In this document: positions 1 through 64,000 of the stretch, in pieces | How positions within the stretch are numbered: position 1 is the stretch's first letter | Layout: each line of letters starts with the position of its first letter | IMG/VR virus record: IMGVR_UViG_3300013195_000003 | Location: 1-64,000 of that record | Origin: a virus | Direction: 5' to 3' (one strand) | DNA: 64,000 nt | Position numbers and translations under genes: made by a program | The notes under the pieces: generated by a model | The model's input: the letters and a program-made list of their open reading frames with translations, nothing else | What the model was told of the DNA's origin: nothing | Database searches by the model: none

Positions 1-661
1 TCGTTTAGTAGGTATCCGTCCGTACAATGCGATTGCTTTTTCAGGTCCTATTGCCGTATTTGTTAGTGTATTTCTCATCTACCCACTTGGACAATCCAGT
101 TGGTTCTTTGCGCCATCGTTTGGCGTTGCGGCGATCTTTAGATTCTTACTTTTCCTACAAGGTTTCCACAACTGGACACTCAACCCCTTCCATATGATGG
201 GAGTTGCTGGTATACTGGGTGGAGCACTGCTCAGTGCTATTCACGGTGTCACTGTAGAGAATACACTGTATCAAGATGGAGAACAAGCTAACACTTTCAA
301 GGCGTTCGATTCCACGCAGGAGGAAGAAACGTACAGTATGGTTACTGCTAATCGTTTCTGGTCTCAGATTTTTGGAATTGCTTTTAGCAATAAGCGCTGG
401 CTTCATTTCTTTATGTTGTTTGTTCCTGTTATGGGTCTTTGGACCAGTTCTATTGGCATTATTGGTCTCGCTCTTAATCTCCGCGCATACGATTTTGTTA
501 GTCAGGAGATTCGGGCTTCGGAAGATCCTGAGTTTGAAACGTTCTATACGAAGAACATTCTCTTGAACGAAGGTCTTCGTGCCTGGATGGCACCAGTTGA
601 CCAACCACACGAACAGTTTGTATTCCCTGAGGAAGTTCTTCCTAGAGGTAATGCTCTCTAA
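1..661 (+). CDS. psbD: photosystem II D2 protein, 3' part (5' end outside window)
   Basis: C-terminal 219 residues of the PSII reaction-centre D2 protein, reading in frame from base 2 to the TAA at 659-661. D2 binds P680 chlorophyll, QA and the non-haem iron in the thylakoid membrane. Visible D2 hallmarks are the [19 protein letters not shown] helix region with its His ligands, the [10 protein letters not shown] segment, the [17 protein letters not shown] loop before the last helix, and the usual short C-terminus ending PRGNAL. Full D2 is about 352 residues, so the first third lies before the window. Cyanophage psbD is a well-known auxiliary metabolic gene that keeps PSII repair going during infection. 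It is followed by a promoter and a rho-independent terminator at 691-746. Nothing looks degenerate. Confidence 0.97.
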
Positions 662-690
662 ATAAAGTATATCGTCGCCGCTAAAGGTGC

Positions 691-720
691 TGGCAAAATC
701 CAGTTAACCTGTGCTATACT
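691..720 (+). promoter_or_regulatory. sigma70-like extended -10 promoter for the glutaredoxin cluster
   Basis: The -10 box TATACT at 715-720 is preceded by TGC (extended -10). A weak -35-like TGGCAA lies at 691-696, with an 18-base spacer. The 12-mer CTGTGCTATACT recurs before gp32 at 9753-9764. This is inferred as a host-sigma-type promoter. Confidence 0.55.
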
Positions 721-722
721 CA

Positions 723-746
723 GAGGGTCTAACGACCCTCTTTTTT
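723..746 (+). terminator. rho-independent terminator after psbD
   Basis: A perfect 7-bp stem GAGGGTC / GACCCTC (723-729 with 734-740) has a TAAC loop and is followed by six T. It starts only 3 bases after the -10 box at 715-720, so the psbD terminator overlaps the start region of the next transcript. Confidence 0.8.
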
Positions 747-747
747 A

Positions 748-987
748 ATGCCTAATATTATCTACTCGATGAAGGGATGCCATTATTGCGACCTTGCTAG
801 AGAGTTGTTTCAACGAGCTGATATTGATTACGTTGAGATGAAACTTGACAGCGATTTTACTATCGAAGAGATCAAAGAAACTCTTCAAAAAGAAAATGTA
901 TCCTTTCCACAAATTATTTTTGAAGGCAGAAACGTGGGTGGTCTCGTAGATGCTGCAAAGCTTTTCCAACAACGAGGTCTTGTGTGA
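748..987 (+). CDS. glutaredoxin
   Basis: 79-residue glutaredoxin-fold thiol-disulfide oxidoreductase. The CHYC active site (residues 11-14) sits after the first strand (IIYSMKGCHYC), the cis-Pro strand is SFPQIIF, and the GG glutathione-binding turn is NVGGLVD. Length and order match small phage/bacterial glutaredoxins such as T4 NrdC, which reduce ribonucleotide reductase. Its partner in this phage is not in the window, so the ribonucleotide-reductase role is inferred. The start ATG follows the T-run of the psbD terminator, with a promoter directly upstream. The stop overlaps the GTG start of the next small gene (GTGA). Confidence 0.9.
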   Translation: MPNIIYSMKGCHYCDLARELFQRADIDYVEMKLDSDFTIEEIKETLQKENVSFPQIIFEGRNVGGLVDAAKLFQQRGLV

Positions 988-1151
988 GTACCAAGATAAA
1001 TAAAGGCATAGAGTTGATGTTAAGGAGGGCAAAAAAACCTCAGGAACCCAAGCAGCGCAAGGGGTTCGCTTTTAACCCCTCACTTAAACTCTTCCGCAAG
1101 AGAATCTATTTTGGATTGTCTCTAGAGTGGGAGGACACATCACAGGAGTAA
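984..1151 (+). CDS. small basic hypothetical protein with GTG start
   Basis: 55-codon frame starting at GTG 984 in a GTGA overlap with the glutaredoxin stop, and ending TAA at 1149-1151, four bases before the next ATG. The predicted product is rich in Lys/Arg (LMLRRAKKPQEPKQRKG) with an acidic tail (LEWEDTSQE). No family was recognised. It is supported by translational coupling and by filling an otherwise empty 167-base gap in a genome with almost no gaps. An internal ATG at 1017 is a possible alternative start. The conceptual alternative is a non-coding spacer. Confidence 0.5.
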   Translation: MSTKINKGIELMLRRAKKPQEPKQRKGFAFNPSLKLFRKRIYFGLSLEWEDTSQE

Positions 1152-1154
1152 GAA

Positions 1155-1382
1155 ATGCCAGTAGCAATTACACTATTCTTTAGCGGCGTAGCGTGCGTCA
1201 TCTTTTTTGTCTTAGGAGGCATCATCGGATGGGTAGGTAACGACGTTGTGTTTTCAATGAACGGTGGTAATGAAGAAGAACCATTTGATCATCCCGAAAT
1301 GTATGACTCTAACGGTAGAGCATATACTGGCGAACTAATTTCTCTGACATTCAGCGATGAATACGAAGAGGAAGAAGACTAA
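1155..1382 (+). CDS. small membrane protein
   Basis: 75 residues: one strongly hydrophobic N-terminal segment (about residues 5-27, ITLFFSGVACVIFFVLGGII) followed by a soluble, very acidic tail ending DEYEEEED. A good Shine-Dalgarno (AGGAG at 1144-1148) precedes the ATG. It is probably anchored in the host inner or thylakoid membrane with an acidic cytoplasmic tail. Proteins of this shape are common in cyanomyoviruses near the photosynthesis genes, but no function is known to me. It is followed closely by the 1404 gene. Confidence 0.75.
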   Translation: MPVAITLFFSGVACVIFFVLGGIIGWVGNDVVFSMNGGNEEEPFDHPEMYDSNGRAYTGELISLTFSDEYEEEED

Positions 1383-1403
1383 ATACTAAAAAATACTTTT
1401 ACT

Positions 1404-1841
1404 ATGGCAGAATTATTAGTATCTGAAGTGCTCCAAAAGGTGAGCAATGCAAAAACCAAAGAACAGAAGATCAAGCTCCTGAGGGAGCATAACAGTGATG
1501 CTCTTCGGAAGATTTTGATTATCAATTACGATCCTAGTATCGAATCGAATCTTCCTGAGGGTAGTGTCCCATACAAACCGAACGAGTCGCCAGCTGGTAC
1601 AGAGCACTCGCGACTCAGTACGGAGCATAGACTGCTTCACTACTTCGTGAAGGGTGGTGCTGATAGTCTGGCATCTCTGAAGCGCGAGACGATGTTTGTG
1701 GGTCTCCTGGAGGGGTTACACGAGTCTGAAGCTGAAGTCGTGTGCTTGGCAAAAGATAAGAAACTTAAATCGAAATATCGGATCACTGAGAACGTAGTCA
1801 AGGAAGCGTTTCCTAAGATCCAATGGGGTAACAGAAAGTAA
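1404..1841 (+). CDS. conserved cyanophage protein (DUF6433-like)
   Basis: 145-residue soluble protein with an N-terminal helical region (LLVSEVLQKVSNAKTKEQK), a middle segment around residues 45-65 with several Pro/Gly, and a C-terminal helical half ending in WGNRK. It resembles the family annotated as DUF6433 in T4-like cyanophages and related myoviruses; this match is from memory and not from a search. No catalytic motif is obvious. The gene sits in the early/middle run and ends about 25 bases before the promoter at 1867-1895. Confidence 0.7.
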   Translation: MAELLVSEVLQKVSNAKTKEQKIKLLREHNSDALRKILIINYDPSIESNLPEGSVPYKPNESPAGTEHSRLSTEHRLLHYFVKGGADSLASLKRETMFVGLLEGLHESEAEVVCLAKDKKLKSKYRITENVVKEAFPKIQWGNRK

Positions 1842-1866
1842 ACTGTAACACGTTATACCAAAAGAC

Positions 1867-1895
1867 TTGACTATATAGAACATAAGGACTATAGT
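1867..1895 (+). promoter_or_regulatory. sigma70-like promoter
   Basis: TTGACT (1867-1872), a 17-base spacer and TATAGT (1890-1895). This is one of the clearest -35/-10 pairs in the window. It drives the 1913 gene and the small genes after it. Confidence 0.65.
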
Positions 1896-1912
1896 AGTCC
1901 TACGTTCATCCA

Positions 1913-2113
1913 ATGGTAAGTCTACTGTTGGCATTGACCCTTGCCCATCATAATGACGGGTCACCCTATGGGTGGCATATGTCCTGTGAAAGGTTCCTCC
2001 AGCGTAGTGTGGAGATTCAAATGGATCCTAATTTAGATCAAAGATCTAAGTGGGGTTTAATTGGGTATCTCAAGACAAAGGTGGAAGGTCAATGCGACGG
2101 TGCTTATACATAG
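1913..2113 (+). CDS. small putative exported two-Cys protein, upstream tandem copy
   Basis: 66 residues. The N-terminus (MVSLLLALTLAHH) looks like a short hydrophobic export or membrane segment. It is followed by a helical hairpin with two cysteines (HMSCERFLQ and KVEGQCDGAY). The same architecture appears in the next gene (2150-2317), in the same reading frame, and the two are separated only by the TAG at 2111-2113 and 12 sense codons. The TAG aligns with the Trp codon (TGG) of the downstream copy's WDAND ending. It is therefore a paralogous pair, or a gene with a readable amber codon. Function is unknown; the family is recalled as recurring in marine cyanophages and picocyanobacteria. Confidence 0.6.
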   Translation: MVSLLLALTLAHHNDGSPYGWHMSCERFLQRSVEIQMDPNLDQRSKWGLIGYLKTKVEGQCDGAYT

Positions 2114-2149
2114 GACGCAAGTAAGTCGCGGAACGGAGCGTTCATCCCA

Positions 2150-2317
2150 ATGGTGGAACTTCTACTGTATACAGTACTCTCTTGCCAACAAACCGATGCA
2201 TTACTGCTGAGGATTACGGCAAACCAACAACTTAGTGATGCACTTAAGTTGGAGCTGGTAGAGACCGTAAAGGAATCAAATCCAGAATGTGAGTATTACT
2301 GGGACGCAAACGACTGA
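2150..2317 (+). CDS. small putative exported two-Cys protein, downstream tandem copy
   Basis: 55 residues starting MVELLLYTVLSCQQ (short hydrophobic start with a Cys) and ending NPECEYYWDAND. It has two predicted helices, including LKLELVETVKES. The start is set by the repeated context CGTTCATCC(C)AATGGT, shared with the 1913 gene. After its TGA the bases continue as AGGAACGGGAG, matching the GGAACGGAG after the upstream copy, so the duplicated unit extends past the stop. The two Cys could form a disulfide in an exported helical hairpin. Function unknown. Confidence 0.6.
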   Translation: MVELLLYTVLSCQQTDALLLRITANQQLSDALKLELVETVKESNPECEYYWDAND

Positions 2318-2362
2318 AGGAACGGGAGATTAAATTCACCCTAGTATTTCAGGAGTAGACAA

Positions 2363-2533
2363 ATGCTTAACACACTTAACCTGATCAAAAAGCAGATCAA
2401 CAAAGCTGCTGCACTGCACGATGCTCAGATCTCTCACACCTCTTATCGTGGTGTTGAGTATGATACACGTTGTGTAGAGTCCAAAGAGACTCACGGCACT
2501 TTCTGCTATCGTGGTCGCACTTACACCAAGTGA
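2363..2533 (+). CDS. DUF4278-like small protein
   Basis: 56 residues with a helical N-terminus (LIKKQINKAAALHDAQ) and two copies of the YRG-x-x-Y/T-type motif (SYRGVEYDTR and CYRGRTYTK), the signature of the cyanobacterial DUF4278 family. AGGAG at 2351-2355 is a good ribosome site, 7 bases before the ATG. The function of DUF4278 proteins is unknown, but they are frequent in cyanobacteria and their phages. The stop is 5 bases before the next ATG, so it is in an operon with 2539 and 2643. Confidence 0.7.
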   Translation: MLNTLNLIKKQINKAAALHDAQISHTSYRGVEYDTRCVESKETHGTFCYRGRTYTK

Positions 2534-2538
2534 TCGAT

Positions 2539-2634
2539 ATGGAAGCACTACAAATCGCTGGGATCGTATCCCTGAGTTGTGTTGCAGCTATGTCATTACT
2601 TTACGGTGAGATTATTCTCCTGCACAAACTGTAA
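2539..2634 (+). CDS. 31-residue single-span membrane peptide
   Basis: MEALQIAGIVSLSCVAAMSL and 11 more residues: almost entirely a single transmembrane helix with a charged C-terminus (LLHKL). The start is 5 bases after the preceding stop. The stop overlaps the Shine-Dalgarno (AAGGAG) of the next gene at 2633-2638. Very short membrane peptides like this are typical of cyanophage early regions, but no function can be assigned. Confidence 0.5.
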   Translation: MEALQIAGIVSLSCVAAMSLLYGEIILLHKL

Positions 2635-2642
2635 GGAGAACA

Positions 2643-2795
2643 ATGAAGGTCAAACTTGAGTATGACCTTCCAGACTACGATCCAGATAAACACGATCCAG
2701 ATAAAACGTTCGCGTTCTTAACGTATCGTGGTGTACATTATGCCAAGTGGGTTTATCTCAAGTCACGTGGCAGAAAAAACTGGAAGATCGACTGA
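2643..2795 (+). CDS. DUF4278-like small protein, single motif
   Basis: 50 residues. An acidic DPDKHDPDK stretch is followed by FLTYRGVHYAKW, one copy of the DUF4278 motif, and a basic tail (SRGRKNWKID). A strong Shine-Dalgarno (AAGGAG) sits 4 bases before the ATG. It looks like a half-length relative of the 2363 gene. The stop codon TGA (2793-2795) runs into the terminator stem at 2795. Confidence 0.6.
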   Translation: MKVKLEYDLPDYDPDKHDPDKTFAFLTYRGVHYAKWVYLKSRGRKNWKID

Positions 2796-2820
2796 GAGGG
2801 GTTGCGACCCCTCTTTTTTT
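2795..2820 (+). terminator. rho-independent terminator
   Basis: 8-bp stem AGAGGGGT / ACCCCTCT (2795-2802 with 2807-2814), TGCG loop, then a T-run to 2820. It ends the small-gene operon and is followed directly by a new promoter. Confidence 0.85.
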
Positions 2821-2821
2821 G

Positions 2822-2835
2822 TGCTACTATATACT
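2822..2835 (+). promoter_or_regulatory. sigma70-like promoter
   Basis: Overlapping -10 candidates: TGC-TACTAT (extended -10, 2822-2830) and TATACT (2830-2835), 17-22 bases before the ATG at 2852. No clear -35 was seen. Confidence 0.45.
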
Positions 2836-2851
2836 TAAACGAACAGGTCTT

Positions 2852-3073
2852 ATGGAACCCGATCGGGAACGCCTCAAGCTTATCCTGAAAAATCTCAAGT
2901 CCTTGGTCAATGCCCTGGAGTCCGAGATTTACTCTGACCCAGATGCTTACACTCCTCCTATGGGTGGAGAGACCAAAGGAACACCCAGTTACCTCAACGT
3001 AAAATACGAGGATTTGTTTGCAAATTCTCTCACTTATAATGAAATCAACGATGACGATGGAATCCCTGACTGA
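2852..3073 (+). CDS. conserved hypothetical protein
   Basis: 73 residues: a charged amphipathic N-terminal helix (ERLKLILKNLKSLVNALESE), a Pro/Gly-rich centre and a very acidic end (NEINDDDGIPD). The ATG at 2852 was chosen because a promoter lies at 2822-2835 and the same frame upstream would run back through the terminator. The 3' end overlaps the next gene by 17 bases. No family recognised. Confidence 0.6.
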   Translation: MEPDRERLKLILKNLKSLVNALESEIYSDPDAYTPPMGGETKGTPSYLNVKYEDLFANSLTYNEINDDDGIPD

Positions 3074-3308
3074 CTGGCGTTACTCCGACCACAAGATGAA
3101 GCTGAGGCAAGAGTGCCTAGCAATTCTATTGAAGAAGTTTGGTGGTGATACCATCCCTAATAATGGACAGGCAATCTATGAGTGTTGCCACGACTGGATC
3201 TCCCAGGGTCATAAGATCTCCAGCGGAATCGTTGCATACTACAAAGCCTACTATGACCCGACTCAAAGACCAGATCCGATTAGCAAAACAAGCTCTGAAG
3301 ATCGCTGA
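3057..3308 (+). CDS. conserved hypothetical protein
   Basis: 83 residues from ATG 3057 (MESLTDWRYSDHKMK). It is a mostly helical soluble protein with vicinal cysteines (IYECCHDW, about residues 47-48) and a conserved-looking WISQGHKISSGIVAYYKAYYD segment. It overlaps its neighbours at both ends (17 and 56 bases), as is usual for this cluster. No function is known to me. An ATG at 3018 is also in frame but would overlap the preceding gene by 56 bases. Confidence 0.55.
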   Translation: MESLTDWRYSDHKMKLRQECLAILLKKFGGDTIPNNGQAIYECCHDWISQGHKISSGIVAYYKAYYDPTQRPDPISKTSSEDR

Positions 3309-3444
3309 CAAAAGACCAGAATTGTATACTGAAGAAGAACTTCAGTATATGCAAATGCAACTTAGGGTTGCAAAGAAACAACTGAAAGAAAAACAACTTC
3401 GCAAAAAATCAGAAAAAGGTTTTGGGTATGAACATCGACAGTGA
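3253..3444 (+). CDS. small coiled-coil protein
   Basis: 63 residues from ATG 3253 (MTRLKDQIRLAKQALKIADK). It is highly charged and helical, with heptad-like spacing through QLRVAKKQLKEKQLRKK, and is therefore a likely coiled coil. It overlaps both the gene before it (56 bases) and the oxygenase after it (17 bases), consistent with translational coupling. Function unknown. Confidence 0.5.
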   Translation: MTRLKDQIRLAKQALKIADKRPELYTEEELQYMQMQLRVAKKQLKEKQLRKKSEKGFGYEHRQ

Positions 3445-4117
3445 GTATAGAGATGTAGAAAGATCTTTAGTAGAATCAATCTTTACTACTCCCATTGGTT
3501 ATTATAAATTCCCCGAGAAGTACCAAGAAGAATTTGCAAATGCAATTCGTAGGGCGGTAAAAAAACCGAGACCAGGAGAAAATAATTACGCTGGTAAACT
3601 CTTTCATTTTTATCAGCACGCTGGTGAACATCTCCTTAATGACAATCCAGAAGAAGAAGTATTCAAAGAGTTTGAATTGTTTTTGAAGTCAGCTTACAAA
3701 GACTTCGTTATGGGTGTGCAAGGATGGAATACAAATCCTACACCATTCATTACAGATTGTTGGGTTAATATTACTAAGAAGGGTGGCAAGCAAGTCATTC
3801 ATTCTCACGCCAATGCATTTGTATCTGGTACATATTATGTTCGTATGCCAGAAGGTGCTGCACCTTTAGTTCTAACTAATCCAAATCTATCTGCTAATCG
3901 TCCTTATATTGGATTTGATCAGTCTGATGATACAGAATTCAATCGGGCAGCACACGTTGCAAATTGTATCGAAGGATATTTGATTCTCTGGCCAAGTAAT
4001 ATCGCACACTATACTGACGAAACTAAGAGTGAAGATCCTAGAGTATCTGTTTCGATGAACTTTTCTCCTTCCGTATTCACTGCTGGTGCATACAGTTATC
4101 GTATTGAAAGAAACTGA
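3428..4117 (+). CDS. TIGR02466-type putative 2OG-Fe(II) oxygenase
   Basis: 229 residues. The family signature is present: CWVNITKKGGKQVIHSHANA, with His125/His127 as candidate metal ligands, FVSGTYYVRMP in the jelly-roll, and a C-terminal NIAHYTDE ... RVSVSMNF block supplying the distal His and the 2OG-binding Arg. Members are predicted double-stranded beta-helix Fe(II)/2-oxoglutarate dioxygenases; substrates in phages are unknown. The ATG at 3428 is preferred over the in-frame TTG at 3422. The stop overlaps the next start (TGATG), and the next gene is a paralogue. Confidence 0.8.
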   Translation: MNIDSEYRDVERSLVESIFTTPIGYYKFPEKYQEEFANAIRRAVKKPRPGENNYAGKLFHFYQHAGEHLLNDNPEEEVFKEFELFLKSAYKDFVMGVQGWNTNPTPFITDCWVNITKKGGKQVIHSHANAFVSGTYYVRMPEGAAPLVLTNPNLSANRPYIGFDQSDDTEFNRAAHVANCIEGYLILWPSNIAHYTDETKSEDPRVSVSMNFSPSVFTAGAYSYRIERN

Positions 4118-4776
4118 TGAGAGAACAAATTGTCCCTATGTTTTCTACTCCCCTTGGCATCTACCAATGGGATGAAGATAAAACAAATGAGTTGAAAGAT
4201 TTAACTCGTCAATTAATGCAGAAGAGAGCTGTAGAAGTTGGTGTTGACGGTTGTCCCGTTAGTAATGATCTACTGCACTTTTGGAATACTTCTGGAAATA
4301 GTTTTCTTAATGAAGACTATCCTCTTATCAAAGAGTTTCAACAGTTCTTGTCAGAATCTTACATTGATTTCACCCAGGATGTTTATCAATGGAAGATGAC
4401 GAAAGAACATATTATCCCAGAGTGTTGGGTTAATGTTACCAGAAAAGGTGGGTGGCAGTATAAACACAGTCATTCTAATAGCTTTGTATCTGGTACTTTC
4501 TATCTGAACTTTCCTCCTGGTTCTACTGGTCTAACATTTACGCACTTCTCTAAGGAGAAGACTGCTCCATATATTTCTCCCAATCCTGCTAAACCTAACC
4601 AGTTTAATAGTGAGACCTTGACGATGCAACCGAATGAAGGTATACTGTTTCTCTGGAGTAGTAACCTCACGCACGAAACTGAAATCCTTACAGATGATGT
4701 TCGGCGGGTTAGCATCTCTATGAATTTTGTTCCCAAGGTTATCGATACTGGCGTATACCGTCTTAGTTTTTCCTGA
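4117..4776 (+). CDS. TIGR02466-type putative 2OG-Fe(II) oxygenase, tandem paralogue
   Basis: 219 residues, clearly paralogous to the preceding gene: FSTPLGIYQW near the N-terminus, ECWVNVTRKGGWQYKHSHSN with the His-x-His pair, SFVSGTFYLNFPPG, LFLWSSNLTHETE with the distal His, and RVSISMNFVPKV at the end. Start and stop overlap the neighbouring genes (TGATG on both sides), so it forms a tight operon with the first oxygenase and thyX. Substrate unknown. A tandem duplication with divergence is inferred. Confidence 0.8.
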   Translation: MREQIVPMFSTPLGIYQWDEDKTNELKDLTRQLMQKRAVEVGVDGCPVSNDLLHFWNTSGNSFLNEDYPLIKEFQQFLSESYIDFTQDVYQWKMTKEHIIPECWVNVTRKGGWQYKHSHSNSFVSGTFYLNFPPGSTGLTFTHFSKEKTAPYISPNPAKPNQFNSETLTMQPNEGILFLWSSNLTHETEILTDDVRRVSISMNFVPKVIDTGVYRLSFS

Positions 4777-5417
4777 TGAATACTGCACGATTAATTTCTG
4801 TCACTCCTGACGCTGAGTCCACAATGGCATACGTAGCACGTGTGTCGAATCCAAATAACCAAGAGAATCCTAACTACGCTAAACTTCTAAGTTACTGCAT
4901 TAAGCACAACCACTGGTCTGTATTTGAGCAGGCATTTATGACTCTGGAACTGGAAACTACCAGGGGCATCGCAGCTCAAGTGCTTCGTCACCGTAGCTTC
5001 ACATATCAAGAGTTTTCCCAGCGGTATGCTGACAGTTCTATGTTGGCAGATGAGATCCCTTTGTTTGATCTTCGCCGCCAGGATACAAAGAACCGTCAGA
5101 ATTCTATTGATGACGTTGACCCTTTCTTGAAGCAAGAACTTGAGATTACTATCAAGCGACACTTCCAAAGTGCTATGGATATCTACCAGCAAATGCTTGA
5201 GATGGGAATCGCAAAGGAGTGTTCGCGTTTTGTGCTTCCCCTCGCCACGCCCACAAAAATCTATATGTCGGGCTCGTGCAGGTCGTGGATCCATTACATC
5301 AATCTGAGGACCGCCAACGGCACCCAGAAGGAGCATATGGACCTTGCAGAATCTTGTAAGCAGATCTTTATCGAACAGTTTCCTACCGTTGCTGAGGCGC
5401 TTGAATGGACTTCTTGA
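4776..5417 (+). CDS. thyX: flavin-dependent thymidylate synthase
   Basis: 213 residues. It converts dUMP to dTMP using FAD, methylene-tetrahydrofolate and NADPH. The diagnostic ThyX motif RHR-x7-S is present as RHRSFTYQEFS (residues 71-81) and is followed by QRYAD. A second conserved block is SCRSWIHYINLRTANGTQKE near the C-terminus, with the substrate-binding Arg residues. Length is typical. The ATG overlaps the oxygenase stop (TGATG), and the 3' end overlaps the next gene by 13 bases. It supplies thymidylate for phage DNA synthesis. Confidence 0.95.
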   Translation: MNTARLISVTPDAESTMAYVARVSNPNNQENPNYAKLLSYCIKHNHWSVFEQAFMTLELETTRGIAAQVLRHRSFTYQEFSQRYADSSMLADEIPLFDLRRQDTKNRQNSIDDVDPFLKQELEITIKRHFQSAMDIYQQMLEMGIAKECSRFVLPLATPTKIYMSGSCRSWIHYINLRTANGTQKEHMDLAESCKQIFIEQFPTVAEALEWTS

Positions 5418-6055
5418 ATGACATTAAGGTATATGATAACGTTCTAGATCAGAGTGCAATCACAGAGGTGTTTGAGTTTCTTTCTAGAAACTTTTATACC
5501 CTTGCTCGCACCAATGATACTGATGCCTTAGAACGTAGCAAAAAGTTCTTGCGTCTTAAAAGAACTGAAGAAGAGCTGCAGGAATTTAAAAAAGAATTTC
5601 TGCAGCAGCAGATGGCAGATGCTATCCGTGATAAAGATCTTAAAGCAGAGAAACTTTATTGGACACGTATTCATAAAGGTGCACCCGAGTGCACTCAGGA
5701 AGATGAATTACTTTGTGCAGCTTTGTATGAGGGGTTGGCAAACGTATGTGACTTACCTCCTTATGAAGCGTTAGGTAATGTCTATACAAATATGCTGAGG
5801 ACAATGGATAGACCTACGGCACATATCGATAATATCGATCCCAAAAATAGAACCGTTATGTTCTATACTAATGCAGTATGGCATCGTGACTGGGGTGGTG
5901 AGACTATCTTCTACGATCTAGATGATAATATTATTAAAGCTGTGCAACCTAAACCTGGCAGGGTAGTATCTTTCGATGGTCGGATACCCCATTCGGGTCG
6001 CCCTCCTGTTACCTCTGCATATGTGCCTAGATATATTACGGTGATGAAATTCTGA
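5405..6055 (+). CDS. prolyl-4-hydroxylase-like 2OG-Fe(II) oxygenase
   Basis: 216 residues. The complete catalytic set is visible: His140-x-Asp142 (TAHIDNID), the WGGETIFYD strand typical of P4H-fold enzymes, the distal His196 in FDGRIPHSGRPP, and an Arg shortly after for 2-oxoglutarate. The N-terminal half is helical and charged. It is a cytoplasmic dioxygenase of the type common in cyanophages; substrate unknown. It overlaps thyX by 13 bases and its stop overlaps the next ATG (TGATG). Confidence 0.88.
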   Translation: MDFLNDIKVYDNVLDQSAITEVFEFLSRNFYTLARTNDTDALERSKKFLRLKRTEEELQEFKKEFLQQQMADAIRDKDLKAEKLYWTRIHKGAPECTQEDELLCAALYEGLANVCDLPPYEALGNVYTNMLRTMDRPTAHIDNIDPKNRTVMFYTNAVWHRDWGGETIFYDLDDNIIKAVQPKPGRVVSFDGRIPHSGRPPVTSAYVPRYITVMKF

Positions 6056-6690
6056 TGCCACAGTACGAATTTAACAATAGAGAAACAGGTGAATCTGTTG
6101 GCGAGATCTTCCTAACCCTAGAAGGACTGGAAGATTTTCTTGCTATGAATCCTGATTTGTGTGTTGCTCCTGGTAAGCTTAGGTATCTTGCTGATAAATC
6201 CGATGATTCTTTCCCCAGTTATCCTGATATGAATAATCATACCAGGACTAGGGAAGAACGAGGAGATAACTTTAAACCAGCTGATCCTGCATCTTGGAAC
6301 GACACTACTAATCCTACCGAAAATTATACTCAATATAAAGTTACTGATAAACGTAAAAATAAGATCAGTCACTTTGATGAAGACATTAAAAAGTATGGTA
6401 GAATTATGGGCACACCGAGAATGCTCGGTGAAGGCAGCGCTACTGATTTCCACGTTGATAAAGTTGATTGCAGCGATCCCATCACTGATGAGGAAGAGAT
6501 GCAATTCAATGAGCAACAGGAAAAAGAAAATGCTAAGATTAAACAGCAGCGTTATGAGTTTGAACGTGGTATGAGAGGCACTTCATCTAAAAATGCTATT
6601 GATTTGCAACTTGGTTCTCAAGAATTAAATCCTTGGGAAAAAGGTTTCACTGAACAGAATGCTGACAAGTACAAAGATTTAAATAAATAG
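6055..6690 (+). CDS. conserved cyanophage protein, N-terminus like the 6693 gene
   Basis: 211 residues, hydrophilic. The N-terminus MPQYEFNNRETGE ... LEDFLAMNPD resembles both the next gene (MPIYPVVNRHTGE ... NPDW) and the start of FmdB-type proteins, but without zinc-ribbon cysteines. The remainder is polar, with a charged coiled stretch (EEEMQFNEQQEKENAKIKQQ) and an end rich in Asn/Lys. Possibly a minor structural or scaffold-like protein; no function is assigned. It lies between an oxygenase and phoH and ends 2 bases before the next ATG. Confidence 0.7.
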   Translation: MPQYEFNNRETGESVGEIFLTLEGLEDFLAMNPDLCVAPGKLRYLADKSDDSFPSYPDMNNHTRTREERGDNFKPADPASWNDTTNPTENYTQYKVTDKRKNKISHFDEDIKKYGRIMGTPRMLGEGSATDFHVDKVDCSDPITDEEEMQFNEQQEKENAKIKQQRYEFERGMRGTSSKNAIDLQLGSQELNPWEKGFTEQNADKYKDLNK

Positions 6691-6692
6691 TT

Positions 6693-6929
6693 ATGCCGAT
6701 TTATCCAGTAGTTAATCGTCACACAGGTGAGAAACAAGAACTAAACCTTTCTCTTGCTAATTACGAGCAGTGGAGAAAGGACAATCCCGATTGGGACAAG
6801 GACTGGTCCGCTGGTGTAGCAGGAATGGGAGAGGTTGGAGACTGGAGAAACAAAACTGATGGAGGATGGAACGAAGTTCTTCAAAAGGTTTCTCAAGTAC
6901 CTGGATCTAACGTCAAACCCTACAAATAA
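6693..6929 (+). CDS. conserved small cyanophage protein
   Basis: 78 residues: MPIYPVVNRHTGEKQELNLS, then YEQWRKDNPDWDKDW, GEVGDWRNK, GGWNEVLQKVSQVPGSNVKPY. I recognise this Trp-rich pattern as very conserved in marine T4-like phages, but I know no experimentally shown role. It shares its first ~35 residues with the preceding gene, so the pair probably arose by duplication of an N-terminal module. It is 9 bases upstream of phoH. Confidence 0.75.
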   Translation: MPIYPVVNRHTGEKQELNLSLANYEQWRKDNPDWDKDWSAGVAGMGEVGDWRNKTDGGWNEVLQKVSQVPGSNVKPYK

Positions 6930-6938
6930 CCAACACCT

Positions 6939-7688
6939 ATGCCGAGAAGAAAGTCAACCGCAGCTCTTTCTACTAAGCAGATGAAAAGATCTAAACCGAT
7001 CAACACATCTCTTATGAGGAACATTGAACCTCTGACAGAGAACCAAGAAAAACTCTGGGATGAGTACGCTAAAGGTCAAAACCTGATTGCCTATGGTGCA
7101 GCTGGTACAGGTAAAACCTTTTGCCTTGTCTACAATGCACTCAAAGAAGTCCTTTCGGAAGACTCTCCATACGAAAAGGTATATCTGGTCCGCTCTTTAG
7201 TTGCTACTAGAGAGATTGGATTCCTTCCTGGTACACACGACGACAAGAGCTTCCTTTACCAGATTCCTTATAAGAATATGGTGAAGCATATGTTCTCGAT
7301 GTATACTGATAAGGAATTTGAGACACTCTATGACGACCTTCAACGTCAAGAAACTATCAGCTTTTGGTCTACTTCTTTTCTTAGGGGTACGACTCTTGAT
7401 AATGCTATTGTAATTGTGGATGAATTTCAGAACTTGAATTTCCACGAACTTGATAGTATAATCACTAGGGTTGGTGAGAACAGCAAGATTATGTTTGCTG
7501 GAGATGCCACCCAAACCGACCTTCAAAAGGTCACAGAACGCACTGGCATTCTAGATTTTATGCAAATCCTTGAGGGTATGCCCGAGATGTCGAAGATCGA
7601 ATTCAACATTGAGGATATTGTAAGGTCTGGTCTGGTTAGATCGTATCTGGTCTCCAAGATCAACCAAGGTTACAATGAAAAAATTTGA
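6939..7688 (+). CDS. phoH: PhoH-like P-loop ATPase
   Basis: 249 residues. Walker A GAAGTGKT is at residues 53-60 and Walker B is IVIVDEFQNL, followed by the conserved ITRVGENSKIMFAGDATQTD (sensor/helicase-like) block and the C-terminal EFNIEDIVRSGLVRSYL segment. PhoH is an ATPase predicted to act in RNA metabolism; in cyanophages it is a widespread marker gene and not a reliable phosphate-stress indicator. Length matches cyanophage PhoH. It overlaps the nuclease gene by 14 bases. Confidence 0.93.
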   Translation: MPRRKSTAALSTKQMKRSKPINTSLMRNIEPLTENQEKLWDEYAKGQNLIAYGAAGTGKTFCLVYNALKEVLSEDSPYEKVYLVRSLVATREIGFLPGTHDDKSFLYQIPYKNMVKHMFSMYTDKEFETLYDDLQRQETISFWSTSFLRGTTLDNAIVIVDEFQNLNFHELDSIITRVGENSKIMFAGDATQTDLQKVTERTGILDFMQILEGMPEMSKIEFNIEDIVRSGLVRSYLVSKINQGYNEKI

Positions 7689-8358
7689 TCATTCTGAACT
7701 TCTAGATTCTGTTACACTAAAACGTGGTCTTGTAGAGGGGCGGCGCTTGTACTCCGTAGGGGACAAGCACTACCCCTCTGTTACTACTGTCCTCTCTAAT
7801 CGTAAGAAGAAAAGAGAGGCAATTGCTAAGTGGCGTAATCGTGTTGGAGCTGAGGTTGCTAACCGCACCTCTACTCGTGCTGCTAAACGTGGCACAAACT
7901 TTCACGGTATTGCTGAGCAGTACATCTTAAACAAACTTAACCTGGATGACCATAAGGACTCGCCCTTACCAGTCCAGATGTTTCGCACTTCTCAAAGTGT
8001 TATAGATAGAATAGATCGACCTCGCCTTGTCGAGTCGATGCTCTGGTCAGACAAGTTAAAGATTGCTGGACAAGTAGACCTTATTGCAGAGTTTGACGGT
8101 GTGCTGTCTGTGATTGATTTCAAGACATCTAAGTCACCGAAGAAGTCATACATCGCTCAGGATTATTTCCCGCAGCTGTGTGCCTATGGGTATATGTTCT
8201 ATGAACATTACAAGATTGAAGTAGAAAAATTTGTTGCCATCGTTGCTTGCGAAGATGGTGAGTGTCAGGTTGTAGAAACTTCTGTCAAAGAACCCCACTT
8301 TCTTAAACTACTTGAGGCGATCAAAGAATACGAGATGACAAATGCCTCAACAACCTGA
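7675..8358 (+). CDS. RecB/Cas4-like PD-(D/E)XK exonuclease
   Basis: 227 residues. PD-(D/E)XK nuclease motifs appear in order: the G-T-N-F-H77 helix (RGTNFHGIAEQY), Asp135 in AGQVDLIAEF, Asp148-x-Lys150 in VIDFKTSK, and the downstream Q167-x3-Y171 (FPQLCAYGYMF) characteristic of RecB/Cas4/lambda-exonuclease-type enzymes. There are no iron-sulfur cysteines, so it is not a true Cas4. It likely processes DNA ends in recombination or host DNA breakdown. It sits between phoH and the gp33-like gene, with overlaps on both sides. Confidence 0.82.
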   Translation: MKKFDHSELLDSVTLKRGLVEGRRLYSVGDKHYPSVTTVLSNRKKKREAIAKWRNRVGAEVANRTSTRAAKRGTNFHGIAEQYILNKLNLDDHKDSPLPVQMFRTSQSVIDRIDRPRLVESMLWSDKLKIAGQVDLIAEFDGVLSVIDFKTSKSPKKSYIAQDYFPQLCAYGYMFYEHYKIEVEKFVAIVACEDGECQVVETSVKEPHFLKLLEAIKEYEMTNASTT

Positions 8359-8596
8359 TGAAATAGAAAATACATTTATGACTGCTACAAAATTTGCTGG
8401 TGAAATTGAAAAACTGGTCATCGATAACCACGATATGAATTATATTGATGCCGTGGTTCATTTTTGTGAGATGAATAGTATCGAACTTGATACTGTTAAC
8501 AAGCTCATTTCAAAACCTCTGAAAGAAAAACTAAAGTATGACGCTCAGCGTCTTAACTTTATCAAGAAAACAAGTCGAGCTAAGTTGGTATTCTAA
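8342..8596 (+). CDS. probable late-transcription coactivator (gp33-like)
   Basis: 84 residues, predicted all-helical: MTATKFAGEIEKLV, MNYIDAVVHFCEMNSIEL, KLISKPLKEKLKYDAQRLNF, and a hydrophobic C-terminal tail KLVF. The pattern, especially SYIDA/YIDAVVHFCE followed by LISKPLKEKL, fits the short cyanophage version of T4 gp33 (Pfam phage late-transcription coactivator), which links RNA polymerase to the sliding clamp through its C-terminal tail. This is from memory of the family. The start could also be ATG 8378 (MTATKF). It overlaps the nuclease by 17 bases and the next gene by 1. Confidence 0.65.
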   Translation: MPQQPDEIENTFMTATKFAGEIEKLVIDNHDMNYIDAVVHFCEMNSIELDTVNKLISKPLKEKLKYDAQRLNFIKKTSRAKLVF

Positions 8597-8937
8597 TGAG
8601 TTTTAGGGAATCTGAAGTCGTTCAAAAAGAAATCAAGATCATTAACTCTCTGCAAGATCAGCTTGCAGAGATGACGCTTGCTTTTCCTGCTATGTCAGCT
8701 GACGAGCGTGAAGAGTATGTGGAAATTGTTGAAACTCTTTTAGAAAAGCAAAGAATCTTGTGGATGCGTGTCGAATTGTCAAAGAATGATGACGAAACGG
8801 CAGCATTAATGGCTAATGATGTTCGCAAGGTTATGGATGCTATTGGAATCCCCAAAGACGTTTGTGTGAAAGACGTTTTCAACAACATTGATGAGATGAT
8901 TGACACGTTGAAACGTACCATTGCTGACCTAGACTGA
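8596..8937 (+). CDS. DUF1825 family protein
   Basis: 113 residues, helical. MSFRESEVVQKEIKIINSLQ at the start, an EEYVEIVETLLEKQRILWMRVELS core and a C-terminal MIDTLKRTIADLD match the cyanobacterial DUF1825 family (about 110 residues, starting MSFFDSEIVQ... in hosts). The function of this family is unknown. It is a cyanobacteria-specific gene family carried by the phage, so it may act on a host target. Its start overlaps the preceding stop (TAATG). A 76-base gap with a late box follows. Confidence 0.75.
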   Translation: MSFRESEVVQKEIKIINSLQDQLAEMTLAFPAMSADEREEYVEIVETLLEKQRILWMRVELSKNDDETAALMANDVRKVMDAIGIPKDVCVKDVFNNIDEMIDTLKRTIADLD

Positions 8938-8982
8938 ATCTTAAGGTTTTATACCTAGACAATATTGTGTCAAAGTGATACA

Positions 8983-8989
8983 ATAAATA
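8983..8989 (+). promoter_or_regulatory. T4-type late promoter box
   Basis: ATAAATA, 25 bases before the ATG at 9014. T4-like cyanophages use N-ATAAATA as the late -10 element; spacing matches the other boxes in this window. Confidence 0.6.
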
Positions 8990-9013
8990 AGTACTTAAGT
9001 AGCTCTGTGCTGT

Positions 9014-9229
9014 ATGGACCCATCTACTGTAGGACTTTGGACGACAGTTTTAATTGTTGCTTTTCTAATTGCCTACGCGGGTGTCGAAGAGACTATGAGA
9101 CTCTTCGCTTACATTGATCTTCAAATCCGTTACGCTTGGATTAGATTCCGTATGGAAATGATGCGACGTAAGTTGAAGAGACAGCTTGGATCTGCTTTCT
9201 TTCCCTCAGAGGACAACAACAATGGCTGA
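9014..9229 (+). CDS. small membrane protein with basic helix
   Basis: 71 residues. One transmembrane helix (about residues 8-25, LWTTVLIVAFLIAYAGVEE) is followed by a long basic amphipathic helix (RYAWIRFRMEMMRRKLKRQ) and a polar tail. A single-span membrane anchor with a positively charged cytoplasmic part would suit membrane- or nucleic-acid-associated roles, but none is known. It is preceded by a late box, suggesting expression late in infection. It overlaps the next gene by 8 bases. Confidence 0.7.
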   Translation: MDPSTVGLWTTVLIVAFLIAYAGVEETMRLFAYIDLQIRYAWIRFRMEMMRRKLKRQLGSAFFPSEDNNNG

Positions 9230-9530
9230 TGATCCCGTATTTAAAATGGATCGCGTTGAGTGCGAGAAGTGTGGAGCAGTTTGGCTTAATGGGCAACACT
9301 ACTGGTCTGGCACTGGAGCAGAAGGAAACGAGTTTGATCTCGCAGGTTTAGTTTGTAATCAGTATGGGGATGAGAAATGTATCAATCCCGCTAAAGGAAC
9401 TGAAGCAAGCAAGTTGTATGGTGATTCCTGGGCGAAGCGTATGGAGGACATCACCGAAGGGTTTGATGACAAGCACGCTGAGATGACTGAGCGGTTCAAA
9501 GGAAAGGGAACATCCCTTGACGACCTCTGA
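9222..9530 (+). CDS. four-cysteine zinc-ribbon-like protein
   Basis: 102 residues from ATG 9222. Two cysteine pairs are visible: C14-x2-C17 (VECEKCGAVW) and C45/C53 (LVCNQYGDEKCINP), a plausible zinc-binding site around a central loop, followed by a charged helical tail. The ATG at 9222 gives a clean start with an 8-base overlap to the upstream gene; an upstream in-frame ATG (9186) lies deep inside that gene. The 3' end contains the -35 of the promoter at 9517. Function unknown. Confidence 0.7.
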   Translation: MADDPVFKMDRVECEKCGAVWLNGQHYWSGTGAEGNEFDLAGLVCNQYGDEKCINPAKGTEASKLYGDSWAKRMEDITEGFDDKHAEMTERFKGKGTSLDDL

Positions 9531-9545
9531 GAAAACCGTTATAAT
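9517..9545 (+). promoter_or_regulatory. strong sigma70-like promoter for leader RNA and tRNA-Thr
   Basis: TTGACG (9517-9522), exactly 17 bases, TATAAT (9540-9545). It is the best consensus promoter in the window. Its -35 box lies inside the end of the 9222 gene. Confidence 0.75.
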
Positions 9546-9551
9546 TAGTGC

Positions 9552-9673
9552 ATAAGGGACTGGAATGCATCCTGGCTCGCGTCTCCGAGAGTAAATAGAA
9601 TCGGAACACCAACCCACGTGAGAGAGGGGTGGGATCCCCCTTGATGCCCGTCAGTTGCTAGCGCTGACGTACT
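9552..9673 (+). ncRNA. structured leader upstream of tRNA-Thr
   Basis: About 120 untranslated bases between a strong promoter and the tRNA. Hairpins visible: CCCAC 9613-9617 with GTGGG 9629-9633, and CGTCAG 9649-9654 with CTGACG 9664-9669. Only a 9-codon frame (ATG 9564) exists. It may be only a processed tRNA leader or may be an independent small RNA. Confidence 0.35.
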
Positions 9674-9747
9674 GCCACTCTAGCTCAGCTGGATAGAGCA
9701 ACTGTTTTGTAAACAGTAGGTCAACGGTTCAAGTCCGTTGAGTGGCT
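9674..9747 (+). tRNA. tRNA-Thr (UGU)
   Basis: 74 bases without encoded CCA. Acceptor GCCACTC pairs with GAGTGGC (9740-9746). The D-arm AGCTCAGCTGGATAGAGC, anticodon loop TTTGTAA with anticodon TGT, and T-arm with GGTTCAAGTCC are all intact. It reads ACA/ACG threonine codons. Confidence 0.95.
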
Positions 9748-9752
9748 TGGAT

Positions 9753-9764
9753 CTGTGCTATACT
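9753..9764 (+). promoter_or_regulatory. extended -10 promoter for gp32
   Basis: CTGTGCTATACT: TGC plus TATACT at 9759-9764, 47 bases before the gp32 ATG. It is identical over 12 bases to the promoter core at 709-720. TTGAGT (9738-9743) inside the tRNA 3' end could be a -35 with a short 15-base spacer. Confidence 0.55.
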
Positions 9765-9810
9765 GTGCAGGTCCTTCAAACCAAATCCAACTCAATCCGA
9801 GGAAATCCAA

Positions 9811-10731
9811 ATGTCTTTTAGCGACCTTAAGCGCCGTTCTACTTCCCAGCTTCAAGCACTCGTGCAGGAAGCAGAGAAGATCAATAAGTCCAGCAGCGGT
9901 GGAGATGACCGTCTGTGGAAACCAGAACTGGACAAGTCTGGTAACGGATACGCTGTTATTCGCTTCCTCCCCGCACCTGATGGTGAGGAACTGCCGTGGG
10001 CGAAAGTATACTCCCACGCATTTCAGGGTCCTGGCGGATGGTACATCGAGAACTCCCTGACCACCATTGGTGGCAAGGATCCTGTCGGTGAAGTCAACCG
10101 CAAACTCTGGAACTCTGGCATCGATGCCGACAAGGAAGTTGCACGTAAGCAGAAGCGTAAGCTGTCTTACTACAGCAACATCTATGTTGTGCGTGACCCT
10201 GCCCACCCTGAGAACGAAGGTAAAGTCTTCCTGTACAAGTTCGGTAAGAAGATCTACGACAAGATCACTGCGGCAATGCAACCCGAGTTTGAGGACGAGA
10301 CTCCTATCAATCCTTTCGACCTGTGGGAAGGTGCCAACTTCAAACTGAAGATCTGTAAGGTTGCTGGTTACTGGAACTACGATAAGTCTGAGTTTGACTC
10401 TCCTAGTGCACTGCATCAGGATGATGATGAACTGGAGCGCATCTGGAAGCAGCAGTATTCTCTGTCTGCCTTCACTGCTGCTGATCAGTTCAAGTCTTAT
10501 GAAGAACTCCAAGCACGTCTGAATGAAGTGCTCGGTATCAATAAGAAGAGTGCTGCTCCGACTGTTGATGACGAAGAGTTTGAACCTGTTGTACCCTCCA
10601 CTCCTAGCTTCTCTCCTAAGTTTGAGAAGAAGACTGAAACTGTGGATGCGGGATTCAATGCACCCGACATTACTCCTAGTAATGATGAGGATCAACTGTC
10701 CTACTTCGCTCGCCTTGCTGAGGAAGACTGA
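9811..10731 (+). CDS. gp32: single-stranded DNA-binding protein gp32
   Basis: 306 residues, T4 gp32 type. It coats ssDNA in replication, recombination and repair. The basic N-terminal cooperativity region (LKRRSTSQLQALVQ), the OB-fold core with aromatic and basic residues (YAVIRFLPAPDGEELPWAKV, YYSNIYVVRDP, KVFLYKFGKKIYDKI) and the acidic C-terminal tail (VDDEEFEPVV ... LAEED) that contacts partner proteins are all visible. The zinc-binding Cys/His cluster of T4 gp32 is not evident. The ATG at 9811 has GAGG 9 bases upstream. Its stop overlaps the next start (ATGA). Confidence 0.92.
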   Translation: MSFSDLKRRSTSQLQALVQEAEKINKSSSGGDDRLWKPELDKSGNGYAVIRFLPAPDGEELPWAKVYSHAFQGPGGWYIENSLTTIGGKDPVGEVNRKLWNSGIDADKEVARKQKRKLSYYSNIYVVRDPAHPENEGKVFLYKFGKKIYDKITAAMQPEFEDETPINPFDLWEGANFKLKICKVAGYWNYDKSEFDSPSALHQDDDELERIWKQQYSLSAFTAADQFKSYEELQARLNEVLGINKKSAAPTVDDEEFEPVVPSTPSFSPKFEKKTETVDAGFNAPDITPSNDEDQLSYFARLAEED

Positions 10732-10958
10732 TGAAACTGTTGACTCTCGAAGATTACCAGAAGGCAGGTGAAACCTTCTGGCCAAAGTACTGGTATGTTG
10801 CCAAAGAACTTGGTGAGGATGCCAGAGCGGAGGATATTCTGAAGATCCTTGAATCCATCGGTACAGTAGCATTGCGACTGAAGATGGAAGACAAGGGTGA
10901 TCCCTTCGGATTTAATAAGAAGTCTGAAAAGGATGAGATGCCTGGATCAGATACTTGA
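10731..10958 (+). CDS. conserved hypothetical protein downstream of gp32
   Basis: 75 residues, starting in an ATGA overlap with gp32: MKLLTLEDYQKAGETFWPKY, then an acidic helical region and a polar C-terminus. Translational coupling to gp32 suggests a replication-related small protein, but this is inference only. Its 3' end overlaps by 12 bases the convergent minus-strand gp53 gene (stop at 10947). No terminator hairpin was seen between them. Confidence 0.65.
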   Translation: MKLLTLEDYQKAGETFWPKYWYVAKELGEDARAEDILKILESIGTVALRLKMEDKGDPFGFNKKSEKDEMPGSDT

Positions 10959-13028
10959 TCTCTTCAGAGTTTCGCTGATAAAATCGGAGGAGCGCTTATA
11001 AGGAAGTTGCTCCTTCATTTCTTGCAAGAAGCGTGAGATGTACCTCTTTTTCAAGATGTATATCTCGCGCTTTTTGTCATTTAATTCTGTCTCGTACTGG
11101 AAATAATCGACTGGTGTAGCAATATCTTTTCCGAGCTTGTTTACAACAGTCTGTGTTCCTGGATCGTAGTAACGGAAACCATCACGCACTAACTTCTCCC
11201 ATCCACTAGTGCCAGAAGGACGATTGAGTTGATACCTGAATAAGTTTCCAAGCTTGTCAACATACTGAGGTTCTGACAGTGTAGTAGACACCACACTTCT
11301 TACGATACCTACAGATGTATCGCTAGTAAATGACATAGTATCATCGATAGGATTGTTAGCATCGATAGTCTTCAGTTCAACTGTCATCGTACTAACTGAT
11401 GGACCAACTGAGTTATCTGCTGCATACGATGTGACTTCAGCAACAGTTCCATTGGAGAAAGTAATCTCATCACCCACTGCAAATGTGTTAGGACTTTCGC
11501 CTGGGATTGCTTGCAGAAAAGCTCTTTGATCTGGGTTGCCACCAGTTTGACTGATACCTAATTCATACGTAGAATTATATGAACCACCATTGGTGATAAC
11601 AATGTCCACAATAGATTTACCTAGTACTACTTTTGCAGCAGCACCACCACCTGTGGTATCGAGAGGATTGTTTGCTATGTATGCATTAGCGTCCGTATAA
11701 TAAGCACTGGTATTCAGGAAGTTAACTGTAGTAATACCATAGTGGTCATAGTCTGATCCACTATTGCCAGGTTGATACAGTTGGAAGTATACATTCTGGG
11801 TTCTTACGTTCGGTGGAACCACAAAGTCATAGTTAGTAAGAACACCAGTACCACTTCCGTTAGGTACAGCTTCGATCACGATACCTAGGTTGACCCAATT
11901 CTCCTCAACAGGTGCACCATCAGTGATCTGATATCTCAGGTAAAGATCTTCTGTACCACTGACATCAGGTGTTTCGCCACCGTTACTTCCATTACCACGG
12001 ACAGCATAGACACGTACAGTGTCATAAGTTGACATATCTACGGGGTTAAGGGTAGCGTAACGGGTTCCTGGAGAATCACCGAATCTGAGGTGCGTACCAC
12101 CAACGTCAAAACCTCCTCCCGTTCCAGTTCCTGTACCGTTTGCGGCAATGGTCGTACCGTTACCAAACTCGTAGATGTTATCTGCAACAGTAGTATCAAA
12201 CTTAGTACCATCGAGACGAATCTCCGTTACTTTACCTTCTTCGATTACAGCTGTAGCATCGAGACCTGCTAAACCACCATCAAAAGTAATAATGGGAGGA
12301 TACGTATAGTTCTCGCCAGGAGATGTAACTTCAATACGTTTTAGGTATCCTGTGTCAGACAGAACTGCATAACCTGTTGCCCTTACAGCTGGTAAGGGAC
12401 CGAAGTCTCCACCAGGAGCTGAGAATCCTATGATAGGCGGTTCTTCAAACCCCCAACCAGATGAAACGGAAGTAGTACATACTCCCCAAGAACAATGCAT
12501 CAGTCTTACACTAGTGATCTCTAGCTTTCTAGATACTTCCAGTGTTGTTTCATTATCTGGTGTAGGGAAGTCAACGTCAGATTTGTTGTACTCTACCCAC
12601 ATTGGAGAGTTGTAAAAACTCTCGTCTACAATCTGACCTGCAGGTAGAACAACATTATCTTCAGAGTCTTTTACTTCTGTGGTAACATAATGTTTGATGC
12701 TATATGGATTGTCGTACTTCGTGTTGATATATTCCATCAACACAGATGTGCTCATTGGCCAATCAAAGTATGGATTGATGATGTTATTGCACATCATAAT
12801 GATCCAGTCATAGTCAGAGCGACCATAAACATTCTCTGACACAACATCAGGACGATCAGAGTCGTCGATCACATATTTTTTAAAGTAAGTAGCAGTATCT
12901 AAAGCACTCTCAGAAAGCTTAAATCTTCTAAAGATATTTTTTGCTACCTTGTATTGCTGTTCCGACCACGGGAACTTGATAGGTCGAACAGCAAGATCAA
13001 TATTCGGTAAGTAACTGAAGTATGGCAT
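10947..13028 (-). CDS. gp53: baseplate wedge protein gp53, extended
   Basis: 693 residues, minus strand. The N-terminal ~150 residues carry the gp53 pattern (PYFSYLPNIDLAVRPIKFPW, KNIFRRFKL, YGRSDYDWIIMMCNNIINPY, DWPMSTSVLMEYINTKY), and the extreme C-terminus (DYFQYETELNDKKREIYILK, FLQEMKEQL) again looks like gp53. T4 gp53 is under 200 residues, so about 450 residues are inserted. The insert holds a GxGY-type beta module (VTSPGENYTYPPIITFDGG) and Gly/Thr-rich beta sequence, probably displayed on the baseplate rim. Last gene of the gp4-gp2-like-gp48-gp53 operon; the start overlaps the gp48 stop by 1 base. Confidence 0.85.
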   Translation of the reverse strand: MPYFSYLPNIDLAVRPIKFPWSEQQYKVAKNIFRRFKLSESALDTATYFKKYVIDDSDRPDVVSENVYGRSDYDWIIMMCNNIINPYFDWPMSTSVLMEYINTKYDNPYSIKHYVTTEVKDSEDNVVLPAGQIVDESFYNSPMWVEYNKSDVDFPTPDNETTLEVSRKLEITSVRLMHCSWGVCTTSVSSGWGFEEPPIIGFSAPGGDFGPLPAVRATGYAVLSDTGYLKRIEVTSPGENYTYPPIITFDGGLAGLDATAVIEEGKVTEIRLDGTKFDTTVADNIYEFGNGTTIAANGTGTGTGGGFDVGGTHLRFGDSPGTRYATLNPVDMSTYDTVRVYAVRGNGSNGGETPDVSGTEDLYLRYQITDGAPVEENWVNLGIVIEAVPNGSGTGVLTNYDFVVPPNVRTQNVYFQLYQPGNSGSDYDHYGITTVNFLNTSAYYTDANAYIANNPLDTTGGGAAAKVVLGKSIVDIVITNGGSYNSTYELGISQTGGNPDQRAFLQAIPGESPNTFAVGDEITFSNGTVAEVTSYAADNSVGPSVSTMTVELKTIDANNPIDDTMSFTSDTSVGIVRSVVSTTLSEPQYVDKLGNLFRYQLNRPSGTSGWEKLVRDGFRYYDPGTQTVVNKLGKDIATPVDYFQYETELNDKKREIYILKKRYISRFLQEMKEQLPYKRSSDFISETLKRSSI

Positions 13029-13957
13029 TAGTAGTACTGTTGACCTGAGCTAAACGAATCACCAAAGTCTTGAGAAAGAACCATCTTAAGTTCTTTGAAT
13101 TGCAGACCGACGCTCACTGCAATGGGTGCACCGTCTGCATAGGTGGCATAACTACCACCACTTGTGTAGTTAACACTAACGCCTGTTAGTGCACAAGCTT
13201 TCATCTTATTTAACCAGTGATTTGATCTACTGCCTTGCTTGTATTCAATCTTGAATACGTTAGGCACTTTCATAAACCATCCGTCCTGCTCCATCGATGG
13301 TGCAGATGCTTTTTTGAACTGCCAAATCATCTCTTTAATAATCAGAGATTCCTTTTGATTCCTAGGAACCATTGTCCAACCAAATGAGAACTCTCTTAGT
13401 CCCACTGAGTCAAACATAACCTCTAGGTTGGGGTTAGCAACCTGACCTAACACACCACCAAATGCAACGCTAGGATCGACACCAGCAGCGCTGGATGCTT
13501 GCTCAATAACAACTTGTTTCAATAAAGCTTTGCCTTGCTGAGCAGCATCTTGTGGTAGCATTGACTTGGCAGCTGCACTTACATTTTCTGCGGTCAGATT
13601 ATTCATCAGATTAGGAGCAGCATCCAGACCAGCACCAAATGCTCTCAGACCAGCACGTTGTAGATTGGTGACGCCTTTTCCCGCCCAAGATCTGGTGTGT
13701 GAATCATTAATATCCTCTGGCATATAGAGAATCATACTCTTGTATGGTGAACCAGACAGTTCTCCGCCACCAAAACCAGTGGTGTCATACTGAGAGTATC
13801 TACTTCCCCAAAGGTTTCCCCCTGCCTTACCAATACAATTTGCTTTACGGAAAGGTGGTTGATATTCATAGACCGTGAACATCATATAGTCATCGTGATC
13901 CGCTACCTTATCTGACGGGAAGCGGAGTGATTTACCACCACTATTGATCTTTGCCAT
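13028..13957 (-). CDS. gp48: baseplate tail tube cap gp48
   Basis: 309 residues. The tube-like fold signature appears in LREFSFGWTMVPRNQKESL followed by IIKEMIWQFKKASAPSM and FKIEYKQG, typical of the gp48/gp54 tube-initiator family. The central Ala/Gln-rich helix region and the C-terminal ALTGVSVNYTSGGSYATYADG strand agree. gp48 caps the tube-initiator at the baseplate so that tube and sheath can polymerise. Its ATG overlaps the preceding stop. Choosing gp48 over gp54 rests on the separate tube-like gene at 15007. Confidence 0.75.
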   Translation of the reverse strand: MAKINSGGKSLRFPSDKVADHDDYMMFTVYEYQPPFRKANCIGKAGGNLWGSRYSQYDTTGFGGGELSGSPYKSMILYMPEDINDSHTRSWAGKGVTNLQRAGLRAFGAGLDAAPNLMNNLTAENVSAAAKSMLPQDAAQQGKALLKQVVIEQASSAAGVDPSVAFGGVLGQVANPNLEVMFDSVGLREFSFGWTMVPRNQKESLIIKEMIWQFKKASAPSMEQDGWFMKVPNVFKIEYKQGSRSNHWLNKMKACALTGVSVNYTSGGSYATYADGAPIAVSVGLQFKELKMVLSQDFGDSFSSGQQYY

Positions 13958-14553
13958 TAGGAAACCTTGCGTTTAGCTTTGAATCGATACTTGGAATCAG
14001 GATCATATTTGCGCCATACTTTATTAGCGGGAAACGGTATCTCTATTTTTCCTATTGCAGATACAAACTGTTCTGTTGGTAAGTAGATCGCTGAGTCCCA
14101 ATCACTTTCTGCGATCTGTATAAACAGACCACCATTTTTGACATCACTTTTCAAATATTTATGGATGATTTTGCGAGGTACATCGATTTTGTTTTTTAAT
14201 AAAGCCTCGATAGTTTTCATCCTCTTTTTTGGACTGATGTAATGTAAGTTCGCTGCCCAGAAATGATCTTGTTTTACTTGCAGCACAAGAACCACAGGAA
14301 GCTGATCGTAGAATGGAAGCACCTGTTTAGATACACGTGCATCATACTCAAACATCATCAACTGTCCAATTTTTGGAGTGAATGATACTTGATTATCGTC
14401 ATCACGATTTACTCTTTCATTAGTTATAACAGCATCTTTTGTTCCGTCTGCTAGAGCAGAACGCATTGCAACCTTACCCGCCTGACGCCACCAAGCAGGA
14501 CTACGATCTTCACCAGCTTGTGCCTTCTCTAATTTTTCAAAGACTGATTCCAA
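13957..14553 (-). CDS. structural protein, probably gp2-like DNA end protector
   Basis: 198 residues. The start is TTG at 14553-14551, fixed by a strong Shine-Dalgarno GGAGG (complement of 14560-14564) six bases upstream; no in-frame ATG gives a comparable site. Features are AWWRQAGKVAMRS, then KIGQLMMFEYDARVSKQVLPF, YDQLPVVLVLQ and FWAANLHYISPKKRM, a pattern recalled in cyanophage proteins annotated as DNA end protector or virion structural protein. Position next to gp4 fits T4, where genes 2 and 4 are neighbours. The gp2 label is inference. Overlaps gp4 by 17 bases. Confidence 0.55.
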   Translation of the reverse strand: MESVFEKLEKAQAGEDRSPAWWRQAGKVAMRSALADGTKDAVITNERVNRDDDNQVSFTPKIGQLMMFEYDARVSKQVLPFYDQLPVVLVLQVKQDHFWAANLHYISPKKRMKTIEALLKNKIDVPRKIIHKYLKSDVKNGGLFIQIAESDWDSAIYLPTEQFVSAIGKIEIPFPANKVWRKYDPDSKYRFKAKRKVS

Positions 14554-14977
14554 GATGATCCTCCGTGAGAATTAGAAAGTCCATTCTTCTATCATCACAG
14601 TAATTCTTTGCTGCCTTCCACTTTGCAGTGTTCTTCATAAAAGTATTTACCTCCTGCAAATACTTTTTAGTCTTACGTTGAGGTGTCTTAGGTGGTTTCG
14701 TCTGCTTCTTTGGTTTGACCTCAACGATATATTTCTTTAGAGAACCATCCCTATCTCTGACCTTCACATAGAAGTCAGGATAATATCTGTGTACCCTACC
14801 ATCAGTTGGGCAACGATATGGTATGATGATCTCTTCACTACCCCACTCCAATACATTCTCTTCTCTGTCGCAGTACTTCATAAACATAAGCTCCCAAGAT
14901 GATCTGTAAAAGATCCTACGAGGGTCGCCCTTGTACTTCTGGTAGTTCACTGGTTTGTACTGTCCAGAGTACGCCAT
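14537..14977 (-). CDS. gp4: head completion protein gp4
   Basis: 146 residues, near the length of T4 gp4. A PD-(D/E)XK-like core is visible: SSWELMFMKYCD (Glu29), YYPDFYV (Asp68), YIVEVKPKK (Glu86, Lys88), and a basic Pro/Lys-rich loop. gp4 completes filled heads so that tails can join. First gene of the minus-strand operon; its ATG is 21 bases downstream of a minus-strand CTAAATA late box. It overlaps the next gene by 17 bases. Confidence 0.88.
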   Translation of the reverse strand: MAYSGQYKPVNYQKYKGDPRRIFYRSSWELMFMKYCDREENVLEWGSEEIIIPYRCPTDGRVHRYYPDFYVKVRDRDGSLKKYIVEVKPKKQTKPPKTPQRKTKKYLQEVNTFMKNTAKWKAAKNYCDDRRMDFLILTEDHLGISL

Positions 14978-14982
14978 AAATA
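14976..14982 (+). promoter_or_regulatory. late promoter box, plus strand
   Basis: ATAAATA, 24 bases before the gp54 ATG at 15007. It overlaps the first codon of the opposite-strand gp4 gene. Confidence 0.65.
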
Positions 14983-14998
14983 AAATGTATCTTAAGCT

Positions 14999-15005
14999 AT
15001 ATTTA
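14999..15005 (-). promoter_or_regulatory. late promoter box, minus strand
   Basis: The complement of 14999-15005 reads CTAAATA, 21 bases upstream of the gp4 ATG at 14977. With the plus-strand box at 14976 it makes a divergent late-promoter pair within 30 bases. Confidence 0.55.
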
Positions 15006-15006
15006 G

Positions 15007-15777
15007 ATGGCGAATCTCTACGATGATTTGCGCAAGCAGCTAAAACGTGGTGGTGGCATTGCCAAGTCTAACCAATTTAGAGTTACCATCCCTGCAATCT
15101 GGCAGCTTGATCTGAAAGGATTTGATGTCAGTAACGACACGCGAGAGTCGATGGAATTCTTGTGTAGTTCGGCGTCGTTACCTAGCGTGCAAGCAGCGAC
15201 TGGACAGGTCAATGGATACTATACTGGACACAGTATGAAGTATCCAACGATGAAGATGTACAATGATCTATCATTGACCTTCATCTGTGATGCTAATATG
15301 ACAGCGTACAAGGTCTTCCACGCTTGGTTTGATAAGATTTTCCAAGAGGTAGATGGTAGTGGAAATGATATTGAGATGATGGAAGGGTGGACTCAAAGTC
15401 CTGATAGAGATAGAAATAGATTCACACGGGTAGCTTATCCTGATCAGTATCAGATGTCACTTCTGGTTGATAAGTTTGAACCTGGACCTGTCAACAGATC
15501 TCAAACTAAATCAATGAGATACTGGTTCCAGAAAGTCTATCCATATTCTATCGATGCCGTTCCCCTGGATGCAGGTACTACTACATTAGTTACTTGCACT
15601 GTCAATTTATACTATGAGAGATATGAAGTACAGTTTGAGGATGCTCTGACTAACTTCAAATCTATGTCACAACTTGATCGTTATCCCTTACCTAAGTCGC
15701 TTCGTAAACAACTTAGGAGAATCAATGACAAGACTAAGAAGTTCTCGAAGAATTTAAAAGATGCGTTGGGTGACTGA
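15007..15777 (+). CDS. gp54: baseplate tail tube initiator gp54
   Basis: 256 residues with tail-tube-type fold features: SNQFRVTIPAIWQL at the N-terminal strand, LCSSASLPSVQA, then YPTMKMYNDLSLTFICD and MTAYKVFHAWFDKIF, followed by the YPYSIDAVPLDA and TCTVNLYYERYEV strands and a basic C-terminal tail (LPKSLRKQLRRINDKTKKF). In T4 gp54 sits under gp48 and starts tube assembly. First gene of the plus-strand hub operon, with a late box 24 bases upstream. Confidence 0.75.
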   Translation: MANLYDDLRKQLKRGGGIAKSNQFRVTIPAIWQLDLKGFDVSNDTRESMEFLCSSASLPSVQAATGQVNGYYTGHSMKYPTMKMYNDLSLTFICDANMTAYKVFHAWFDKIFQEVDGSGNDIEMMEGWTQSPDRDRNRFTRVAYPDQYQMSLLVDKFEPGPVNRSQTKSMRYWFQKVYPYSIDAVPLDAGTTTLVTCTVNLYYERYEVQFEDALTNFKSMSQLDRYPLPKSLRKQLRRINDKTKKFSKNLKDALGD

Positions 15778-15779
15778 CG

Positions 15780-15786
15780 ATAAATA
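15780..15786 (+). promoter_or_regulatory. late promoter box
   Basis: GATAAATA (ATAAATA at 15780-15786), 21 bases before the gp26 ATG at 15808. Confidence 0.6.
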
Positions 15787-15807
15787 AATGTACTGAACTC
15801 GAACACT

Positions 15808-16521
15808 ATGGCTTTACCAAAACTTGATGTACCTTCGTATACAACTGTTCTTCCCTCTACAGGGCAGACAATTAAGTATAGACCTTTCCTCGTTAAAGAA
15901 GAGAAGACACTTCTCCTTGCTTTAGAATCTGAAGATCAAAAACAAATTCAGGATGCAGTGGTTACACTGCTTACTAATTGCATCACGAGTCGCTTGAATA
16001 TCAAGAGACTTGCAATGTTTGATCTGGAATATTTGTTCCTGAAGATTCGTGCTAAGTCTGTGAGTGAATCTCTTGAGCTGAAAGTCACCTGTACAGATGA
16101 TAATGAAACTCAAGTTGATGTTGAAATTGACTTGGAAGATGTGGAGGTTTTAATACCTAAAGAACATACTGATATTGTTGAGTTGACAGAAGATGTGTCT
16201 GTCAAGATGAAGTATCCTTCTCTGGATCAGTTCATCAAAAATAATTTTGGTGATACTGAAACTAAACCTGAAGAAGTATTTGAGCTGATTGCTGAATGCA
16301 TTGATCAAATTATTGATGGTGATGAAGTCCACGAGTCTTCATCGTCTAGTAAGAAAGAATTGATTGCATTCCTTGATAGTCTTACATCGCAACAGTTCCT
16401 TAACATACAGGAATTCTTTGCGACTATGCCTAAATTAACACATACATTCAGTGTAGTTAATCCGAACACAAAAGAAAGATGTGAGTATACCCTGGAGGGT
16501 TTAGCGTCTTTTTTCGGGTAA
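15808..16521 (+). CDS. gp26: baseplate hub subunit gp26
   Basis: 237 residues. N-terminal LPSTGQTIKYRPFLVKEEKTLL and the downstream two-domain pattern (KVTCTDDNETQVDVEIDLED, then YPSLDQFIKNN and a helical C-terminal end FLDSLTSQQFLNIQEFFATM) match cyanophage proteins annotated as T4 gp26-type hub subunits. Length is near T4 gp26 (about 208). It is followed 2 bases later by a small helical gene, a hub/tape-measure chaperone arrangement seen in many contractile phages. Confidence 0.7.
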   Translation: MALPKLDVPSYTTVLPSTGQTIKYRPFLVKEEKTLLLALESEDQKQIQDAVVTLLTNCITSRLNIKRLAMFDLEYLFLKIRAKSVSESLELKVTCTDDNETQVDVEIDLEDVEVLIPKEHTDIVELTEDVSVKMKYPSLDQFIKNNFGDTETKPEEVFELIAECIDQIIDGDEVHESSSSSKKELIAFLDSLTSQQFLNIQEFFATMPKLTHTFSVVNPNTKERCEYTLEGLASFFG

Positions 16522-16523
16522 CG

Positions 16524-16694
16524 ATGTCCTATAATTCTCTAGAGAATTATTTTAGGACAAACTTCGCACTAATGCAGCATCACAAATACAGTCTTACTGA
16601 GATTGAAAATATGATGCCGTGGGAAAGAGAAGTATACATTGCTCTCCTTCTTGCATACATTGAAGAAGAGAAACTTAAACAACAAACAGGGTAA
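16524..16694 (+). CDS. small tail/hub assembly chaperone-like protein
   Basis: 56 residues: MSYNSLENYFRTNFALMQHH, then YSLTEIENMMPWEREVYIAL and an acidic helical tail. The pattern N-F-x-L-x-x-H-x-Y-x-x-x-E-(I/L)-E-x-M-(I/M)-P-(W/F)-E-R-x-V-Y recurs in a small gene between hub and tape-measure genes in many tailed phages and resembles the second frame of tail assembly chaperones. It starts 2 bases after gp26, and its stop is directly followed by the tape-measure ATG. No frameshift signal linking it to gp26 was found. Confidence 0.65.
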   Translation: MSYNSLENYFRTNFALMQHHKYSLTEIENMMPWEREVYIALLLAYIEEEKLKQQTG

Positions 16695-19600
16695 ATGGCG
16701 TCCGAAAGTAAAATACAAGCGCTGCTTACGGTCAATAGTGCTCAGCTTCAAGCACAGAGTGCCCAGATCAATGCGCAGAAGATCACTAACAATCTTTTAT
16801 CTGATGTCCTGAATGCTCAGATAAAAACTAATGGTCTTCTGGGTGCACAGAATGCCATTTCTAGGAAGCGTGTTAGTGCGGACAAGTTCTCTGCTCAAGA
16901 GAATGCCATTGAGAAGTTTAGAAAAAAGAATGTAGGTAAGAAATCTGATATAAAACTACCAGGCAAGATTAACTGGAAGAATGTTCTGGGTCTTGGTGCT
17001 CTTACTCTTGGTGTTGCTGCCCTTGTCTCAGCTATTGATGGCATATCGAGAGGTCTTGCTGGTTTTGCAGACAGATTGGATGGTATTGCTCAAGGACTAG
17101 AAGACTTTGAAGTCAAGGTAAGAGAGACTGCAGGTAAAGTTAGAGATTTCTTGACACCCATTCCTGGGTTTAGTATGTTTGGTTTGCGCCAAGCATCTAT
17201 GGGTGTTGACGCTGCTAAGTCTGGTAGGTATGCGACCACTGGTCGTCAAGTTCGTGGTGCTGTTGGTAAAGGGATAGCAAATGCAGCAAGAGGAACTGCT
17301 AATTTAACTGGCAAAGCAATCAAAGGAACTGGCAATCTAGCTCTCGATGGTGTTGAAGCTGGTTTAAACAGAATTGCTGCCACTAATACTGCTACGATAG
17401 CTGACAAACTAGATGACATTGCTATCAGACAGGGAGCACGTGCACGTAGTACAACTTTAGCAACTGGTCTTACTCCTAAGACTTTAAAAGATTCTCTTGT
17501 CTCTGCTTTAAAAACTACTAGAGAAAAAGCTGCTGGTTTTGTAAGTAGTACAAGACAGGGAGCAGGGAGAGGTTTAGATGCAATAAAAGCTGCCCCTGGC
17601 AATCTCAATACACAGCGTAAGCTGTTTATGCAGGGCATCACTGGTGCCGATGATGTATCTGTTCTCCGCACTGCAGGTCGCCCCTTCCCGAACGTTGCAC
17701 GTGGTGCTGGTAGTCTTGCGGATGAAGTGGGTGGTTTCTTCCGTGCTGGTAGAGGTCTTAGGACAGGTGCTCAGAATGCTGTCAGTGCTACTAGACAAGC
17801 AGTCTCTGCGGCAACTCCGCAGGGAGTCAAGCAGTTTATCGCAGTCTCGAAAGCTGCTGGTCCTCAAGCTGCAATCCTTGGTGTCTTTGATGACATAGTT
17901 AAGAACCTTAAGAACCTTAAGGTAAAAACTATTACTTCTTTGGGTAGTGCATTGAAAGCATTGCCTGGACAGTTTGCAACCTTAGGTAAGTCATTAAAGG
18001 GTTTTGCTGGTGGTATTAAGACTGCTGTTGCAAACTTTGATCTAGGTAAAGCTGCCATCCAAGTAAGTAAAGTTGGATCGCGTGGTGCTCAGGGTCTTGC
18101 TAAAGGTGCTGCTGGTATTGTTCGTGGTGTTCCTGGTGCTGCTGGCAAACTTGCTGAAACAATTTCGAGAGCGAGAGCACCGATGATTGGTCCAAAACCA
18201 CCGCCAGGACTGCTAAGTAGAACTGGTACTATGCTTAAAGATGGAGCTGGTGCTGCCGTGAAGGGCACTGGATCTGTTCTCAAGCGCTTTCCTGTCCTTG
18301 GTTCCTTGATCTCTGCTGGTTTCGGTGCTCTGGAAGCGAACACTGAGGAGATGGAGAGACTGAGGGCAGAGAATCCTGAGATGACTGATGAACAGATTAA
18401 AGCTGGTCTTGCTGATGGCACTCTGAAGAAAGACAAAGCGAAGATCATTGGTAGATCTGCTGGTGCTGGCGCAGGTGCTGGTGTCGGTACCGTGGTCGGT
18501 GGTATCCTGGGTAGTGCTCTCGGTCCTATCGGTACTGCTGTTGGTGCAGCAGCTGGTGCCTGGTTGGGTGAGAACGTTGGTAAGTTCCTGGGTGAAGGAT
18601 TCGCCAACACATTCAAGACATTCGACTGGGGTAAGACTTTCGGTCCTGTGATTGATACGTTTAAATCACTTGCTGGTTCTATTACAGGTGCATTGGATGC
18701 TGTCGCTGGTGCCTTTGGTATCAAAGGTGATGGAGAAGGTGGTAGTGGTGGATTCATTGTAGCTCTCAAAAATATTGGTAGAATTATTGGTATTATTGCC
18801 AAGCTTTTACTGAAGACTCTAGCACCAGCACTTAATCTTGTTATGAATACGATTAAGGCAGTTGTTGACGGAATTACTATGCTGATCAAGGGTATCAGCG
18901 CTGTCATAGGAGGAGTATTTAATTTAGTTAAAGGTATTACTAGCAATCCTCTTATGCAAGTGCTTCCTGGAGTAAAAGAGCTTAATGCTCTTTTGAGTGG
19001 TGGCAATGGTGATATTATTGGTAGCATCAGCAATTTTATTGATGGTAATCCACAACCTGCTGTTGATCCTGCAGCTGGACAGAATGATCCAGACTTACCT
19101 CAGGGTGGTCGTGAACCTAGAAAAAGAAAACGTGGGTACGGTATAGGTGGAGGATTTAATTTGTTCAACCCATTCTCCTGGGGTAAATCAGTTAATGAAA
19201 GTATTGATAATGCTAGAGATAATGCAAACCTTGGTGGTAATGCATTTGGATACAACAACAGGTACAAGAATGTAACTGATCCAAATATGCGGAGGATGCT
19301 TGGTTTGCCTGAGGGTGGTCGTACACCTAAGCAAAAGGGTAGAGGAGGTAAAGGAGGACGTGGCCACGGTATAATGTCTCTTGGAGGACGTGGCCGCGGC
19401 ATAGGTGGTCCTGCTGTACGAGTTAGCTCACACCGTGGGATGCGTTGGGGTAGAATGCACCAAGGCGTTGACATCGCTCCTACTGGCAGCAAGTTACATA
19501 TGCCTATGTACTTGCCGAAGCCTGCTAAAATTGTAGACAAACGTCGTGAAGGAGGCGGTGATGCTGGATATGGCAACTCGATTTACTTCACCACCAGCGA

Positions 19601-20231
19601 TGGCATCACCCATCTGTATGCTCATATGAAAAATCCTAGCAAACTTAAGGTTGGATCTCATTATCCAGCTGGAACACAGGTTGGACTGATGGGTTACTCT
19701 GGAAACACAGATCCAAAAGGTCCCGATGGCACTCACCTTCATTGGGAAACAGGAACTAATGAAGCTGATGTGGGTCGTTCTGGTAGTAGTCTGTTCGATC
19801 CACTGTCGAAGTATAGTAAGTTTGCTCCTTTTAAAGGGACTCCTGGTTCGGATGGTCCTGACAGTGATTACGATCCTGCTTCTGTGCAAAATCCTTCAGA
19901 ATATAGCGACCGTAGTTCTGGTTTATTAGTGTCTCCTGCCACTAATATGGTTAGAGATTTTGCGACAAATGTTCGTAATACTGGTGAAAGATTGCAGAAG
20001 AGTATGGAATCTCAGGGTATGGAATCTGGTCTTGCTGCCTCTCTTGGTGCAGCACTAGCACCATTGGGCAACCTGAAGCAGTCTCTGATGGAAGCTGTAA
20101 GTGCTGGACGCCCTGCGCCTGCTGTTGGAAGCGCTGATGGTGGTGGTGTGTCTAGTGATGGTGATGTTTCAATGTTCCCCACCTCCTCACCAGTTAGAGA
20201 TGGTGGTCACGTGTTCCAAGGAGATGTTTGA
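16695..20231 (+). CDS. tape-measure/hub protein with M23 peptidase domain
   Basis: 1178 residues. The N-terminal helical region (QLQAQSAQINAQKITNNLL) is followed by long Ala/Gly/Lys-rich helical sequence with several hydrophobic spans (VLGLGALTLGVAALVSAIDG, GAGAGVGTVVGGILGSALG, IIGIIAKLLLKTLAPAL), as in tape-measure proteins. Near the C-terminus (about 900-1055) is a LytM/M23 zinc endopeptidase: His922-x3-Asp926 (MHQGVDIA) and His1014-x-His1016 (THLHWETG), the canonical metal and catalytic set, so it can probably cut peptidoglycan cross-links during DNA entry. It sits between the gp26-side chaperone and the gp27-like protein; its stop overlaps the next ATG (TGATG). Confidence 0.85.
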   Translation: MASESKIQALLTVNSAQLQAQSAQINAQKITNNLLSDVLNAQIKTNGLLGAQNAISRKRVSADKFSAQENAIEKFRKKNVGKKSDIKLPGKINWKNVLGLGALTLGVAALVSAIDGISRGLAGFADRLDGIAQGLEDFEVKVRETAGKVRDFLTPIPGFSMFGLRQASMGVDAAKSGRYATTGRQVRGAVGKGIANAARGTANLTGKAIKGTGNLALDGVEAGLNRIAATNTATIADKLDDIAIRQGARARSTTLATGLTPKTLKDSLVSALKTTREKAAGFVSSTRQGAGRGLDAIKAAPGNLNTQRKLFMQGITGADDVSVLRTAGRPFPNVARGAGSLADEVGGFFRAGRGLRTGAQNAVSATRQAVSAATPQGVKQFIAVSKAAGPQAAILGVFDDIVKNLKNLKVKTITSLGSALKALPGQFATLGKSLKGFAGGIKTAVANFDLGKAAIQVSKVGSRGAQGLAKGAAGIVRGVPGAAGKLAETISRARAPMIGPKPPPGLLSRTGTMLKDGAGAAVKGTGSVLKRFPVLGSLISAGFGALEANTEEMERLRAENPEMTDEQIKAGLADGTLKKDKAKIIGRSAGAGAGAGVGTVVGGILGSALGPIGTAVGAAAGAWLGENVGKFLGEGFANTFKTFDWGKTFGPVIDTFKSLAGSITGALDAVAGAFGIKGDGEGGSGGFIVALKNIGRIIGIIAKLLLKTLAPALNLVMNTIKAVVDGITMLIKGISAVIGGVFNLVKGITSNPLMQVLPGVKELNALLSGGNGDIIGSISNFIDGNPQPAVDPAAGQNDPDLPQGGREPRKRKRGYGIGGGFNLFNPFSWGKSVNESIDNARDNANLGGNAFGYNNRYKNVTDPNMRRMLGLPEGGRTPKQKGRGGKGGRGHGIMSLGGRGRGIGGPAVRVSSHRGMRWGRMHQGVDIAPTGSKLHMPMYLPKPAKIVDKRREGGGDAGYGNSIYFTTSDGITHLYAHMKNPSKLKVGSHYPAGTQVGLMGYSGNTDPKGPDGTHLHWETGTNEADVGRSGSSLFDPLSKYSKFAPFKGTPGSDGPDSDYDPASVQNPSEYSDRSSGLLVSPATNMVRDFATNVRNTGERLQKSMESQGMESGLAASLGAALAPLGNLKQSLMEAVSAGRPAPAVGSADGGGVSSDGDVSMFPTSSPVRDGGHVFQGDV

Positions 20232-21580
20232 TGGCTGAAGCAGTAACAGAAGCACAAGTAGGTTGGAAACTAGTAGATTGTAAAATCATAATGGATGGTG
20301 GGTCGGAGATTCCGTTGACGACTAACCTGAATACTTTTACTTACTATGAAGATCTCGAAAGGATTTGTCCTACTGCAACAGCGGTTCTTAATGACTTAGG
20401 TTCGCAGGATCTACCACTGTCAGGTGGAGAACAGTTTATAATTACACTGGTCACTGATCAAACTTCCGAAGAGGAAGTAACTCACGAGTTTATTGTTGGT
20501 AGCAATGGTACTCCTTTCATTGCTTTTAAAGGAAAGTATACGACACTTAATCTGATTAAAAAAGACAGCAAAGTATTCTCTACCTTCAAGGCGATGAATA
20601 CTTACAAGGGTACAGGTGATAGTATTATGGCGCTTGCATTTCAGGATGCAAAGATGGAACAACCTCTTCGAGCGATGGGTCCTGCACCATTTAATAAGCT
20701 GCTGATTCCTGGTGAAGGTATCTCTCTTGACAAACTGGCAAGGAGAGTTTGTACACAGTCTATTCCTCAGGCAGGAGAACAAGCAAACACCTGTGGATAT
20801 TTCTTGTGGGGAACAAGAATGGGATATAACTTTGCTTCAATCGATCATCTTTTATCTACAGGAAATGATGCATACAGTGGCATCAAACCTTTCTGGGAAT
20901 ACTATCAAGCACCTTCAAATACTAATCAGGTCCCAGCTCACCTAATCATCCAACACTATTCAGTCAAGAGAGATGGTGATCTCAAAGCAATGGCTGACAA
21001 AGGTGTGTTTGCTGCTATACTTGCAGTGACCAACACAGACACTCAAGAATTCAAGGAAGAAAGGTGGAACTTACAGGACCACTGGAGTAAATGGGGTCAC
21101 ATTGGCACCCAAACTGCCTTCCCTGAATGGATGGTCAAGTGGTTGGACGAATACCTCACCTCCACATCTAACAACACAGCTGCAATTAGAACCTTTAAGA
21201 TTGACACAACTAATGAAGCATTCTTTAACGAGGAAGAACAGGCAGCTGAAGTTGTTGGTAGAGATGGTGGTGATGTAGAAACCGAGTACCCTGATTGGGG
21301 TCCTTATACTATTTGTCAATACAATGCACGACGTGCTACAATGGCAATGAATGTGACCAACGTTGTCGTTCCTGGCAATTCTCAGTTAAAAGCTGGAGAC
21401 AAAATTAATTTGCACATCCAGTCTTCTAAACCTGACCACGCCAAGGATGCTGACGATGAGGATCTTCGTAGAAGCGGTGCCTATCTTATCTTTAGGATAG
21501 CGCATAGATATACTATGACACCTCGCGAGTGTTTTACTGCTGCCACACTCGTTAAGGACTCTATGAATAAAAATTGTTAA
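20231..21580 (+). CDS. baseplate hub subunit gp27-like
   Basis: 449 residues from ATG 20231 (in-frame TTG at 20228 rejected). Beta-rich N-terminus (WKLVDCKIIMDGGSEIPLTT, FTYYEDLERICPTATAVLND) and a repeated jelly-roll-like C-terminal half are compatible with the two tube-like domains of T4 gp27. Position, directly before a gp5-like protein and after the tape measure, supports the hub identity. No catalytic motif. Assignment is by context and fold impression rather than motif identity. Confidence 0.6.
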   Translation: MAEAVTEAQVGWKLVDCKIIMDGGSEIPLTTNLNTFTYYEDLERICPTATAVLNDLGSQDLPLSGGEQFIITLVTDQTSEEEVTHEFIVGSNGTPFIAFKGKYTTLNLIKKDSKVFSTFKAMNTYKGTGDSIMALAFQDAKMEQPLRAMGPAPFNKLLIPGEGISLDKLARRVCTQSIPQAGEQANTCGYFLWGTRMGYNFASIDHLLSTGNDAYSGIKPFWEYYQAPSNTNQVPAHLIIQHYSVKRDGDLKAMADKGVFAAILAVTNTDTQEFKEERWNLQDHWSKWGHIGTQTAFPEWMVKWLDEYLTSTSNNTAAIRTFKIDTTNEAFFNEEEQAAEVVGRDGGDVETEYPDWGPYTICQYNARRATMAMNVTNVVVPGNSQLKAGDKINLHIQSSKPDHAKDADDEDLRRSGAYLIFRIAHRYTMTPRECFTAATLVKDSMNKNC

Positions 21581-21582
21581 CA

Positions 21583-21771
21583 ATGAACAAAGAATTTCTC
21601 GAACAATATCCACCCGAAATGACCCGTGGTCTCTCTGCAGTACTGGACAAGATTGCAGAGGAAAAAGATACAGTTGTTCTTGCCAAATTGTATGGTCAAT
21701 TAGCATTGGGACTCGAAAGACTCAAAGCACAGATTGAAGATCGTGATGCCAAAGGTGTTGATCAGATCTGA
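21583..21771 (+). CDS. small hypothetical protein
   Basis: 62 residues from ATG 21583 (MNKEFLEQYPPEMTRGLSAV). Helical, charged, no Cys. It starts 2 bases after the hub gene stop, so it is translationally linked to it, and ends before the late box at 21780. No family recognised. Confidence 0.55.
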   Translation: MNKEFLEQYPPEMTRGLSAVLDKIAEEKDTVVLAKLYGQLALGLERLKAQIEDRDAKGVDQI

Positions 21772-21779
21772 AATCTCGA

Positions 21780-21786
21780 ATAAATA
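21780..21786 (+). promoter_or_regulatory. late promoter box
   Basis: AATAAATA with ATAAATA at 21780-21786, 57 bases before cp12. The distance is longer than for other boxes because a shared A/T-rich element lies between. Confidence 0.55.
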
Positions 21787-21798
21787 AACCAGAATTCT

Positions 21799-21839
21799 GG
21801 AAAAAAAACTCCGCCAAAAAATCACCCCTTTAGGTTTTT
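21799..21839 (+). repeat. copy 1 of a shared A/T-rich non-coding element
   Basis: GGAAAAAAAACTCCG, ten bases, then CCTTTAGGTTTTT. The same 15-mer and TTTAGGTTTTT end occur at 27211-27252. Here it is the 5' untranslated region of cp12, preceded by the palindrome CCAGAATTCTGG (21789-21800). Confidence 0.65.
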
Positions 21840-21842
21840 CAA

Positions 21843-22070
21843 ATGGACTCCATCGAACAACACATCGAGAAGGATAAAAAGATCCTCGAAGATCCTACTA
21901 CTTCTCCACAAGCACGTCGTCACATCGAAGAAGAGTTACACGATTTAGAAGAATACGTAGAGCATCACAAAGAAGAAATTGAAGCTGGTGATCATCACGA
22001 TCCCTCACCCCTTGAACTATACTGTGACCAGCAACCTGGCGCACCTGAGTGCAAAATTCACGATAACTAA
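21843..22070 (+). CDS. cp12: CP12-family Calvin-cycle regulator
   Basis: 75 residues, matching the picocyanobacterial/cyanophage short CP12: N-terminal SIEQHIEKDKKILEDP, a helical acidic/His-rich centre, and the C-terminal GAPDH-binding loop with Cys61-x8-Cys70 (YCDQQPGAPEC). CP12 ties up GAPDH and phosphoribulokinase to switch off the Calvin cycle; phage copies are thought to divert carbon to the pentose phosphate pathway. The N-terminal Cys pair of plant CP12 is missing, as in short forms. The usual end YDD is replaced by HDN. It sits inside the baseplate hub operon; its stop overlaps the next start. Confidence 0.78.
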   Translation: MDSIEQHIEKDKKILEDPTTSPQARRHIEEELHDLEEYVEHHKEEIEAGDHHDPSPLELYCDQQPGAPECKIHDN

Positions 22071-25000
22071 TGTCCGATAACTCTTACAATGTAGCCAATA
22101 CACGAGACCTTTTTGCTATGCAAAAGGGTTTCGTTGAGGATGTGCGTGACCCAAAAGGTTCAGGGAGGGTCAAGGTACGAATCATTAATAAAGAGTTCCG
22201 TACTGGAGACGGTGGTCAATTCATACCTGTTCCTGCAACTGAAGATCTGCCTTGGGCAGCTGTCTTAATGCCTGTGAATGCATCAGGTGGTTCTGCCACC
22301 TGTGCATCCAATCATAATATTAAGTCGGGTGATATCGTTTGGTGTATCTTTGTTAATGGTGATTCACGACAAAGACTTGTCATTGGATCGCAAGGTGCCG
22401 TTGCAAATGCTAGTTCAAAAAAACCAGGGACTGAATATGGTCCTCTGCAGAGATATATCTCTCAGGATAAAAACACAGGTGACTCACCCAATCCTGCCCT
22501 TCACGTTTCGAGCGACCAGAAAGAAAAGAATAAGAACTTAGGTGTCAAACCTGTCGGTGCTATGGGTGACGACGATCAAAGTCGAGCACTTGAAGCGCTG
22601 AATGCCGATTACTCTCCTGGTGGCAATAAAGCTGGTGCGTTTTCAGTCGCTGTTGCAGATGGCAAATGTGCATCTAACCCTGCAACTAAGATGGACACCA
22701 TCTTGGCTGAGTTCTTTGGTGCGGTTCAATCTACGAGTGGTAACGTTGGTTCTTATTACATCAGTAAGTATACTGGTGAGTTGTTTGATATCCAACGTAT
22801 TGCTAAAGGATACATCAGTAGAATTCAGAACATCGTTGAAGCTCTGATCTCTAGAGCTTTCGGTGAACTGATGGCGAAACTGAAGGAAGTCATTCAAAAA
22901 CTAGTGAAGGCGTTGCTTGCTCCTTTGCCTGGTTGTTTGAAGCAGGTTGTTGATTGGTTCACCCAAGCTTTGGAGAAGATGGGTTGCTCTATGGGCGACA
23001 TCTTTGGAAGAGTTTCTGACTTTGTAACCAGCACTCTTGAGGGATATGTTGGTAGTGTTGTCAACTGGGCTGCTTGTCAGACTAAGCGTCTTACAGATGG
23101 TATTCTGGGTAATATTCTTGGCGAAATTACAGGTGTTATTGATGATGTCTTTGGTAGTATTTCCTCCGTTCTAGGTGCCATTGGTTCCGTAGGTGACGTT
23201 GTTGGTGGTGCCATCAGTTCAGTGATGTCCATCCTTGGCATCTCTTGTACTGGTACTGCAGCTTGCTCTGATGGTCCTCCGAAGAAGTCTAGTAAGTCTG
23301 GTGCTTTCTCTGGTCTGAAGGGTGGTTACAACGATCTGGATGAGATTCTGCAGAATCTTCAAGATGGTCCTCAGTTCCCGATCAATGGTGTCTGTGATGC
23401 TGCTACAGTTCCAGCAGTTCCCACAACTGAAGTTAATGTCTGGGGTCCTCAGCTTTATGATGATATTAATGACGGCAATCTCGATGACATCAATGATATT
23501 GATGATCTGAATGATGATGACGACTCTAAGAAGAGGAAGAGGAAGAATAGAAGGAAAGAGAATGGAGGCGAACCTGATGGTCCTAATGGTGACGGTGACA
23601 ACAACGGTAACAGAAGAAGACGAAGAAAAGGAAAAGATGATCCTGATGACCCAGGTGGACGCGCAAGAAAAAGATACTTGCAAAAGAGAAAAGCACGTTG
23701 TGCACAGCGTTTCTTCCGTGTTGGCGATGCCCGAGGCACAAAAGGTCAAAAGATTCCTGTTCAACTGAGAAGGAATGGCGACCTCACAGGTGGTTCTGCT
23801 ATCAGTTACTATACAGTTGATGGTACTGCTAAAGCTGGCGAAGATTACTGTCCTGCTTCAGGGTATCTTGGATTTGGCGAAGGGCAAAGTGAATCTACAA
23901 TTGAAATCACCACACTTAATACTACTCAGACATCTTCTGCATTTGCAGAGGTCGAAGTTGATATCGAATTCTTTGTAGATGATGATCCTGCCAGATCTGA
24001 TGTTGCTCTCGATGGATTTAGTATCGGAGATAAAACTTTCAGGAGAAAGAACACTAAGGAACCGCATACTCAGACAAAAACAGTCAAACTCCTCGCCCCT
24101 GTCCGTAACACTAACAAGGGTGGTAAAGAGCAAAAGAGATATAGGATTAACTATATTAATCTTAATCCTGAGTACAATACACTCAACAAAAAACTCAAAG
24201 TTAATTCTAGGAAAAAGAAAATTACCCTAGACGATAACATTTCTAATGGTATTGATGTCAATGCAACTATTAGTATTAAAGCTGTGAGAGGTGGTACTGC
24301 TTTCTTCAGTTCAGGTGGTAATGCTGGTAGGTTTATTGACGTGCAAGCTCGTCCTAAGAAAGAACCAAAAGGACCACCCAAAGGTATACAAGTCAACAAT
24401 ACTGTCACTGAGCAAGCTGACGAAGAAGGATGTAAGTACTTCTACGTCAAGATGAAGATGAATGATGGTTGCGGCAAGATCAGGAAAAAAACTGGTGTTG
24501 TCATTATGTGTCCCCCCACTACTCAACCACCACCAGTTAATCCTCCTACAGTTGTTCCTGTTGATCCTCCACCACTTACTCCTGCAGTCCTTCAACTGGA
24601 TGTTCCTTACTACAATCTAACAGCTGACAGATCATCTGTATTTGAAGGCGAGATCGTTACATTTACTCTTGACACAGCAAATGTTGAGGAAGGTTCAACT
24701 GTTAACTACACAGTTGGTAGAGCTGAAACAGGTATCACCCTTAATGACATCTCTTGGATTGAACAAGACGGTGTGAAGCGTAAGGTTACAACTGATGCTG
24801 ACCTGGCAGGAACTTTCACAGTTGGTGAAGATGGAAGTGATTCCATCAGAATTAAACTTAGAGAAGATAATATCGTAGAGAATGATAGTGAAGTTTCTGA
24901 ACAAGTTATTGTTCAGTTGAATGGACTTTCAGTTGCTGCTGGTTGTCTGGTTCTTGATCCTCTTGACTTCGATAACGATCTTACCCCTGGTACTGCTACA

Positions 25001-26029
25001 GTTGATATTATTCCCGAACGTGAAGAGATCAAATCGTGCGAGTCAATGGATATCACCATTGAAACTACAAACATTGAAGATGGTACTAACATACCGTATA
25101 CAATCTTTGGTACCCAGCTTAATGAAGAGGATATCGTTCAAGACACAGAAGGTACTATTCTTATCCAAAATGGTATCGGAGTCTTTACTCTGAGTGTTGA
25201 TTGTAATCGCATTGCTGAGACTACCACACCAGGAACAATTACTTTTGCTATTCCTGACTTTGGATCCACTGCTACAATCATTCTTACTCCGAATGATGGC
25301 GCTGATGATACTACTGATCCTGGTGGTGGCGATGATACTGGTGGTGGTGGCAGATGTACAGTGGATGCCGACTGTCCCGAGGGTTATGTCTGTAAAGATG
25401 GTAGATGTGTTAAAATTGAGGATACTTTATTCCCTGATGATAATATATCTGATGATGACTTGAATGATCGTGACGGATTCAATAACAATGGTAATGGTGA
25501 TGTTATCTTTGACACACCAATCATTGATGACGATGGCGGTATCATTGATATCCCTGTTTTAGATTCTGGCAACAGATTCTTAGCACCTCCCTTTATGTCA
25601 GTTGAAAGTAACACTGGTTTTGGAGCTTACATTGAACCAATTATTAATAGCGACGGATATCTTACTAGAGTGAGAGTTCGTAGAGGTGGTCAGGGTTATA
25701 CTGGACAGAGAAAACCAGATAATGTTGTCTGTGACCTAGTTGGAATCGTTATTACCAATGTCGGTGGATTGTATGACACAGCTCCTACAGTCTATGTTGA
25801 CGGAGATAGTACTATTGCTAAAGCAACTATCTCCCCTGAAGGATTTGTCAATAACATCATTCTTATGAAACCTCTCCAGTGCGCAAACACACCTGATGTT
25901 GTCGTTACTGGCGGCGGTGGTTTTGGATGTAAATGTCGAGCTGATCTGCAGTGTATTCCTGAAGATCAATCGCAACTTATTCTGCAGAGTCTCGCGAGAG
26001 ATCCTGCTAACTACGTGGATTGTCCCTAA
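22070..26029 (+). CDS. gp5-like baseplate hub protein with Calx-beta and Cys-rich modules
   Basis: 1319 residues. The N-terminal ~110 residues (QKGFVEDVRDPKGSGRVKVR, LPWAAVLMPVNASGG, KSGDIVWCIFVNGDSRQRLV) form the OB-fold of gp5/VgrG-type hub proteins. Next comes a helical, hydrophobic region (about 200-410), then a striking charged linker (nt 23459-23700) of Asp/Asn repeats and Lys/Arg blocks. A Calx-beta-like domain follows (SYYTVDGTAKAGEDY, FGEGQSESTIEI), more beta domains, a six-Cys motif CTVDADCPEGYVCKDGRC, and a GxGY beta module. No lysozyme domain as in T4 gp5. Its stop overlaps the beta-helix gene (TAATG). Confidence 0.75.
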   Translation: MSDNSYNVANTRDLFAMQKGFVEDVRDPKGSGRVKVRIINKEFRTGDGGQFIPVPATEDLPWAAVLMPVNASGGSATCASNHNIKSGDIVWCIFVNGDSRQRLVIGSQGAVANASSKKPGTEYGPLQRYISQDKNTGDSPNPALHVSSDQKEKNKNLGVKPVGAMGDDDQSRALEALNADYSPGGNKAGAFSVAVADGKCASNPATKMDTILAEFFGAVQSTSGNVGSYYISKYTGELFDIQRIAKGYISRIQNIVEALISRAFGELMAKLKEVIQKLVKALLAPLPGCLKQVVDWFTQALEKMGCSMGDIFGRVSDFVTSTLEGYVGSVVNWAACQTKRLTDGILGNILGEITGVIDDVFGSISSVLGAIGSVGDVVGGAISSVMSILGISCTGTAACSDGPPKKSSKSGAFSGLKGGYNDLDEILQNLQDGPQFPINGVCDAATVPAVPTTEVNVWGPQLYDDINDGNLDDINDIDDLNDDDDSKKRKRKNRRKENGGEPDGPNGDGDNNGNRRRRRKGKDDPDDPGGRARKRYLQKRKARCAQRFFRVGDARGTKGQKIPVQLRRNGDLTGGSAISYYTVDGTAKAGEDYCPASGYLGFGEGQSESTIEITTLNTTQTSSAFAEVEVDIEFFVDDDPARSDVALDGFSIGDKTFRRKNTKEPHTQTKTVKLLAPVRNTNKGGKEQKRYRINYINLNPEYNTLNKKLKVNSRKKKITLDDNISNGIDVNATISIKAVRGGTAFFSSGGNAGRFIDVQARPKKEPKGPPKGIQVNNTVTEQADEEGCKYFYVKMKMNDGCGKIRKKTGVVIMCPPTTQPPPVNPPTVVPVDPPPLTPAVLQLDVPYYNLTADRSSVFEGEIVTFTLDTANVEEGSTVNYTVGRAETGITLNDISWIEQDGVKRKVTTDADLAGTFTVGEDGSDSIRIKLREDNIVENDSEVSEQVIVQLNGLSVAAGCLVLDPLDFDNDLTPGTATVDIIPEREEIKSCESMDITIETTNIEDGTNIPYTIFGTQLNEEDIVQDTEGTILIQNGIGVFTLSVDCNRIAETTTPGTITFAIPDFGSTATIILTPNDGADDTTDPGGGDDTGGGGRCTVDADCPEGYVCKDGRCVKIEDTLFPDDNISDDDLNDRDGFNNNGNGDVIFDTPIIDDDGGIIDIPVLDSGNRFLAPPFMSVESNTGFGAYIEPIINSDGYLTRVRVRRGGQGYTGQRKPDNVVCDLVGIVITNVGGLYDTAPTVYVDGDSTIAKATISPEGFVNNIILMKPLQCANTPDVVVTGGGGFGCKCRADLQCIPEDQSQLILQSLARDPANYVDCP

Positions 26030-26937
26030 TGTCAAGCAAAGGAAAACCAAACGAAGTAAATGTAACCAATACCGTCAGCAGATCGGGTCATTTATGGCAG
26101 GTCTGCGATGCGGAAGACAAACCATATATGTTAATGATGCACCGATCGGGGCATCACGTATGGTTGCGTGAAGATGGTAGTGTACAGATTAAAGCAGTTA
26201 CTGTAGAGGATAATGAAACTGGCGGTAGACTGCTAGTTCACTGTGAGGGTGATGCTGACATCAAGCTTGGTAAAGATGCGCACATCGAAGTTGCTCAAAA
26301 TGCAACGTTAGAAGTCGATGGTAGTATTGATGTGCAAGTTTTCAAAGACATCAATGTTAGATGTGAAGGTAACTTTACTGTCAATACTGGTAAGAACTTG
26401 ACACTTACTGCTGATCAAGCTCTTGCAATGAATAGTAAGTCTAAGATTGTACAGACAGCACCTAAAGCAACAGTGGCAGCTGATATGACAGACACCACTG
26501 TTACAGGTCCGCAGGAAGATAAGATCTTTGGCGAAAGAGTCATCGGTATGACTGATCCCAGAGGTACCTTTACCCTGATGAGCTTGGGTCATATGGTCAC
26601 TGTCGTCAAAGGTGACCACGAGAAGACCATTGGTGGTAGGGAGTCTGAGAAGATCCTTGGTATCCCTCCAGTCCCTCCGCTGCCTAGCATCCCTCCTGGT
26701 GGTCCTGCTAAGACCACTATTATCGGTGCCTCAGGTGGTCTCGGTAGGGTTGAGAAGATTATGACGGGTAACGACGTGAGTACAGTGGTGGTGGGCAATA
26801 AGATCACCAACGTTGCAGCAGGTAACAACATTATGACAGCTGCAGCGGGATCTGTTACAATTGCTGCTGGTGTGAACGCCACCGTGACTGCCACTGCCAA
26901 TGTGACAATCGCTGGAGCGTCCATCTTCCTCAACTGA
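26029..26937 (+). CDS. beta-helix central spike (gp5 C-terminal-like)
   Basis: 302 residues from ATG 26029. The N-terminus has HLWQVCDAEDKPYMLMMHRSG, then short repeated beta strands (DADIKLGKDAHIEVAQNATL, DGSIDVQVFKDINVRCEGNF) in the octapeptide-like rhythm of the triple-stranded beta-helix of T4 gp5 and VgrG spikes, and a repetitive end (NKITNVAAGNNIMTAAAGSV). With the OB-fold protein before it, this looks like gp5 split in two genes: OB-fold hub and membrane-piercing spike. Confidence 0.75.
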   Translation: MSSKGKPNEVNVTNTVSRSGHLWQVCDAEDKPYMLMMHRSGHHVWLREDGSVQIKAVTVEDNETGGRLLVHCEGDADIKLGKDAHIEVAQNATLEVDGSIDVQVFKDINVRCEGNFTVNTGKNLTLTADQALAMNSKSKIVQTAPKATVAADMTDTTVTGPQEDKIFGERVIGMTDPRGTFTLMSLGHMVTVVKGDHEKTIGGRESEKILGIPPVPPLPSIPPGGPAKTTIIGASGGLGRVEKIMTGNDVSTVVVGNKITNVAAGNNIMTAAAGSVTIAAGVNATVTATANVTIAGASIFLN

Positions 26938-26945
26938 TCCCTAAA

Positions 26946-26963
26946 ACCCTGCTATAATAACAG
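26946..26963 (+). promoter_or_regulatory. promoter inside a small hairpin
   Basis: TATAAT at 26953-26958 lies in the loop of CCCTG/CAGGG (26946-26965 region), 23 bases before the ATG at 26981. No clear -35. Confidence 0.45.
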
Positions 26964-26980
26964 GGTACTGACAAAGACCT

Positions 26981-27190
26981 ATGCCTGACTCCGCCGTTGT
27001 TGACAAGATCATTGTTGACATCCAGACTCGTGCCATCCACCTTGTGTCCGATGAAGGTGAGTTTAAGACTCTTGATTGCTCTGATGACTACGAAGCATTT
27101 ATGAAACTGATGGAGATCTGTAAGGATCACGGCGAAGAGTATATGGTCTACTGTCAACCCACAGATTTCTTTGAATCTGACGAAAATTGA
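26981..27190 (+). CDS. small acidic hypothetical protein
   Basis: 69 residues, acidic: VDKIIVDIQTRAIHLVSDEG followed by a helix (YEAFMKLMEICKDHGEEYMV) and the end FFESDEN. It looks like a small alpha/beta protein of the cyanophage conserved set. It has its own promoter at 26953 and ends 10 bases before the terminator/attenuator-like element, so it appears to be a separate small transcription unit between the hub operon and tRNA-Leu. Confidence 0.65.
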   Translation: MPDSAVVDKIIVDIQTRAIHLVSDEGEFKTLDCSDDYEAFMKLMEICKDHGEEYMVYCQPTDFFESDEN

Positions 27191-27199
27191 CTTTCAGTT

Positions 27200-27252
27200 A
27201 CCTAAAAGTCGGAAAAAAAACTCCGACAATTTTTCGACTCTTTAGGTTTTTT
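27200..27252 (+). terminator. terminator- or attenuator-like double hairpin before tRNA-Leu
   Basis: Outer stem ACCTAAA-AGTCG (27200-27211) with CGACT-TTTAGGT (27235-27247, one bulged C) is followed by six T ending at 27252. A second hairpin GTCGGA 27208-27213 with TCCGAC 27222-27227 uses the same bases and excludes the outer one. The T-run abuts the first base of tRNA-Leu. Confidence 0.65.
27211..27252 (+). repeat. copy 2 of the shared A/T-rich non-coding element
   Basis: GGAAAAAAAACTCCG and CTTTAGGTTTTT in the same order and nearly the same spacing as at 21799-21839; most of the middle differs. Confidence 0.65.
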
Positions 27253-27337
27253 GCGAGTGTGGTGGAATCGGTAGACACACCAGACTTAAAATCTGTTGAG
27301 CATTACGCTCGTGCGAGTTCAAGTCTCGCCACTCGCA
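27253..27337 (+). tRNA. tRNA-Leu (UAA)
   Basis: 85 bases without CCA, class II with a variable arm. Acceptor GCGAGTG pairs with CACTCGC (27330-27336), anticodon loop CTTAAAA with anticodon TAA, T-loop GTTCAAG. Reads UUA/UUG. Confidence 0.95.
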
Positions 27338-27339
27338 TC

Positions 27340-27366
27340 GGGTGGTTGTAAAAACCGCCCTTTTAT
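27340..27366 (+). terminator. rho-independent terminator after tRNA-Leu
   Basis: GGGTGGTT (27340-27347) pairs with AACCGCCC (27353-27360) with one G-T wobble; it is followed by TTTTATT. Confidence 0.7.
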
Positions 27367-27372
27367 TGTACA

Positions 27373-27379
27373 ATAAATA
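27373..27379 (+). promoter_or_regulatory. late promoter box
   Basis: CAATAAATA with ATAAATA at 27373-27379, 26 bases before the ATG at 27406. Confidence 0.6.
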
Positions 27380-27405
27380 GGTCAAAGCTTCGTTATAACA
27401 TCGTT

Positions 27406-28257
27406 ATGCCGCAACAAACCAACAAACTAGACCAGTACGGTCTATTTTCTATTTTTCCGAAGTTTATCTATCGCGGTAAACTGCAAACCCACGAAAAGTG
27501 GAAAAATCTGATTGCTCCGATTATTCAAGAACGTTGGAATACTATTAAGTCCAACAGTAATGTTGATGATGGTCCTGCTTGCTGGGAGTGCGACTGTTTT
27601 ACGACTTTCTTTGACAAAAGTTTGATGGATCACGCCCAAGAGGGTGAAATTGATCTTCAGGCACTTTTGCAAGATATGTCTGCCAATATTCAGGAAGCAG
27701 TTAAACTGGCAGAATTCTATCCTCACGCTTTCCTGGTTTCTCAGCAGTGGTTCAATGCATATGGACCTGGGCAAAACCAAGAATCTCACAATCACATTCC
27801 CTCGCACCTTTCGGGCATCTATTACGTTCAGTTTGATCCCAAAGTTCACCGAGGCACTAGTTTCCTAAACCAAGAGCGTCTTTATACTGAAGGACCGCGT
27901 TTTAATAAGCATTTCTATGATCCCGATATGTGGGGTTATGGTTGTTACAAGGAAGAGATGAATCTTGCTGTTGAAGAGGGTGATGTTGTCATCTTCCCGT
28001 CTCAGATGGATCACCTTGTCCACAAACAGCCTGGTATCGAGAAGAACCCTGACGGCAAGATCCGTATTACGTTCTCCTTCAATATTGACCTCGTTAGTGA
28101 AGTTGAAGCTAAAGAGCGTTTGGATGCTGCAATGGCAACAGCTCCTTCTCAAGGTGATATGCCTTCAGGTGATAATGATATTCCCATTGGTTCTTTACCT
28201 CAGGAATCACAGAAAGGCGTTGATGCTAAAGAAGAGTGGTCCAGTGACTGGTTCTGA
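27406..28257 (+). CDS. putative 2OG-Fe(II) oxygenase
   Basis: 283 residues. Double-stranded beta-helix dioxygenase signature: WFNAYGPGQNQESHNHIPSH with candidate metal His residues, LSGIYYVQFDP, then VVIFPSQMDHLVHKQPG with the distal His, and RITFSFNIDLV carrying the 2OG-binding Arg. It is longer than the 3428/4117 copies, with a Pro/Gly/Asp-rich acidic C-terminal tail (about 240-283) ending EEWSSDWF. A late box lies 26 bases upstream, unlike the early-region copies, so this one is likely expressed late and may even act on virion proteins (inference). Confidence 0.75.
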   Translation: MPQQTNKLDQYGLFSIFPKFIYRGKLQTHEKWKNLIAPIIQERWNTIKSNSNVDDGPACWECDCFTTFFDKSLMDHAQEGEIDLQALLQDMSANIQEAVKLAEFYPHAFLVSQQWFNAYGPGQNQESHNHIPSHLSGIYYVQFDPKVHRGTSFLNQERLYTEGPRFNKHFYDPDMWGYGCYKEEMNLAVEEGDVVIFPSQMDHLVHKQPGIEKNPDGKIRITFSFNIDLVSEVEAKERLDAAMATAPSQGDMPSGDNDIPIGSLPQESQKGVDAKEEWSSDWF

Positions 28258-28258
28258 T

Positions 28259-28423
28259 ATGCCACGCTCCAGAATGCAAAAGGTGGATTTGGAGGCAAGG
28301 CTTTACAAGATGAAGACTTCCCTCTATAATGGTGAACATCAGGACAAGAACGGGGACTGGCACGATGGTGCCCACTTCGTTCTGAATTCTGTGTTGGACA
28401 TCCTGCAGGAGTATTCCAACTAG
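28259..28423 (+). CDS. conserved small cyanophage protein
   Basis: 54 residues from ATG 28259: MPRSRMQKVDLEARLYKMKT, then LYNGEHQDKNGDWHDGAHFV and LNSVLDILQEYSN. The pattern of a basic N-terminus, a short YNG-x-W-HDGAH turn and a C-terminal helix is one I recognise as common in marine T4-like phages; function unknown. The start is 1 base after the oxygenase stop. A TATAAT at 28325-28330 lies inside this gene and could be a promoter for the 28522 gene. Confidence 0.65.
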   Translation: MPRSRMQKVDLEARLYKMKTSLYNGEHQDKNGDWHDGAHFVLNSVLDILQEYSN

Positions 28424-28521
28424 GAGATGGGGAGACCCTGATCCGACTATCACAAAAGTCCTGGGTATGACTCTAAACTGCCCCTAGACTTTCGACTTCT
28501 AGATCGTCTAGACCTACACCG

Positions 28522-29727
28522 ATGGGTTATCCATCTCGCACACACTGTAACCAAATGTCTATTGCAATGTCCGAGCTCCTTCGTATGGAGCAACTTGTCC
28601 GCATCATTGATGTTTTTGATGACAAGGTAAAAGGTACCGATAAGGAATATTTTGCAACCTTCTCTGTACTTGACCGTTGCCCCCAAGGCATCCCCCTTAT
28701 GGAGGATGTTATTCGTGATTACGAAAACGGAGTCAACTACTTCGATAATGACATTGTTATCGTCCTGGCACGAGTTGGAGATCTTTATAGTTCTCCTTAC
28801 TACAACCGTATTTTGGAACTGAAGTACGGCAACCACCGTGTCCACCTCGCCAACAGGGGAGGTTTCTCATACAGTTCCGCTGATACTCTTTCTGGGTACT
28901 ACCGTCCTAGGCAGAAGAAAGTTGTTACCTCTAAGGGCAACAACCGCGCTTCTATGCTTTATGGCGTCACGCAAGATCCCGATGTTCGTATCGTGCTCTC
29001 GCTTAAGCTTCATTCACGTGATCTCTCTATTCAAGAGTTGGTCCGTATCGAATCCAATGACCATAATGTTGATGCGAATTATCGCACCAACCAGACTGGC
29101 GACCACCGATTTAAGTCGGCATACTATGCCCGCGAACCTAAAGCAGTTGCTCTTTATGACTTCTGTGCTAAGTACAGCATTGGTATCGCTGGTACAAACC
29201 CGACCGCTAAGTTCCACGCTCCTCGCAGCACTTACATCGCCAATGCGATGAAAGACGCTAAAGAGAATACTGAGCGTTACTTGAAAGCTTTCACGGACAA
29301 CAACTGTTCCAAGGAAGTAGGTGGTAGTTGCACTATCGCTGGTGCAATGTTCCTGAAATACTTCTCTAAGTACATCAACAAGATTGATGAACTGAACAAC
29401 TGCGACTCTTTCGCAGATTGCCTGCGTTACTATTTTTGCCAATGGGGCGAAAAGTCTAAAAATCTGTACGGCAAGAAAGCACGTAACGTTACCCAAGAAG
29501 ACATTACTGGAGCAACCACTGATTACAAAAAGTGGGAACCTGCTGTTGCACGTTTCGTTTGCCTTTACAATGCATATTGTGATGTGTTTCTCGAAATCCC
29601 TGGCAACCAGCAAACTGCAATCCCGTTCAATGGGTCTGATAACAGCTCCTGGGTTAGATTCATTTCGTCTGCTAACTCATTGATTCGCCCTCAACTGCAA
29701 AACATTGCAGAACAGAGGTTCTTCTGA
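28522..29727 (+). CDS. hypothetical protein, possible ParB/sulfiredoxin-fold domain
   Basis: 401 residues, hydrophilic, no signal or membrane segment. Residues 133-150 (KVVTSKGNNRASMLYGVT) resemble the ParB/Srx catalytic or nucleotide-binding loop G-x-(H/N)-R-x-x-A-(A/M), preceded by RPRQKK and followed by helices IQELVRIESNDHN and FKSAYYAREPKAV. A Cys-rich stretch lies at about 285-320. Downstream is helical with no motif I know. Position: between a 98-base gap and tRNA-Asn, with a promoter/hairpin starting exactly at its stop. Function inferred only as a possible DNA-interacting or nuclease-like protein. Confidence 0.6.
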   Translation: MGYPSRTHCNQMSIAMSELLRMEQLVRIIDVFDDKVKGTDKEYFATFSVLDRCPQGIPLMEDVIRDYENGVNYFDNDIVIVLARVGDLYSSPYYNRILELKYGNHRVHLANRGGFSYSSADTLSGYYRPRQKKVVTSKGNNRASMLYGVTQDPDVRIVLSLKLHSRDLSIQELVRIESNDHNVDANYRTNQTGDHRFKSAYYAREPKAVALYDFCAKYSIGIAGTNPTAKFHAPRSTYIANAMKDAKENTERYLKAFTDNNCSKEVGGSCTIAGAMFLKYFSKYINKIDELNNCDSFADCLRYYFCQWGEKSKNLYGKKARNVTQEDITGATTDYKKWEPAVARFVCLYNAYCDVFLEIPGNQQTAIPFNGSDNSSWVRFISSANSLIRPQLQNIAEQRFF

Positions 29728-29750
29728 TATACTAGGGGGGTCAACCCCCT
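29728..29750 (+). promoter_or_regulatory. promoter plus hairpin upstream of tRNA-Asn
   Basis: TATACT at 29728-29733 directly followed by AGGGGG / CCCCCT (29734-29739 with 29745-29750, loop GTCAA). There is no T-run of terminator length. It has the same layout as 715-746. Confidence 0.5.
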
Positions 29751-29754
29751 TCAT

Positions 29755-29826
29755 TCCTCTTTAGCTCAGCGGTAGAGCGAACGACTGTTAATCGTTTGGT
29801 CCCTGGTTCGATCCCAGGAAGGGGAG
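29755..29826 (+). tRNA. tRNA-Asn (GUU)
   Basis: 72 bases without CCA. Acceptor TCCTCTT pairs with AAGGGGA (29819-29825, one wobble), D-arm AGCTCAGCGGTAGAGC, anticodon loop TGTTAAT with anticodon GTT, T-arm GGTTCGATCCC. Intact. Confidence 0.95.
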
Positions 29827-29842
29827 TTTACTTTTTTCTGTT

Positions 29843-30040
29843 ATGCATTACAAACCTTATTCACCAGAATGGCATAGATACAGGTATCTCAAGGAAGCAC
29901 TCGATAAATACCTTGACGACTATGTTGACAACGACACTATCCGTGATGATATTTTAGATATCCTTGCGGAGCGCTCAGAACAAGCTTACGCTGAATTCAA
30001 CAGAATTTCAGAATTAGAAGGAAAACTGCGAAAAGACTAA
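29843..30040 (+). CDS. small conserved hypothetical protein
   Basis: 65 residues: HYKPYSPEWHRYRYLKEALD, then a Asp/Tyr-rich middle (KYLDDYVDNDTIRDDIL) and a helical end (ERSEQAYAEFNRISELEGKL). Soluble, likely helical. It starts 17 bases after tRNA-Asn and is followed without a gap by the next gene (TAA ATG). Function unknown; similar small proteins occur in other cyanomyoviruses. Confidence 0.65.
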   Translation: MHYKPYSPEWHRYRYLKEALDKYLDDYVDNDTIRDDILDILAERSEQAYAEFNRISELEGKLRKD

Positions 30041-30355
30041 ATGCTTTCTACCCAGTATCGACTACGTTTAGAGTTCATTTGTAAAAAAATTGCCAACAAA
30101 GAAGAGGTTAAACTAGATGATATGATTTGGGCAGAAAAGTTGGCAAAGCGCCATACTACTGCTCGCGACTGGTTAAATAAAGCACGCCGTCAAGCTGCTC
30201 AGGATATTGAGGAGGGCAGTATGGATGATTTTATGAATAAGATGGGATTAGGCGACCCCGACCCATCTAATTACAAAACGGGGTTCGATGGTGCTGATGA
30301 AATTGTAGACTGGTTCAAACAGGACAAACCCGATGACTGGCGACAACGTGACTAA
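30041..30355 (+). CDS. conserved hypothetical protein
   Basis: 104 residues: YRLRLEFICKKIANKEEVKL, KLAKRHTTARDWLNKARRQ, and an acidic C-terminal part (DDFMNKMGLGDPDPSNYKTG, DKPDDWRQRD). Helical and charged, possibly a small structural or adaptor protein. It is directly adjacent to the preceding gene and overlaps the next by 23 bases. No family assigned. Confidence 0.65.
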   Translation: MLSTQYRLRLEFICKKIANKEEVKLDDMIWAEKLAKRHTTARDWLNKARRQAAQDIEEGSMDDFMNKMGLGDPDPSNYKTGFDGADEIVDWFKQDKPDDWRQRD

Positions 30356-30482
30356 ACTGAATATTGCCAAAAATTTGGTAGACAAGATTAAAGATCTTCT
30401 AGATGCTGACATTCAATATTCAAGTCTTCTAGATAGTAAAGGCAATTTAAAGCGTAAAATTTCGATCACTTACAATGAATAA
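30333..30482 (+). CDS. very small hypothetical protein
   Basis: 49 residues from ATG 30333, inside the end of the previous gene: MTGDNVTKLNIAKNLVDKIK, then a mixed strand/helix end (SLLDSKGNLKRKISITYNE). It fills the gap between the previous gene and thioredoxin, overlapping both (23 and 8 bases), the usual pattern of coupled small genes here. Function unknown. Confidence 0.5.
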   Translation: MTGDNVTKLNIAKNLVDKIKDLLDADIQYSSLLDSKGNLKRKISITYNE

Positions 30483-30771
30483 ATTTTTGATGTTCACAAA
30501 AGATTCTTGTGGACCTTGCGGACTTGTAAAAAGGTATATCAAAGCTTTGAAAGATGATCGATCTTCTCTTATTGAAGAAGTCGAACTTGAGGATTTTAGT
30601 GATGTACCTATTCCTCAAGCAAATTTAGACCTTGCTAAGAAATACGGAATTACTGCAACTCCAGTTCTTATTGTTATCGATGAAAATGGTGAGCTGTTAG
30701 AGAAACATACTGGCGGTATGCCTATCACACAGTCAATTCGCAAACTCTGGGATCAATATGGTAGTGTCTAA
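30475..30771 (+). CDS. thioredoxin-like protein
   Basis: 98 residues. Active site CGPC in DSCGPCGLVK (about residues 12-15 of the product), followed by a helix and the cis-Pro strand TATPVLIVIDENG; C-terminal GGMPITQSIRKLW. A classical thioredoxin fold, slightly short. It probably reduces phage or host enzymes such as ribonucleotide reductase or polymerase-associated partners (partner not visible). It overlaps the next gene, a glutaredoxin-like protein, by 14 bases. Confidence 0.88.
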   Translation: MNKFLMFTKDSCGPCGLVKRYIKALKDDRSSLIEEVELEDFSDVPIPQANLDLAKKYGITATPVLIVIDENGELLEKHTGGMPITQSIRKLWDQYGSV

Positions 30772-31012
30772 AACAGCTGTTATTTACAGCAACGGCAGTC
30801 AAGAATGCGAGAGAATGGCATCTCTCCTTGAGAACATAGATGGAGTTGAAGAATTTCATCGATATGAGCTAGGAAAGCATTTTGAAGATCATCAATTTCG
30901 TAATGAATTTGGTGAAGAAGCAACATATCCGCAATGTGCTATCGGTATGAAGCATATTGGGGATATGAAGACCACACTTCGATATATGTCGGACAACGGA
31001 ATGTTCGTCTGA
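30758..31012 (+). CDS. glutaredoxin-like protein with degenerate active site
   Basis: 84 residues. Glutaredoxin-type order of strands is visible (KTAVIYSNGSQECERMASLL, YPQCAIGMKHIGDMKTTLRYM), with the cis-Pro (TYPQ) and the following strand. The expected N-terminal C-x-x-C is replaced by SNGSQEC, leaving one Cys only, and the GG turn is replaced by GMKHIG. It may act by a monothiol mechanism or be a non-catalytic relative. Translationally coupled to the thioredoxin gene; its stop TGA lies in the GATAAATA late box. Confidence 0.65.
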   Translation: MVVSKTAVIYSNGSQECERMASLLENIDGVEEFHRYELGKHFEDHQFRNEFGEEATYPQCAIGMKHIGDMKTTLRYMSDNGMFV

Positions 31013-31018
31013 TAAATA
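31012..31018 (+). promoter_or_regulatory. late promoter box
   Basis: GATAAATA with ATAAATA at 31012-31018, 36 bases before the large structural gene at 31054. It overlaps the stop codon of the preceding gene. Confidence 0.6.
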
Positions 31019-31053
31019 CCAAACAGGATATCCACCACATAATATTTTAGGTA

Positions 31054-34000
31054 ATGGCACTTACCAGACTAGAGAATCTAATTTCCAGTAAGACTGGACG
31101 TTTCGTTTATGTGTCTCCTGATGATTTTAATGCATCGGATGACGTAAACAATAGGGGTAATTCCCCAACGCGACCGTTTAGGAGTATTCAGCGAGCTTTT
31201 CTGGAAGTTGCTAGATTCTCGTATAAATCGGGTCCTGATAATGACCGATTTGACGAGTTTACAGTTGTGTTGTCTCCTGGAGACCACTATATTGATAACC
31301 GTCCTGGTGTTGCTTCGGTCAATGATATCCCCGACTTCACAACTAATGTGAACTTCGACCTGGGTAACTCCCAGAATGACCTTTATAAGTTTAACTCTAC
31401 GACTGGTGGTGTCATTGTTCCCAGAGGTACTTCTCTGGTGGGTATGGACCTTCGTAAGACGAAGATTCGTCCTCTGTTTGTGCCAAACCCAACGGATACT
31501 AGTATTCCTACTACATCCATCTTTAATGTGACTGGTGGTTGCTATTTCTGGCAATTCTCCATCTTTGATGGTAAGCAGAAGGTTTACTTTGATAACTCGG
31601 GTAATAAAGCTGACCCGACCTTCTCACACCACAAGATTACAAACTTTGAGTTTGCAGACGCTGATGATCTGACTCTCTACTACGACAAAATTGGTGATGC
31701 ATATGAAAATATGGTCATCGATATTAACGTCGATGGTGCTATTCAGGAGACAGACCTTGAGAACCGCATTGTGGGTCCTCTCTCTGACAAAAAGGTCATC
31801 GAGTCGATCACTCCTCAGGCGTTGGGTGGCAACGCAACTGAAATCAGGGTCAAAACAAAAGCGCCTCACGGTTACTTCGTGGGTCAGTTTGTTACTGTTG
31901 ACGATACTGGACTGACGAATGACCTGCACGGTTCGTTCCTAATCACACGTCTGGATCCAGCTGATAATACTCTATTCTTCTATCGTGTCAACCAGTCGAT
32001 CCCGACGCTGATCTCTGGTCAGACCTATACAACAGCTTCTCTGCCCCCGAACAGACTGAATGAGAACGCTATTGTTCAGGCAGAAATCGATACTGTTGAC
32101 TCTGCGTCTCCTTACATTTTCAACCTGTCGATCCGTTCTACTTGGGGTCTGGCAGGTATGCACGCTGATGGATCCAAGGTTACTGGATTCAAGTCGATGG
32201 TGTGTGCTCAGTACACGGGCGTTTCGTTGCAGAAAGACGATCGTGCGTTTACTAAGTTCAACGAAGAAACAGCACAGTTTGAATCTGCCTGGAATGGCGT
32301 TGCTGTTACTGACCCTGAAGAACTGTCAACAGGATCATTCGCTACCACTCCCTACCACACTGATGGTAGAGCATACTTTAAGAACGAGTGGAGAAACGCT
32401 CACGTCAGACTGTCGAACGATGCGTTCATTCAGGCTGTGTCCATCTTCGCGGTGGGTTTCGCAGATCACTTCTTGATTGAGTCTGGTGCTGACATTTCGA
32501 TCACCAACTCTAACTCTAACTTCGGTAACACAGCTCTGGATGCTATCGGATATAAGGGTTTTGCCTTCTTCCAAGATAAGCACGGTTTCGTTACTGATAT
32601 CGTTCCTCCTGAAACGATTGACCTTGACGACACCACACAACCTCCATACTACGGTGTTGACATTCTGGCATCGAAAGAACCCTCTGGTTCTACTCGTGTC
32701 TACCTGGCAGGTGAACCTGAAGAAATCTCTGATCCTGACAACACTCCGACTTATATTCTGCAGGATTATAAGGTTGGTTCTAAGCGTGAAGATAGAATTT
32801 ACGCTAAGTTGGATCCAGACATTACTGGTGGTGAATCTGGTCCTCAGGAGAAGTCTGCTCAGATGTTCCCCTCTGGTTTCGATACCTTCACTGTAAGTGG
32901 TCTCTCAACTGCTACTCAGTCTGTGCAGAATGCTCAGGGTGAGACTATCACTTATCGTGCTACGATCTTCTCCTGCCCTGAAGCACACGGTCTGTACACT
33001 GGTACTCCAGTTCGTTTGGTTCCTAAGAGAGTCAACACTGCTATCGGCAATGAGCTGGTGAGACTGCCTAAGGGTCTGGAACCCAATACAGTCTACTACA
33101 TCATCGCTCCTGGTCGCCACACGTCACCAGTTCCCCCCGATCAGACCTTCCCGACAGAAGACCTGAACACCTTCCTTCTGGCAGCATCTGAGGATGACGC
33201 TGCTGCTGGTAACGCCATTAACATTCCTGAAGCTTTGAATGCTGGCGTCCAGATTGAGATGTTCCAGTACATCTTTGATGTTAACCCGACTCCGTTTAAG
33301 TATAAGGTCACTGTTGCTGATCCTGCTACTAACGAGTTCCAACTGGAATCTCCTCACGTCTTCGATAAAGGTTTCGCTACGAAGGCAGCAACTGGTGTGT
33401 TCTTCCGTGCTAAGCCTGGTTCGCAATTGCCTGGTGGCATTGATGCGAACAAGATGTATTATGCCATCTATGATAATACGAATGGCAACATCAATAAGTT
33501 TAAGGTTGCTGAAACCCCAGCTTTGGCAATTCAAGGTGGTGGCGTTCCATATTCCTTCACTTCTAGCGGCACCGTTGGTGTTTCTGGACAGGATGAGATC
33601 TATGTGTTCTCCTGTAATACCAGACATCCGCTGAAGTATGACCCTGAGATGACTGCATCTCCTGGTCGTAATGGTCTGTGGTATCTGAATGTGTTGGATA
33701 CTCAGCAACAACCCAACCAAATTTATCAGCGTGTCTCTACTCTGTCTGAGTATGTCAATGAAGAAGTCATCACAACCTCAAACACCTACATCAAGCGTAT
33801 CAACGATCGCCGTAGGGAAGATGACCGTATCTACAGACTCAGATACGTTGTGCCGAAGGAGATCGACAACGTTAGAGAACCCCTGCTCGGTTATGTCCTT
33901 AAAGTCAGAACTGACGAGAATAGAAGACTGAGACCTCAGAAGGTTGTTCTGGAAGCTATTGATGGCACTGCAGATATGCCTGTGTTCTATGGTAATAATC

Positions 34001-37000
34001 CTACCATTGATCCTAATGGCGATAACCTTGAGATTCAAAACGATTACAACTATGATCCGTACCTGACTGGCAATAGTAAGCAACTGGTCTCTGATTGCGG
34101 TGTTAAGTTTACTATTGAATCTGCAAGACAAAAGACTATTAATAGTGTTAACCGTATCGAACTGACAGTCTTTGATCACACTATTAACACCAGTATTGCT
34201 GCTGGTACAGCTCTGACTTCTGGTACAATCCTAACTGAAGTTCAACTTAGCAGTGTTACTGGTGCATTCACCCCTGGTCTGGCAGTTGCTTGGTCTGGTT
34301 TCTCTGAGAGCACTGACATCAGTGGTAACCTGCCTACTATTCATAAGATCTACGTTGAGGGTGGTACAACTCGCCTGGTTCTCCGTAGTGATTTTGCTCT
34401 GCTTCCTTACCTGAAGTACAACAATAGCACTGCTACTATTCTTGCTAGCGGTAGCGCTACAGGTATTCTCGCTGAGAAACCCAACGGTGGTCGTGACGAC
34501 TTCAAAGATTATGCTGATGATCTTGGTAGACAGTATGTTATTCGTAATGCTCCTGTTTACACCTTGACCCCTGGTGATTTCGTCCGTGACGAAGCTGATG
34601 GCAACCAGAAAGACTATAAGATTGTTAGTGTTACTGACGTTGATGAGGTTGAAAACACTTACTATGTGTATCGTGTTAAGACTCTGCGCCGTAGAATCTA
34701 CAACCAGCAGGATGGTATCTACTACCTGACTTGTCTGCGTGGTGACTTCTCTCCTTCTGTTACTGAGTTTAACAGCTTCAAGTTTGGTCATCCGACTGAG
34801 AGACTGTATCCTGAACTGTTTGCTGACGATCCGCTGTGGTTTGACCCTGATGGTGATGGTTCAACCGTCAAGGATGCTCCTTCCACGATCTCTGTTGCTG
34901 ACAACTATGTCCACGGTCTTGTGGTTGCTGACGATAACAAGAATAGCGTCACAAAAGAAGCTGTTGAATCTCTGCTGACTAACATCGAGAGAGACAGCGT
35001 TATTAACCTGGAAGCAATGGACGGTAAGGCGGTTGCCTCTCGTGAGGATCGCCTGATCGGTATTGAAGGTAGCAGCAATGCTATTGCTGACCGCCGTGTC
35101 TATATGGAGCTGCGTCGTCCATCACAGGCACGTTCTGGTAACCACACCTTTGAATACACTGGTTTCGGTCCTGGTAACTACTCCACCGCATTCCCCTCTA
35201 GACAGGAGTATGTGCTCTCTGATGATGAAGTCCTGTTCTCTCAGGCGAAGCGTCAAGACGGTGGTGTGGTCTTCTACTCTGGTCTGAACGCTAACGGTGA
35301 CCTGTTCGTGGGTAACCAGCGTATCAACGCTATCTCTGGTGAAGAGACCAAGATTGATGACTCTGTGCTGCGAGTTGCTGGTGAGAATGCTGACGAAGAG
35401 TCCAACACCAATGACATCACAGTTGACACCCTGACTGTCAACAACAAAGTCAAATTTGACCTGCTGAATGACTTCCAGATCTCTGCACCTGGCGGTACAT
35501 TCTTCTCCACCCCTGTTACGATTGAGGTGGGTGATCAGTTTGCTGACAGCTCCGATGACCCTGGTTCTCTGACGATCAAGTCAGTTGCTAACACTGGTAT
35601 TGCTAGTGTTGACCCTGCACTGGTTGAGACTGATATGGTCTTCAACCCTCCGTTCAAACCGAACACCATCCAGTTCGCTGTTTGGGAACTCAACCCCAGA
35701 AACATTTCTTCTGGTCTTACCTATTCGATCAAGACATCGAAAGACAAGACAGTTCCTGCATCCGAAAGCTTTAAGCAAGAGGGTACAATTGAACTGCGTG
35801 GTACTGAGACTGTTGGTGAAGCACATAGAATTGCTAATGTCAACTACAACACCACGATGGGTTGGATCTGGTGTCAGATTGATGGATTCCAGCAAGGTGA
35901 AACTCCCTCCTATGGATGGAGAGAGTGGGGTGTTATCGGTGCTGATGCACTGACCACCTACACCACTGGCACTGGTTCTACTTCGATTGCTACAGGCGAT
36001 GATATGCGTCTGGGTGTCAACCTCAAGAACACTCGCGTTACCAACGGTAGCGTGATTCCTCAGCAGACTCTGGACGTTGAGGGTTCTGGTATCTTCCGCA
36101 ACTCCCTGTGGGTTGGTGGCGACAACCTGAACCCCACTGGTATCCACACCTTCCGTGCTTTCGATGATGATGGCAACGGCGTGGGTCGTGTCTCTATCAA
36201 CACTGGTGACACAGCTGAAGTTACTGGCGCTGTCGGTCTCTGGGTTGGTGGTGACATCATCGTCCGTGGCGGTTCTGCTGGCACTCTGCCTGTTGAATCT
36301 GTTGGCGGTGGTCAATCTAATGGTGACCTGACAATCGACGGCACTCTGACCGCTCTGGGCAATGGTCAGCACGAGTTGGTTGGTGATCTGACAGTCACTA
36401 AGGCACTCTATGTGAGAGGTGGTCTCAATAAGATGTATCAGATTGATTCTGGTACTACTCTTAAGAGTGATATTGATCAGAGACAAACTGATGATTCTCT
36501 GAACTATGTGACTTATGCTGGTCAGAACCTTGTGGTTGGTGATGCAGTTTGGAGTAACGATCACTTCGACGATGCTTCTACTGCAAAACTAGTCATTAAG
36601 GCAGATGGTTCTGCTCGTATCGGTAACGCTAGCGGTGGTATCCAGATGGATGCTAACAGCAATGTGTCTATCGGTGAGGCAACTCCTAGCGCTACAGAGA
36701 AACTGTGGGTTAACGGTTCTACTAAGATTGAGATCAGTGCTACCGAAGCTATTACAGTCTTCGATGATGCTGACCTGCGTCTTAAGATGACACCGACTGG
36801 TCAGATTGACTTCGTTGGCGACGGCACTGCTAGCGATCCTAACTCCAGACTGCACTCTACTGGTGCACTGACTCTGGGTGATAACCTTACTATCAAGAAG
36901 ACTGACATTAACGCTGATACTACATTCAGTATTAATTCTGCAAACGGTGATACAATTATCGGTAATGATGCCGATAACTCTGGTACGCTCAGAGTTCACA

Positions 37001-37533
37001 GCGACACTCAATCCGATAGCACTATTACTGGTGCTGTAATTGTTGATGGTGGTGTTGGTATTACCAAGAATATTAATGTTGGTGGTAATGGTATTGTTAC
37101 TGGTAACCTCGAAGTTGAAGGTGGCGGTTTAGATGTTAACTCTGGTGGCACTAATAACTTCAAAGTCAATACTGATGGTAGTGTTGACCTTAATCAGGTT
37201 TCTGGTTACTTCACACCCACCGCTGGTCGTAAGTGGGTTGAGGTAAGTGCTGCCACTACTGTCGCTTCTAATACTAACTACTATGTTAATACCTTCACTG
37301 GAACTGAGCTTGTAATTACATTGCCCGCATCACCTCAAAAAGGTGATCAGATTCGTATCTTGGATGTTACTGACGCTTTGACTTATAACAAGCAAATCAA
37401 AGTTACATCTGGATCTGGTGGTGCACCTATTCAGGGTGATGCTACTGGCGAGTTGATTATTCAAACACCTGGCGCAGGTCTCGGTTTACTCTATATCAAT
37501 GCTGTTATCGGCTGGCGTTTAATCGAACTCTAA
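31054..37533 (+). CDS. large virion structural protein (baseplate/fibre-associated)
   Basis: 2159 residues. The N-terminus LENLISSKTGRFVYVSPDDF, then NRGNSPTRPFRSIQRAFLEV and FTVVLSPGDHYIDNRPG, is a block I recognise as highly conserved in T4-like cyanophage giant structural proteins and resembles a pectate-lyase-like beta-solenoid start. The middle is a long series of beta domains; the C-terminal third (from about residue 1680) has short repeats such as FRNSLWVGGDNLNPTG, TNDITVDTLTVNN and GDLTVTKALYVRGG, typical of trimeric fibre stems. It probably links baseplate and fibres. A late box lies 36 bases upstream; its stop overlaps the next ATG. Confidence 0.85.
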   Translation: MALTRLENLISSKTGRFVYVSPDDFNASDDVNNRGNSPTRPFRSIQRAFLEVARFSYKSGPDNDRFDEFTVVLSPGDHYIDNRPGVASVNDIPDFTTNVNFDLGNSQNDLYKFNSTTGGVIVPRGTSLVGMDLRKTKIRPLFVPNPTDTSIPTTSIFNVTGGCYFWQFSIFDGKQKVYFDNSGNKADPTFSHHKITNFEFADADDLTLYYDKIGDAYENMVIDINVDGAIQETDLENRIVGPLSDKKVIESITPQALGGNATEIRVKTKAPHGYFVGQFVTVDDTGLTNDLHGSFLITRLDPADNTLFFYRVNQSIPTLISGQTYTTASLPPNRLNENAIVQAEIDTVDSASPYIFNLSIRSTWGLAGMHADGSKVTGFKSMVCAQYTGVSLQKDDRAFTKFNEETAQFESAWNGVAVTDPEELSTGSFATTPYHTDGRAYFKNEWRNAHVRLSNDAFIQAVSIFAVGFADHFLIESGADISITNSNSNFGNTALDAIGYKGFAFFQDKHGFVTDIVPPETIDLDDTTQPPYYGVDILASKEPSGSTRVYLAGEPEEISDPDNTPTYILQDYKVGSKREDRIYAKLDPDITGGESGPQEKSAQMFPSGFDTFTVSGLSTATQSVQNAQGETITYRATIFSCPEAHGLYTGTPVRLVPKRVNTAIGNELVRLPKGLEPNTVYYIIAPGRHTSPVPPDQTFPTEDLNTFLLAASEDDAAAGNAINIPEALNAGVQIEMFQYIFDVNPTPFKYKVTVADPATNEFQLESPHVFDKGFATKAATGVFFRAKPGSQLPGGIDANKMYYAIYDNTNGNINKFKVAETPALAIQGGGVPYSFTSSGTVGVSGQDEIYVFSCNTRHPLKYDPEMTASPGRNGLWYLNVLDTQQQPNQIYQRVSTLSEYVNEEVITTSNTYIKRINDRRREDDRIYRLRYVVPKEIDNVREPLLGYVLKVRTDENRRLRPQKVVLEAIDGTADMPVFYGNNPTIDPNGDNLEIQNDYNYDPYLTGNSKQLVSDCGVKFTIESARQKTINSVNRIELTVFDHTINTSIAAGTALTSGTILTEVQLSSVTGAFTPGLAVAWSGFSESTDISGNLPTIHKIYVEGGTTRLVLRSDFALLPYLKYNNSTATILASGSATGILAEKPNGGRDDFKDYADDLGRQYVIRNAPVYTLTPGDFVRDEADGNQKDYKIVSVTDVDEVENTYYVYRVKTLRRRIYNQQDGIYYLTCLRGDFSPSVTEFNSFKFGHPTERLYPELFADDPLWFDPDGDGSTVKDAPSTISVADNYVHGLVVADDNKNSVTKEAVESLLTNIERDSVINLEAMDGKAVASREDRLIGIEGSSNAIADRRVYMELRRPSQARSGNHTFEYTGFGPGNYSTAFPSRQEYVLSDDEVLFSQAKRQDGGVVFYSGLNANGDLFVGNQRINAISGEETKIDDSVLRVAGENADEESNTNDITVDTLTVNNKVKFDLLNDFQISAPGGTFFSTPVTIEVGDQFADSSDDPGSLTIKSVANTGIASVDPALVETDMVFNPPFKPNTIQFAVWELNPRNISSGLTYSIKTSKDKTVPASESFKQEGTIELRGTETVGEAHRIANVNYNTTMGWIWCQIDGFQQGETPSYGWREWGVIGADALTTYTTGTGSTSIATGDDMRLGVNLKNTRVTNGSVIPQQTLDVEGSGIFRNSLWVGGDNLNPTGIHTFRAFDDDGNGVGRVSINTGDTAEVTGAVGLWVGGDIIVRGGSAGTLPVESVGGGQSNGDLTIDGTLTALGNGQHELVGDLTVTKALYVRGGLNKMYQIDSGTTLKSDIDQRQTDDSLNYVTYAGQNLVVGDAVWSNDHFDDASTAKLVIKADGSARIGNASGGIQMDANSNVSIGEATPSATEKLWVNGSTKIEISATEAITVFDDADLRLKMTPTGQIDFVGDGTASDPNSRLHSTGALTLGDNLTIKKTDINADTTFSINSANGDTIIGNDADNSGTLRVHSDTQSDSTITGAVIVDGGVGITKNINVGGNGIVTGNLEVEGGGLDVNSGGTNNFKVNTDGSVDLNQVSGYFTPTAGRKWVEVSAATTVASNTNYYVNTFTGTELVITLPASPQKGDQIRILDVTDALTYNKQIKVTSGSGGAPIQGDATGELIIQTPGAGLGLLYINAVIGWRLIEL

Positions 37534-38342
37534 TGGCAAAAAATCTAGAAGAAATTCGCGGCTTTAAAAATGCCGCGATCGGTACAATTATGGCGTGGTC
37601 GGGGAGTAGTAGTGAACTCCCCACAGGATGGTTGAGCTGTGATGGTGCAGCTGTAAGTAACGGTGATTATCCTTTACTAAAAGAAGTCATCGGTTACACT
37701 TATGGCGGTTCCGATGCAGCGGGGCAATTTCAAGTTCCTAATTTAAATAATGGCAAAGTTCCTTTCCATAAAGGATCTACTTACAGCGGCAATGGTGGTA
37801 CCAATAGTGGAAGTACAACTTTGAATGCAGATTGGTCTATCAATGGTAGACCTAACAAGACTATTCAATATAGTTCTGCTACGGTTAATTCTAATGATGG
37901 TAATAATGCCTTTTCTAGGAATCTACACTTCCAGAGTAGAATGATGAGTCTTGAAAATCTTCCTGGTCACGGACATAACCCTAATATCAAGACTCTTAAC
38001 AGTCAGCATAACGGTAACCCTTCAGCTGAAGCAGCTGGCGGTGGTGGCAGCAGCAGTAATCGTCTTTTCCAGACTGCTAGATCTGTTCATTCTAGAGGTT
38101 CTCTTCCTAAAGTGGGTGGTCCTAATGATTGGGAAAATAACAGAATGACTAAACCACCTCAAGCTCACGGGCACGAAGCGATTAGAGTTACCATAGATAA
38201 AGGAAACTTGTCTTGTCCTGCATATAATGAGACTTACAATTCTGATAATATGTCGGTTACTAATTTTCCAAATCTAGGAAATGCTGCTCTTGATTTTACG
38301 CAACCATATCAGACTGCGGTCTATATCATCAAAGCATACTAA
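37533..38342 (+). CDS. tail-collar-domain fibre protein 1
   Basis: 269 residues. The N-terminal half is a phage tail collar domain: AAIGTIMAWSGSSSELPTGW, LSCDGAAVSNGDYPLLKEVI, GQFQVPNLNNGKVPFHKG. The second half has a His-rich GHGHNPNIKTLNSQHNG loop and Gly-Ser repeats, then NYETYNSDNMSVTNF-like strands, as in the receptor-binding tips of T4 gp12-like proteins. His pairs there could coordinate metal as in gp12 (inference). Stop overlap with the large structural gene (TAATGG) marks an operon. Confidence 0.78.
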   Translation: MAKNLEEIRGFKNAAIGTIMAWSGSSSELPTGWLSCDGAAVSNGDYPLLKEVIGYTYGGSDAAGQFQVPNLNNGKVPFHKGSTYSGNGGTNSGSTTLNADWSINGRPNKTIQYSSATVNSNDGNNAFSRNLHFQSRMMSLENLPGHGHNPNIKTLNSQHNGNPSAEAAGGGGSSSNRLFQTARSVHSRGSLPKVGGPNDWENNRMTKPPQAHGHEAIRVTIDKGNLSCPAYNETYNSDNMSVTNFPNLGNAALDFTQPYQTAVYIIKAY

Positions 38343-38345
38343 ATA
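38339..38345 (+). promoter_or_regulatory. late promoter box
   Basis: CTAAATA, overlapping the preceding stop codon, 20 bases before the ATG at 38365. Confidence 0.5.
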
Positions 38346-38364
38346 TCTCAGAGCATCATAGTCA

Positions 38365-39246
38365 ATGGCAAAAGTATATGCTAGTATTAGAGGAGCTCAG
38401 GGTGTTGCACCTGGAGTGATTGTTCCTTTTTCAAAGGAATGTCAGTCTGATGCAAATTTGATAGAACGTGTTCCTGGTGGTTACTTACGTTGTGATGGTA
38501 AAATATATCAAGCACGTGATTATCCTGGACTAGCTAAAGTCATTGGCGTCGGTCCATCTGGAGGTAATGGTATTAGAGCTTGTCCATTTCCGCCTGGACT
38601 GGCTGGGGCACAGTTGATTAATCCTACCTTAGATGCTGATGGTAATTTTACAGCTGGTAGTTTTGCAGTTCCTAACTTAGGTGCTAAAGTTTTACTTCCT
38701 AATACTTCGGCAGGTCAACAGTTTATCGGTAATAACGTTGGCGGCGGCATTTATGAAAGAGCTGGAGTAGGATATGTTGCGACTATTCTGCCAACTGTTA
38801 ATACAACCATATCTGGAAACATTATAGATTCCGAAAAAACTAATAGTATTACTGGTAACGGAACTTTCAGTTATCCAAATGGCAGTACTTCGTCAACAAA
38901 CTCTATTGATATCGGAAAAACTGCAGCTCACAATCACAATGATAATTGGTATCAATCTGATATGAGAGATGAGCATTTTGATGCGGATTTGCAAGATGAT
39001 GTTAGTATTGATATTATTCAATACGATATAAGTAACGTTACTATTACACATAATGGTTCAAATATTACTCACAACCATTCAATTTCTGGTGGTAGTTGCA
39101 GTAATCACTTGGAATATACCAGATCACAAACTACAATTAGTTTTTCTGGATCTAGTGCGACGGCGAATGTTACTGCCGATCCCAAAAAATCTTTAGATCA
39201 CCTCACAACACCGTACATCATCGTAGAGTACATCATTAAAATCTGA
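38365..39246 (+). CDS. tail-collar-like fibre protein 2
   Basis: 293 residues. A diverged collar domain: APGVIVPFSKECQSDANLIE, VPGGYLRCDGKIYQARDYPG, AGSFAVPNLGAKVLLPN. The C-terminal half is beta-rich with Asn/His/Thr repeats (TAHNHNDNWYQSD, NVTITHNGSNITHNHSISGG) that resemble metal-binding tip loops. Its last residues (TTPYIIVEYIIKI) follow the same end pattern as the neighbouring collar protein (QTAVYIIKAY). Same gene family and same strand order as 37533 and 39246; stop overlaps next ATG (TGATGG). Confidence 0.72.
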   Translation: MAKVYASIRGAQGVAPGVIVPFSKECQSDANLIERVPGGYLRCDGKIYQARDYPGLAKVIGVGPSGGNGIRACPFPPGLAGAQLINPTLDADGNFTAGSFAVPNLGAKVLLPNTSAGQQFIGNNVGGGIYERAGVGYVATILPTVNTTISGNIIDSEKTNSITGNGTFSYPNGSTSSTNSIDIGKTAAHNHNDNWYQSDMRDEHFDADLQDDVSIDIIQYDISNVTITHNGSNITHNHSISGGSCSNHLEYTRSQTTISFSGSSATANVTADPKKSLDHLTTPYIIVEYIIKI

Positions 39247-42155
39247 TGGCAAAGTATTACTCTGAAACGCAAGCATCCTGGACAGGAGTTCAAGTCGGCA
39301 CCATTTGTATGATGCCGAAGGACGATAATGGAGATTATTATGCTCCTGCAGGATGGCAGGAATGTAACGGTAGATCTCTGGATCCAAATGAATTTTATGC
39401 ACTGTATGAAATTATTGGTACCACGTACGGTGGTGATGCATCTGGTAGCACTTATGGTCAGCTCACTGGAACATTTAAGGTACCTGATTTAAGAGATAGA
39501 AAAGCTATTGGTACAGGTAGAATTAGACCAGAAGATGCTTCATCGCCACAATTAGAGGGTCATTTGGGTGGTCCGAGTGGTTATGGTACGAATGTATGTG
39601 GAACGTATGGCGGTAAAAACGTTATGCGTATCTCTGATGTTGCTAGTAGGGTTCAAGTTATTGGTAACCCTAGTATCACTCTAAATCCGACTAGTCCGAC
39701 ACTTAATACCAATTTGGTTGGAAATAGTTATCTACAAGTTGAGTCGGGATCTATTTCTAATTACACTGCACAAAATTATCCATCTCATACTCACGATCCT
39801 GGATTCACAGTTATTTCAACTCCTGGTTCAGGTAGTACCCACACTCTTGATAGAACTAGTCCTGGTGGTGGTAATACTGGAGTTAATTCAAACTCAAACA
39901 TACACAGCACATCAAATTGGCAAGATCTAGCGCAGGCAACAGCTGGGCACAGATCATTTACTAAGCAACCTCACTCGCACTGGATATCGTGGGATCCTAG
40001 TATTTGGCAAACTACTTCATATCATAGGTCTTTTGGTGATTCTATTGGTGCAGTTGCTGGCAACTCTCACTTGGGACAGACTTGGGAAGCTGAGCGCGGC
40101 GGTATTGAAGCGTGGAGAGCTAAATTTGTCAACGGAGACATCAACAATACTGGTCGATGTGGCGAAAATACTGGTGTTTGTACTATTCAAGCTAAGGCGA
40201 GTGGTGGATATGTTTCTTTGTCTACAGGCACTCAAACAGCAAATGCATCTCAAGTAAACTTCACTCTTGGTGTTACGGTTGGTCTGAATTCGGATCCTAC
40301 GATTCAACCAACTTATCAAGAAACAGCTTATATGATTTTCTTGGGCGTGAGTGCTACTGCATATACTGCTCCCCCACCGCCAGCTGATACTGGAGATAAC
40401 ATTCCTGGCGATTTTGGACCTTTAAACATCACTACTTCTACTGCATCTGGAACTGCATCGACATCTTTCCAGATTACAGATTGCGATGGTGTTTACAGTT
40501 TTAATATTATTGTAGAAAAAACTGGTGGAGCTGATGTGGGATCTACCCCAATTAACTTGCAGGGAACAGGTACTGCTACTAATAGTGGATATGTGGTCGG
40601 AGATACCGTTAATATGGTTCTTGAGGGTCCTGCTTTAGGCGGAGGAACTGCAAATTATACTATCAAAATTTATGATGGTACGGATTTGGTTAAAACTGGA
40701 TATGCTAATGTGACATATGCAGTTGCACCAGATGTTACTATCAGTGCACTCCCTGCTCTTGTTGAGCCTGGTAGTACTACACAGATTACTTTCTCTTCTC
40801 CTGGTGCGACAACTCTTGTCAGCTCTAACTTTGGAGCTACTGTTGCGACAGGTGAAACTGTTACTGTAACTCCAACTTCCAATACTACCACGTATACTGT
40901 TACTGTTAGTAATCCATATGGAAGTAATACTGCAACTGTTGATGTTCTTTTGAATGTTGGATCTCCACCAACTATTGCGTTGACAGCAACACCTTCTACA
41001 ATTGATTATGGTGGCACTACACGTATTCAATATGTTTCGCCAGATGCTACAGCTTTTGTTTCTTCTAACATTCCTGGTGTAGGATCGTCGAATATCCTCG
41101 AAGGTATCTATGATGTACCAGCTGGTACACTTACTGCAGATACCACATATAATGTGACCCTGAGTAATGCAAATGGAAGCACTACAGAAGAGGTTACAGT
41201 TACTGTTAATGCGCTTCCTTTACCAACAGTAACAATTACCTCAGATGTTACTGCTATCAATGTTGGCGCTGATCCTGGTGCTTCTATAGTGGTTGATATT
41301 AGTGGTGCTGATAGTGTTACCTATTCATCTTCTCCTGCATTTGCTGGATGGGATAATTTGTCTTCGACCACTTATACAAGCACGGCAGTATCACCACCTA
41401 CAACTACAACATTTACTGTTGCTGCTACAAATGCCTCAGGAACTACAACAGAGTATGTTGAGATTAGTGTGCAGCAAGCTCCTACTATCGTATTGTCTGC
41501 TACTCCTGCTGTTCTTGAGATTGGTACTGGTGCAACAAACCCCGTGTCTAGTTCTACATTGACCTGGACATCTACAGATGCCACTACTGTTGTTAGTAGT
41601 AATTTCGGTGCATCGACTGTTAGCGGTACAACCACAGTTTCGCCAACAGATACTACAACTTATGAAATTGAAGTGTCTGGTCCTGCACAACCTAATGCCG
41701 ATGCTAGTGTTATAGTTACTGTGAACTGTACTACTGGTACAGGTACAACTTCTGCAGGTTATGGCGATACATTCTACGGTTATCTGTTGTATAATGATGG
41801 AACGAAGAACGCATTTAATAATGGAAACAATCGTTACTTCGTTAGTGCTACCAATTCTTCGTATGCAAACACCACAGCTGTTGGTACATATACATACGGT
41901 CAAATTGGTACACAGATTATCACTAGTTTTGAGGCTATTCTTGACAGAAGACCTGAAGATGTTGCCTTCGATGGTTGGATGAATAGCTTTATCAATAACT
42001 TCGGTACCACATATAGCAACTTGACAGATCTGAACACTGCGATCTATAATGATGCTAATGGTATCGGAGTTGGTACCAGCAATGAAATTGCACTGAGAGC
42101 ATCGTACGGTGGTCTTGCAGGCAACTACAATGAATGTGATGTATTAATTGTCTAA
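39246..42155 (+). CDS. tail-collar protein 3 with Ig-like array and DUF-like C-terminus
   Basis: 969 residues. Collar domain at about 15-110 (VQVGTICMMPKDDNGDYYAP, GTFKVPDLRDRKAIGTG). A tip region follows to about 390, then about four Ig-like repeats (about 480-830) with the recurring TTLVSSNFGATVATGETVTV, TAFVSSNIPG, TTVVSSNFGA patterns and closing strands TTTYTVTVSN. The last ~130 residues (YFVSATNSSYANTTAVGTYT, ITSFEAILDRRPEDVAFDGW) resemble a DUF4214-type C-terminal region. Displayed Ig arrays on phage tails are thought to help adsorption. Directly followed by an oxygenase. Confidence 0.78.
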   Translation: MAKYYSETQASWTGVQVGTICMMPKDDNGDYYAPAGWQECNGRSLDPNEFYALYEIIGTTYGGDASGSTYGQLTGTFKVPDLRDRKAIGTGRIRPEDASSPQLEGHLGGPSGYGTNVCGTYGGKNVMRISDVASRVQVIGNPSITLNPTSPTLNTNLVGNSYLQVESGSISNYTAQNYPSHTHDPGFTVISTPGSGSTHTLDRTSPGGGNTGVNSNSNIHSTSNWQDLAQATAGHRSFTKQPHSHWISWDPSIWQTTSYHRSFGDSIGAVAGNSHLGQTWEAERGGIEAWRAKFVNGDINNTGRCGENTGVCTIQAKASGGYVSLSTGTQTANASQVNFTLGVTVGLNSDPTIQPTYQETAYMIFLGVSATAYTAPPPPADTGDNIPGDFGPLNITTSTASGTASTSFQITDCDGVYSFNIIVEKTGGADVGSTPINLQGTGTATNSGYVVGDTVNMVLEGPALGGGTANYTIKIYDGTDLVKTGYANVTYAVAPDVTISALPALVEPGSTTQITFSSPGATTLVSSNFGATVATGETVTVTPTSNTTTYTVTVSNPYGSNTATVDVLLNVGSPPTIALTATPSTIDYGGTTRIQYVSPDATAFVSSNIPGVGSSNILEGIYDVPAGTLTADTTYNVTLSNANGSTTEEVTVTVNALPLPTVTITSDVTAINVGADPGASIVVDISGADSVTYSSSPAFAGWDNLSSTTYTSTAVSPPTTTTFTVAATNASGTTTEYVEISVQQAPTIVLSATPAVLEIGTGATNPVSSSTLTWTSTDATTVVSSNFGASTVSGTTTVSPTDTTTYEIEVSGPAQPNADASVIVTVNCTTGTGTTSAGYGDTFYGYLLYNDGTKNAFNNGNNRYFVSATNSSYANTTAVGTYTYGQIGTQIITSFEAILDRRPEDVAFDGWMNSFINNFGTTYSNLTDLNTAIYNDANGIGVGTSNEIALRASYGGLAGNYNECDVLIV

Positions 42156-42806
42156 ATGAAACCTATTACACCTATTCGTCCTGCTGAGCTGATGCTTGAC
42201 GGGAATTTGACTAAATCAAACTTTGACGACTTCATTGGTGTTTGGGAAGGGTTTATGCCCAAAGCAGAATGCCAAAAATATATTAACTGGTTTGAAAATC
42301 TAGAGAGTAACTCTTGTGTCGTTCAACCTGGAATGGATCCTGGCGAAGTTGCCGATGGTAGATTCCAGTTTGAAATTGGTGGACTAGGGAGACTCGATAA
42401 GCAAACTTTAATTACACATCAAAACCCTGAACTGCAGCAGTGTTGCAATCAATATTTGATGTCAACCCTCGAACACTATATCTCTGAGTTTCCCCAGCTT
42501 GCGAATCAGTCATTGATTAGTAGCTGCATAAAAATGCAGAAGACTGAAGAAGGTGGTGGTTATCACGTCTGGCATTTTGAAGCAATGGGTCTCGATCATT
42601 CATCACGTTGTTTGGTTTGGGCGATTTATCTGAATGATGATTATGAAGGCGGCGAGACTGAGTTTTTGATGCAGAAACGTCGTGTAAATCCTCCCGCAGG
42701 AACTGTAGTTATTTGGCCAGCTGGGTTTACACACCCACACAGAGGAAACACGGTATTAAAAGGCAATAAATATATTTTGACTGGTTGGTATTATCACAAC
42801 TCGTAA
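42156..42806 (+). CDS. 2OG-Fe(II) oxygenase, His-x-Glu type
   Basis: 216 residues. The iron site reads YHVWHFEAMG, giving His140-x-Glu142 in place of the usual His-x-Asp, GGETEFLMQK follows, and PPAGTVVIWPAGFTHPHRGN supplies the distal His193 and nearby Arg. Related proteins in phage and bacterial prolyl-hydroxylase-like families have this arrangement. It directly follows the Ig-bearing collar gene (TAAATG). Substrate unknown; tail proteins or host factors are possible (inference). Confidence 0.78.
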   Translation: MKPITPIRPAELMLDGNLTKSNFDDFIGVWEGFMPKAECQKYINWFENLESNSCVVQPGMDPGEVADGRFQFEIGGLGRLDKQTLITHQNPELQQCCNQYLMSTLEHYISEFPQLANQSLISSCIKMQKTEEGGGYHVWHFEAMGLDHSSRCLVWAIYLNDDYEGGETEFLMQKRRVNPPAGTVVIWPAGFTHPHRGNTVLKGNKYILTGWYYHNS

Positions 42807-42807
42807 A

Positions 42808-43458
42808 ATGGCAAGAGATTTCGCAAAAGCTGACGTAGTTATTAACAATGTTCAAAAGGTGATTGGTACCTACCACGCTCCTTATGGAACTACTCTGTTC
42901 TTCCCGATTGAAGAGGAAGAGTACAATACATTAGTGGCACCTTTGCTGGTTGGTATTTGGGATGTTCCCAATGTTGATCAGCTTGAGATGTTTTATTATT
43001 GGAAATCTAGTGATGATGGTGATGGTGTAATTGAACCATCTTTTTACATCTCCGAAAACACGGAGCTCACTGATGAGATTCCTAGGAACTATAATAAGAC
43101 ACCTAACAATGGTGGTCCTAGTAGAGAAGAAGGCGATAAAATTTACAATGCTCTTAGAACAAGATTAGAGCAACTTAAAACTGAATATGAAGCAGCAGAA
43201 GCAGCCAAAATAGAGAATACTTGGAAGGAATGGAGTTATCGTGAGGATGGCACACCTTTAAATATCAAATCTCTGAAGTCTGGAAGAACTACACGTTTAA
43301 ATGATTCTGACTGGACACAGATGCCAGATTCTCCTCTCTCCGAAGATGCTAAGACAGCTTGGGCGGCATATCGTCAAGAACTGAGAGACCTTCCTGCAGC
43401 ACAAGCTGATCCTTACGACCCTGATAATTTCACTGGTTGGCCAACTAGACCTTCTTGA
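42808..43458 (+). CDS. tail fibre assembly chaperone-like protein
   Basis: 216 residues. The C-terminal third matches the phage tail assembly chaperone family (PF16778-like): ending in TRLNDSDWTQMPDSPLSED, then WAAYRQELRDLPAAQADPYD and FTGWPTRPS. The N-terminal ~100 residues are unique, with a hydrophobic/aromatic stretch (EMFYYWKSSDD). Such proteins fold and trimerise fibre proteins. It lies among fibre genes, 1 base after the oxygenase stop, and is expressed with them. Confidence 0.7.
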   Translation: MARDFAKADVVINNVQKVIGTYHAPYGTTLFFPIEEEEYNTLVAPLLVGIWDVPNVDQLEMFYYWKSSDDGDGVIEPSFYISENTELTDEIPRNYNKTPNNGGPSREEGDKIYNALRTRLEQLKTEYEAAEAAKIENTWKEWSYREDGTPLNIKSLKSGRTTRLNDSDWTQMPDSPLSEDAKTAWAAYRQELRDLPAAQADPYDPDNFTGWPTRPS

Positions 43459-43461
43459 TTT

Positions 43462-44136
43462 ATGTTTTATCGTTATGAACTTCTGAATCACGTCAAAGTA
43501 AATCATATAACAAATGTATTTGACACTAGTATTTGGGAAGATGGATCGAAATCTGGTAGTAAAGACAAAAAACTGAAAAATAATCGCCAGCTTTGTAGAG
43601 ACTCTGCCTTAGCGTGCTGGAGAATATTTGAAGAAGATTTTGATAATCATCCAATAGTTTATGCATCTTTAGCTACTTCTGCATACACATTGCCACACTT
43701 TTGTAAGTATGGTATCGGATGCCATTACGATTGGCACGTCGATCACACTCATATGGGCGATGGAATCGGAATACGAGCTGATGTTAGTACGACGGTATTT
43801 CTTAATGACCCTGTAGAATATGAAGGTGGGGTGTTAGAGCTTAAATTTGGAACGGAAACTCTAGAAATTAAATTGCCAGCTGGATGGGCGTTTAGTTATC
43901 CTACTGGAATAAAACACAGGGTTACGCCTATTACATCTGGAGAGAGAAGAGTAGCAGTATTGTGGTCTCAGTCACGATTCAAAGAACCTATGGATCGTAT
44001 GGCATATGCAAATATTAGAGAAACATCATTAAAATATAATATTACCAGTCCAGACCATCCTGGTTGGGAGTTGCAAAATGCCCTGGACAATGCCGAAATG
44101 CATTTACTTAGAACTAAAGGCGATCTGAGATCATAA
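43462..44136 (+). CDS. PKHD-type 2OG-Fe(II) hydroxylase
   Basis: 224 residues. Full PiuC/YbiX-like set: YGIGCHYDWHVDHTHMGDG gives His92-x-Asp94, then TTVFLNDPVEYEGGVLELKF, the distal His152 in TGIKHRVTPITSGER, and Arg163 in RRVAVLWSQSRF for 2-oxoglutarate. YbiX/PKHD-type enzymes are oxidoreductases of unknown substrate; cyanophages carry several. Length is near the ~225 residues of bacterial PKHD hydroxylases. Ends at the late box for the protease gene. Confidence 0.88.
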   Translation: MFYRYELLNHVKVNHITNVFDTSIWEDGSKSGSKDKKLKNNRQLCRDSALACWRIFEEDFDNHPIVYASLATSAYTLPHFCKYGIGCHYDWHVDHTHMGDGIGIRADVSTTVFLNDPVEYEGGVLELKFGTETLEIKLPAGWAFSYPTGIKHRVTPITSGERRVAVLWSQSRFKEPMDRMAYANIRETSLKYNITSPDHPGWELQNALDNAEMHLLRTKGDLRS

Positions 44137-44139
44137 ATA
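44133..44139 (+). promoter_or_regulatory. late promoter box
   Basis: CATAAATA with ATAAATA at 44133-44139, 35 bases before the subtilase ATG at 44174. It overlaps the preceding stop. Confidence 0.6.
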
Positions 44140-44173
44140 ACCTTCAGGGAAAGTACTGTATTCAATTCGTGCA

Positions 44174-46795
44174 ATGAGCAATAGAATTATTGCGAGAATT
44201 TCTAAGGAAAATCAAGCTGGCGCTGTTATCGAAAGAGCAAAACAGCGTTTTACTTCACTAAAAAACACCGAAGACTTGAGTAGAGTCAAGACGGTGTTTC
44301 TTGACTTCGATTCAAAAGATGATAATTTCATCAATATACTGAAGGGAGACGAATTCCCTGAGGTCATTGGTGCTCTGTGGGATCGAGAAACTTTTATTGG
44401 TGGAGTCGAAACTCTAGAGGAACAAGTCAGTCCTGAAGGTGATGTTGTAGGAATTTTTAATTCTTTCGATAGACAAGCTGCAGCTGTTGCGGCATCTACT
44501 GAGGAAGATTCTGTTAACCTTATTGCACAGCAAATTAAACCCTCTGATTATGGTAATGTAATCCCGTATACTGTTGGTGCTGGCACTACATACTCAGTTA
44601 CTGCAACTATTACCAATACTTCTAACGGTCCTAAATTTTACATTAATGGTAGTTTTGAGGCACCTGATCTCACTTTCCTTTTTCCTGGTCACGAATTAAT
44701 TATTAATGTTGCTGATAATAGCAACTTCGGATATACACTTGCTTTTTCCGAAACACCTGATGGTACACATAATGGTGGTACTGAGTATAATGTTGGTGTA
44801 TCTAGAACCAACACTCCTGGTACAACTAATGCCGAAGTTCGTTTAGCAGTTTCGCAAACAACTCCTAAGCAGCTTTACATCTACGCCCAAGAGACTCCGC
44901 GAGTGGGTCTGCGTGGTGGCGGATTCTTGAATGCTACCGATCACGGTAAAGTTGCAATGTTTAGTAAGTGGTACTTAGCACGTATCACACAACAGCAGAA
45001 TGGATTGGATTATGGTCTGTTCTCTTACACTGAGCACGGTGACGGTGTTGACTGCTATATTATTGACTCTGGTGTCCGTGGTGCATCACGTCCTACATCT
45101 GCAACAGGTGCTAACCTTCACCCTGAATTGTTCCACCCTGATTATGCAAGTGATCTGAATGATATTTCTAATCAGAACGAATATAGAGTATACGAAGTTC
45201 CTGGGTATAACTCTGGTTACACTGTTAATGGTGAGGCAGACTCTAACGAAGATGACAATGGTCACGGCACAGAGTGCGCCATTATGGTTGGTGGTTTGCA
45301 ACACGGTGTTGCACGTAAGACTAGATTTTATGCTCTGAAAACTCAGGGCAGTAATGGTAGTGGACTGTTGTCCAGCTATGTGTTTGCAATCCTTGCAATC
45401 ATTAATCACAATGATCCGAACCATCCTAACTGGAAAGGTAACAACAGACCTGCTGTGGTGAACGCATCTGTTGGCGTTAATCTTCCTTCAGAGGTTTCTC
45501 CTTTCGTTCCTCAAAACGAACCTGGATTTGATAGTGGTCCATATGAAGCTGATACAGCGATGGATGACTATGAAAATCTTGCTGTAGAGAACGGTATTGT
45601 ATACGTTCGCTCTGCAGGTAACGGTTTTGGTTATAACTTCGCTTACGGTGGTTTCCAAGCTAAGTTCAACCCTGGTCCCCGTACTGCTGGTCCTCAGGAC
45701 TACAGATATAATATGGAGGGTATCAGCGATAAGATTTCTGTCGGTGCTACTGCCTTCGATAATACATTCTCTGGTTTCTCGAACTATGGTCAGGGCGTTA
45801 CTACCAGTGCGCCTGGTGAATCTATCTACTGCCCACATTACTACTGGAACACTAACACTCAGTACAGCTCTGTCACCAGTACTTTCTATGCATACATTAG
45901 AGGTACTTCATTCTCTGGTCCTTTGACTGCTGGTGTTGTTTGTCAGTTCCTTGGTAAGAAAGGTTATCAGAACAGAACAACCTATGAAGGTAAGTCTGTC
46001 CCTAAGCTTGCTAAAGAATGGCTTCGTAGAAGTGTTGATTGGGATTATGAAAGAGATCAGTCACCTGTTGGCGAAGAGTACGGTGGTGGTAGTGTCAATT
46101 TGTATCCTACTGATGACATCGATGAGATTACTCTTGACGGTGTTAATACCTTTATTAATGTTCAGGCTGGTAGTAATGAAGTTACGATTGGTCTTGGTAG
46201 CGAATTTAGTCGCTTCAATCCTGTTTTGGGTGATAAGATCCAGTTCCGTATTCCTGAAGCAATTCCTTCTACGGATGTCATCACCGATATTTGGGTTACC
46301 AGTGATGGATCTCCAACATCAGCATATTATCAATCTGGTGGTCTGTTGAACGTTGTCACTGATAACGATCCTTCTCCTGGTCTTGCTGGTACATTCCCTT
46401 CTGGTGGTACGACTGGTTATGTTTCCACATTGTCTATTCAGAATCAAGGTTCTGGATATACAGTCGTTCCTTCAGTTTCGCTGAATGGTGGCGGTGGTGT
46501 TGGTGCTACAGCAACAGCTGACATTACATTAACTGGTGGTAACGTTACCAGTATTAACGTTGATCAGTCTGGTTCTGGATATACTTCGGCACCTACAGTT
46601 GCAATTGTCGGTGATGGTCAAGGTGCAACAGCTGAAGCTACTATCGCATTGACTGGTGGTGGTGTTGATAGTGTTACTGTTACTAATGGTGGTTCTGGTT
46701 ATAACCCTCTGAACTTGCCTGCTGTTACATTTACTGGCGGTGGGGGGAGGGATGCTACTGCAACAGCAACAGTTGTTGGTGGTATTTTTACTTAA
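44174..46795 (+). CDS. virion-type subtilisin-family serine protease (first part of a broken giant gene)
   Basis: 873 residues up to an in-frame TAA. Complete S8 catalytic set: Asp298 in DCYIIDSGV, His364 in DDNGHGTECA, oxyanion Asn483 in VRSAGNGF, Ser579 in RGTSFSGPLTAG. The first ~100 residues (IIARISKENQAGAVIERAKQ) could be a propeptide, followed by one cupredoxin-like beta domain without metal ligands (about 135-240). After the protease come Gly-rich repeats (GSGYTVVPSVSLNGGGGVGA, GSGYTSAPTVAIVGDGQG, GSGYNPLNLPAVTF). The stop at 46793-46795 falls in such a repeat where the next copy reads GAA. A late box precedes it. It is likely the N-terminal part of one gene with 46740-53957. Confidence 0.85.
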   Translation: MSNRIIARISKENQAGAVIERAKQRFTSLKNTEDLSRVKTVFLDFDSKDDNFINILKGDEFPEVIGALWDRETFIGGVETLEEQVSPEGDVVGIFNSFDRQAAAVAASTEEDSVNLIAQQIKPSDYGNVIPYTVGAGTTYSVTATITNTSNGPKFYINGSFEAPDLTFLFPGHELIINVADNSNFGYTLAFSETPDGTHNGGTEYNVGVSRTNTPGTTNAEVRLAVSQTTPKQLYIYAQETPRVGLRGGGFLNATDHGKVAMFSKWYLARITQQQNGLDYGLFSYTEHGDGVDCYIIDSGVRGASRPTSATGANLHPELFHPDYASDLNDISNQNEYRVYEVPGYNSGYTVNGEADSNEDDNGHGTECAIMVGGLQHGVARKTRFYALKTQGSNGSGLLSSYVFAILAIINHNDPNHPNWKGNNRPAVVNASVGVNLPSEVSPFVPQNEPGFDSGPYEADTAMDDYENLAVENGIVYVRSAGNGFGYNFAYGGFQAKFNPGPRTAGPQDYRYNMEGISDKISVGATAFDNTFSGFSNYGQGVTTSAPGESIYCPHYYWNTNTQYSSVTSTFYAYIRGTSFSGPLTAGVVCQFLGKKGYQNRTTYEGKSVPKLAKEWLRRSVDWDYERDQSPVGEEYGGGSVNLYPTDDIDEITLDGVNTFINVQAGSNEVTIGLGSEFSRFNPVLGDKIQFRIPEAIPSTDVITDIWVTSDGSPTSAYYQSGGLLNVVTDNDPSPGLAGTFPSGGTTGYVSTLSIQNQGSGYTVVPSVSLNGGGGVGATATADITLTGGNVTSINVDQSGSGYTSAPTVAIVGDGQGATAEATIALTGGGVDSVTVTNGGSGYNPLNLPAVTFTGGGGRDATATATVVGGIFT

Positions 46796-49700
46796 ATTAC
46801 TATCAACAATCCTGGTTCTGGGTATTCTGAGGGACCTACAGGGTAGTGATGCTACTGCAACAGCAACAGTTGTTGATGGTATTATTACTGAAATTACTAT
46901 CAACAATCCTGGTTCTGGATATTCTGAGGCACCTACAGTTGGTATTGCACAATCTGCTCCTCCGAATCAGGGTAACGTTGTACACGCACCTGATAGTGAA
47001 TTTGTATCGGGTGGCGGATCTACAACCTCTGCCTCGCTGAATCAAACCACTCGTCTTCTGACTGTGGTTGCTGATAACTTACCTCAACCTGCACTGTATG
47101 GTGCTTTCCCGAATCCTAATAATAGCAATGCTATTACGGGTCAGTCTTATAACCATACTTGGGTCTATCGTGGCGGTAGAAACATTAGTGACGAGACTCC
47201 TACAGCAACAACTGATCAGGATTCTATTGGTATGGCTCTGAATGGTATTCAGCTCCGTCATTATTCGCACGGTCTTAATACTGACCTGCCTGATGGCACT
47301 GGTTGCCCGACTGGTTATACCTTCAATAAGATCTATAATTCCGCAGCTTTTGGTGCTGATAATGGTAGTGGTGTGACAGATTCTTCTGGTGTCTATCACT
47401 ATACCACTGGCAACTTCCTCGTCAATAGTTGGAAAGGTTCTAGTACAACCTATACTGTTACTGTCAGTGATCCTGGATCTGGTAATAAGTATTACTTAAA
47501 TGGTGGATTAACACCGAACATTATTCTGACTGAGGGTAACACATACTACTTTGATCAAAGTGATGCATCCAATGGTGGTTATCCTTTCAGAGTTTCTGCA
47601 ACACAAGATGGCGTTCATACACAAGGTGGTGTAGCTTACGAAATTGGTGTTCGTTATCAGGGCACTCCTGGTGATGGTCAACCTGGCACTGGTTTATATC
47701 TGCAAGTTCAACCTGATGCTCCTAACCTTTTCTACTATTGTTCATTGTATAGTGGTTACGGAAATGCTGCATCGGTTACTACAACTAATAACACAGCTGC
47801 ACTGCCCTCTCACACGACATCTGATATTATTAATGCTACCCATCACTCTCCTGTGATTGGTTATGCATATGATGGATATCCAATTTATGGTCCTATTGGT
47901 TATGCAAGTCCTGGTTCTCCGACCACACTTGCAAGAATGCAATCTTCTTATGGTTTGAAGACGCAGCGCGATGGTCAGCAATATGCTGGTTCTACTTATA
48001 ACTGGAACGTTACTACTGATGATAACTTAGATTATGATTTTACTGGGGAATCTAGTGGTACTGATGTTGCAATCACTGCTAACATCGGTGATAACCTTGT
48101 GTTCAACGTCAATGCTTCTTACACCACTGGTGGTGGCGGCGGTAGCACACCGAATACCTACAACTTAGTTGTTACTGCATCTAGCTTCAGTGATTATACA
48201 GTTTCTGGTTCCGACAGAACTGGTAACATCAATGGTTCTGACCCTGCATTGACATTCTACGAAGGTGATACTATCAACTTCACGGTGTCTGCATCTGGTC
48301 ACCCGTTCTACCTGAAGACACAAGCTGGTACTGGTACTGGCAACCAGATCTCTGGTGTTACTAACCAAGGTACTGAGTCTGGTACTGTTTCTTGGACTCC
48401 TGGTGCTGGTTCTGCTGGTACTTACTACTACCAGTGTGAGTATCACAGTAGTATGGTCGGTACGATCACTATCCAGTCTTCTGGTGGTGGCGGTGGTACA
48501 ACTGTGACCCACCCGATGTGGATCCAGACAGTTCCTGCTCCTTACAACCCGACTCAGGTTGTTGGTGCTGTGACTAACAATGGTAGTCACAATGCTACTA
48601 TTCTGTGGAACACAACAACTGCTGCAGCTGGTACTTACTACTATGTGTCTGAGAATGCTCAGGCAATGACGGGTACGATTACATTGTCCGAACCTGTTGG
48701 TTATGCACCATCTACGACTGCATATCCTATGGGATCATTCGTGGAAGATTACGAATATGTTGGAAATGGTACTCTAGATCGCCGCAATGGTAGATTCTGC
48801 GTAACTCCTGAATTCCCAGGTGGTACTTATGCATACTTTATGACATTTGATGCATCTGCTAATCCGCAGTTCCCATATCTTTTAGGCGATCAATACTATG
48901 GTACAGCAGTAACTGAGTCTGATACTGCACCTCAAAACCCACTGTTTGAACAACCTGCATCAGGTAGTTGTACAATTGGTACCCAGATTGGTGTGGTGGA
49001 TGCTGTTAATGTTATTGAACAAGGTGTTGGTTATACATACGCCAATATCGAGTTTAGTGGTGGCGGCGGCGTTGGTGCACAAGCATCATCTAATATCTCG
49101 GTGCTGGATGGTTATGTGTCTGGTCTGACATTGGTTGATCAAGGTACAGATTATACATCTGCTCCTACTGTTGATATCGATCCTCCAAACGTTGGTGGTG
49201 GTACTCAGGCAACAGGTGTTGCACAGATTGCCATTACTGCTGGTAACCCGAATAGTATCGACAAGCAAAGCTTCAACCAGAACTTTAATTGGAGAGGTGG
49301 TACAAACTATGCTACAGATACTATTGAAGCGAAACCACTGCGCAGTGTAAATCCCTTCGCTATTTCTAGCACGGGCGCATTTATTTACCATTATTCTTAT
49401 GAGAGTGGTCCTACTCCTGGTTGGACATACAATGCTGTTACTAACGGTAACCTTGTAGGCGAAGATGCTTACGGTGGTTTCCCCAACACTAGTAATGTTT
49501 ATGGATACAACTCTAGTAAGCTGTTAGGTGCATATGGTTCTGTTGCAATTGCAGGTTCTAATTATCTCTCTAGTTCTTATTTTGATCTCGGATATCGCAC
49601 CGTCAATTATCTTGTCACTACCGCTGTAAAGACTGAAACCAGTCCTTACTACAACCAAGGTGGTACTCATCAGTATATGCTCCGTGGTGATACGTTTACT

Positions 49701-52700
49701 ACTCCGACTGAGCAACCTCAGATTGATTTTACTAGAGGTAACACGTATATCTTTGATTTAAGTGATGCTAGTAATGATGGTCATCCGATGTACTTCTCTA
49801 CTACCGATGATGGTATCTTCGGTGGTGGTGTTCGCTTCGGCAATGGTATTACTTATCGTTTGGATGGTGCTTCTGTTGATGCAGTTACATTCACTAACAA
49901 CTTTGATAGCGCTACCACTCGTACAATTACGATAGTTGTTCCTCAAGATTGTCCTGCACTTCTGTACTATGTTTGTGTGAATCATCAGAGAATGGGTAAT
50001 CAGATTGTTGTTAACAGCAACATTCAAGGTGATTACAAGCGTCATCCTGATGGTCACTCCAAGATTCTTGGTATGACGTTTGATGGATATCCTCTCTATG
50101 GTCCTTATGGTTACTCTGATCGTGATGATAGCAGCAGTGCTGTCATTCGTATGAAGCCTGCATATCTCCTGAAGCTGGAGAATAGAGTTCCTGATATGTT
50201 CGGTTCGCGTCCTGCGCAAGGTACATATCCTCTCGGAAGCTTTATCGAAGATTTTGAATACCAAGGTGGTGTTGAGGAAGATAACGTTACCGACGTTACT
50301 TTCACTGTACAGGCAGCAACTGCATCGCAAACTGGTAGCGGTGGTCGTTACTATATCTCTGGTGGTTTGTTAACTGGTAGCGCTGAGAAACCAGCTTTCA
50401 ACTTTAAGAAAGGTAGAAAGTACATCTTTAATCTTTCTGATGGTTCTAACGAAACGCACGCTATGCTGTTCTCCACAAGTGGAGATGCACAAGCACAGGG
50501 TTGGCACGTGGCAGGTTCTAGTGTGGGTGATGCAAATGCTGTCTATGGTGCTGGTGTCGTCTATAAGTTAGAAAATGTTGAGGTTGATTATGCTACATAT
50601 GTCGCTGGTTTTGATGCTGCAACTCAGAGAAGCATTGAGTATACTCCTACATCAAATGCACCTCACGTTCTGTACTATTTCTGTTACAACCATCCCAATA
50701 TGGGAGAGCGTATCATTATTGGTGATCTGGACAGCAGAAATGGTCGCTATTGTGTGACACCTGACTATCCGAATGGTACTTACGCATACTTTATTACTGA
50801 GGATAATAATGGTAACCCTGCCTATCCTTATGTGATGGGTGATAATTACTACTCTGATCCTGTCTTCCCTGGTGGATCTGCTACCGAAGGTTCTTCCTAT
50901 GTCTATGACATTGGTGGTCTGCAATTCAACGTGATGCAGAGATATTGGCACGCCATTACGGATGTCAATGCAGGAACTGGTACGATTATGATCGAACCTG
51001 ACGCAGCTCAGTTCACTGGTGTTCAAAATGAAGTTGGTGGCAATCTGATCAAGATTGCAAACCTTGAGGGAACAAAGCAGCGTAGTGATGGTGTTCAACG
51101 TTGGATCGATCAGAACCCTGTTGGTAACAAATTGTACTTCCAGACTGAAGCTCAGGAAGATGCTGGTAGTGGTGAGGGTACTGAGATCATCTATCTGCCT
51201 GTAGATAAGGGTGTTGATGATGGATCTATGAGAGGTTTATTCTCTCCTTATATTGATCTGCTGACCACGTGGTACACACCTGCTGGTGCTCTCGGCACCT
51301 ACAATATCGGTGATACCGTCAATCTGCAACTGGGTGTCTCGTTCCTTAGAACATATGCTGCGGAGACTATTCTTGATCGCGATTACTCTCTGACTGGTGA
51401 CTCTATTGCTAACACTGGTTTGTCATTTGACACTGAAACAGGTGTCTTAAGTGGTATTTTGGTTAATAATACCACTCTTGACCTCACACTGACTGTCGAA
51501 GAGAACATCTCTGGTCAGACTCAGACCTATACTATTCAGCTCACAAACACTACAGTTACTGTACAGAATGTTTCTCTGAAGACCTCTGGTGTTGCTAGAG
51601 CGATTGATTATGCTGCAGTTACTAAGAAAGCTGGACAACCTAATGATGATGCTATCTGGGCAGAGAATGCCTGGTACTCGCGTCCTATGAATTATAAGTC
51701 ATTCTCTGTTCTTGCTTATCAAACAGGTTACGAGAATACTAACTTTGAGTTTATTCCTCAGTGGCAGATCTTTAAAAATAAGGGTGGTGGAACACTGTGG
51801 TATAACTTGAATGAGTTCTCTACTGGTCCTGTTGCAGCTGGTCAGTCTTGCCAGATTGAAGAGGGCGATTGGTTTGAGAACAACTATGATGCTCGTGATC
51901 AGTTCTACGTTTATAATGAAACGTTTGAAGATGTTACTGGACACGAAATTGCTATTTCTTACCTCATTGCTAACAAGTGGTGGAACTATGATCAAGACTT
52001 CTTCCGTTGTAAGCTGCGTTATCGCTTGATCTTTAACTTAGTTGCTAGCGGTAATGATTATGCTGTTGTGGTTAACCAATCTGGTTCCACCGTGTTTGAA
52101 GTTCCTAAGGGTGCTACATATCGTTTCGATGTAAGTGATGCATCCTGGGCGGGTAAGAACCTTGAACTTAGAGAGTCTCCAACGGGCAGTGCATATATCG
52201 GATCTAATGTCAGACGTTATGGTACTCCTGGCACTCCTGGTGCTTGGGTTGATCTTATCGTCGATGAATCGCATCCTGGTTCTGTCTTCTACTTTGGGCA
52301 GACTGGCGGTAGTACATTTGCTTCGCAGCACATTGACTTCACCTCTGTGTTTACTGCGCTGACATCCAATACTGTACAACTTACAGTCAATAATATTCCT
52401 AACGTTCCTGCTCAGCCCCTGCTGACAATGGAATCTGGCGCTACATCTATCACTGCAAATACTTACTCTGTGGTGACTGAGTATGGCGCACTGACACACT
52501 TCCCGAATGAGCTTGCCTATCAATCTTCTGGTAGGTCTCCTAAGGATGGTCGTTATCCTGTTCGCCTGCTCTGCACTGACCAAAACATTGAGTTCAACTG
52601 GTACCGTAAGCTGTACAGTTACGACACCAGTACTGGTGTTAAGTCCTATAACTGGGATACTGTTGCCAATAGTGCCAGCACATATGTGCCCCTGAATTCT

Positions 52701-53957
52701 CCTCACTACAGATCCAGAAGAGATTATGGTAATAGCTTGACCAACTATCACTCTGCTTGCGCACTTGATGGTGCTAGCATCTATCAAGAAAACTACATTA
52801 ATTTGAATGAGGAATTCCCTCTTCGTGTGAACTATGGTGGTCCTCAGATTGAGATTCCTATTCAATCTTCCTCTACATTGAATCCTCCTCTGGCAAATAA
52901 TGGTAGTGTGCTTCGTGTCACTGACCTGCCTTGTAAGGGTGTTCCTCACGGCGAGAATGATCCTTACTCTTATCAGGTTGTGATTGGAAACGGTGCATCT
53001 CTGTCCTCTGTGTCTAACGAGATCAGCGTGATTCCTAACCCACCTGAACTGGGTATGTGGTGGTATGAGTATGATAATGGTTGGTCTGGTACCGTTTCTA
53101 ACGGTTACCTGCGTCACGATCAAGGCTTCGTTGATACTACTCTGACCTGTGGTGATTACTTTGGTAACGTTCTGATTCGCTCCTTCGTTATTGACGTGGG
53201 TCCTGCACCTCTGAGTGCACTGCCTTACATTGATATCAACACACTGCAAGTACAAGATTACTATAAGGGTGCACAGAACTTTACTGTCAGTAACAACCAG
53301 ACTCAGGATGTAACAGTTTCCTACACTATTGATGCTGGTCAGTTTACTTGGAGATTGCGTCTGATTAATGAGTTCCCCTATATGGAGAACGTGGACGGTG
53401 GCACTAGAACTGTGTACACAGTAAATAATCCCACCCACGCTAATGCTCCTACAATTGTTAACACTGGCGACTTCAGCACTTATAGTGGTCAATTAGCAGC
53501 TGCTACTGGTGTTCTTCGTGAGTGTCCCTTCCGTGGTGACACCAACATTAACCTGCCCGTTGACTTCTCGGTGAAGAATGATATTCAACCCGCTATCTTC
53601 CCTGCACGTGGTACTCAAAAGATCTACACACTGTGGGTGGAGCTGGTTGAGTCTCCGTTCGATCTGGTTGACTTGATTAACCTTGTAGCGGTTGCTGATC
53701 CTTGTCAGGATCACACCTATGACTTCGCATACACCTCTAATGGTGCTTGTATTACTCCGTCTAATGACTACTTCTGCAACTTCATCAAACCTCTGCGTGA
53801 TCGTAACCACGCTGAACAACCCATTATCGGTATGGAAGGTGTGGCACAGATCAAGGTAACTGATGGTATTTCGCCAAGAACATTGGACTTCCAAGTCCCT
53901 GCTCCTTGGCCTGTCCTTTACAGCTACCTGGGCGATTGTAACCCCACTTGCGCATAA
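46740..53957 (+). CDS. giant adhesin-like protein with tandem cupredoxin-like and YHYH modules (second part of the broken gene)
   Basis: The coding signal runs from about 46842 to 53957 (about 2370 residues); the first ~35 codons after 46740 are off-frame repeat sequence. Domains in order: end of a GxGY repeat; a degenerate cupredoxin-like domain (nt 47410-47770); YHYH-type module GYAYDGYPIYGPIGY (47850-48060); intact cupredoxin-like domain with HPFYLKT and YYYQCEYHSSM (48165-48477); a partial degenerate copy (YYYVSENAQAM); RRNGRFCVTPEFPGGTYAYF; a GxGY repeat; intact cupredoxin-like domains ending YYVCVNHQRM (about 49980) and YYFCYNHPNM (about 50690) around another YHYH unit; then long beta sequence and a degenerate copy near 52030-52330. 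No transmembrane segment. It is probably a tail fibre or tail-associated protein. Confidence 0.8.
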   Translation: MGGGMLLQQQQLLVVFLLKLLSTILVLGILRDLQGSDATATATVVDGIITEITINNPGSGYSEAPTVGIAQSAPPNQGNVVHAPDSEFVSGGGSTTSASLNQTTRLLTVVADNLPQPALYGAFPNPNNSNAITGQSYNHTWVYRGGRNISDETPTATTDQDSIGMALNGIQLRHYSHGLNTDLPDGTGCPTGYTFNKIYNSAAFGADNGSGVTDSSGVYHYTTGNFLVNSWKGSSTTYTVTVSDPGSGNKYYLNGGLTPNIILTEGNTYYFDQSDASNGGYPFRVSATQDGVHTQGGVAYEIGVRYQGTPGDGQPGTGLYLQVQPDAPNLFYYCSLYSGYGNAASVTTTNNTAALPSHTTSDIINATHHSPVIGYAYDGYPIYGPIGYASPGSPTTLARMQSSYGLKTQRDGQQYAGSTYNWNVTTDDNLDYDFTGESSGTDVAITANIGDNLVFNVNASYTTGGGGGSTPNTYNLVVTASSFSDYTVSGSDRTGNINGSDPALTFYEGDTINFTVSASGHPFYLKTQAGTGTGNQISGVTNQGTESGTVSWTPGAGSAGTYYYQCEYHSSMVGTITIQSSGGGGGTTVTHPMWIQTVPAPYNPTQVVGAVTNNGSHNATILWNTTTAAAGTYYYVSENAQAMTGTITLSEPVGYAPSTTAYPMGSFVEDYEYVGNGTLDRRNGRFCVTPEFPGGTYAYFMTFDASANPQFPYLLGDQYYGTAVTESDTAPQNPLFEQPASGSCTIGTQIGVVDAVNVIEQGVGYTYANIEFSGGGGVGAQASSNISVLDGYVSGLTLVDQGTDYTSAPTVDIDPPNVGGGTQATGVAQIAITAGNPNSIDKQSFNQNFNWRGGTNYATDTIEAKPLRSVNPFAISSTGAFIYHYSYESGPTPGWTYNAVTNGNLVGEDAYGGFPNTSNVYGYNSSKLLGAYGSVAIAGSNYLSSSYFDLGYRTVNYLVTTAVKTETSPYYNQGGTHQYMLRGDTFTTPTEQPQIDFTRGNTYIFDLSDASNDGHPMYFSTTDDGIFGGGVRFGNGITYRLDGASVDAVTFTNNFDSATTRTITIVVPQDCPALLYYVCVNHQRMGNQIVVNSNIQGDYKRHPDGHSKILGMTFDGYPLYGPYGYSDRDDSSSAVIRMKPAYLLKLENRVPDMFGSRPAQGTYPLGSFIEDFEYQGGVEEDNVTDVTFTVQAATASQTGSGGRYYISGGLLTGSAEKPAFNFKKGRKYIFNLSDGSNETHAMLFSTSGDAQAQGWHVAGSSVGDANAVYGAGVVYKLENVEVDYATYVAGFDAATQRSIEYTPTSNAPHVLYYFCYNHPNMGERIIIGDLDSRNGRYCVTPDYPNGTYAYFITEDNNGNPAYPYVMGDNYYSDPVFPGGSATEGSSYVYDIGGLQFNVMQRYWHAITDVNAGTGTIMIEPDAAQFTGVQNEVGGNLIKIANLEGTKQRSDGVQRWIDQNPVGNKLYFQTEAQEDAGSGEGTEIIYLPVDKGVDDGSMRGLFSPYIDLLTTWYTPAGALGTYNIGDTVNLQLGVSFLRTYAAETILDRDYSLTGDSIANTGLSFDTETGVLSGILVNNTTLDLTLTVEENISGQTQTYTIQLTNTTVTVQNVSLKTSGVARAIDYAAVTKKAGQPNDDAIWAENAWYSRPMNYKSFSVLAYQTGYENTNFEFIPQWQIFKNKGGGTLWYNLNEFSTGPVAAGQSCQIEEGDWFENNYDARDQFYVYNETFEDVTGHEIAISYLIANKWWNYDQDFFRCKLRYRLIFNLVASGNDYAVVVNQSGSTVFEVPKGATYRFDVSDASWAGKNLELRESPTGSAYIGSNVRRYGTPGTPGAWVDLIVDESHPGSVFYFGQTGGSTFASQHIDFTSVFTALTSNTVQLTVNNIPNVPAQPLLTMESGATSITANTYSVVTEYGALTHFPNELAYQSSGRSPKDGRYPVRLLCTDQNIEFNWYRKLYSYDTSTGVKSYNWDTVANSASTYVPLNSPHYRSRRDYGNSLTNYHSACALDGASIYQENYINLNEEFPLRVNYGGPQIEIPIQSSSTLNPPLANNGSVLRVTDLPCKGVPHGENDPYSYQVVIGNGASLSSVSNEISVIPNPPELGMWWYEYDNGWSGTVSNGYLRHDQGFVDTTLTCGDYFGNVLIRSFVIDVGPAPLSALPYIDINTLQVQDYYKGAQNFTVSNNQTQDVTVSYTIDAGQFTWRLRLINEFPYMENVDGGTRTVYTVNNPTHANAPTIVNTGDFSTYSGQLAAATGVLRECPFRGDTNINLPVDFSVKNDIQPAIFPARGTQKIYTLWVELVESPFDLVDLINLVAVADPCQDHTYDFAYTSNGACITPSNDYFCNFIKPLRDRNHAEQPIIGMEGVAQIKVTDGISPRTLDFQVPAPWPVLYSYLGDCNPTCA
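46751..46944 (+). repeat. 97-base tandem repeat at the protease/adhesin junction
   Basis: Copies 46751-46847 and 46848-46944 both begin GATGCTACTGCAACAGCAAC and agree except at about five positions. Copy 1 has ACTTAA where copy 2 has ACTGAA (stop versus Glu). 97 bases is not a multiple of three, so the frame changes from one copy to the next. Confidence 0.85.
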
Positions 53958-53981
53958 ATTACTGTATAGGAACCAAGCAAA

Positions 53982-55928
53982 ATGGCATTAATTTTCCCAC
54001 CCGCTCTTGGGAGTATTCCATCGCCTGCATCGTTGACACCAACTTTAGTCTCCACTACATTTAGTGGAGAGACTGGGGTTGGTGCGCACGACTCGACAGA
54101 CTGGCAAATTGCCACAGAGAATACTTTCAGCTCAGCTTCTTTAGTCTATAACCAGAATGATACCGTCAACTTAACATCGTTGACAATTCCGTCTTCTACA
54201 TTATCTTCTGATACTTTTTATTATGTTCGTATCAGACATCGCGATGATGCGGGTGAGATTTCTAATTGGTCGCAAGTAGCAGAATTTAACACTGGTCTTC
54301 CGATTGGTACGCCAACGGTTACAGTTAGTTCACCTACTCCATTAGTTCCTGTTATTGTATCATCAGCTTTCGCTGGTGCTAATACACATACTAGATCTGA
54401 TTGGCAAATTGCTACTGATATCCTGTTCACCAATATTGTTGAGCAGTTAATTGATAGTCCTTCCAGTCTGAATCAATATTCGCCACAAAGCTTGGTATAT
54501 AATACTCTGTATTATGTTAGAGTAAGATATAAAGATAATTTAAATACCTATTCTGACTACAGTGCTCCTGTATCATTCTATACAGATACACAAACGAATG
54601 TCAATCCTAAGATTGATCGCCCTTCAATTTTAGCACCAGTCGATAATGCTTCTAATGTAACCATTACACCCACAATTACATCGAGTGGTTTTAGTGGTGC
54701 TAATGGTGCAACGCACGTGTCTTCTACCTGGGAAGTTGCATTTACACCTACATTTGGCAGTAGTTCTGGTCTAGCACCTGGAGCTGTTGGTACTACTTCT
54801 CCTCAGATTGAAAATACTAGCGGTCTGATTTATAGATCTGCAGGTGATATTAACAACAAAACTTCTATCACTCTCCAATCTGGCATTTTAGAAGAAGCGA
54901 AAACATATTATGTTCGTGTTCGTTATGAATATATTGACCTTCAAAATACCAGCTGGTACTCAGAATGGTCGGAACCAATTCAGTTCAATACTGTTGCTGT
55001 TCCTGGTGAGGTTCAATGTCCCTCTGTTACAAGTGTGATCGAATCCACTATCTATGATAGAATGGATGTTACGACATCGACATATGTTGCAACTCAAACA
55101 GCTGGACAAACTCACGTTCATAGTGACTGGCAGGTTGCAACAGATGCTGGATTTACAAATTTAGTGATTGTCGCAACTGAGGATAATACGAACAAAACTC
55201 TGTTCCCAATTCCTCTCGATTCTATTCGTCCTTCTACAAACTATTATGTTAGAGTTCGTTACTATAATGGCAGCATTTACTCTGCTTATTCTCCTGGGTA
55301 CGTCTTCCAATCGCCTGCAACCGCAACTGGTACCCTGCAAGATTTCACGCGAGTCCAGACGGACACGCTAGATGACCTCTCGGTGTCCACAAACAAGATC
55401 ATTAACTTGAGTGTGACGACACCGAAACTGGGAGACAATGCTGTGACAGCAGCTAAGATCGCCACAGGTGGTATCATCGCTACTAACCTCCAAAACGGAG
55501 CAATCACTGAACCTAAGTTATATCAAGTAAGTGGTAGTGAAGCAGTCACCACACCCACAATGCGTGATGGTGCTGTGACTTCACCTAAGTTAGCTGATGG
55601 TGCAGCAACTTCATCCAAGATTGACATCAGTGGTGCTACTGATCCTGTTTCACCTGTTGAGGGTCAAGTGTTTTATAACACTGCTCAAAGCACATTCAAA
55701 ACATATAATGGTACAAACTGGAAAGAGTCTGGTGATGCTGGTGACTACTACATCATCCGCAAACCAACGCCAGGCAATACGAACTTAACAGTTGTTTACG
55801 CTGGTAGACAAACTAACATTTCGTATGCAGAATACTCTGCAGCAGAGAATACCCACCAGTTCTTCGCACCAAGCGGTCTGGAATTCAATATAGATAGTAG
55901 TGGGCATCTTGTCGTCACCGTAAGATAA
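53982..55928 (+). CDS. tail fibre protein with four FN3-like repeats
   Basis: 648 residues. Four repeats, each with a HxxSDWQIATD-like turn and a closing TYYVRVRY strand: AHDSTDWQIATENTF/FYYVRIRHRDD, THTRSDWQIATDILF/LYYVRVRYKDN, THVSSTWEVAFTPTF/TYYVRVRYEYID, THVHSDWQVATDAGF/NYYVRVRYYNG. A C-terminal stalk follows (about 440-570) with heptad-like AVTAAKIATGG, GAVTSPKLADG, GAATSSKIDIS, then EGQVFYNTAQSTFKTYNGTN, a typical fibre knob strand. It is an adsorption fibre. Its stop (TAAATGG) overlaps the next start. Confidence 0.75.
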   Translation: MALIFPPALGSIPSPASLTPTLVSTTFSGETGVGAHDSTDWQIATENTFSSASLVYNQNDTVNLTSLTIPSSTLSSDTFYYVRIRHRDDAGEISNWSQVAEFNTGLPIGTPTVTVSSPTPLVPVIVSSAFAGANTHTRSDWQIATDILFTNIVEQLIDSPSSLNQYSPQSLVYNTLYYVRVRYKDNLNTYSDYSAPVSFYTDTQTNVNPKIDRPSILAPVDNASNVTITPTITSSGFSGANGATHVSSTWEVAFTPTFGSSSGLAPGAVGTTSPQIENTSGLIYRSAGDINNKTSITLQSGILEEAKTYYVRVRYEYIDLQNTSWYSEWSEPIQFNTVAVPGEVQCPSVTSVIESTIYDRMDVTTSTYVATQTAGQTHVHSDWQVATDAGFTNLVIVATEDNTNKTLFPIPLDSIRPSTNYYVRVRYYNGSIYSAYSPGYVFQSPATATGTLQDFTRVQTDTLDDLSVSTNKIINLSVTTPKLGDNAVTAAKIATGGIIATNLQNGAITEPKLYQVSGSEAVTTPTMRDGAVTSPKLADGAATSSKIDISGATDPVSPVEGQVFYNTAQSTFKTYNGTNWKESGDAGDYYIIRKPTPGNTNLTVVYAGRQTNISYAEYSAAENTHQFFAPSGLEFNIDSSGHLVVTVR

Positions 55929-57188
55929 ATGGCAGAATTTTTCATCGACGTTGGTAAGATTAAGCTTACCTGGCAAGGCAACTGGTCATCTTCCACAGAT
56001 TATGTGGTTGATGACCTTGTGTGGTATGATGACGGCAGTACCGTTAGTACTTACATTTGTGTTGCCGACAATACAAACCAAGGACCATCTGTTACTGGTA
56101 CAGTAAACACTAGTTACTGGAATCTATTTGCTGGTGGTGGTCTTGCTGGTGGTTTGCAACCTGGAGGTACTACATCTAATCAGATTCAGTATAGATCTGG
56201 TTTAGCACTGGGTGCTGAAACTGGATTTGAATATGATCCTGCAACTGACATTATGTCGGTCCCTGCTATCAGTATTGGTGGTAGTGCAGCTGGTTCTCCC
56301 GCATATGATCTGGATGTTACTGGTACAATGCGTGCCACTCAGATCTGGGAAGGTGCCAATCAATTGACATATAATATCAGTGGTGGACAGGTTACTACTG
56401 GTACTATTGACAATGCTAGACTGCCTGCAACAATTTCTGTTACTGACTTAGCAGCATCCGCAGGACTTGTTATTAAGACTGATGGTCTGGTTTATGACAC
56501 TTCCACTGATCGTGTTGGCATTGGTACTGCCGTACCTGCAGCACGTTTGGATGTTAAATCAATTGCATTATCAACAGCTGATGATGTAGTTGCTCGTTTT
56601 AGATCTGATCATACCAATGCATTTGGTACGTTCATTGAAGTGATGCCTAATACATCACAGGCACAGAAGTCTGGTATTCATTTACATAAGAACTCTCTTA
56701 GAAGTGAACCTGCTACTATCGTTAATGATGGTGGTGTTCTTACCATTAGCACAGAGGATACTGCTAATCCTACAGTAAATATGGATTTGGGTGGTGTTAA
56801 CAAATTTATGTTGACATCTGATTTGTTAGAGGTCAATACACCATTAAGACTTAATGGTTGTTTTGATGAAGCTGTGGATAATACTACTATCAGCTCTGGT
56901 ACTGTTACTATCGATGCAACAGATGCATCTGTGTTTGCAATTACTAGAACTGAAGCTATCACTTCGATGAGCATTAATTTGCCAGCAAATGCTCGTGGTG
57001 TTTCTGTTACTTTGGTGATGACATCTAATGGTAGTTACTCTATTGCCTGGCCACCTAATACTAAGTGGGCTGGTGGTACACCTCCTACATTATCTTCCGT
57101 TGCTGGTAGAATTGACGTGGTTACATTATCAACTACTAATAATGGTCTGTCTTGGTTAGGTTTCGTTGGAGGACTTGATTTCCAATGA
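55929..57188 (+). CDS. fibre protein with chitin-binding-like N-terminal domain, copy A
   Basis: 419 residues. The first ~75 residues (IDVGKIKLTWQGNWSSSTDY, VVDDLVWYDDGSTVSTYICV, W near 66) resemble small carbohydrate-binding (CBM5/12-like) domains with spaced Trp/Tyr. The same domain heads the gene at 57844. Then a beta-rich fibre with ALGAETGFEYDPATDIMSVP, SPAYDLDVTGTMRATQIW and INLPANARGVSVTLV strands. Overlaps the next gene by 4 bases (ATGA). Confidence 0.75.
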   Translation: MAEFFIDVGKIKLTWQGNWSSSTDYVVDDLVWYDDGSTVSTYICVADNTNQGPSVTGTVNTSYWNLFAGGGLAGGLQPGGTTSNQIQYRSGLALGAETGFEYDPATDIMSVPAISIGGSAAGSPAYDLDVTGTMRATQIWEGANQLTYNISGGQVTTGTIDNARLPATISVTDLAASAGLVIKTDGLVYDTSTDRVGIGTAVPAARLDVKSIALSTADDVVARFRSDHTNAFGTFIEVMPNTSQAQKSGIHLHKNSLRSEPATIVNDGGVLTISTEDTANPTVNMDLGGVNKFMLTSDLLEVNTPLRLNGCFDEAVDNTTISSGTVTIDATDASVFAITRTEAITSMSINLPANARGVSVTLVMTSNGSYSIAWPPNTKWAGGTPPTLSSVAGRIDVVTLSTTNNGLSWLGFVGGLDFQ

Positions 57189-57808
57189 GTCCTATTGGAT
57201 TTTCAAAAGGTATTATTTTTGCTGCTGGATCAGGTTCTGGTGGCGGTATCTCTGGTCCACCTGAATGGAACTATGCTGATGGCGCTAGTCTTGGGACACC
57301 TAATACAGGAACAACTGTTAATATTATCCTAGCAACCAATGTTGATTCGTACCGCCTAACTGGCGATTTACTCCCAGAACTGTCACTTGCTGTTGTTAAT
57401 AATGAATTGATTCTTTCTGGAACTCTTGATGAATTCGGATTTGCAGCTGTGCAGGTAGACGAGGGCAATAGCTATACCTTACGTGCACAAGATTTTGGTG
57501 TTACGAAGACATTCCAGATTAGTATTTCTGGCGAGCAAAGAGAATTTACCCATAGACAGATTGGTAATACTCTTATTTCTAAGCAGTATGAATCGTATGG
57601 TACACCTAATTCTACTTGGAATGGATTGACATCGCAGCAGCAAGATGCAACTCAGAATGTCTCTGCTAGTAATGGTAACTGTCATTCTGGTACACAACGA
57701 TTGTCTAATGGTGGTGTGACTGAAGTCAGTATCAATTCTAGCAATGGTAACTATGGCGACCCTTGTGTGGGTACATACAAGCGTGTCTTCACCTATTATA
57801 CTATCTGA
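57185..57808 (+). CDS. small beta-sandwich fibre-associated protein
   Basis: 207 residues. Short anchor MSPIGFSKGIIFAAGSGSGGG followed by an Ig/FN3-like beta-sandwich (GTTVNIILATNVDSYRLTGD, LSLAVVNNELILSGTLDEFG, FQISISGEQREF) and a Cys-containing Asn/Ser/Gly-rich tail (SNGNCHSGTQRLSNGG, NYGDPCVGTYKRVF). The Gly-rich anchor resembles the start of the 58768 adhesin (MPLFAAKGMMSSGGGG). Overlaps the preceding gene by 4 bases; late box overlaps its stop. Confidence 0.65.
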   Translation: MSPIGFSKGIIFAAGSGSGGGISGPPEWNYADGASLGTPNTGTTVNIILATNVDSYRLTGDLLPELSLAVVNNELILSGTLDEFGFAAVQVDEGNSYTLRAQDFGVTKTFQISISGEQREFTHRQIGNTLISKQYESYGTPNSTWNGLTSQQQDATQNVSASNGNCHSGTQRLSNGGVTEVSINSSNGNYGDPCVGTYKRVFTYYTI

Positions 57809-57814
57809 TAAATA
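57808..57814 (+). promoter_or_regulatory. late promoter box
   Basis: GATAAATA with ATAAATA at 57808-57814, 30 bases before the ATG at 57844. Confidence 0.6.
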
Positions 57815-57843
57815 AACAAAGAGAACAAGTATCCTGAGATTAG

Positions 57844-58764
57844 ATGGCTCTCACAATCGACGTTGGTAAGATTAAAATTAAGTGGAGAGGCACATATAAT
57901 GCTGCTACCGCTTATGAGATTGATGATGCTGTAAGTTTCTACGATGGAGCTACAACATCAGCATATATTTGTGTTGCAAATACCACTGGTAATGATCCTG
58001 CAGCTAACAACGTACTGCACCCTAGTTGGGAATACTTAGCACGAGGTACCGAATCTGCATCTGGTGGTACTGCAGATGGTCAGGTTCAATATAAATCTGG
58101 CACTGGATTTGCTGGTGAAACAGGATTTAGTTATGATGCTGCTACAGATACACTTACAGCTCCTAACGCTACCATTACTGGCAACCTCACAGTTAGTGGT
58201 ACAACCACAACTGTAGACACTACAAACACGACGATTTCTGATAACACAATCGTCTTGAATAGTGGTGAGACTGGTGCTGGTGTTACTCATCCTGATGGTA
58301 CTGCTGGTATTGAGATTGAGAGAGGAACATCTCTTAATAGTAGTGTAGTTTGGGATGAGACTAACGATTACTTCACGCATTTAGTTGGCGGTGGTAGTCC
58401 AGCTAGATTGCACGTAGCATCTTATTCTGAGACTGTTATTGCTGAGTCTATCAGCTCTGGTTCTTTGTCAATTGATTTGACACAGGGTGCTATCCATACT
58501 GCTACGTTATCTGAGAACATTACTTCTTTCAATATCACTGGTGAACAAGCAGGTGCATCTACTAGTTTCATTCTTGTTTTAACACAAGATGGTGTGGGCG
58601 GTAGAACTGTTGACCTCTCTAATTTCACTGGTCGTACTGTTAAATGGGCAGGTGGTGTGGTTCCAACTATGTCATCCAACCCTAATGTGACAGATATTTT
58701 CCTCTTTACCACATTTAATGGTGGTACAATCTACTACGGATTCACATCTGGTCAGGAGTTCTGA
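57844..58764 (+). CDS. fibre protein with chitin-binding-like N-terminal domain, copy B
   Basis: 306 residues, paralogous to the 55929 gene at its N-terminus (IDVGKIKIKWRGTYNAATAY, EIDDAVSFYDGATTSAYICV, FAGETGFSYDAATDTLTAPN). Then a fibre stalk with Thr-rich strands (SGTTTTVDTTNTTISDNTIV), a pattern common in phage tail fibres, and a beta C-terminus (SISSGSLSIDLTQGAIHTAT, LSNFTGRTVKWAGGVVPTM). The end IYYGFTSGQEF parallels WLGFVGGLDF of copy A. Two-gene cassette partner of 58768. Confidence 0.75.
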   Translation: MALTIDVGKIKIKWRGTYNAATAYEIDDAVSFYDGATTSAYICVANTTGNDPAANNVLHPSWEYLARGTESASGGTADGQVQYKSGTGFAGETGFSYDAATDTLTAPNATITGNLTVSGTTTTVDTTNTTISDNTIVLNSGETGAGVTHPDGTAGIEIERGTSLNSSVVWDETNDYFTHLVGGGSPARLHVASYSETVIAESISSGSLSIDLTQGAIHTATLSENITSFNITGEQAGASTSFILVLTQDGVGGRTVDLSNFTGRTVKWAGGVVPTMSSNPNVTDIFLFTTFNGGTIYYGFTSGQEF

Positions 58765-58767
58765 TAA

Positions 58768-61700
58768 ATGCCATTATTCGCAGCGAAAGGAATGATGTCG
58801 TCTGGTGGCGGCGGAAATTTCTATACCCTTGCAGAAGCAAAGAGAGATACGGCTGATAACTCTAGTTATCGTCAACCAACAGGTATGTTTGACGTTGCAA
58901 CGTCATCTTCTGGTGAAGTCTACACACTGAATGGTGAGCGTAATACTCTCACTGGTTTATACAATGCTGTTGTTGCTAAGATCGGTGCTATCGGTGCTGT
59001 GTCTTGGCAATACACATTTTCGGCTGCGAAGAATGTCTATCCTTGTGCTCTAGCTTGTAATACTGAAGATAATAGTATCTTCGTCTGTTTGATGGTGACC
59101 ACAAATGAAAATGGTCAAAATAATTATAATCTAAAGCGTTATAACTACGCTAATACTGGATGGAACGATTCTACTAGTGATGCCATCTATCATATTATGA
59201 GGATCAGTTCTTCTGGTAGTAGAACCTGGGAGAATGTTTGGAGTTCATCTAATTCTCTGTCCTACCCATCATCTATCAACAGGTTGAACAATGCGGGTAA
59301 TGGATTTGAACACGCTAATGTGTTTGAGAACAGAAATACATCACCCACACAGCACGAAACATCTCTGATTGGTGCACCTGATCTCAAGATTACGAAGACG
59401 AGATCATATGATGGTACAAATATGGCAGCTACCACGCCATTTGAACCTAGATCTGCTGCTGTCAATGATAGTGCTAATGCAATTGACCCCACCACAGATA
59501 CATTAACTGTTCTTGGTAAAGCTTATGGTGGTGAAGAGAGTTATGAAGCATATGCATTAGATGGTCCTGCATTTGGTGGTCGCCCGCAGTCAACATCTAA
59601 TATTGTTATTGATTATGATAATGATCAGTTTTATATTTTGGTAGCAGGTAATGCTACTACTACAGATATGTCTGCTTCTCGTAGTACAATGCAGGCACTG
59701 CAGATTCCTTTCAGTGGAGTCACAGTAGAAGCTCGTGAATTAGTATATCCTGGTGGATGGGATCAGAATGCTAAGATTACATTAGATAGAACTGGTAACT
59801 TATTAGTTCCTTGGACTGGCACTAATAAAGAAGCACCGTATAAGAATGCCACCAATAGACCTGAGCTATATGATACGGGTGTTTCTGCTTCTAACATTAA
59901 CACCGCTAATACTGGTGCATTCTTGAAACTTGATTGGGATAATGTTGAGTTAGACTTAATTTATTTTAATCTATCTAATAATGCACCGACTAAGGTTTGT
60001 AAGGTAGAGTCTGAACCTCCCGCTGAAGGTACACTGTACGAATATATTACTACTGGTGGTTTAACACCAGCAACGACCGTTCAACTTGGTAAAGAGATAG
60101 CTAGTAGAGACAATACTGTCGGTGATAATAGAAGGCAGTTAGGTCGCCATTCAAACTTTGTTCAGCTTCATAAAAGAAACACTGCCACTAGTGCTCTCGA
60201 ATGGGTGAGAACTTTCTTTGCTATCCCTCGTGCTAGCACCAGGGATATGAACAATTGGTTTAATGATGGATCTACAACAAATAAAGGTGGTGGCGCATTT
60301 ACAGCAGATATCCACGTTTCTGATTCTAAGGTTTTTTCTAATGGCATATATTACGTTGGAAATGTAATTTTGCCTAGTTATGGTGTTTCTGGTACTACAG
60401 AAACTACTGTAAATAACTATTTTGGTTTCATTGCAAAAGTTAATTTTGATGGAAAAATTGATTATATCAGAGAAATCAGAGCTTTAGAGATTCTTCCAGA
60501 CACTCCTAATCCAAACGAGAAACCTGTTTATCATTATGCACCAACTGTTGATGGTGGTGTTCTGTTGGATAGCATCAACTTTGATGCATTTAACAATATG
60601 ATTGTAACTGGTAGACACGTTGATGCACAGTTCCAAGGTACTGTCGGCACTTATGTTAATAATATGATCTTTAAGTTGCCTCATAATGGTGACTTAATTG
60701 GTCCTATCGAAGTAATATCTGATTACGATTCACATACCAAGAGATTCACATATTCTCCTGCGTCTAGTGTTAGATGTTGGGAGGAGACGAAGTACGATAC
60801 TAGTATTTCTTATGGTGGCAACCTTGAGACATATAAACTGTTAAGATGTTGTGCATTGTGGAATACATCAGCTAGTCCTACTAATCCTAGTACTTTGGGT
60901 GCTGTTAGTACACAAACTAACTACAATGCTTGGATGTCATCTGGGCAGAGAATGGTAGACATTGGTGCTGGTGGTTATGTTGGTAGATTTCTATGGACAT
61001 CACCACAAACTAATTTACAGATTGATCCTACAACTAATAGACAGTGGGATCGTGCTACTCGTAGAAGTTCTTCGTCTGTGTTCTTACAAACCTACGAAGA
61101 ATCTACAGCTAATAGTAGAATTGAAGTGCAGAAGTCTGTCCCTGGATTTGTATACGTTGACCAGACAGTTAATACTGACAATGCACAAACAGACTTTGAT
61201 GTTCCTTCATATGCTAAGGCAATTGGTCAAGGCAATACTGCTGATATTCAAGAGATTGCAAAGCACGAACTTCCTAATGCAATGGTCTCTGTGTCACAGT
61301 ATTGGGACGGTGATTTAGGTCTGCGTCAACAGCTTTTAACACGTCACAGTCCTACTGGTGGTGTTGAGGCACGTATCTATGACACTGGTTATAACACTTA
61401 TCCTAAAGATGTATGTGTTGATGAAGTTGGTAACATTTATACAGTAGGTTGGACAGCTGACACTACTAATAGCAATAACTTTGGTTGTGGTTATGTTACC
61501 TGTTATGATAAAGATATGGTATTCCAGTGGGATTATCAGTATGTGAACTCTGATACCAACACATTAGGCAGCGCTACTGATAACTATCAGATTCACGCTT
61601 GTGCTGTTACATTGGACAGCGCAAACACTGCGAAATTGTTTGTTGCTGGACATTTTACGCAAACTAATAGTGGTACGGATACACAGCTAGCAACAATTGG

Positions 61701-62961
61701 TGTCATTCCTCTCAGTATTGCTGGTTCTGGTGCTTCTACGGTAGTTGGTATGGGTATCACTAATTCTTCTATTGCTCTTGGCGGTGGACAATCTGGTAAT
61801 GCTGTTGATGGTATTTTTGGTCTGGATGTTACCCAGGTTGATGCTACTGATGGAAACTTCTTGTATGTTGGTTATGCTGGCAATACATATGACACCACTG
61901 GTACTACCAATCGTGGTATGTACGGTGTCACTAAATGGAATGGTAGTACACCAGACACAACAACAGCTAACAACTGGGCATATATCACTGGTGACGATCT
62001 TCGCTTAACATCATTTGCCTTTGGTAAGGGTGTTGATTCCTATGAGAAAGAGTTTAATTCGCCTAATGGTGATTTTGGTCTCAGGTTTGCTGTTGGTGGT
62101 GATGAGACGCAAGCAGGTGATACTAATGGTGTTGTGATTATTGCTAACGTTAGAAGAGATAGTGCTGGTAGTAAAACACACTCTGGTGCACCTCTTTCAA
62201 CCACATCAGTTGTTATCAACAATGCTAATGGTGCTGATGTTGTTAGAGATTTGCGTTGGGGTTATGCAGAAACTCCTGGTGTTAACACATTTAAGTATGA
62301 TTCTGGTACTACCACACGTGTAGACAATAGACTTGGTGAATCTGCCATTGAGAATGATGCTATCAATACATTCTATGGTAGAAACGCATACGAAGATAGA
62401 CTATATGTCGCACTGTCTGTTACCAACCAGTTCTCGCAAATTGATACTTATGTGATGGAGATCACTGCTGCACAGCTTCCTAGTCGCACTGGTGGTAATT
62501 ACAGAACACCCGATGCTGCTAATGTCACTAGAGTTGGTAAGTTGAGTACATCTGGTATCACACAACCAGCTGGCGTTTGTGTTCTTGGTCCGCAGTATGG
62601 TACACTAATGGTGTCTGCTACCTCTGCCAACTCTGGTACACCTAATGATCGTCAGCTCTTGACTGCGAAAGTACCTCTTGATATGTCTAAAAAGGATAGT
62701 GCATATATTGAAGTGGGTTCGCAATTTGTATACTGGGATGATCCCGAGTTCTCACTCACACTTATTGGTAAGGGATTGTTCTCTGTTGAACTTGATCAAT
62801 TGAATACTACATCATATAATGATGGTACGCGATTCTATTGGGGTGGTACCACTGCTAATGGAAGCTGGGCGCAATACAGTGGCAATAGTTATCCTGATGT
62901 TGACAACGTTGGTACATATGTTGTTCGTACTCAAGATTTGCAACAATACAAGCAATCTTGA
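58768..62961 (+). CDS. large adhesin with beta-propeller-like repeats
   Basis: 1397 residues. N-terminal Gly-rich anchor (MPLFAAKGMMSSGGGGNFYT), then repeated beta-propeller-like blades: TYPKDVCVDEVGNIYTVGWT, ATDNYQIHACAVTLDSANTA, KLFVAGHFTQTN, VTQVDATDGNFLYVGYAG. The usual propeller pattern of a polar strand followed by D-(G/V)-N-(I/L)-Y-x-(V/A)-G recurs at about 50-60 residue intervals. The C-terminus (FVYWDDPEFSLTLIGKGLFS, FYWGGTTANGSWAQYSGN) looks like a separate knob. Likely a receptor-binding tail protein. No peptidase or hydrolase motif seen. Confidence 0.72.
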   Translation: MPLFAAKGMMSSGGGGNFYTLAEAKRDTADNSSYRQPTGMFDVATSSSGEVYTLNGERNTLTGLYNAVVAKIGAIGAVSWQYTFSAAKNVYPCALACNTEDNSIFVCLMVTTNENGQNNYNLKRYNYANTGWNDSTSDAIYHIMRISSSGSRTWENVWSSSNSLSYPSSINRLNNAGNGFEHANVFENRNTSPTQHETSLIGAPDLKITKTRSYDGTNMAATTPFEPRSAAVNDSANAIDPTTDTLTVLGKAYGGEESYEAYALDGPAFGGRPQSTSNIVIDYDNDQFYILVAGNATTTDMSASRSTMQALQIPFSGVTVEARELVYPGGWDQNAKITLDRTGNLLVPWTGTNKEAPYKNATNRPELYDTGVSASNINTANTGAFLKLDWDNVELDLIYFNLSNNAPTKVCKVESEPPAEGTLYEYITTGGLTPATTVQLGKEIASRDNTVGDNRRQLGRHSNFVQLHKRNTATSALEWVRTFFAIPRASTRDMNNWFNDGSTTNKGGGAFTADIHVSDSKVFSNGIYYVGNVILPSYGVSGTTETTVNNYFGFIAKVNFDGKIDYIREIRALEILPDTPNPNEKPVYHYAPTVDGGVLLDSINFDAFNNMIVTGRHVDAQFQGTVGTYVNNMIFKLPHNGDLIGPIEVISDYDSHTKRFTYSPASSVRCWEETKYDTSISYGGNLETYKLLRCCALWNTSASPTNPSTLGAVSTQTNYNAWMSSGQRMVDIGAGGYVGRFLWTSPQTNLQIDPTTNRQWDRATRRSSSSVFLQTYEESTANSRIEVQKSVPGFVYVDQTVNTDNAQTDFDVPSYAKAIGQGNTADIQEIAKHELPNAMVSVSQYWDGDLGLRQQLLTRHSPTGGVEARIYDTGYNTYPKDVCVDEVGNIYTVGWTADTTNSNNFGCGYVTCYDKDMVFQWDYQYVNSDTNTLGSATDNYQIHACAVTLDSANTAKLFVAGHFTQTNSGTDTQLATIGVIPLSIAGSGASTVVGMGITNSSIALGGGQSGNAVDGIFGLDVTQVDATDGNFLYVGYAGNTYDTTGTTNRGMYGVTKWNGSTPDTTTANNWAYITGDDLRLTSFAFGKGVDSYEKEFNSPNGDFGLRFAVGGDETQAGDTNGVVIIANVRRDSAGSKTHSGAPLSTTSVVINNANGADVVRDLRWGYAETPGVNTFKYDSGTTTRVDNRLGESAIENDAINTFYGRNAYEDRLYVALSVTNQFSQIDTYVMEITAAQLPSRTGGNYRTPDAANVTRVGKLSTSGITQPAGVCVLGPQYGTLMVSATSANSGTPNDRQLLTAKVPLDMSKKDSAYIEVGSQFVYWDDPEFSLTLIGKGLFSVELDQLNTTSYNDGTRFYWGGTTANGSWAQYSGNSYPDVDNVGTYVVRTQDLQQYKQS

Positions 62962-62966
62962 CTTTG

Positions 62967-62976
62967 GTGGTATAAT
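62967..62976 (+). promoter_or_regulatory. extended -10 promoter
   Basis: TGG-TATAAT with TATAAT at 62971-62976, 24 bases before the ATG at 63000. A -35 is not clear. Confidence 0.55.
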
Positions 62977-62999
62977 ATACCCATAGTTCTCAAAATACT

Positions 63000-63260
63000 A
63001 TGGGTGCACATTCTCTTCCCGCTGACACTTCAGAAGCTTTCGCTACACTCTCTTCTCCACGTGACATTACTCTCACTCTAGAAGAGCGAGGTTACTTGAA
63101 AGAAATGCTGCACACATATAAGAGTATGTTTGCTGAACAGATGGTAGCAATGAAGTTCAATAATAGTACCGATATGCAGAAGCGTGAGGTGTTTCGTGAG
63201 AAACAACTATTCTATGGTGAGTGTATTATGAATAAACTGGTGCTGGCAGACACTAAGTGA
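63000..63260 (+). CDS. small hypothetical protein
   Basis: 86 residues: a Ser/Thr/Pro-rich N-terminus (SLPADTSEAFATLSSPRD) and a helical C-terminal half (EERGYLKEMLHTYKSMFAEQ, REVFREKQLFYGECIMNKL). Its own promoter (TATAAT at 62971) and a terminator at 63269 make it a monocistronic unit after the giant fibre genes. Function unknown. Confidence 0.65.
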   Translation: MGAHSLPADTSEAFATLSSPRDITLTLEERGYLKEMLHTYKSMFAEQMVAMKFNNSTDMQKREVFREKQLFYGECIMNKLVLADTK

Positions 63261-63268
63261 ACTGTCTA

Positions 63269-63293
63269 CCCCTGCCTTCGGCGGGGGTTTTTT
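63269..63293 (+). terminator. rho-independent terminator
   Basis: CCCC-T-GCC / GGC-G-GGGG stem (63269-63276 with 63280-63287, T-G wobble), TTC loop, then six T. Confidence 0.88.
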
Positions 63294-63297
63294 CTTG

Positions 63298-63303
63298 TAT
63301 AAT
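63298..63303 (+). promoter_or_regulatory. sigma70-like -10 box
   Basis: TATAAT at 63298-63303, directly after the terminator T-run and 22 bases before the GTG at 63325. No clear -35. Confidence 0.5.
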
Positions 63304-63324
63304 ACTTACATTCGCAATTCACCC

Positions 63325-63600
63325 GTGACTCAAGGCACTCTCCCTCCCCGCCACACGCTCAGTGTCAAGGATGCTGCTGCTCTTGAACCCTTCTACCGTG
63401 CTCAGCGTCCCCACGGTGCTGCGCTGACGTGGCAGCAGCTGCGCAAGGCAGGTGCTACGCCCAAACCAAAGGAGGATCCCTCGCTCAAATTTGTGTGTGA
63501 TGCTTTCAATGCTGCTTACAACGCTGACCTGAACTATGACAAGATCAATCGCGAAGATTCAGATATTTCCGACGACAGTGTATCAGCTGCCAGTGCCTGA
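63325..63600 (+). CDS. hypothetical protein with GTG start
   Basis: 91 residues. GTG 63325 was chosen because the -10 box at 63298-63303 places transcription start near 63310 and because an upstream TTG (63295) lies inside the promoter. The product starts MTQGTLPPRHTLSVKDAAAL, with helical middle and an acidic/Ser-rich end (DSDISDDSVSAASA). It resembles a small, mostly helical cyanophage protein; no family known. Overlaps the next gene by 23 bases. Confidence 0.6.
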   Translation: MTQGTLPPRHTLSVKDAAALEPFYRAQRPHGAALTWQQLRKAGATPKPKEDPSLKFVCDAFNAAYNADLNYDKINREDSDISDDSVSAASA

Positions 63601-64000
63601 TGATTTGTACAGTCATTTACTTCAGCAATGCTATACAGTAGCGTGGAGAAAAACTGAAGATGGATCTCGCAGTGTGTCTAGCATTAGTGATAATGTTGAT
63701 TTTGCTGATGTTATCAGCTGGATCAATGATTGTATTGCTGATGTGTACAATGACATCTACGAAGAACCATATGCACAAGGACTACAAGTCAGTGATGCTT
63801 GGTTGAATAGATCTGAGACTGGTGATGAGACACTATTGCACACACATCCGTGGTCAATAATCTCTGGTGTGTTGTACATCACTGGTGATGATGGTAGCAC
63901 TGTATTTGTTCAGAATAATCCATACGATACTGTGAATCAGATGAGTATGTCTAAACGGTATCATATTAAGCAGGAATGTCCCATAGCAAATGGTACAATG
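63578..64000 (+). CDS. TIGR02466-type 2OG-Fe(II) oxygenase, 5' part
   Basis: 141 codons from GTG 63578 to the window end, open throughout. The start MYQLPVPDDLYSHLLQQCYT is followed by an acidic helical region (VISWINDCIADVYNDIYEEP), then ETLLHTHPWSIISGVLYITG, the His-x-His plus SG-x-x-Y-(I/V) signature seen in the 3428 and 4117 proteins. The distal His and the Arg lie beyond the window. GTG start is inferred from the overlap with the preceding gene. Confidence 0.7.
   Translation, partial: MYQLPVPDDLYSHLLQQCYTVAWRKTEDGSRSVSSISDNVDFADVISWINDCIADVYNDIYEEPYAQGLQVSDAWLNRSETGDETLLHTHPWSIISGVLYITGDDGSTVFVQNNPYDTVNQMSMSKRYHIKQECPIANGTM

Follow-up and report, generated by a model that had tools for sequence, protein, structure and literature searches.

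The stretch of viral DNA analysed here (positions 1 to 64,000 of IMG/VR record IMGVR_UViG_3300013195_000003; hereafter the window) encodes, as read from its sequence, a proteinase K/aqualysin-like S8 domain with four active-site residues, fused to repeats as well as to modules of the YHYH and cupredoxin types. The protease would be the enzymatic N-terminal portion of a giant late structural protein of a T4-like cyanophage. The family is not rare, with relatives encoded in 211 stretches in one IMG/VR scan. The detailed analysis covered 80 of 117 stretches from an earlier scan; the aligned set of 85 rows contains P-HM1 twice (again as L059) and the near-identical loci L010/L011 and L017/L020, while a second alignment (A2) was built from 43 of 73 candidate loci after removal of near-duplicates.

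On the plus strand, as for all features described here, an 873-residue frame opens with ATG at 44174 and ends at 46795; as the contig reads, it is the front part of the protease gene. The S8 catalytic domain (residues 265–620, positions 44966–46033) was delineated by Pfam, by PDB sequence matches and by structure alignment. Peptidase_S8 (PF00082) covers residues 298–596 with an E-value of 9e-24 and 84.7 bits against a curated cut-off of 21.8, which rules out a chance match and upholds the subtilisin-family assignment made for 44174–46795 in a preliminary description of this DNA. Aqualysin I leads the PDB sequence search (E 2.7e-13), and proteinase K is also among the matches. The active-site residues follow the order D-H-N-S, and motif and alignment place the catalytic Asp298 (codon 45065–45067), His364 (45263–45265) and Ser579 (45908–45910) and the oxyanion-hole Asn483 (45620–45622) exactly as described earlier, within DSG, GHGT, GTSFS and SAGN, respectively, which we take to be S8-type motifs. 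Asp, His and Asn are each kept in 84 of the 85 rows (window included) and Ser in all 85, the lowest identity to the window being 33%. In the sole exception, L061, a stop interrupts the frame, and the four motifs can be read in that frame on either side of it. At E 1, Pfam reported the S8 profile for 41 of the 44 relatives; at E 0.01, it was not reported for S-BM3 or L026. By its sequence, the gene product is very probably an active subtilase.

Residues 1–75 (44174–44398) are predicted to fold as beta-alpha-beta-beta-alpha-beta and to pack against the catalytic domain as a propeptide of the subtilisin type. This propeptide-like N-terminus went unremarked in the preliminary description. The AF2 model spans residues 1–715 and is weak (mean pLDDT 62, with the catalytic core partly below 50). 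Its best structural alignments are with chains that carry their own propeptide and start at model residue 1–3, namely ProN-Tk-SP (Z 22.6, 294 residues, rmsd 2.8), PCSK9 with prodomain (Z 21.4–22.1, 283–287 residues), unprocessed pro-subtilisin E (Z 22.0, 304 residues) and Pro-SA-subtilisin (Z 19.7, 319 residues); the remaining 42 chains among the matches listed align over 222–248 residues. D70 is invariant (40/40 rows). The pN/pS ratio is equal for the propeptide and the catalytic domain (0.25 each), with 0.70 for the linker, 0.46 for the cupredoxin segment and 0.37 for the segment that follows; these values, from 21 pairs among seven window-lineage sequences, are comparative only, as synonymous sites are near-saturated (median pS 0.54–0.61). 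The I9 propeptide family is absent from the Pfam matches of 44 members at E 1, an N-terminal profile found two PDB sequences (E 0.35 and 1.2), neither of them a propeptide, and the domain modelled alone matched generic ferredoxin-like folds, with no propeptide among the 50 matches listed. Since the models predict a docked N-terminal propeptide, we consider it quite likely that the enzyme is made as a zymogen.

The preliminary description also held that the protease is fused to repeats and to a cupredoxin-like domain. Glycine-rich GSGYT-type repeats, of a kind shared with the baseplate wedge and further structural proteins of cyanophages, are indeed present at about residues 749–867 (46418–46774). 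Residues 139–240 (44588–44893) have predicted strands and align with relatives' segments bearing a C..H..M copper-type motif, which supports a predicted cupredoxin-like fold; the motif is present in 57 of 85 rows and missing from the window and from L006–L021, and residues 139–240 of the window protein do not have the Cys, His and Met of a type 1 copper site.

The front quarter of the protein (873 aa) was described correctly, but its continuation into the open reading frame at 46740–53957 was missed, and 46795 is not the gene end: the relatives' frame runs on to about 3230 aa, and the frame in the window is broken by a duplication. All nine complete window-lineage genes are a single frame of 3227–3238 codons, and 49 of 52 complete frames in other lineages encode 1684–2085 aa, with the protease in front. 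Altogether 58 of 61 complete frames reach at least 1684 aa; L034 switches frame within the gene and L061 has its stop, both being broken frames of the long type, while L043 is complete yet really short (1118 aa), which means that the protein can do without a very long tail. By Pfam and the relatives' frames, the 46740–53957 frame holds the gene's continuation, with YHYH (five matched stretches) and cupredoxin-type modules and three C..H..M motifs; a gene probably does not begin at the GTG given as the start of this frame. It matches 469 phage records, 456 of which are Synechococcus, Prochlorococcus or 'Cyanophage', and the labels among the matches listed are baseplate wedge or hypothetical. 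Modules of both types turn up repeatedly among the baseplate and tail proteins of cyanophages.

The interruption itself is an imperfect tandem duplication of 97 bp (46744–46937, 90 of 97 positions identical), within which the 873-residue frame ends. The contig reads so and the two reading frames overlap, as would be expected if the split were real and gave two proteins, a programmed frameshift or a phase switch. However, none of 14 close relatives has the duplication (of 16 close loci, the other two end earlier), the nine complete genes are single-frame, the 97-bp unit is no multiple of three, and G is the new base in five of the seven substitutions of the first copy, which we read as a trace of poor-quality reads. 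The unbroken frame and the lack of the duplication in close relatives rule out a programmed frameshift at 46744–46937, a real split of any kind is very improbable, and the duplication is probably an assembly error.

A late box had been noted as well, and a late-promoter-like ATAAATA indeed lies at 44133–44139, 41 nt ahead of the ATG. The motif occurs within 80 nt upstream of the gene in 51 of the 70 relatives with enough flank (L061 left out), compared with 57 of 4000 random 80-nt windows. Its total in the window does not exceed what chance gives, being reached in 29 of 100 shuffles, and the look at gene starts covered 36 hand-chosen starts; only the placement of the sites is informative, not their number.

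The tail-gene surroundings are equally as first reported. Upstream lie tail-fibre/tail-collar genes (31054–37533, 37533–38342, 38365–39246 and 39246–42155), a 2OG-Fe(II) oxygenase gene (42156–42806), a tail assembly chaperone gene (42808–43458) and, directly before the protease gene, an oxygenase-like gene (43462–44136, a label read from its sequence), all conserved in the window lineage. Neighbour genes were compared in 18 of the 85 loci, and the neighbouring tail genes are conserved in all eight window-lineage loci examined. The search for homologues beside the same adhesin, suggested in the preliminary description, had a mixed outcome: neighbours are kept within a lineage and differ from one lineage to another, and a fixed partnership with one adhesin is ruled out. 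The location of the gene likewise depends on the lineage, being either among tail genes or just before neck gene 13: gp13 follows within 900 nt in 49 of the 61 relatives with enough flank and in none of the 10 window-lineage ones. In G001 and G002, gp13 has another position, and none turned up in G000 or G005, both of which may be fragments; the T4_neck-protein profile gave no match in the window's own record, nor did the control. That the protease occupies the gp13 slot in every lineage is ruled out, as the slot holds a 1792-aa protein in G001 and a 'YadA domain-containing structural protein' in S-ShM2. In T4 itself, wac precedes gene 13, an order we did not use as evidence.

This kind of protein is already known. 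The consulted portion of Sullivan et al. (2010; PMC3037559) lists an S8 peptidase in P-HM1/P-HM2, and S-BM3 carries an annotated 'peptidase S8' (SBM3_00202). The earlier statement that no characterized cyanophage tail subtilase was known stands insofar as no functional study of such an enzyme, or of what it cuts, was found in the portions of the literature searched; the peptidase itself has been named in print since 2010. No near-identical DNA was found in phages. Two Acinetobacter 'phage' records were also among the matches. The family phrog_27200 matches residues 173–720 (E 1.5e-106), tblastn aligns residues 4–692 with P-HM1 (E 1e-81), and NCBIfam gave weak matches only, far below cut-off. 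The corresponding T4-GC519 S8 peptidase comprises proteins of Prochlorococcus phages P-HM1 (PHM1_104), P-HM2 (PHM2_106) and MED4-213 (CPMG_00018), which share with the window a propeptide-like N-terminus, a cupredoxin-like domain, an S8 domain with the same four residues and a long beta-rich C-terminus. They are 33–42% identical to the window in the matched part and have 1827–1840 aa, compared with about 3230 in the window's close relatives; the P-HM1 protein gives weak Ig-type matches and, unlike the window, no YHYH match. Their gene lies directly before gp13, a habit rather than a definition, whereas the window gene does not, and the C-terminal end of phrog_27200 corresponds to a separate gene in the window, the next one downstream (53982–55928), whose residues 20–186 match phrog_27200 positions 1658–1830. 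SBM3_00202 (2648 aa) resembles the window in its S8 region with four residues, its YHYH match and a similar start, but its cupredoxin-type segment with C..H..M lies inside the S8 domain rather than ahead of it. Aqualysin I (4dzt), keratinase (5wsl) and proteinase K (1ic6) share catalytic residues and fold with the window protein; they are enzymes secreted by cells, whereas in the window the enzyme forms the leading part of a giant phage protein.

Elsewhere in the literature, the YHYH domain of phage tail/baseplate proteins is a predicted metal-dependent hydrolase (PMC7824862, in part); 'subtilisin' and 'subtilase' are absent from the main text available for that paper, and an S8 fusion with YHYH is not described there under those words. 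The accessible text of the P-HM2 expression paper (PMC5082946) has no occurrence of peptidase, protease or baseplate, 'subtilisin' in the available part of PMC12796325 is the name of a tail-sheath domain (PF04984), and PMC5177637, as excerpted, places a peptidase S8/S53 in a Geitlerinema prophage region. The virion proteomes in the consulted portion of PMC3037559 are those of S-SM1, S-PM2 and Syn9, phages without this S8 peptidase according to that paper; no proteome of an S8-bearing phage was found in the parts of the literature examined.

The explanation we prefer, to which we give about an even chance, is a late-made, self-activating protease that a giant beta-rich fibre anchors to the tail or neck and that trims cyanobacterial surface proteins. 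An inactive zymogen would be made in the cytoplasm, where the propeptide would aid folding before the protease cuts itself free of it, and the C-terminal fibre would then keep the freed enzyme on the tail or neck; on contact, it would trim surface proteins so that the tail reaches the outer membrane. That the protease is part of the virion seems likely, while its main substrate could equally well be the host surface or phage proteins, the two kinds of target raised in the preliminary description. The gene tracks phage lineage, not host, and many WH7803 phages have no S8 match; the protease is therefore not needed to enter WH7803. The same tracking of lineage would suit a maturation protease, which during assembly would cleave its own chain as well as adjacent giant fibres or adhesins (acting in cis or in trans), much as a specialised morphogenesis protease does, and then be released or stay as a passenger. 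We regard this as a less probable but serious alternative: the propeptide-like N-terminus predicts at least one self-cleavage, giant proteins are encoded nearby (an 11-kb 'YapH' gene in P-HM1/P-HM2 and an 8.6-kb gene in S-BM3), and a jumbo-phage comparison suggests, in the portion available, that well-conserved peptidases of phages serve mainly to process virion proteins (PMC7824862). Yet a processing enzyme needs no long beta-rich tail of the kind implied by 58 of 61 frames of at least 1684 aa, and the adjoining giants vary between lineages.

A late protease that is absent from the virion and acts inside the cell, degrading host proteins or aiding lysis, is unlikely, as its attachment to repeats plus YHYH and cupredoxin-type modules common to baseplate/tail proteins, and its position among tail or neck genes, weigh more heavily for us than the late motif upstream and the lack of a signal peptide by eye. 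Enzyme folds can be reused in phage fibres, and no activity data were found in the parts of the literature consulted, both of which would fit an S8 fold serving merely as a scaffold or binding module; such an idle domain is nevertheless very doubtful given that Asp, His, Ser and the oxyanion Asn persist in 84 of 85 rows at identities down to 33% and that the catalytic domain is under strong constraint (pN/pS 0.25).

What the preceding results add to the earlier observation is the predicted propeptide, and hence a probable zymogen, and the late-motif placement in relatives. Tentatively, the protein may be a protease-armed tail or neck fibre, in which a self-activating virion subtilase with metal-binding YHYH/cupredoxin modules shaves protein coats off marine picocyanobacteria at adsorption. 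Known tail enzymes mostly cut sugars or peptidoglycan; if true, such a fibre would do by proteolysis what depolymerase tailspikes do to polysaccharides, and at least two cyanophage lineages would have kept it. Host trimming and fibre maturation are both directly testable in cultured P-HM2 (MED4) or S-BM3 (WH7803), because the homologues there have intact active sites. If cyanophage fibres do carry a subtilase, either the surface proteins of picocyanobacteria would be a barrier worth an enzyme, or a dedicated protease would mature giant fibres.

The ORF at 44174-46795 (873 aa) matches Pfam Peptidase_S8 (E 9e-24; 84.7 bits, cut-off 21.8), with a catalytic domain at approximately residues 265-620. 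In sequence it comes closest, among enzymes of solved structure, to aqualysin I (E 2.7e-13), a keratinase and proteinase K. Asp298, His364, Asn483 and Ser579 lie where the preliminary description placed them, and all four active-site residues are intact in 84 of 85 aligned protease sequences. The sole exception is a broken copy (locus L061, around 3654-4682), in which an in-frame stop falls just after the His motif and the motifs on either side are readable in its frame. Of 44 members, 41 match the Pfam S8 profile at E 1; at E 0.01 no match is reported for phage S-BM3 or locus L026. The subtilase is real and conserved and probably active.

The gene is longer than this 873-aa frame, which stops inside a glycine-rich repeat that a second ORF, 46740-53957, carries on in another frame. 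At the junction of the two, an imperfect tandem duplication of 97 bp (46744-46937; 90/97 identical) breaks the giant gene; it was found in none of 14 close relatives, and in its first copy five of the seven substitutions are to G. Among the 16 loci of the same lineage (L006-L021; 73-84% identity across the query region), seven are truncated by contig ends and the nine with a complete gene each hold it in one frame of 3227-3238 codons. The duplication is probably an assembly error from poor reads, and frame damage is seen on other contigs too, namely in L061 and in L034, where the frame changes in the C-terminal part of the giant protein around 3826. Outside the window lineage, 49 of 52 complete frames encode 1684-2085 aa; the window lineage has a longer architecture. 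The only truly short form (L043, 9293-12649) is complete at 1118 aa, and has neither the long C-terminal repeats nor a downstream gene for neck protein 13 (gp13).

The repeats described earlier are present at residues 749-867 and are common to cyanophage baseplate and virion structural proteins. The cupredoxin-like domain fared less evenly: residues 139-240 are modelled as strands and can be aligned to segments that, in relatives, bear a cupredoxin-type C..H..M motif, but the window lineage lacks the motif there. It is kept at this position in 57 of the 85 sequences (L061 unscored) and absent from the window, L006-L021, L022-L028, L030, L043 and S-BM3. In S-BM3 (11737-19683), a cupredoxin-type segment with C..H..M sits inside the S8 catalytic domain, between VVNVS and RSAGN. 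The continuation ORF contains three C..H..M motifs and five matched stretches of YHYH, a domain predicted to be a tail-associated metal-dependent hydrolase (PMC7824862). The relatives L017 and L026 match the plastocyanin/azurin family above its curated cut-off elsewhere in the giant protein.

The N-terminal domain is quite likely a true propeptide, which would make the enzyme a zymogen. Residues 1-70 are predicted to form a beta-alpha-beta-beta-alpha-beta fold (block pLDDT 84-91, in a full model averaging only 62), similarly when modelled alone. In structure comparison of the model, the alignments of eight of the 50 chains listed begin at model residue 1-3 and span 283-319 residues, and each of these eight chains contains a propeptide: ProN-Tk-SP (Z 22.6, 294 residues, rmsd 2.8), unprocessed pro-subtilisin E (Z 22.0, 304 residues), five PCSK9 entries (Z 21.4-22.1) and Pro-SA-subtilisin (Z 19.7, 319 residues). 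The remaining 42 align over 222-248 residues. The propeptide reading draws on these extra N-terminal residues and not on the Z ranking, in which differences below 1 were treated as ties. Asp70 is invariant in 40/40 N-termini, and pN/pS is 0.25 in both the N-terminal and catalytic domains and 0.70 in the linker, with synonymous sites near-saturated. Counting against a propeptide, the I9 propeptide profile had no match among the Pfam results of relatives, the domain matched no propeptide among PDB sequences, and the domain alone retrieved many ferredoxin-like folds and no propeptide among the 50 PDB structures listed.

The window comes from the IMG/VR record of an uncultivated virus, 105,079 bases long. 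Its proteins include baseplate hub/tail lysozyme, baseplate wedge, short tail fibre, tail collar and tail-fibre assembly families, and we read the source as a T4-like cyanophage. The record also encodes tRNA Thr-TGT (9674-9747), Leu-TAA (27252-27339) and Asn-GTT (29754-29827) and, near tail genes, a 1178-aa protein (16695-20231) whose residues 908-1051 match endolysin and peptidase families. Among annotated phages, the S8 region occurs in P-HM1, P-HM2, MED4-213 (each appearing twice among the matches) and S-BM3, and two records labelled Acinetobacter matched more weakly. In IMG/VR, the window query found 117 stretches and the family alignment 211. One scan of genome contigs gave two matches, both of which look like phage DNA. 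QCLS01000003.1 (189,106 bases), from Prochlorococcus single cell AG-418-C09, is probably an infecting phage: it equals one IMG/VR record (L102) in length, and behind its 2076-aa protease gene comes an ORF the size of gp13 (269 aa). The protease-bearing PBPE01000110.1 (7 kb) was binned with a Dehalococcoidia MAG. The statement that no cyanophage tail subtilase is known to have been characterised stands insofar as we found no experimental work on this protease in the literature searched, subscription journals being largely outside its coverage, but the peptidase had already been named. Sullivan et al. (2010; PMC3037559) name 'an S8 peptidase (T4-GC518)' as one of 70 genes that P-HM1 and P-HM2 have and the other sequenced cyanophages lack, and the virion proteomes that they discuss are those of S-SM1, S-PM2 and Syn9. 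GenBank notes give the S8 gene as T4-GC 519 and its small neighbour as 518, one off from that numbering. As far as we found, the family is annotated but uncharacterised.

The late box, ATAAATA, does lie 41 nt 5' of the ATG (44174) and overlaps TATAAAT, quoted as the T4 late promoter sequence in PMC3037559. Its 13 sites in the window are not above chance (reached by 29/100 shuffles); on the plus strand, 7 of 12 copies have a gene start no more than 60 nt downstream, the starts being taken from a list chosen by hand. In 51/70 relatives the motif lies in the 80 nt preceding the protease gene, versus 57/4000 random windows. The tail-gene surroundings also held: short tail fibre, collar genes, oxygenase, chaperone, oxygenase-like gene, protease giant and the 53982 gene occur as a block in all eight window-lineage loci examined, some near-identical. 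The 2OG-Fe(II) oxygenase (42156-42806) and oxygenase-like (43462-44136) genes bracket the tail chaperone directly 5' of the protease gene and are kept in this lineage. Within 900 nt downstream of the protease gene lies gp13 in 49 of 61 loci, a 53982-type gene in ten and neither in two, one being L034, which ends early through its broken frame; in one relative (G001), gp13 is elsewhere, behind another, 1792-aa protein. S-ShM2 has no S8 match, and there a 6.7-kb 'YadA domain-containing structural protein' gene precedes gp13, so that the S8 giant takes up positions that a fibre-like protein fills in another cyanophage. This supports a putative virion role.

What we infer of the protease's function turns on its substrate. 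Phage maturation as the main role would fit an enzyme that probably cuts itself and that tracks phage lineage rather than host, many WH7803 phages being without an S8 match by tblastn; we hold it to be possible, at a rather low probability. Cleavage of the host surface would fit the fusion of the enzyme to a long, fibre-like protein, which measures 3227-3238 aa in 9/9 complete window-lineage genes. We slightly favour it over maturation and give about an even chance that it would be the main role of the protease.

Follow-up and report, generated by a model that had tools for sequence, protein, structure and literature searches.

A 97-base tandem repeat splitting a giant subtilase gene in a virus record from a metagenome: very probably an artefact of assembly

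The split gene and its parts

The window, that is, the whole stretch of DNA analysed here, comprises bases 1–64000 of a 105,079-base IMG/VR virus record, from a virus resembling marine cyanophages. It contains two overlapping ORFs which, judging from their domains and their relatives, are most likely the two parts of one underlying gene of about 3,240 codons, predicted to encode a giant virion protein (tail/baseplate-type) with an N-terminal subtilisin-like protease domain. The parts of the locus are as follows.

44174–46795, + strand: ORF A, 873 aa, N-terminal part of the giant gene, with Peptidase_S8 followed by GxGY repeats
46740–53957, + strand: ORF B, 2405 aa, C-terminal part of the giant gene, with YHYH domains
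46744–46840, + strand: copy 1 of a 97-base repeat, an extra copy with errors, which holds a TAA and shifts the frame; an assembly artefact is most likely, judging from the repeat, the substitutions and the absence from relatives
46793–46795, + strand: premature TAA at which ORF A ends; 0/7 compared relatives have the copy-1 T
46841–46937, + strand: copy 2, the true copy, which aligns to the relatives' single copy and shares its letters at the differing sites with relatives

ORF A has a Pfam match to PF00082 (Peptidase_S8, subtilase; E=9e-24) over residues 298–596, and its catalytic Asp, His and Ser (D298, H364 and S579) are kept in all 16 sequences of an alignment that took in 12 uncultured relatives and three cultured cyanophages. 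In ORF B, Pfam identifies YHYH domains. Each of the two ORFs matches PHROGs that group virion and baseplate proteins of phages. Among these is phrog_27200, which matches ORF A (E=1.5e-106) as well as ORF B (E=6.6e-68), on either side of the break. The initial annotation had proposed a single gene of about 3,260 codons on the grounds that the upstream and downstream parts share GxGY and cupredoxin-like modules. The shared GxGY repeats were recovered, those of the two ORFs matching the same PHROGs (phrog_701, 708 and 4406), but no cupredoxin family was called by Pfam in either ORF. Over 44174–53957, the giant gene would encode one virion-type protein in which a predicted subtilisin-like protease with intact catalytic motifs is combined with GxGY repeats and YHYH domains.

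Elsewhere in the window, two 2OG-Fe(II) oxygenase-like genes (42156–42806 and 43462–44136; phrog_61) flank a tail-fibre-assembly-like gene within a run of virion structural genes, and an ORF of 1,397 aa at 58768–62961 has no PHROGs match at E 1e-5.

The 97-base repeat and its counterparts in relatives

ORF A and ORF B overlap at 46740–46795, ORF B lying in the next frame. The start of ORF B is unconvincing, being a GTG within out-of-frame letters, and the first 34 residues, likewise out of frame, have no counterpart in relatives. The overlap falls at the tandem pair of 97-base copies, which had been recognized earlier as meeting at this site and which could be placed at 46744–46840 and 46841–46937 (93% identical, TRF score 341). 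Self-comparison of the whole 105,079-base record revealed no other close direct repeat comparable to this pair which, as the sole nearby direct repeat of its kind, is not due to chance. The TAA reported in copy 1 against GAA in copy 2 is indeed present at 46793–46795, as are the T-to-G-like differences (GGTGGGGGGAGGGATG at 46739–46754), and the full tally comes to seven substitutions, at 46747, 46750, 46779, 46787, 46793, 46822 and 46833; 46744 is probably an eighth. Copy 1 in addition carries a GGGGGG run. Since 97 (3 × 32 + 1) is no multiple of three, an extra copy alone shifts the frame. Thus, the nonsense codon and the frameshift both exist as described, but they are not two separate lesions: a single additional segment of 97 bases brings both, as one event. 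Inside the 97-base unit lies an imperfect, foldable inverted repeat (46776–46815 and again 46873–46912; GTTGTTGATGG.../...CTATCAACAAT), which may favour sequencing or amplification trouble at the locus.

The intact fusion that the initial annotation suggested looking for in relatives is general among them. Viral contigs were scanned twice, which gave 26 distinct contigs reaching the junction. In all 26 the frame stays open there, and the complete frames, of 3,234–3,308 codons, support a single gene, of about 3,240 codons in the present case. Compared with the protein of one such relative (L010; 3,239 aa, 80–82% identity), ORF A corresponds to residues 12–884 and residues 35–2405 of ORF B to residues 869–3239. 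The match thus runs from end to end, save that about 16 residues, which are the duplicated segment, occur in both ORF A and ORF B. At the DNA level, base-by-base alignment left copy 1 without a counterpart in 7/7 relatives, while copy 2 aligned to their single copy; self-comparison of the seven revealed no tandem, and the G run is missing from all of them. At the seven sites where the two copies differ, 0/7 of these relatives have a copy-1 letter, whereas the copy-2 letter is present at every site in at least some of them. Viral contigs were also searched with exact patterns for the junction in single-copy and in duplicated form and for the flank downstream; there was no hit, and no other near-identical assembly of this strain emerged. 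When cultured phages were searched at the DNA level, the whole region had no match and the GxGY region only weak repeat matches.

Origin of the extra copy

The substitutions in copy 1 follow a pattern. In 7/7 cases the letter equals the preceding + strand base of the true sequence, for which the expectation is about 0.26 per random substitution and 8e-5 for 7/7, a value to be read in the light of a test devised after the substitutions were seen, on only seven events, and with two reportable directions, which would at most double it. Natural variation in the same gene gives a preceding-base fraction of about 0.2–0.3 in most comparisons. Only 2/7 of the substitutions equal the following base as well, which gives the pattern a + strand read direction. 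Transversions make up five of the seven and transitions two, whereas natural close variants show 55–100% transitions, mostly at third positions; five of the seven alter the encoded residue, in one case giving a stop. For Illumina sequencing, GGT has been described as the most error-prone trimer, with T miscalled as G (GGT to GGG), and the bases before a position are known to draw its call toward their own identity owing to lagging molecules, errors increasing toward read ends (PMC3295828, PMC8002175, PMC4787001).

An assembly or sequencing error, one of the options listed in the initial annotation, is thus supported by both the absence of the extra segment from relatives and the error pattern of its letters. 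We consider it very probable that the gene split is a short-read assembly artefact in which 97 bases of the sequence appear twice, the earlier copy bearing phasing errors. Repeat collapse, which had also been suggested, is the opposite of what occurred, as an extra copy was written. We infer that copy 1 would stem from the ends of + strand Illumina reads, where quality is low and phasing would have led to bases being called as their predecessors; because of the 7% mismatch, the assembler may then have failed to merge copy 1 with the true stretch and joined both head to tail. A segment with 7% errors is normally discarded for low k-mer coverage, and one must therefore assume either that the same systematic errors were present in several reads or that a contig-merging step was involved. 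A literature search for such tandem misassembly returned nothing specific.

Another possibility, albeit a very unlikely one, is that the tandem duplication is real in the strain and breaks the gene, the genome being defective or the split neutral. Slippage does create tandem duplications, and the segment both sits among degenerate GxGY repeats and has a foldable inverted repeat. However, a recent duplication would be identical, and if 7% divergence reflected great age, the virion gene would have been broken for long, whereas both halves are still conserved (72–84% identity to the nearest relatives) and open throughout; nor is the substitution pattern a natural one. Even less likely is that, the duplication being real, the protease-bearing N-terminal and YHYH-bearing C-terminal parts are made as separate virion proteins, which would be the only such split among relatives. 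It could also be that the assembler concatenated two strain variants of the segment, an assembly artefact too but one arising from a strain mixture rather than from read errors. Metagenomes contain mixed strains and the outcome would resemble a tandem of diverged copies, but strain differences are mostly third-position transitions, and a copy 1 with five transversions, a stop besides four other altered residues, and the preceding base at 7/7 sites points to errors, leaving strain concatenation with very little probability. A functional arrangement, either phase variation by 97-bp copy number, as raised in the initial annotation, or programmed frameshifting over the copy-1 GGGGGG, is scarcely credible: the ORFs do overlap at 46740–46795 and the G run does lie in copy 1, but tandem and G run are found in 0/7 aligned relatives, copy number does not vary among these seven and the frame is uninterrupted in 26/26 contigs, the differences show the sequencer's error pattern, and a shift in the overlap would add about 30 hydrophobic out-of-frame residues seen in no relative. 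A programmed frameshift or RNA element was also rejected on structural grounds, as the fold of 46700–46860 (z=-2.45) is mostly due to the inverted repeat that copy 2 has as well, and the only Rfam hits in the window are tRNAs.

In the annotation of the record, the ORFs at 44174–46795 and 46740–53957 should count as one gene. More generally, when a virus record from a metagenome shows a nonsense codon together with a frameshift, a single assembly event can account for both, and asking whether the substitutions copy the preceding base is a simple test that exposes such an artefact.

Comparison with known genes and errors

In terms of its domains, the underlying gene is unremarkable: it belongs to a known family that combines subtilase, GxGY repeats and YHYH (T4-GC 519 / phrog_27200). 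Peptidase_S8 with its Asp, His and Ser is present and the family profile matches on both sides of the break, while the assembled record shows an interrupted frame. As we attribute the break to assembly, it is only the underlying gene that we assign to the family. The family members of the T4-like cyanophages P-HM2 (PHM2_106), MED4-213 (CPMG_00018) and S-BM3 (SBM3_00202) likewise have an N-terminal subtilase with the D/H/S motifs and C-terminal modules that match ORF B, each in one uninterrupted frame. They differ in length, with 1,827, 1,840 and 2,648 codons, respectively, against about 3,240 for the present gene and its uncultured relatives, and their subtilase part is about 30–42% identical to that of the present gene. 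The letters of copy 1, for their part, resemble the phasing and GGT-to-GGG systematic errors of Illumina sequencing (PMC3295828, PMC8002175) in that a base is called as its predecessor and GGT becomes GGG. The published errors are in reads, where they cluster at the ends, whereas those of copy 1 sit in the assembled consensus as an extra tandem copy.

Follow-up and report, generated by a model that had tools for sequence, protein, structure and literature searches.

Results

Organization of the baseplate locus

The window analysed here, a stretch of 64,000 nucleotides from a marine phage, is part of a 105-kb viral contig on which genes for the tail fibre and collar as well as for the hub and wedge of the baseplate are encoded. 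An ORF at 46740-53957 (2405 codons) matches PHROG 708 (baseplate wedge subunit, E 1.6e-143), PHROG 2885, PHROG 677 and the Pfam family YHYH (PF14240, E 2.2e-45), passing the gathering cut-off of the latter with 155.4 vs 25 bits. By its similarity to annotated baseplate wedge proteins, and with tail fibre and collar proteins adjoining, its product is a predicted baseplate or tail protein. It comprises two YHYH units and six cupredoxin-like domains, here numbered D1 to D6, three of which (D2, D4 and D5) hold the complete set His...Cys-x2-His-x2-Met; the other three (D1, D3 and D6) are degenerate, as is one further copy in the upstream S8 protease. Every cupredoxin-like domain found on the contig belongs to this giant protease/YHYH gene, and the features of the locus are as follows:

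44174-46795, + strand: S8 (subtilisin-like) peptidase ORF (Pfam PF00082, E 9e-24), the 5' part of the giant gene
44594-44905, + strand: cupredoxin of the protease part, degenerate, with Y-A-T-V at the ligand positions (masked HMM, E 4.7e-31)
46740-53957, + strand: ORF with two YHYH units and six cupredoxin-like domains
46751-46940 (about), + strand: near-duplicate stretch, which sets the gene halves in different frames
47130-48930 (approximate limits), + strand: YHYH unit 1, carrying D1 and the D2-D3 pair as insertions
47445-47783, + strand: D1, degenerate cupredoxin (Y-C-Y-Y; CSLYSGYGN at 47739; masked HMM, E 3.3e-31)
48153-48479, + strand: D2, intact cupredoxin with His 48300, Cys 48435, His 48444 and Met 48453 (AlphaFold2, Foldseek)
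48504-48686, + strand: D3, half-length cupredoxin, degenerate in the window (SENAQAM at 48648)
49254-50858, + strand: YHYH unit 2, carrying D4 and D5 as insertions (alignment A6)
49635-50018, + strand: D4, intact cupredoxin with His 49782, Cys 49974, His 49983 and Met 49992 (masked HMM, E 5.6e-36)
50307-50720, + strand: D5, intact cupredoxin with His 50457, Cys 50682, His 50691 and Met 50700 (masked HMM, E 7.2e-28)
52041-52304, + strand: D6, degenerate cupredoxin-like domain (YFGQTGG at 52290; masked HMM, E 1.8e-20)
53982-55928, + strand: downstream Ig-like protein, the first 186 aa of which match the C-terminal part of PHROG 27200

As sequenced in the window the gene is broken, and in relatives it is a single intact ORF: in the loci L009 and L010 the protease and the YHYH part form one reading frame of 3239-3242 codons, and other orthologs are fused likewise. 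In the window, the S8 ORF stops at a TAA within a GSGY-type repeat, and the ORF start at 46740 lies out of frame, the first ~34 codons being an out-of-frame reading. The near-duplicate consists of ~95 bases and, directly after them, a second version that is read in a different frame and is 84-87% alike in translation. Because the two copies differ, with changed homopolymers among the differences, the frame break resembles an artefact of assembly or sequencing, the alternative being a genuine lesion. The S8 peptidase part has tblastn matches in the cultured phages P-HM1, P-HM2 and MED4-213, and PHROG 27200, the family matched by the Ig-like protein, also holds the protease and a cupredoxin.

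Fold and ligand register of the cupredoxin-like domains

The first-pass annotation had described tandem cupredoxin-like domains with three intact sites, each pairing an upstream His with a closing Cys-x-x-His-x-x-Met, and these sites are indeed present, with the upstream His in the motifs HPF (48300, D2), HPM (49782, D4) and HAM (50457, D5). CEYHSSM lies exactly where it had been placed (48435-48455), while CVNHQRM (49974-49994) and CYNHPNM (50682-50702) had been given 2 nt and 1 nt off, respectively. The degenerate copies CSLYSGYGN, SENAQAM and YFGQTGG and the copy in the protease part likewise agree with their description. Given the composition of this protein, 0.003 occurrences of C..H..M are expected by chance; among 3000 shuffles, 11 had one and 0 had two.

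The AlphaFold2 model of D2, run with 48 sequences, reached a mean pLDDT of 97.1 and a pTM of 0.89. In a Foldseek search against the PDB its best 50 matches were all of cupredoxin fold, nearly all with copper sites (probability 0.99-1.00, at moderate TM-scores of 0.5-0.6); rusticyanin and AcoP led the matches, which included nitrite reductase, plastocyanin, amicyanin, laccase, CuA and the purple cupredoxin of Nitrosopumilus. D4 and D5 were also modelled confidently by AlphaFold2 and share the ligand register of D2: the first His stands two residues ahead of its strand, the Cys is the final residue of its strand, and the His (+3) and Met (+6) follow in the loop after it. D3 is without the N-terminal half of the fold and begins at the first His strand. 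At E<=0.1, the sequence profile A7 retrieved 28 PDB sequences. All of them are copper proteins, and the His, Cys, His and Met of the profile align with the ligands of plastocyanin. Models, structural matches, profile and shared register thus bear out the cupredoxin assignment: the domains form a Greek-key beta sandwich matching solved cupredoxins and, by alignment and register, place two His and a Cys at positions equivalent to those of type 1 sites, with Met or Gln as axial residue. Judged by topology and alignment, Cys, His and Met do not lie far apart.

The order of the ligands is that of plastocyanin, as described in the first-pass annotation, but the spacing Cys-x2-His-x2-Met is that of amicyanin. 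The window domains stay below the gathering cut-off of PF00127 (D2, 15.9 vs 21.2 bits), a family matched by 6 of 48 relatives at E<=0.01 (best 5.4e-07). They also stay below the NCBIfam cut-off of the plastocyanin model TIGR02656 (19.2 vs 87.85 bits), a model whose criterion includes the loop Cys-x2-His-x4-Met and thus not the x2-His-x2-Met loop of the window. For a two-domain model Foldseek also listed multicopper oxidase and nitrite reductase, but at an rmsd of 19-29 Angstrom and without type 2/3 ligands, and both were rejected as candidates. The intact sites of the window read Cys-x2-His, without adjacent His pairs, and a His-Cys-His bridge is absent from them.

Nesting of the cupredoxins in YHYH units

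The arrangement is not the simple tandem that had been proposed: two YHYH domains host D1, D4, D5 and the D2-D3 pair as insertions. In alignment A6, covering YHYH unit 2, the motifs R-H-x2-G-H-S-K and D-G-x-P-x-Y-G are invariant, and the core of H-S and D-G-Y-P-x-Y-G is kept in both units of the window protein. The distance from H-S-P...D-G-Y-P-I-Y-G to N-G-R starts at 74 aa in bacterial YHYH proteins (median 87), is 74-78 aa in plain phage units and reaches 204-324 aa in units with an inserted cupredoxin. In the model of the whole YHYH unit, the N-terminal residues 1-114 fell below a pLDDT of 50. The YHYH profile also matches endo-arabinanases (E 4e-4), over a short, weak stretch.

YHYH is, by prediction, a Zn-dependent hydrolase associated with the tail (PMC7824862), and its histidine motif GHP...YHYH is presumed to form part of the predicted Zn site. 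This motif is absent from both YHYH units of the window and was kept in 0 of 34 distinct nested viral units and in 9 of 14 plain viral units, counts that are descriptive, as a regular expression was used and the units are related. The nested units have thus probably lost the predicted hydrolase activity; with their histidine motif lost and the copper-type sites kept, they would therefore act as a scaffold. In genome contigs with a YHYH unit, 77 of 80 loci were without a cupredoxin in the ORF or within <=8 kb around it, and the three that had one (L172, L173 and L188) all look like phage loci. Judged by these 80 loci, the association of YHYH with cupredoxins is therefore not a known cellular one.

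Conservation of the ligands

The window and the fetched loci were searched with an HMM in which the four ligand columns were masked, so that the ligands cannot drive detection. It returned 282 domains in 166 sequences, 196 of them with His-Cys-His-Met and 14 with His-Cys-His-Gln. After removal of redundancy at 80% identity, all four ligands (Met or Gln) were found in 79 of 115 domains, compared to 36 expected from the column frequencies and a maximum of 47 upon shuffling. The off-bait domains divided in the same way: after deduplication, 26 of 54 were of the His-Cys-His-Met type, and most others were broken at several positions. His-Cys-His was kept in 110 of the 143 representatives with four readable columns, with Met (98), Gln (10) or Lys (2) as the axial residue; where the triad is kept, Met is thus replaced by Gln or Lys only. 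In all of the remaining 33 representatives the second His was lost. On a tree built without the ligand columns, the state changes between intact and degenerate at least 11 times, and Cys and second His change jointly in 3 of 4 supported pairs, which is not significant, a test with ~11 state changes being underpowered.

Within the orthologs of the window protein, D2 and D5 are intact without exception, and no ortholog has an intact site in D1, D6 or the protease copy. Most orthologs have an intact D3 (CENHQDM-type), which is lost only in the window and in L010/L013; D4 is mostly of the Met type, of the Gln type in L010/L013, and has lost its site in L016-L018 and L021. The protease-part copy is intact in the cultured Prochlorococcus phage P-HM1, and the C-terminal cupredoxin of gp9 is intact in 97 of 99 copies, part of which served as search bait. 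That some sites are held and others released is as would be expected if metal were needed only at particular positions. Since several domains survive as degenerate copies, the fold can also work without metal.

Distribution among phages

By tblastn against 50,697 phage records, the gp9-type domain was detected in 344, the D5-type in 288 and the D2-type in 258 records, nearly all of them from Synechococcus and Prochlorococcus phages, along with a few marine or Pelagibacter phages. The homologues sit in gp9 and in wedge proteins; most of the matches listed go under the names "hypothetical protein", "structural protein", gp9 or "baseplate wedge", and none of their annotations mentions copper. Among the viral structures of BFVD are S8 peptidase proteins from the Synechococcus phages ACG-2014e and ACG-2014h, as well as tail fibres. 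One degenerate cupredoxin copy, PSS2_gp080, is free-standing. In the virion proteome of S-CREM2, the baseplate stretch examined held no detected cupredoxin, and this proteome was dropped as support for a virion location. For cellular relatives of the gp9-type cupredoxin, a genome-wide search gave 38 pattern matches, 0 of which were confirmed by tblastn.

Discussion

Comparison with known systems

The window domains resemble plastocyanin, amicyanin and rusticyanin (PF00127) in fold, in the order His...Cys...His...Met and in the positions of the ligands, and with amicyanin they also share the loop spacing. They differ from these type 1 cupredoxins in occurring as multiple copies that are fused and nested within large virion-type proteins, in having Pro or Ala after the first His and in scoring under the curated family cut-offs, and their copper site is predicted. 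Cellular YHYH proteins (PF14240) have the core motifs in common with the window protein, but their loci lack cupredoxins, and the nested phage units lack the histidine motif.

Among phage proteins, cyanophage gp9 (the baseplate wedge tail fibre connector, PHROG 677) carries an intact cupredoxin at its end, and the wedge YHYH protein PHROG 708 has nested cupredoxins like the window protein, which is, in contrast to both, a much larger fusion with an S8 protease and up to seven copies. PHM1_104 of P-HM1, which is PHROG 27200-like and annotated with an Ig V-set domain, likewise combines S8 protease and cupredoxins and shares its neighbourhood with the window gene, both lying downstream of a 2OG-Fe(II) oxygenase; it differs in its size of about 1830 codons and in its two detected cupredoxins, both of which are intact, whereas the protease copy of the window is degenerate. 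In phage tail fibres, HxH iron sites (T4 gp37 type) also form a metal-site array on the part of the tail that faces the host, although fold, ligands and probably the metal are different from those of the window domains.

A probable metal site built into the baseplate

The fold and a type 1 site as such are already known, and our in silico analysis documents their register, conservation, nesting and distribution in these phages. We consider it probable that D2, D4 and D5 are type 1 (blue) cupredoxins that bind copper and form integral modules of the baseplate, most likely serving stability or contact with the host. Copper as the metal, the timing of its loading and the role in stability or contact are what we infer; copper binding is the most likely reading of the identity of the ligands, their placement by homology and their conservation. 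Each intact domain forms a beta sandwich, one end of which displays the four ligands and would most likely bind one copper ion. The domains sit at the C-terminus of gp9 or nested in the YHYH domains of wedge and giant tail proteins, and the metal would most likely make each of them a rigid surface module that resists proteases where the tail faces the host, contributing to stability and possibly to host-surface contact. Copies that do not need the metal (D1, D6 and the protease copy) could then decay into plain structural domains. Against these copper modules stand the persistence of several degenerate copies with a fold that can function metal-free, the scores of the window domains below the PF00127 and TIGR02656 cut-offs, the moderate Foldseek TM-scores, the underpowered, non-significant test of joint ligand loss and the S-CREM2 baseplate stretch, which is without such a domain. 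Furthermore, virions are assembled in the cytoplasm, where free copper is scarce, which counts against copper loading.

Reuse of a stable display module comparable to the Ig-like domains of phages, with inherited ligands and a metal-free site in the virion, would fit the retention of D1, D6 and the protease copy despite their degeneration in all orthologs, the variation of D3 and D4 among orthologs and the free-standing degenerate PSS2_gp080. It does not explain, however, why D2, D5 and the gp9 domain are retained, D2 and D5 never being lost, nor the preservation of the triad in most masked-HMM representatives and the restriction of axial changes to Gln or Lys, and we regard it as unlikely for the intact sites. 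The suggestion in the first-pass annotation of mere reuse of a stable fold accordingly applies to D1, D6 and the protease copy and fails for D2 and D5. About as improbable in our estimation is a metal site that is occupied in virions by something other than copper, e.g., zinc from the host cytoplasm, in a structural role: cupredoxin sites can take zinc or other metals in vitro, and cytoplasmic assembly would favour such an occupant, but both the ligands and their spacing match type 1 copper sites, and Gln is an alternative axial ligand known from copper proteins, as in stellacyanin.

Putative roles in electron transfer, in the capture of copper or in docking to a receptor are conceivable. Type 1 copper sites are redox sites in characterised cupredoxins, and the intact domains could accordingly pass electrons to a metal centre of YHYH or to a component of the host surface. 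While the predicted Zn-dependent hydrolase function of YHYH (PMC7824862) lends something to this option, the histidine motif is lost in all nested YHYH units found, the His-Cys-His bridge and the type 2/3 ligands of multicopper oxidases are missing and no partner was identified, so that we judge a redox enzyme to be very unlikely. Virion copper could instead aid docking on copper or metallophore receptors of the host, or buffer copper around copper-sensitive picocyanobacteria. For such capture or Trojan horse roles, an iron-based precedent exists in the Trojan Horse hypothesis on the HxH motifs of phage tail fibres (PMC11705849). The location of a cupredoxin in gp9, the tail-fibre connector of cyanophages, would suit them as well, but no receptor is known, and we hold them to be rather unlikely. 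It is equally a bold and, in our view, improbable extension that marine T4-like phages carry copper-loaded type 1 arrays on the baseplate that function in infection, either by docking through copper or by acting as a redox switch that senses or modifies the host envelope, with YHYH turned into a scaffold.

Novelty and implications

Copper-binding arrays on a phage tail had been flagged as new; as a peculiarity of one protein this does not hold, since the domains are widespread in cyanophage baseplates, but it is correct that no earlier description of cupredoxin or other copper-binding domains in phage tails was found in the open-licence literature searched. What appears to be new is hence a conserved, putative copper-type site as a standard part of the baseplate, nested in YHYH, although automatic "cupredoxin" annotations may exist in databases.

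The distribution of intact sites suggests that copper may be present, in many ocean phages, on the structure that makes contact with the host. Provided that the sites do bind copper, it would be carried at the host-facing end of several hundred sequenced cyanophages and presumably of very many virions in the ocean, and copper would join the discussion on iron in phage tails. This could represent a possible route of viral copper transport in the ocean, and it would provide a new handle on the workings of cyanophage baseplates as well as a function for domains now labelled "hypothetical protein", "structural protein" or with plain baseplate names.

The broken window gene is split into an S8 protease ORF (44174–46795) and a YHYH/cupredoxin ORF (46740–53957), whereas relatives encode its counterpart in one uninterrupted reading frame of about 3240 codons. 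The split falls at a near-duplicate stretch (46751–46940), whose copies differ in homopolymers and which is probably an artefact of the window's contig. A G-S-G-Y...P-T-V repeat at 46409–46940 belongs to the protease part; unrelated phages, coliphages included, carry it in their tail proteins as well, e.g., Escherichia phage Alux-21. A short way upstream of the protease lies a 2OG-Fe(II) oxygenase gene (42156–42803), matched in position by the oxygenase PHM1_101 of the Prochlorococcus phage P-HM1.

Among the cupredoxin-like domains, D3 (48504–48686) has no N-terminal half, its fold beginning only with the strand of the first His, yet its full ligand set is retained in most orthologs. One cupredoxin subgroup carries W-C-H-x-H-x2-Q, in which Gln is the axial ligand and an additional His adjoins the Cys. 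Its members include, among others, the following (coordinates of the fetched loci):

L041, 7962–8315
L030, 4935–5318
L045, 8154–8528
L025, 3292–3672

In a phage S-SSM4 protein (L008, 4829–6601), a plain YHYH domain with intact YHYH motif is followed by what looks, by eye, like an esterase/depolymerase domain. Cyanophage PSS2 encodes a free-standing, degenerate single-domain cupredoxin, gp080 (L254, 2956–3294), directly preceded by the tape measure gene. In the flavobacterial isolate genome of Nonlabens xiamenensis (contig L188), the ORF at 8869 ends in an intact C-terminal cupredoxin (aa 396–497) and is adjoined by a YHYH match; this cupredoxin/YHYH locus is possibly a prophage.
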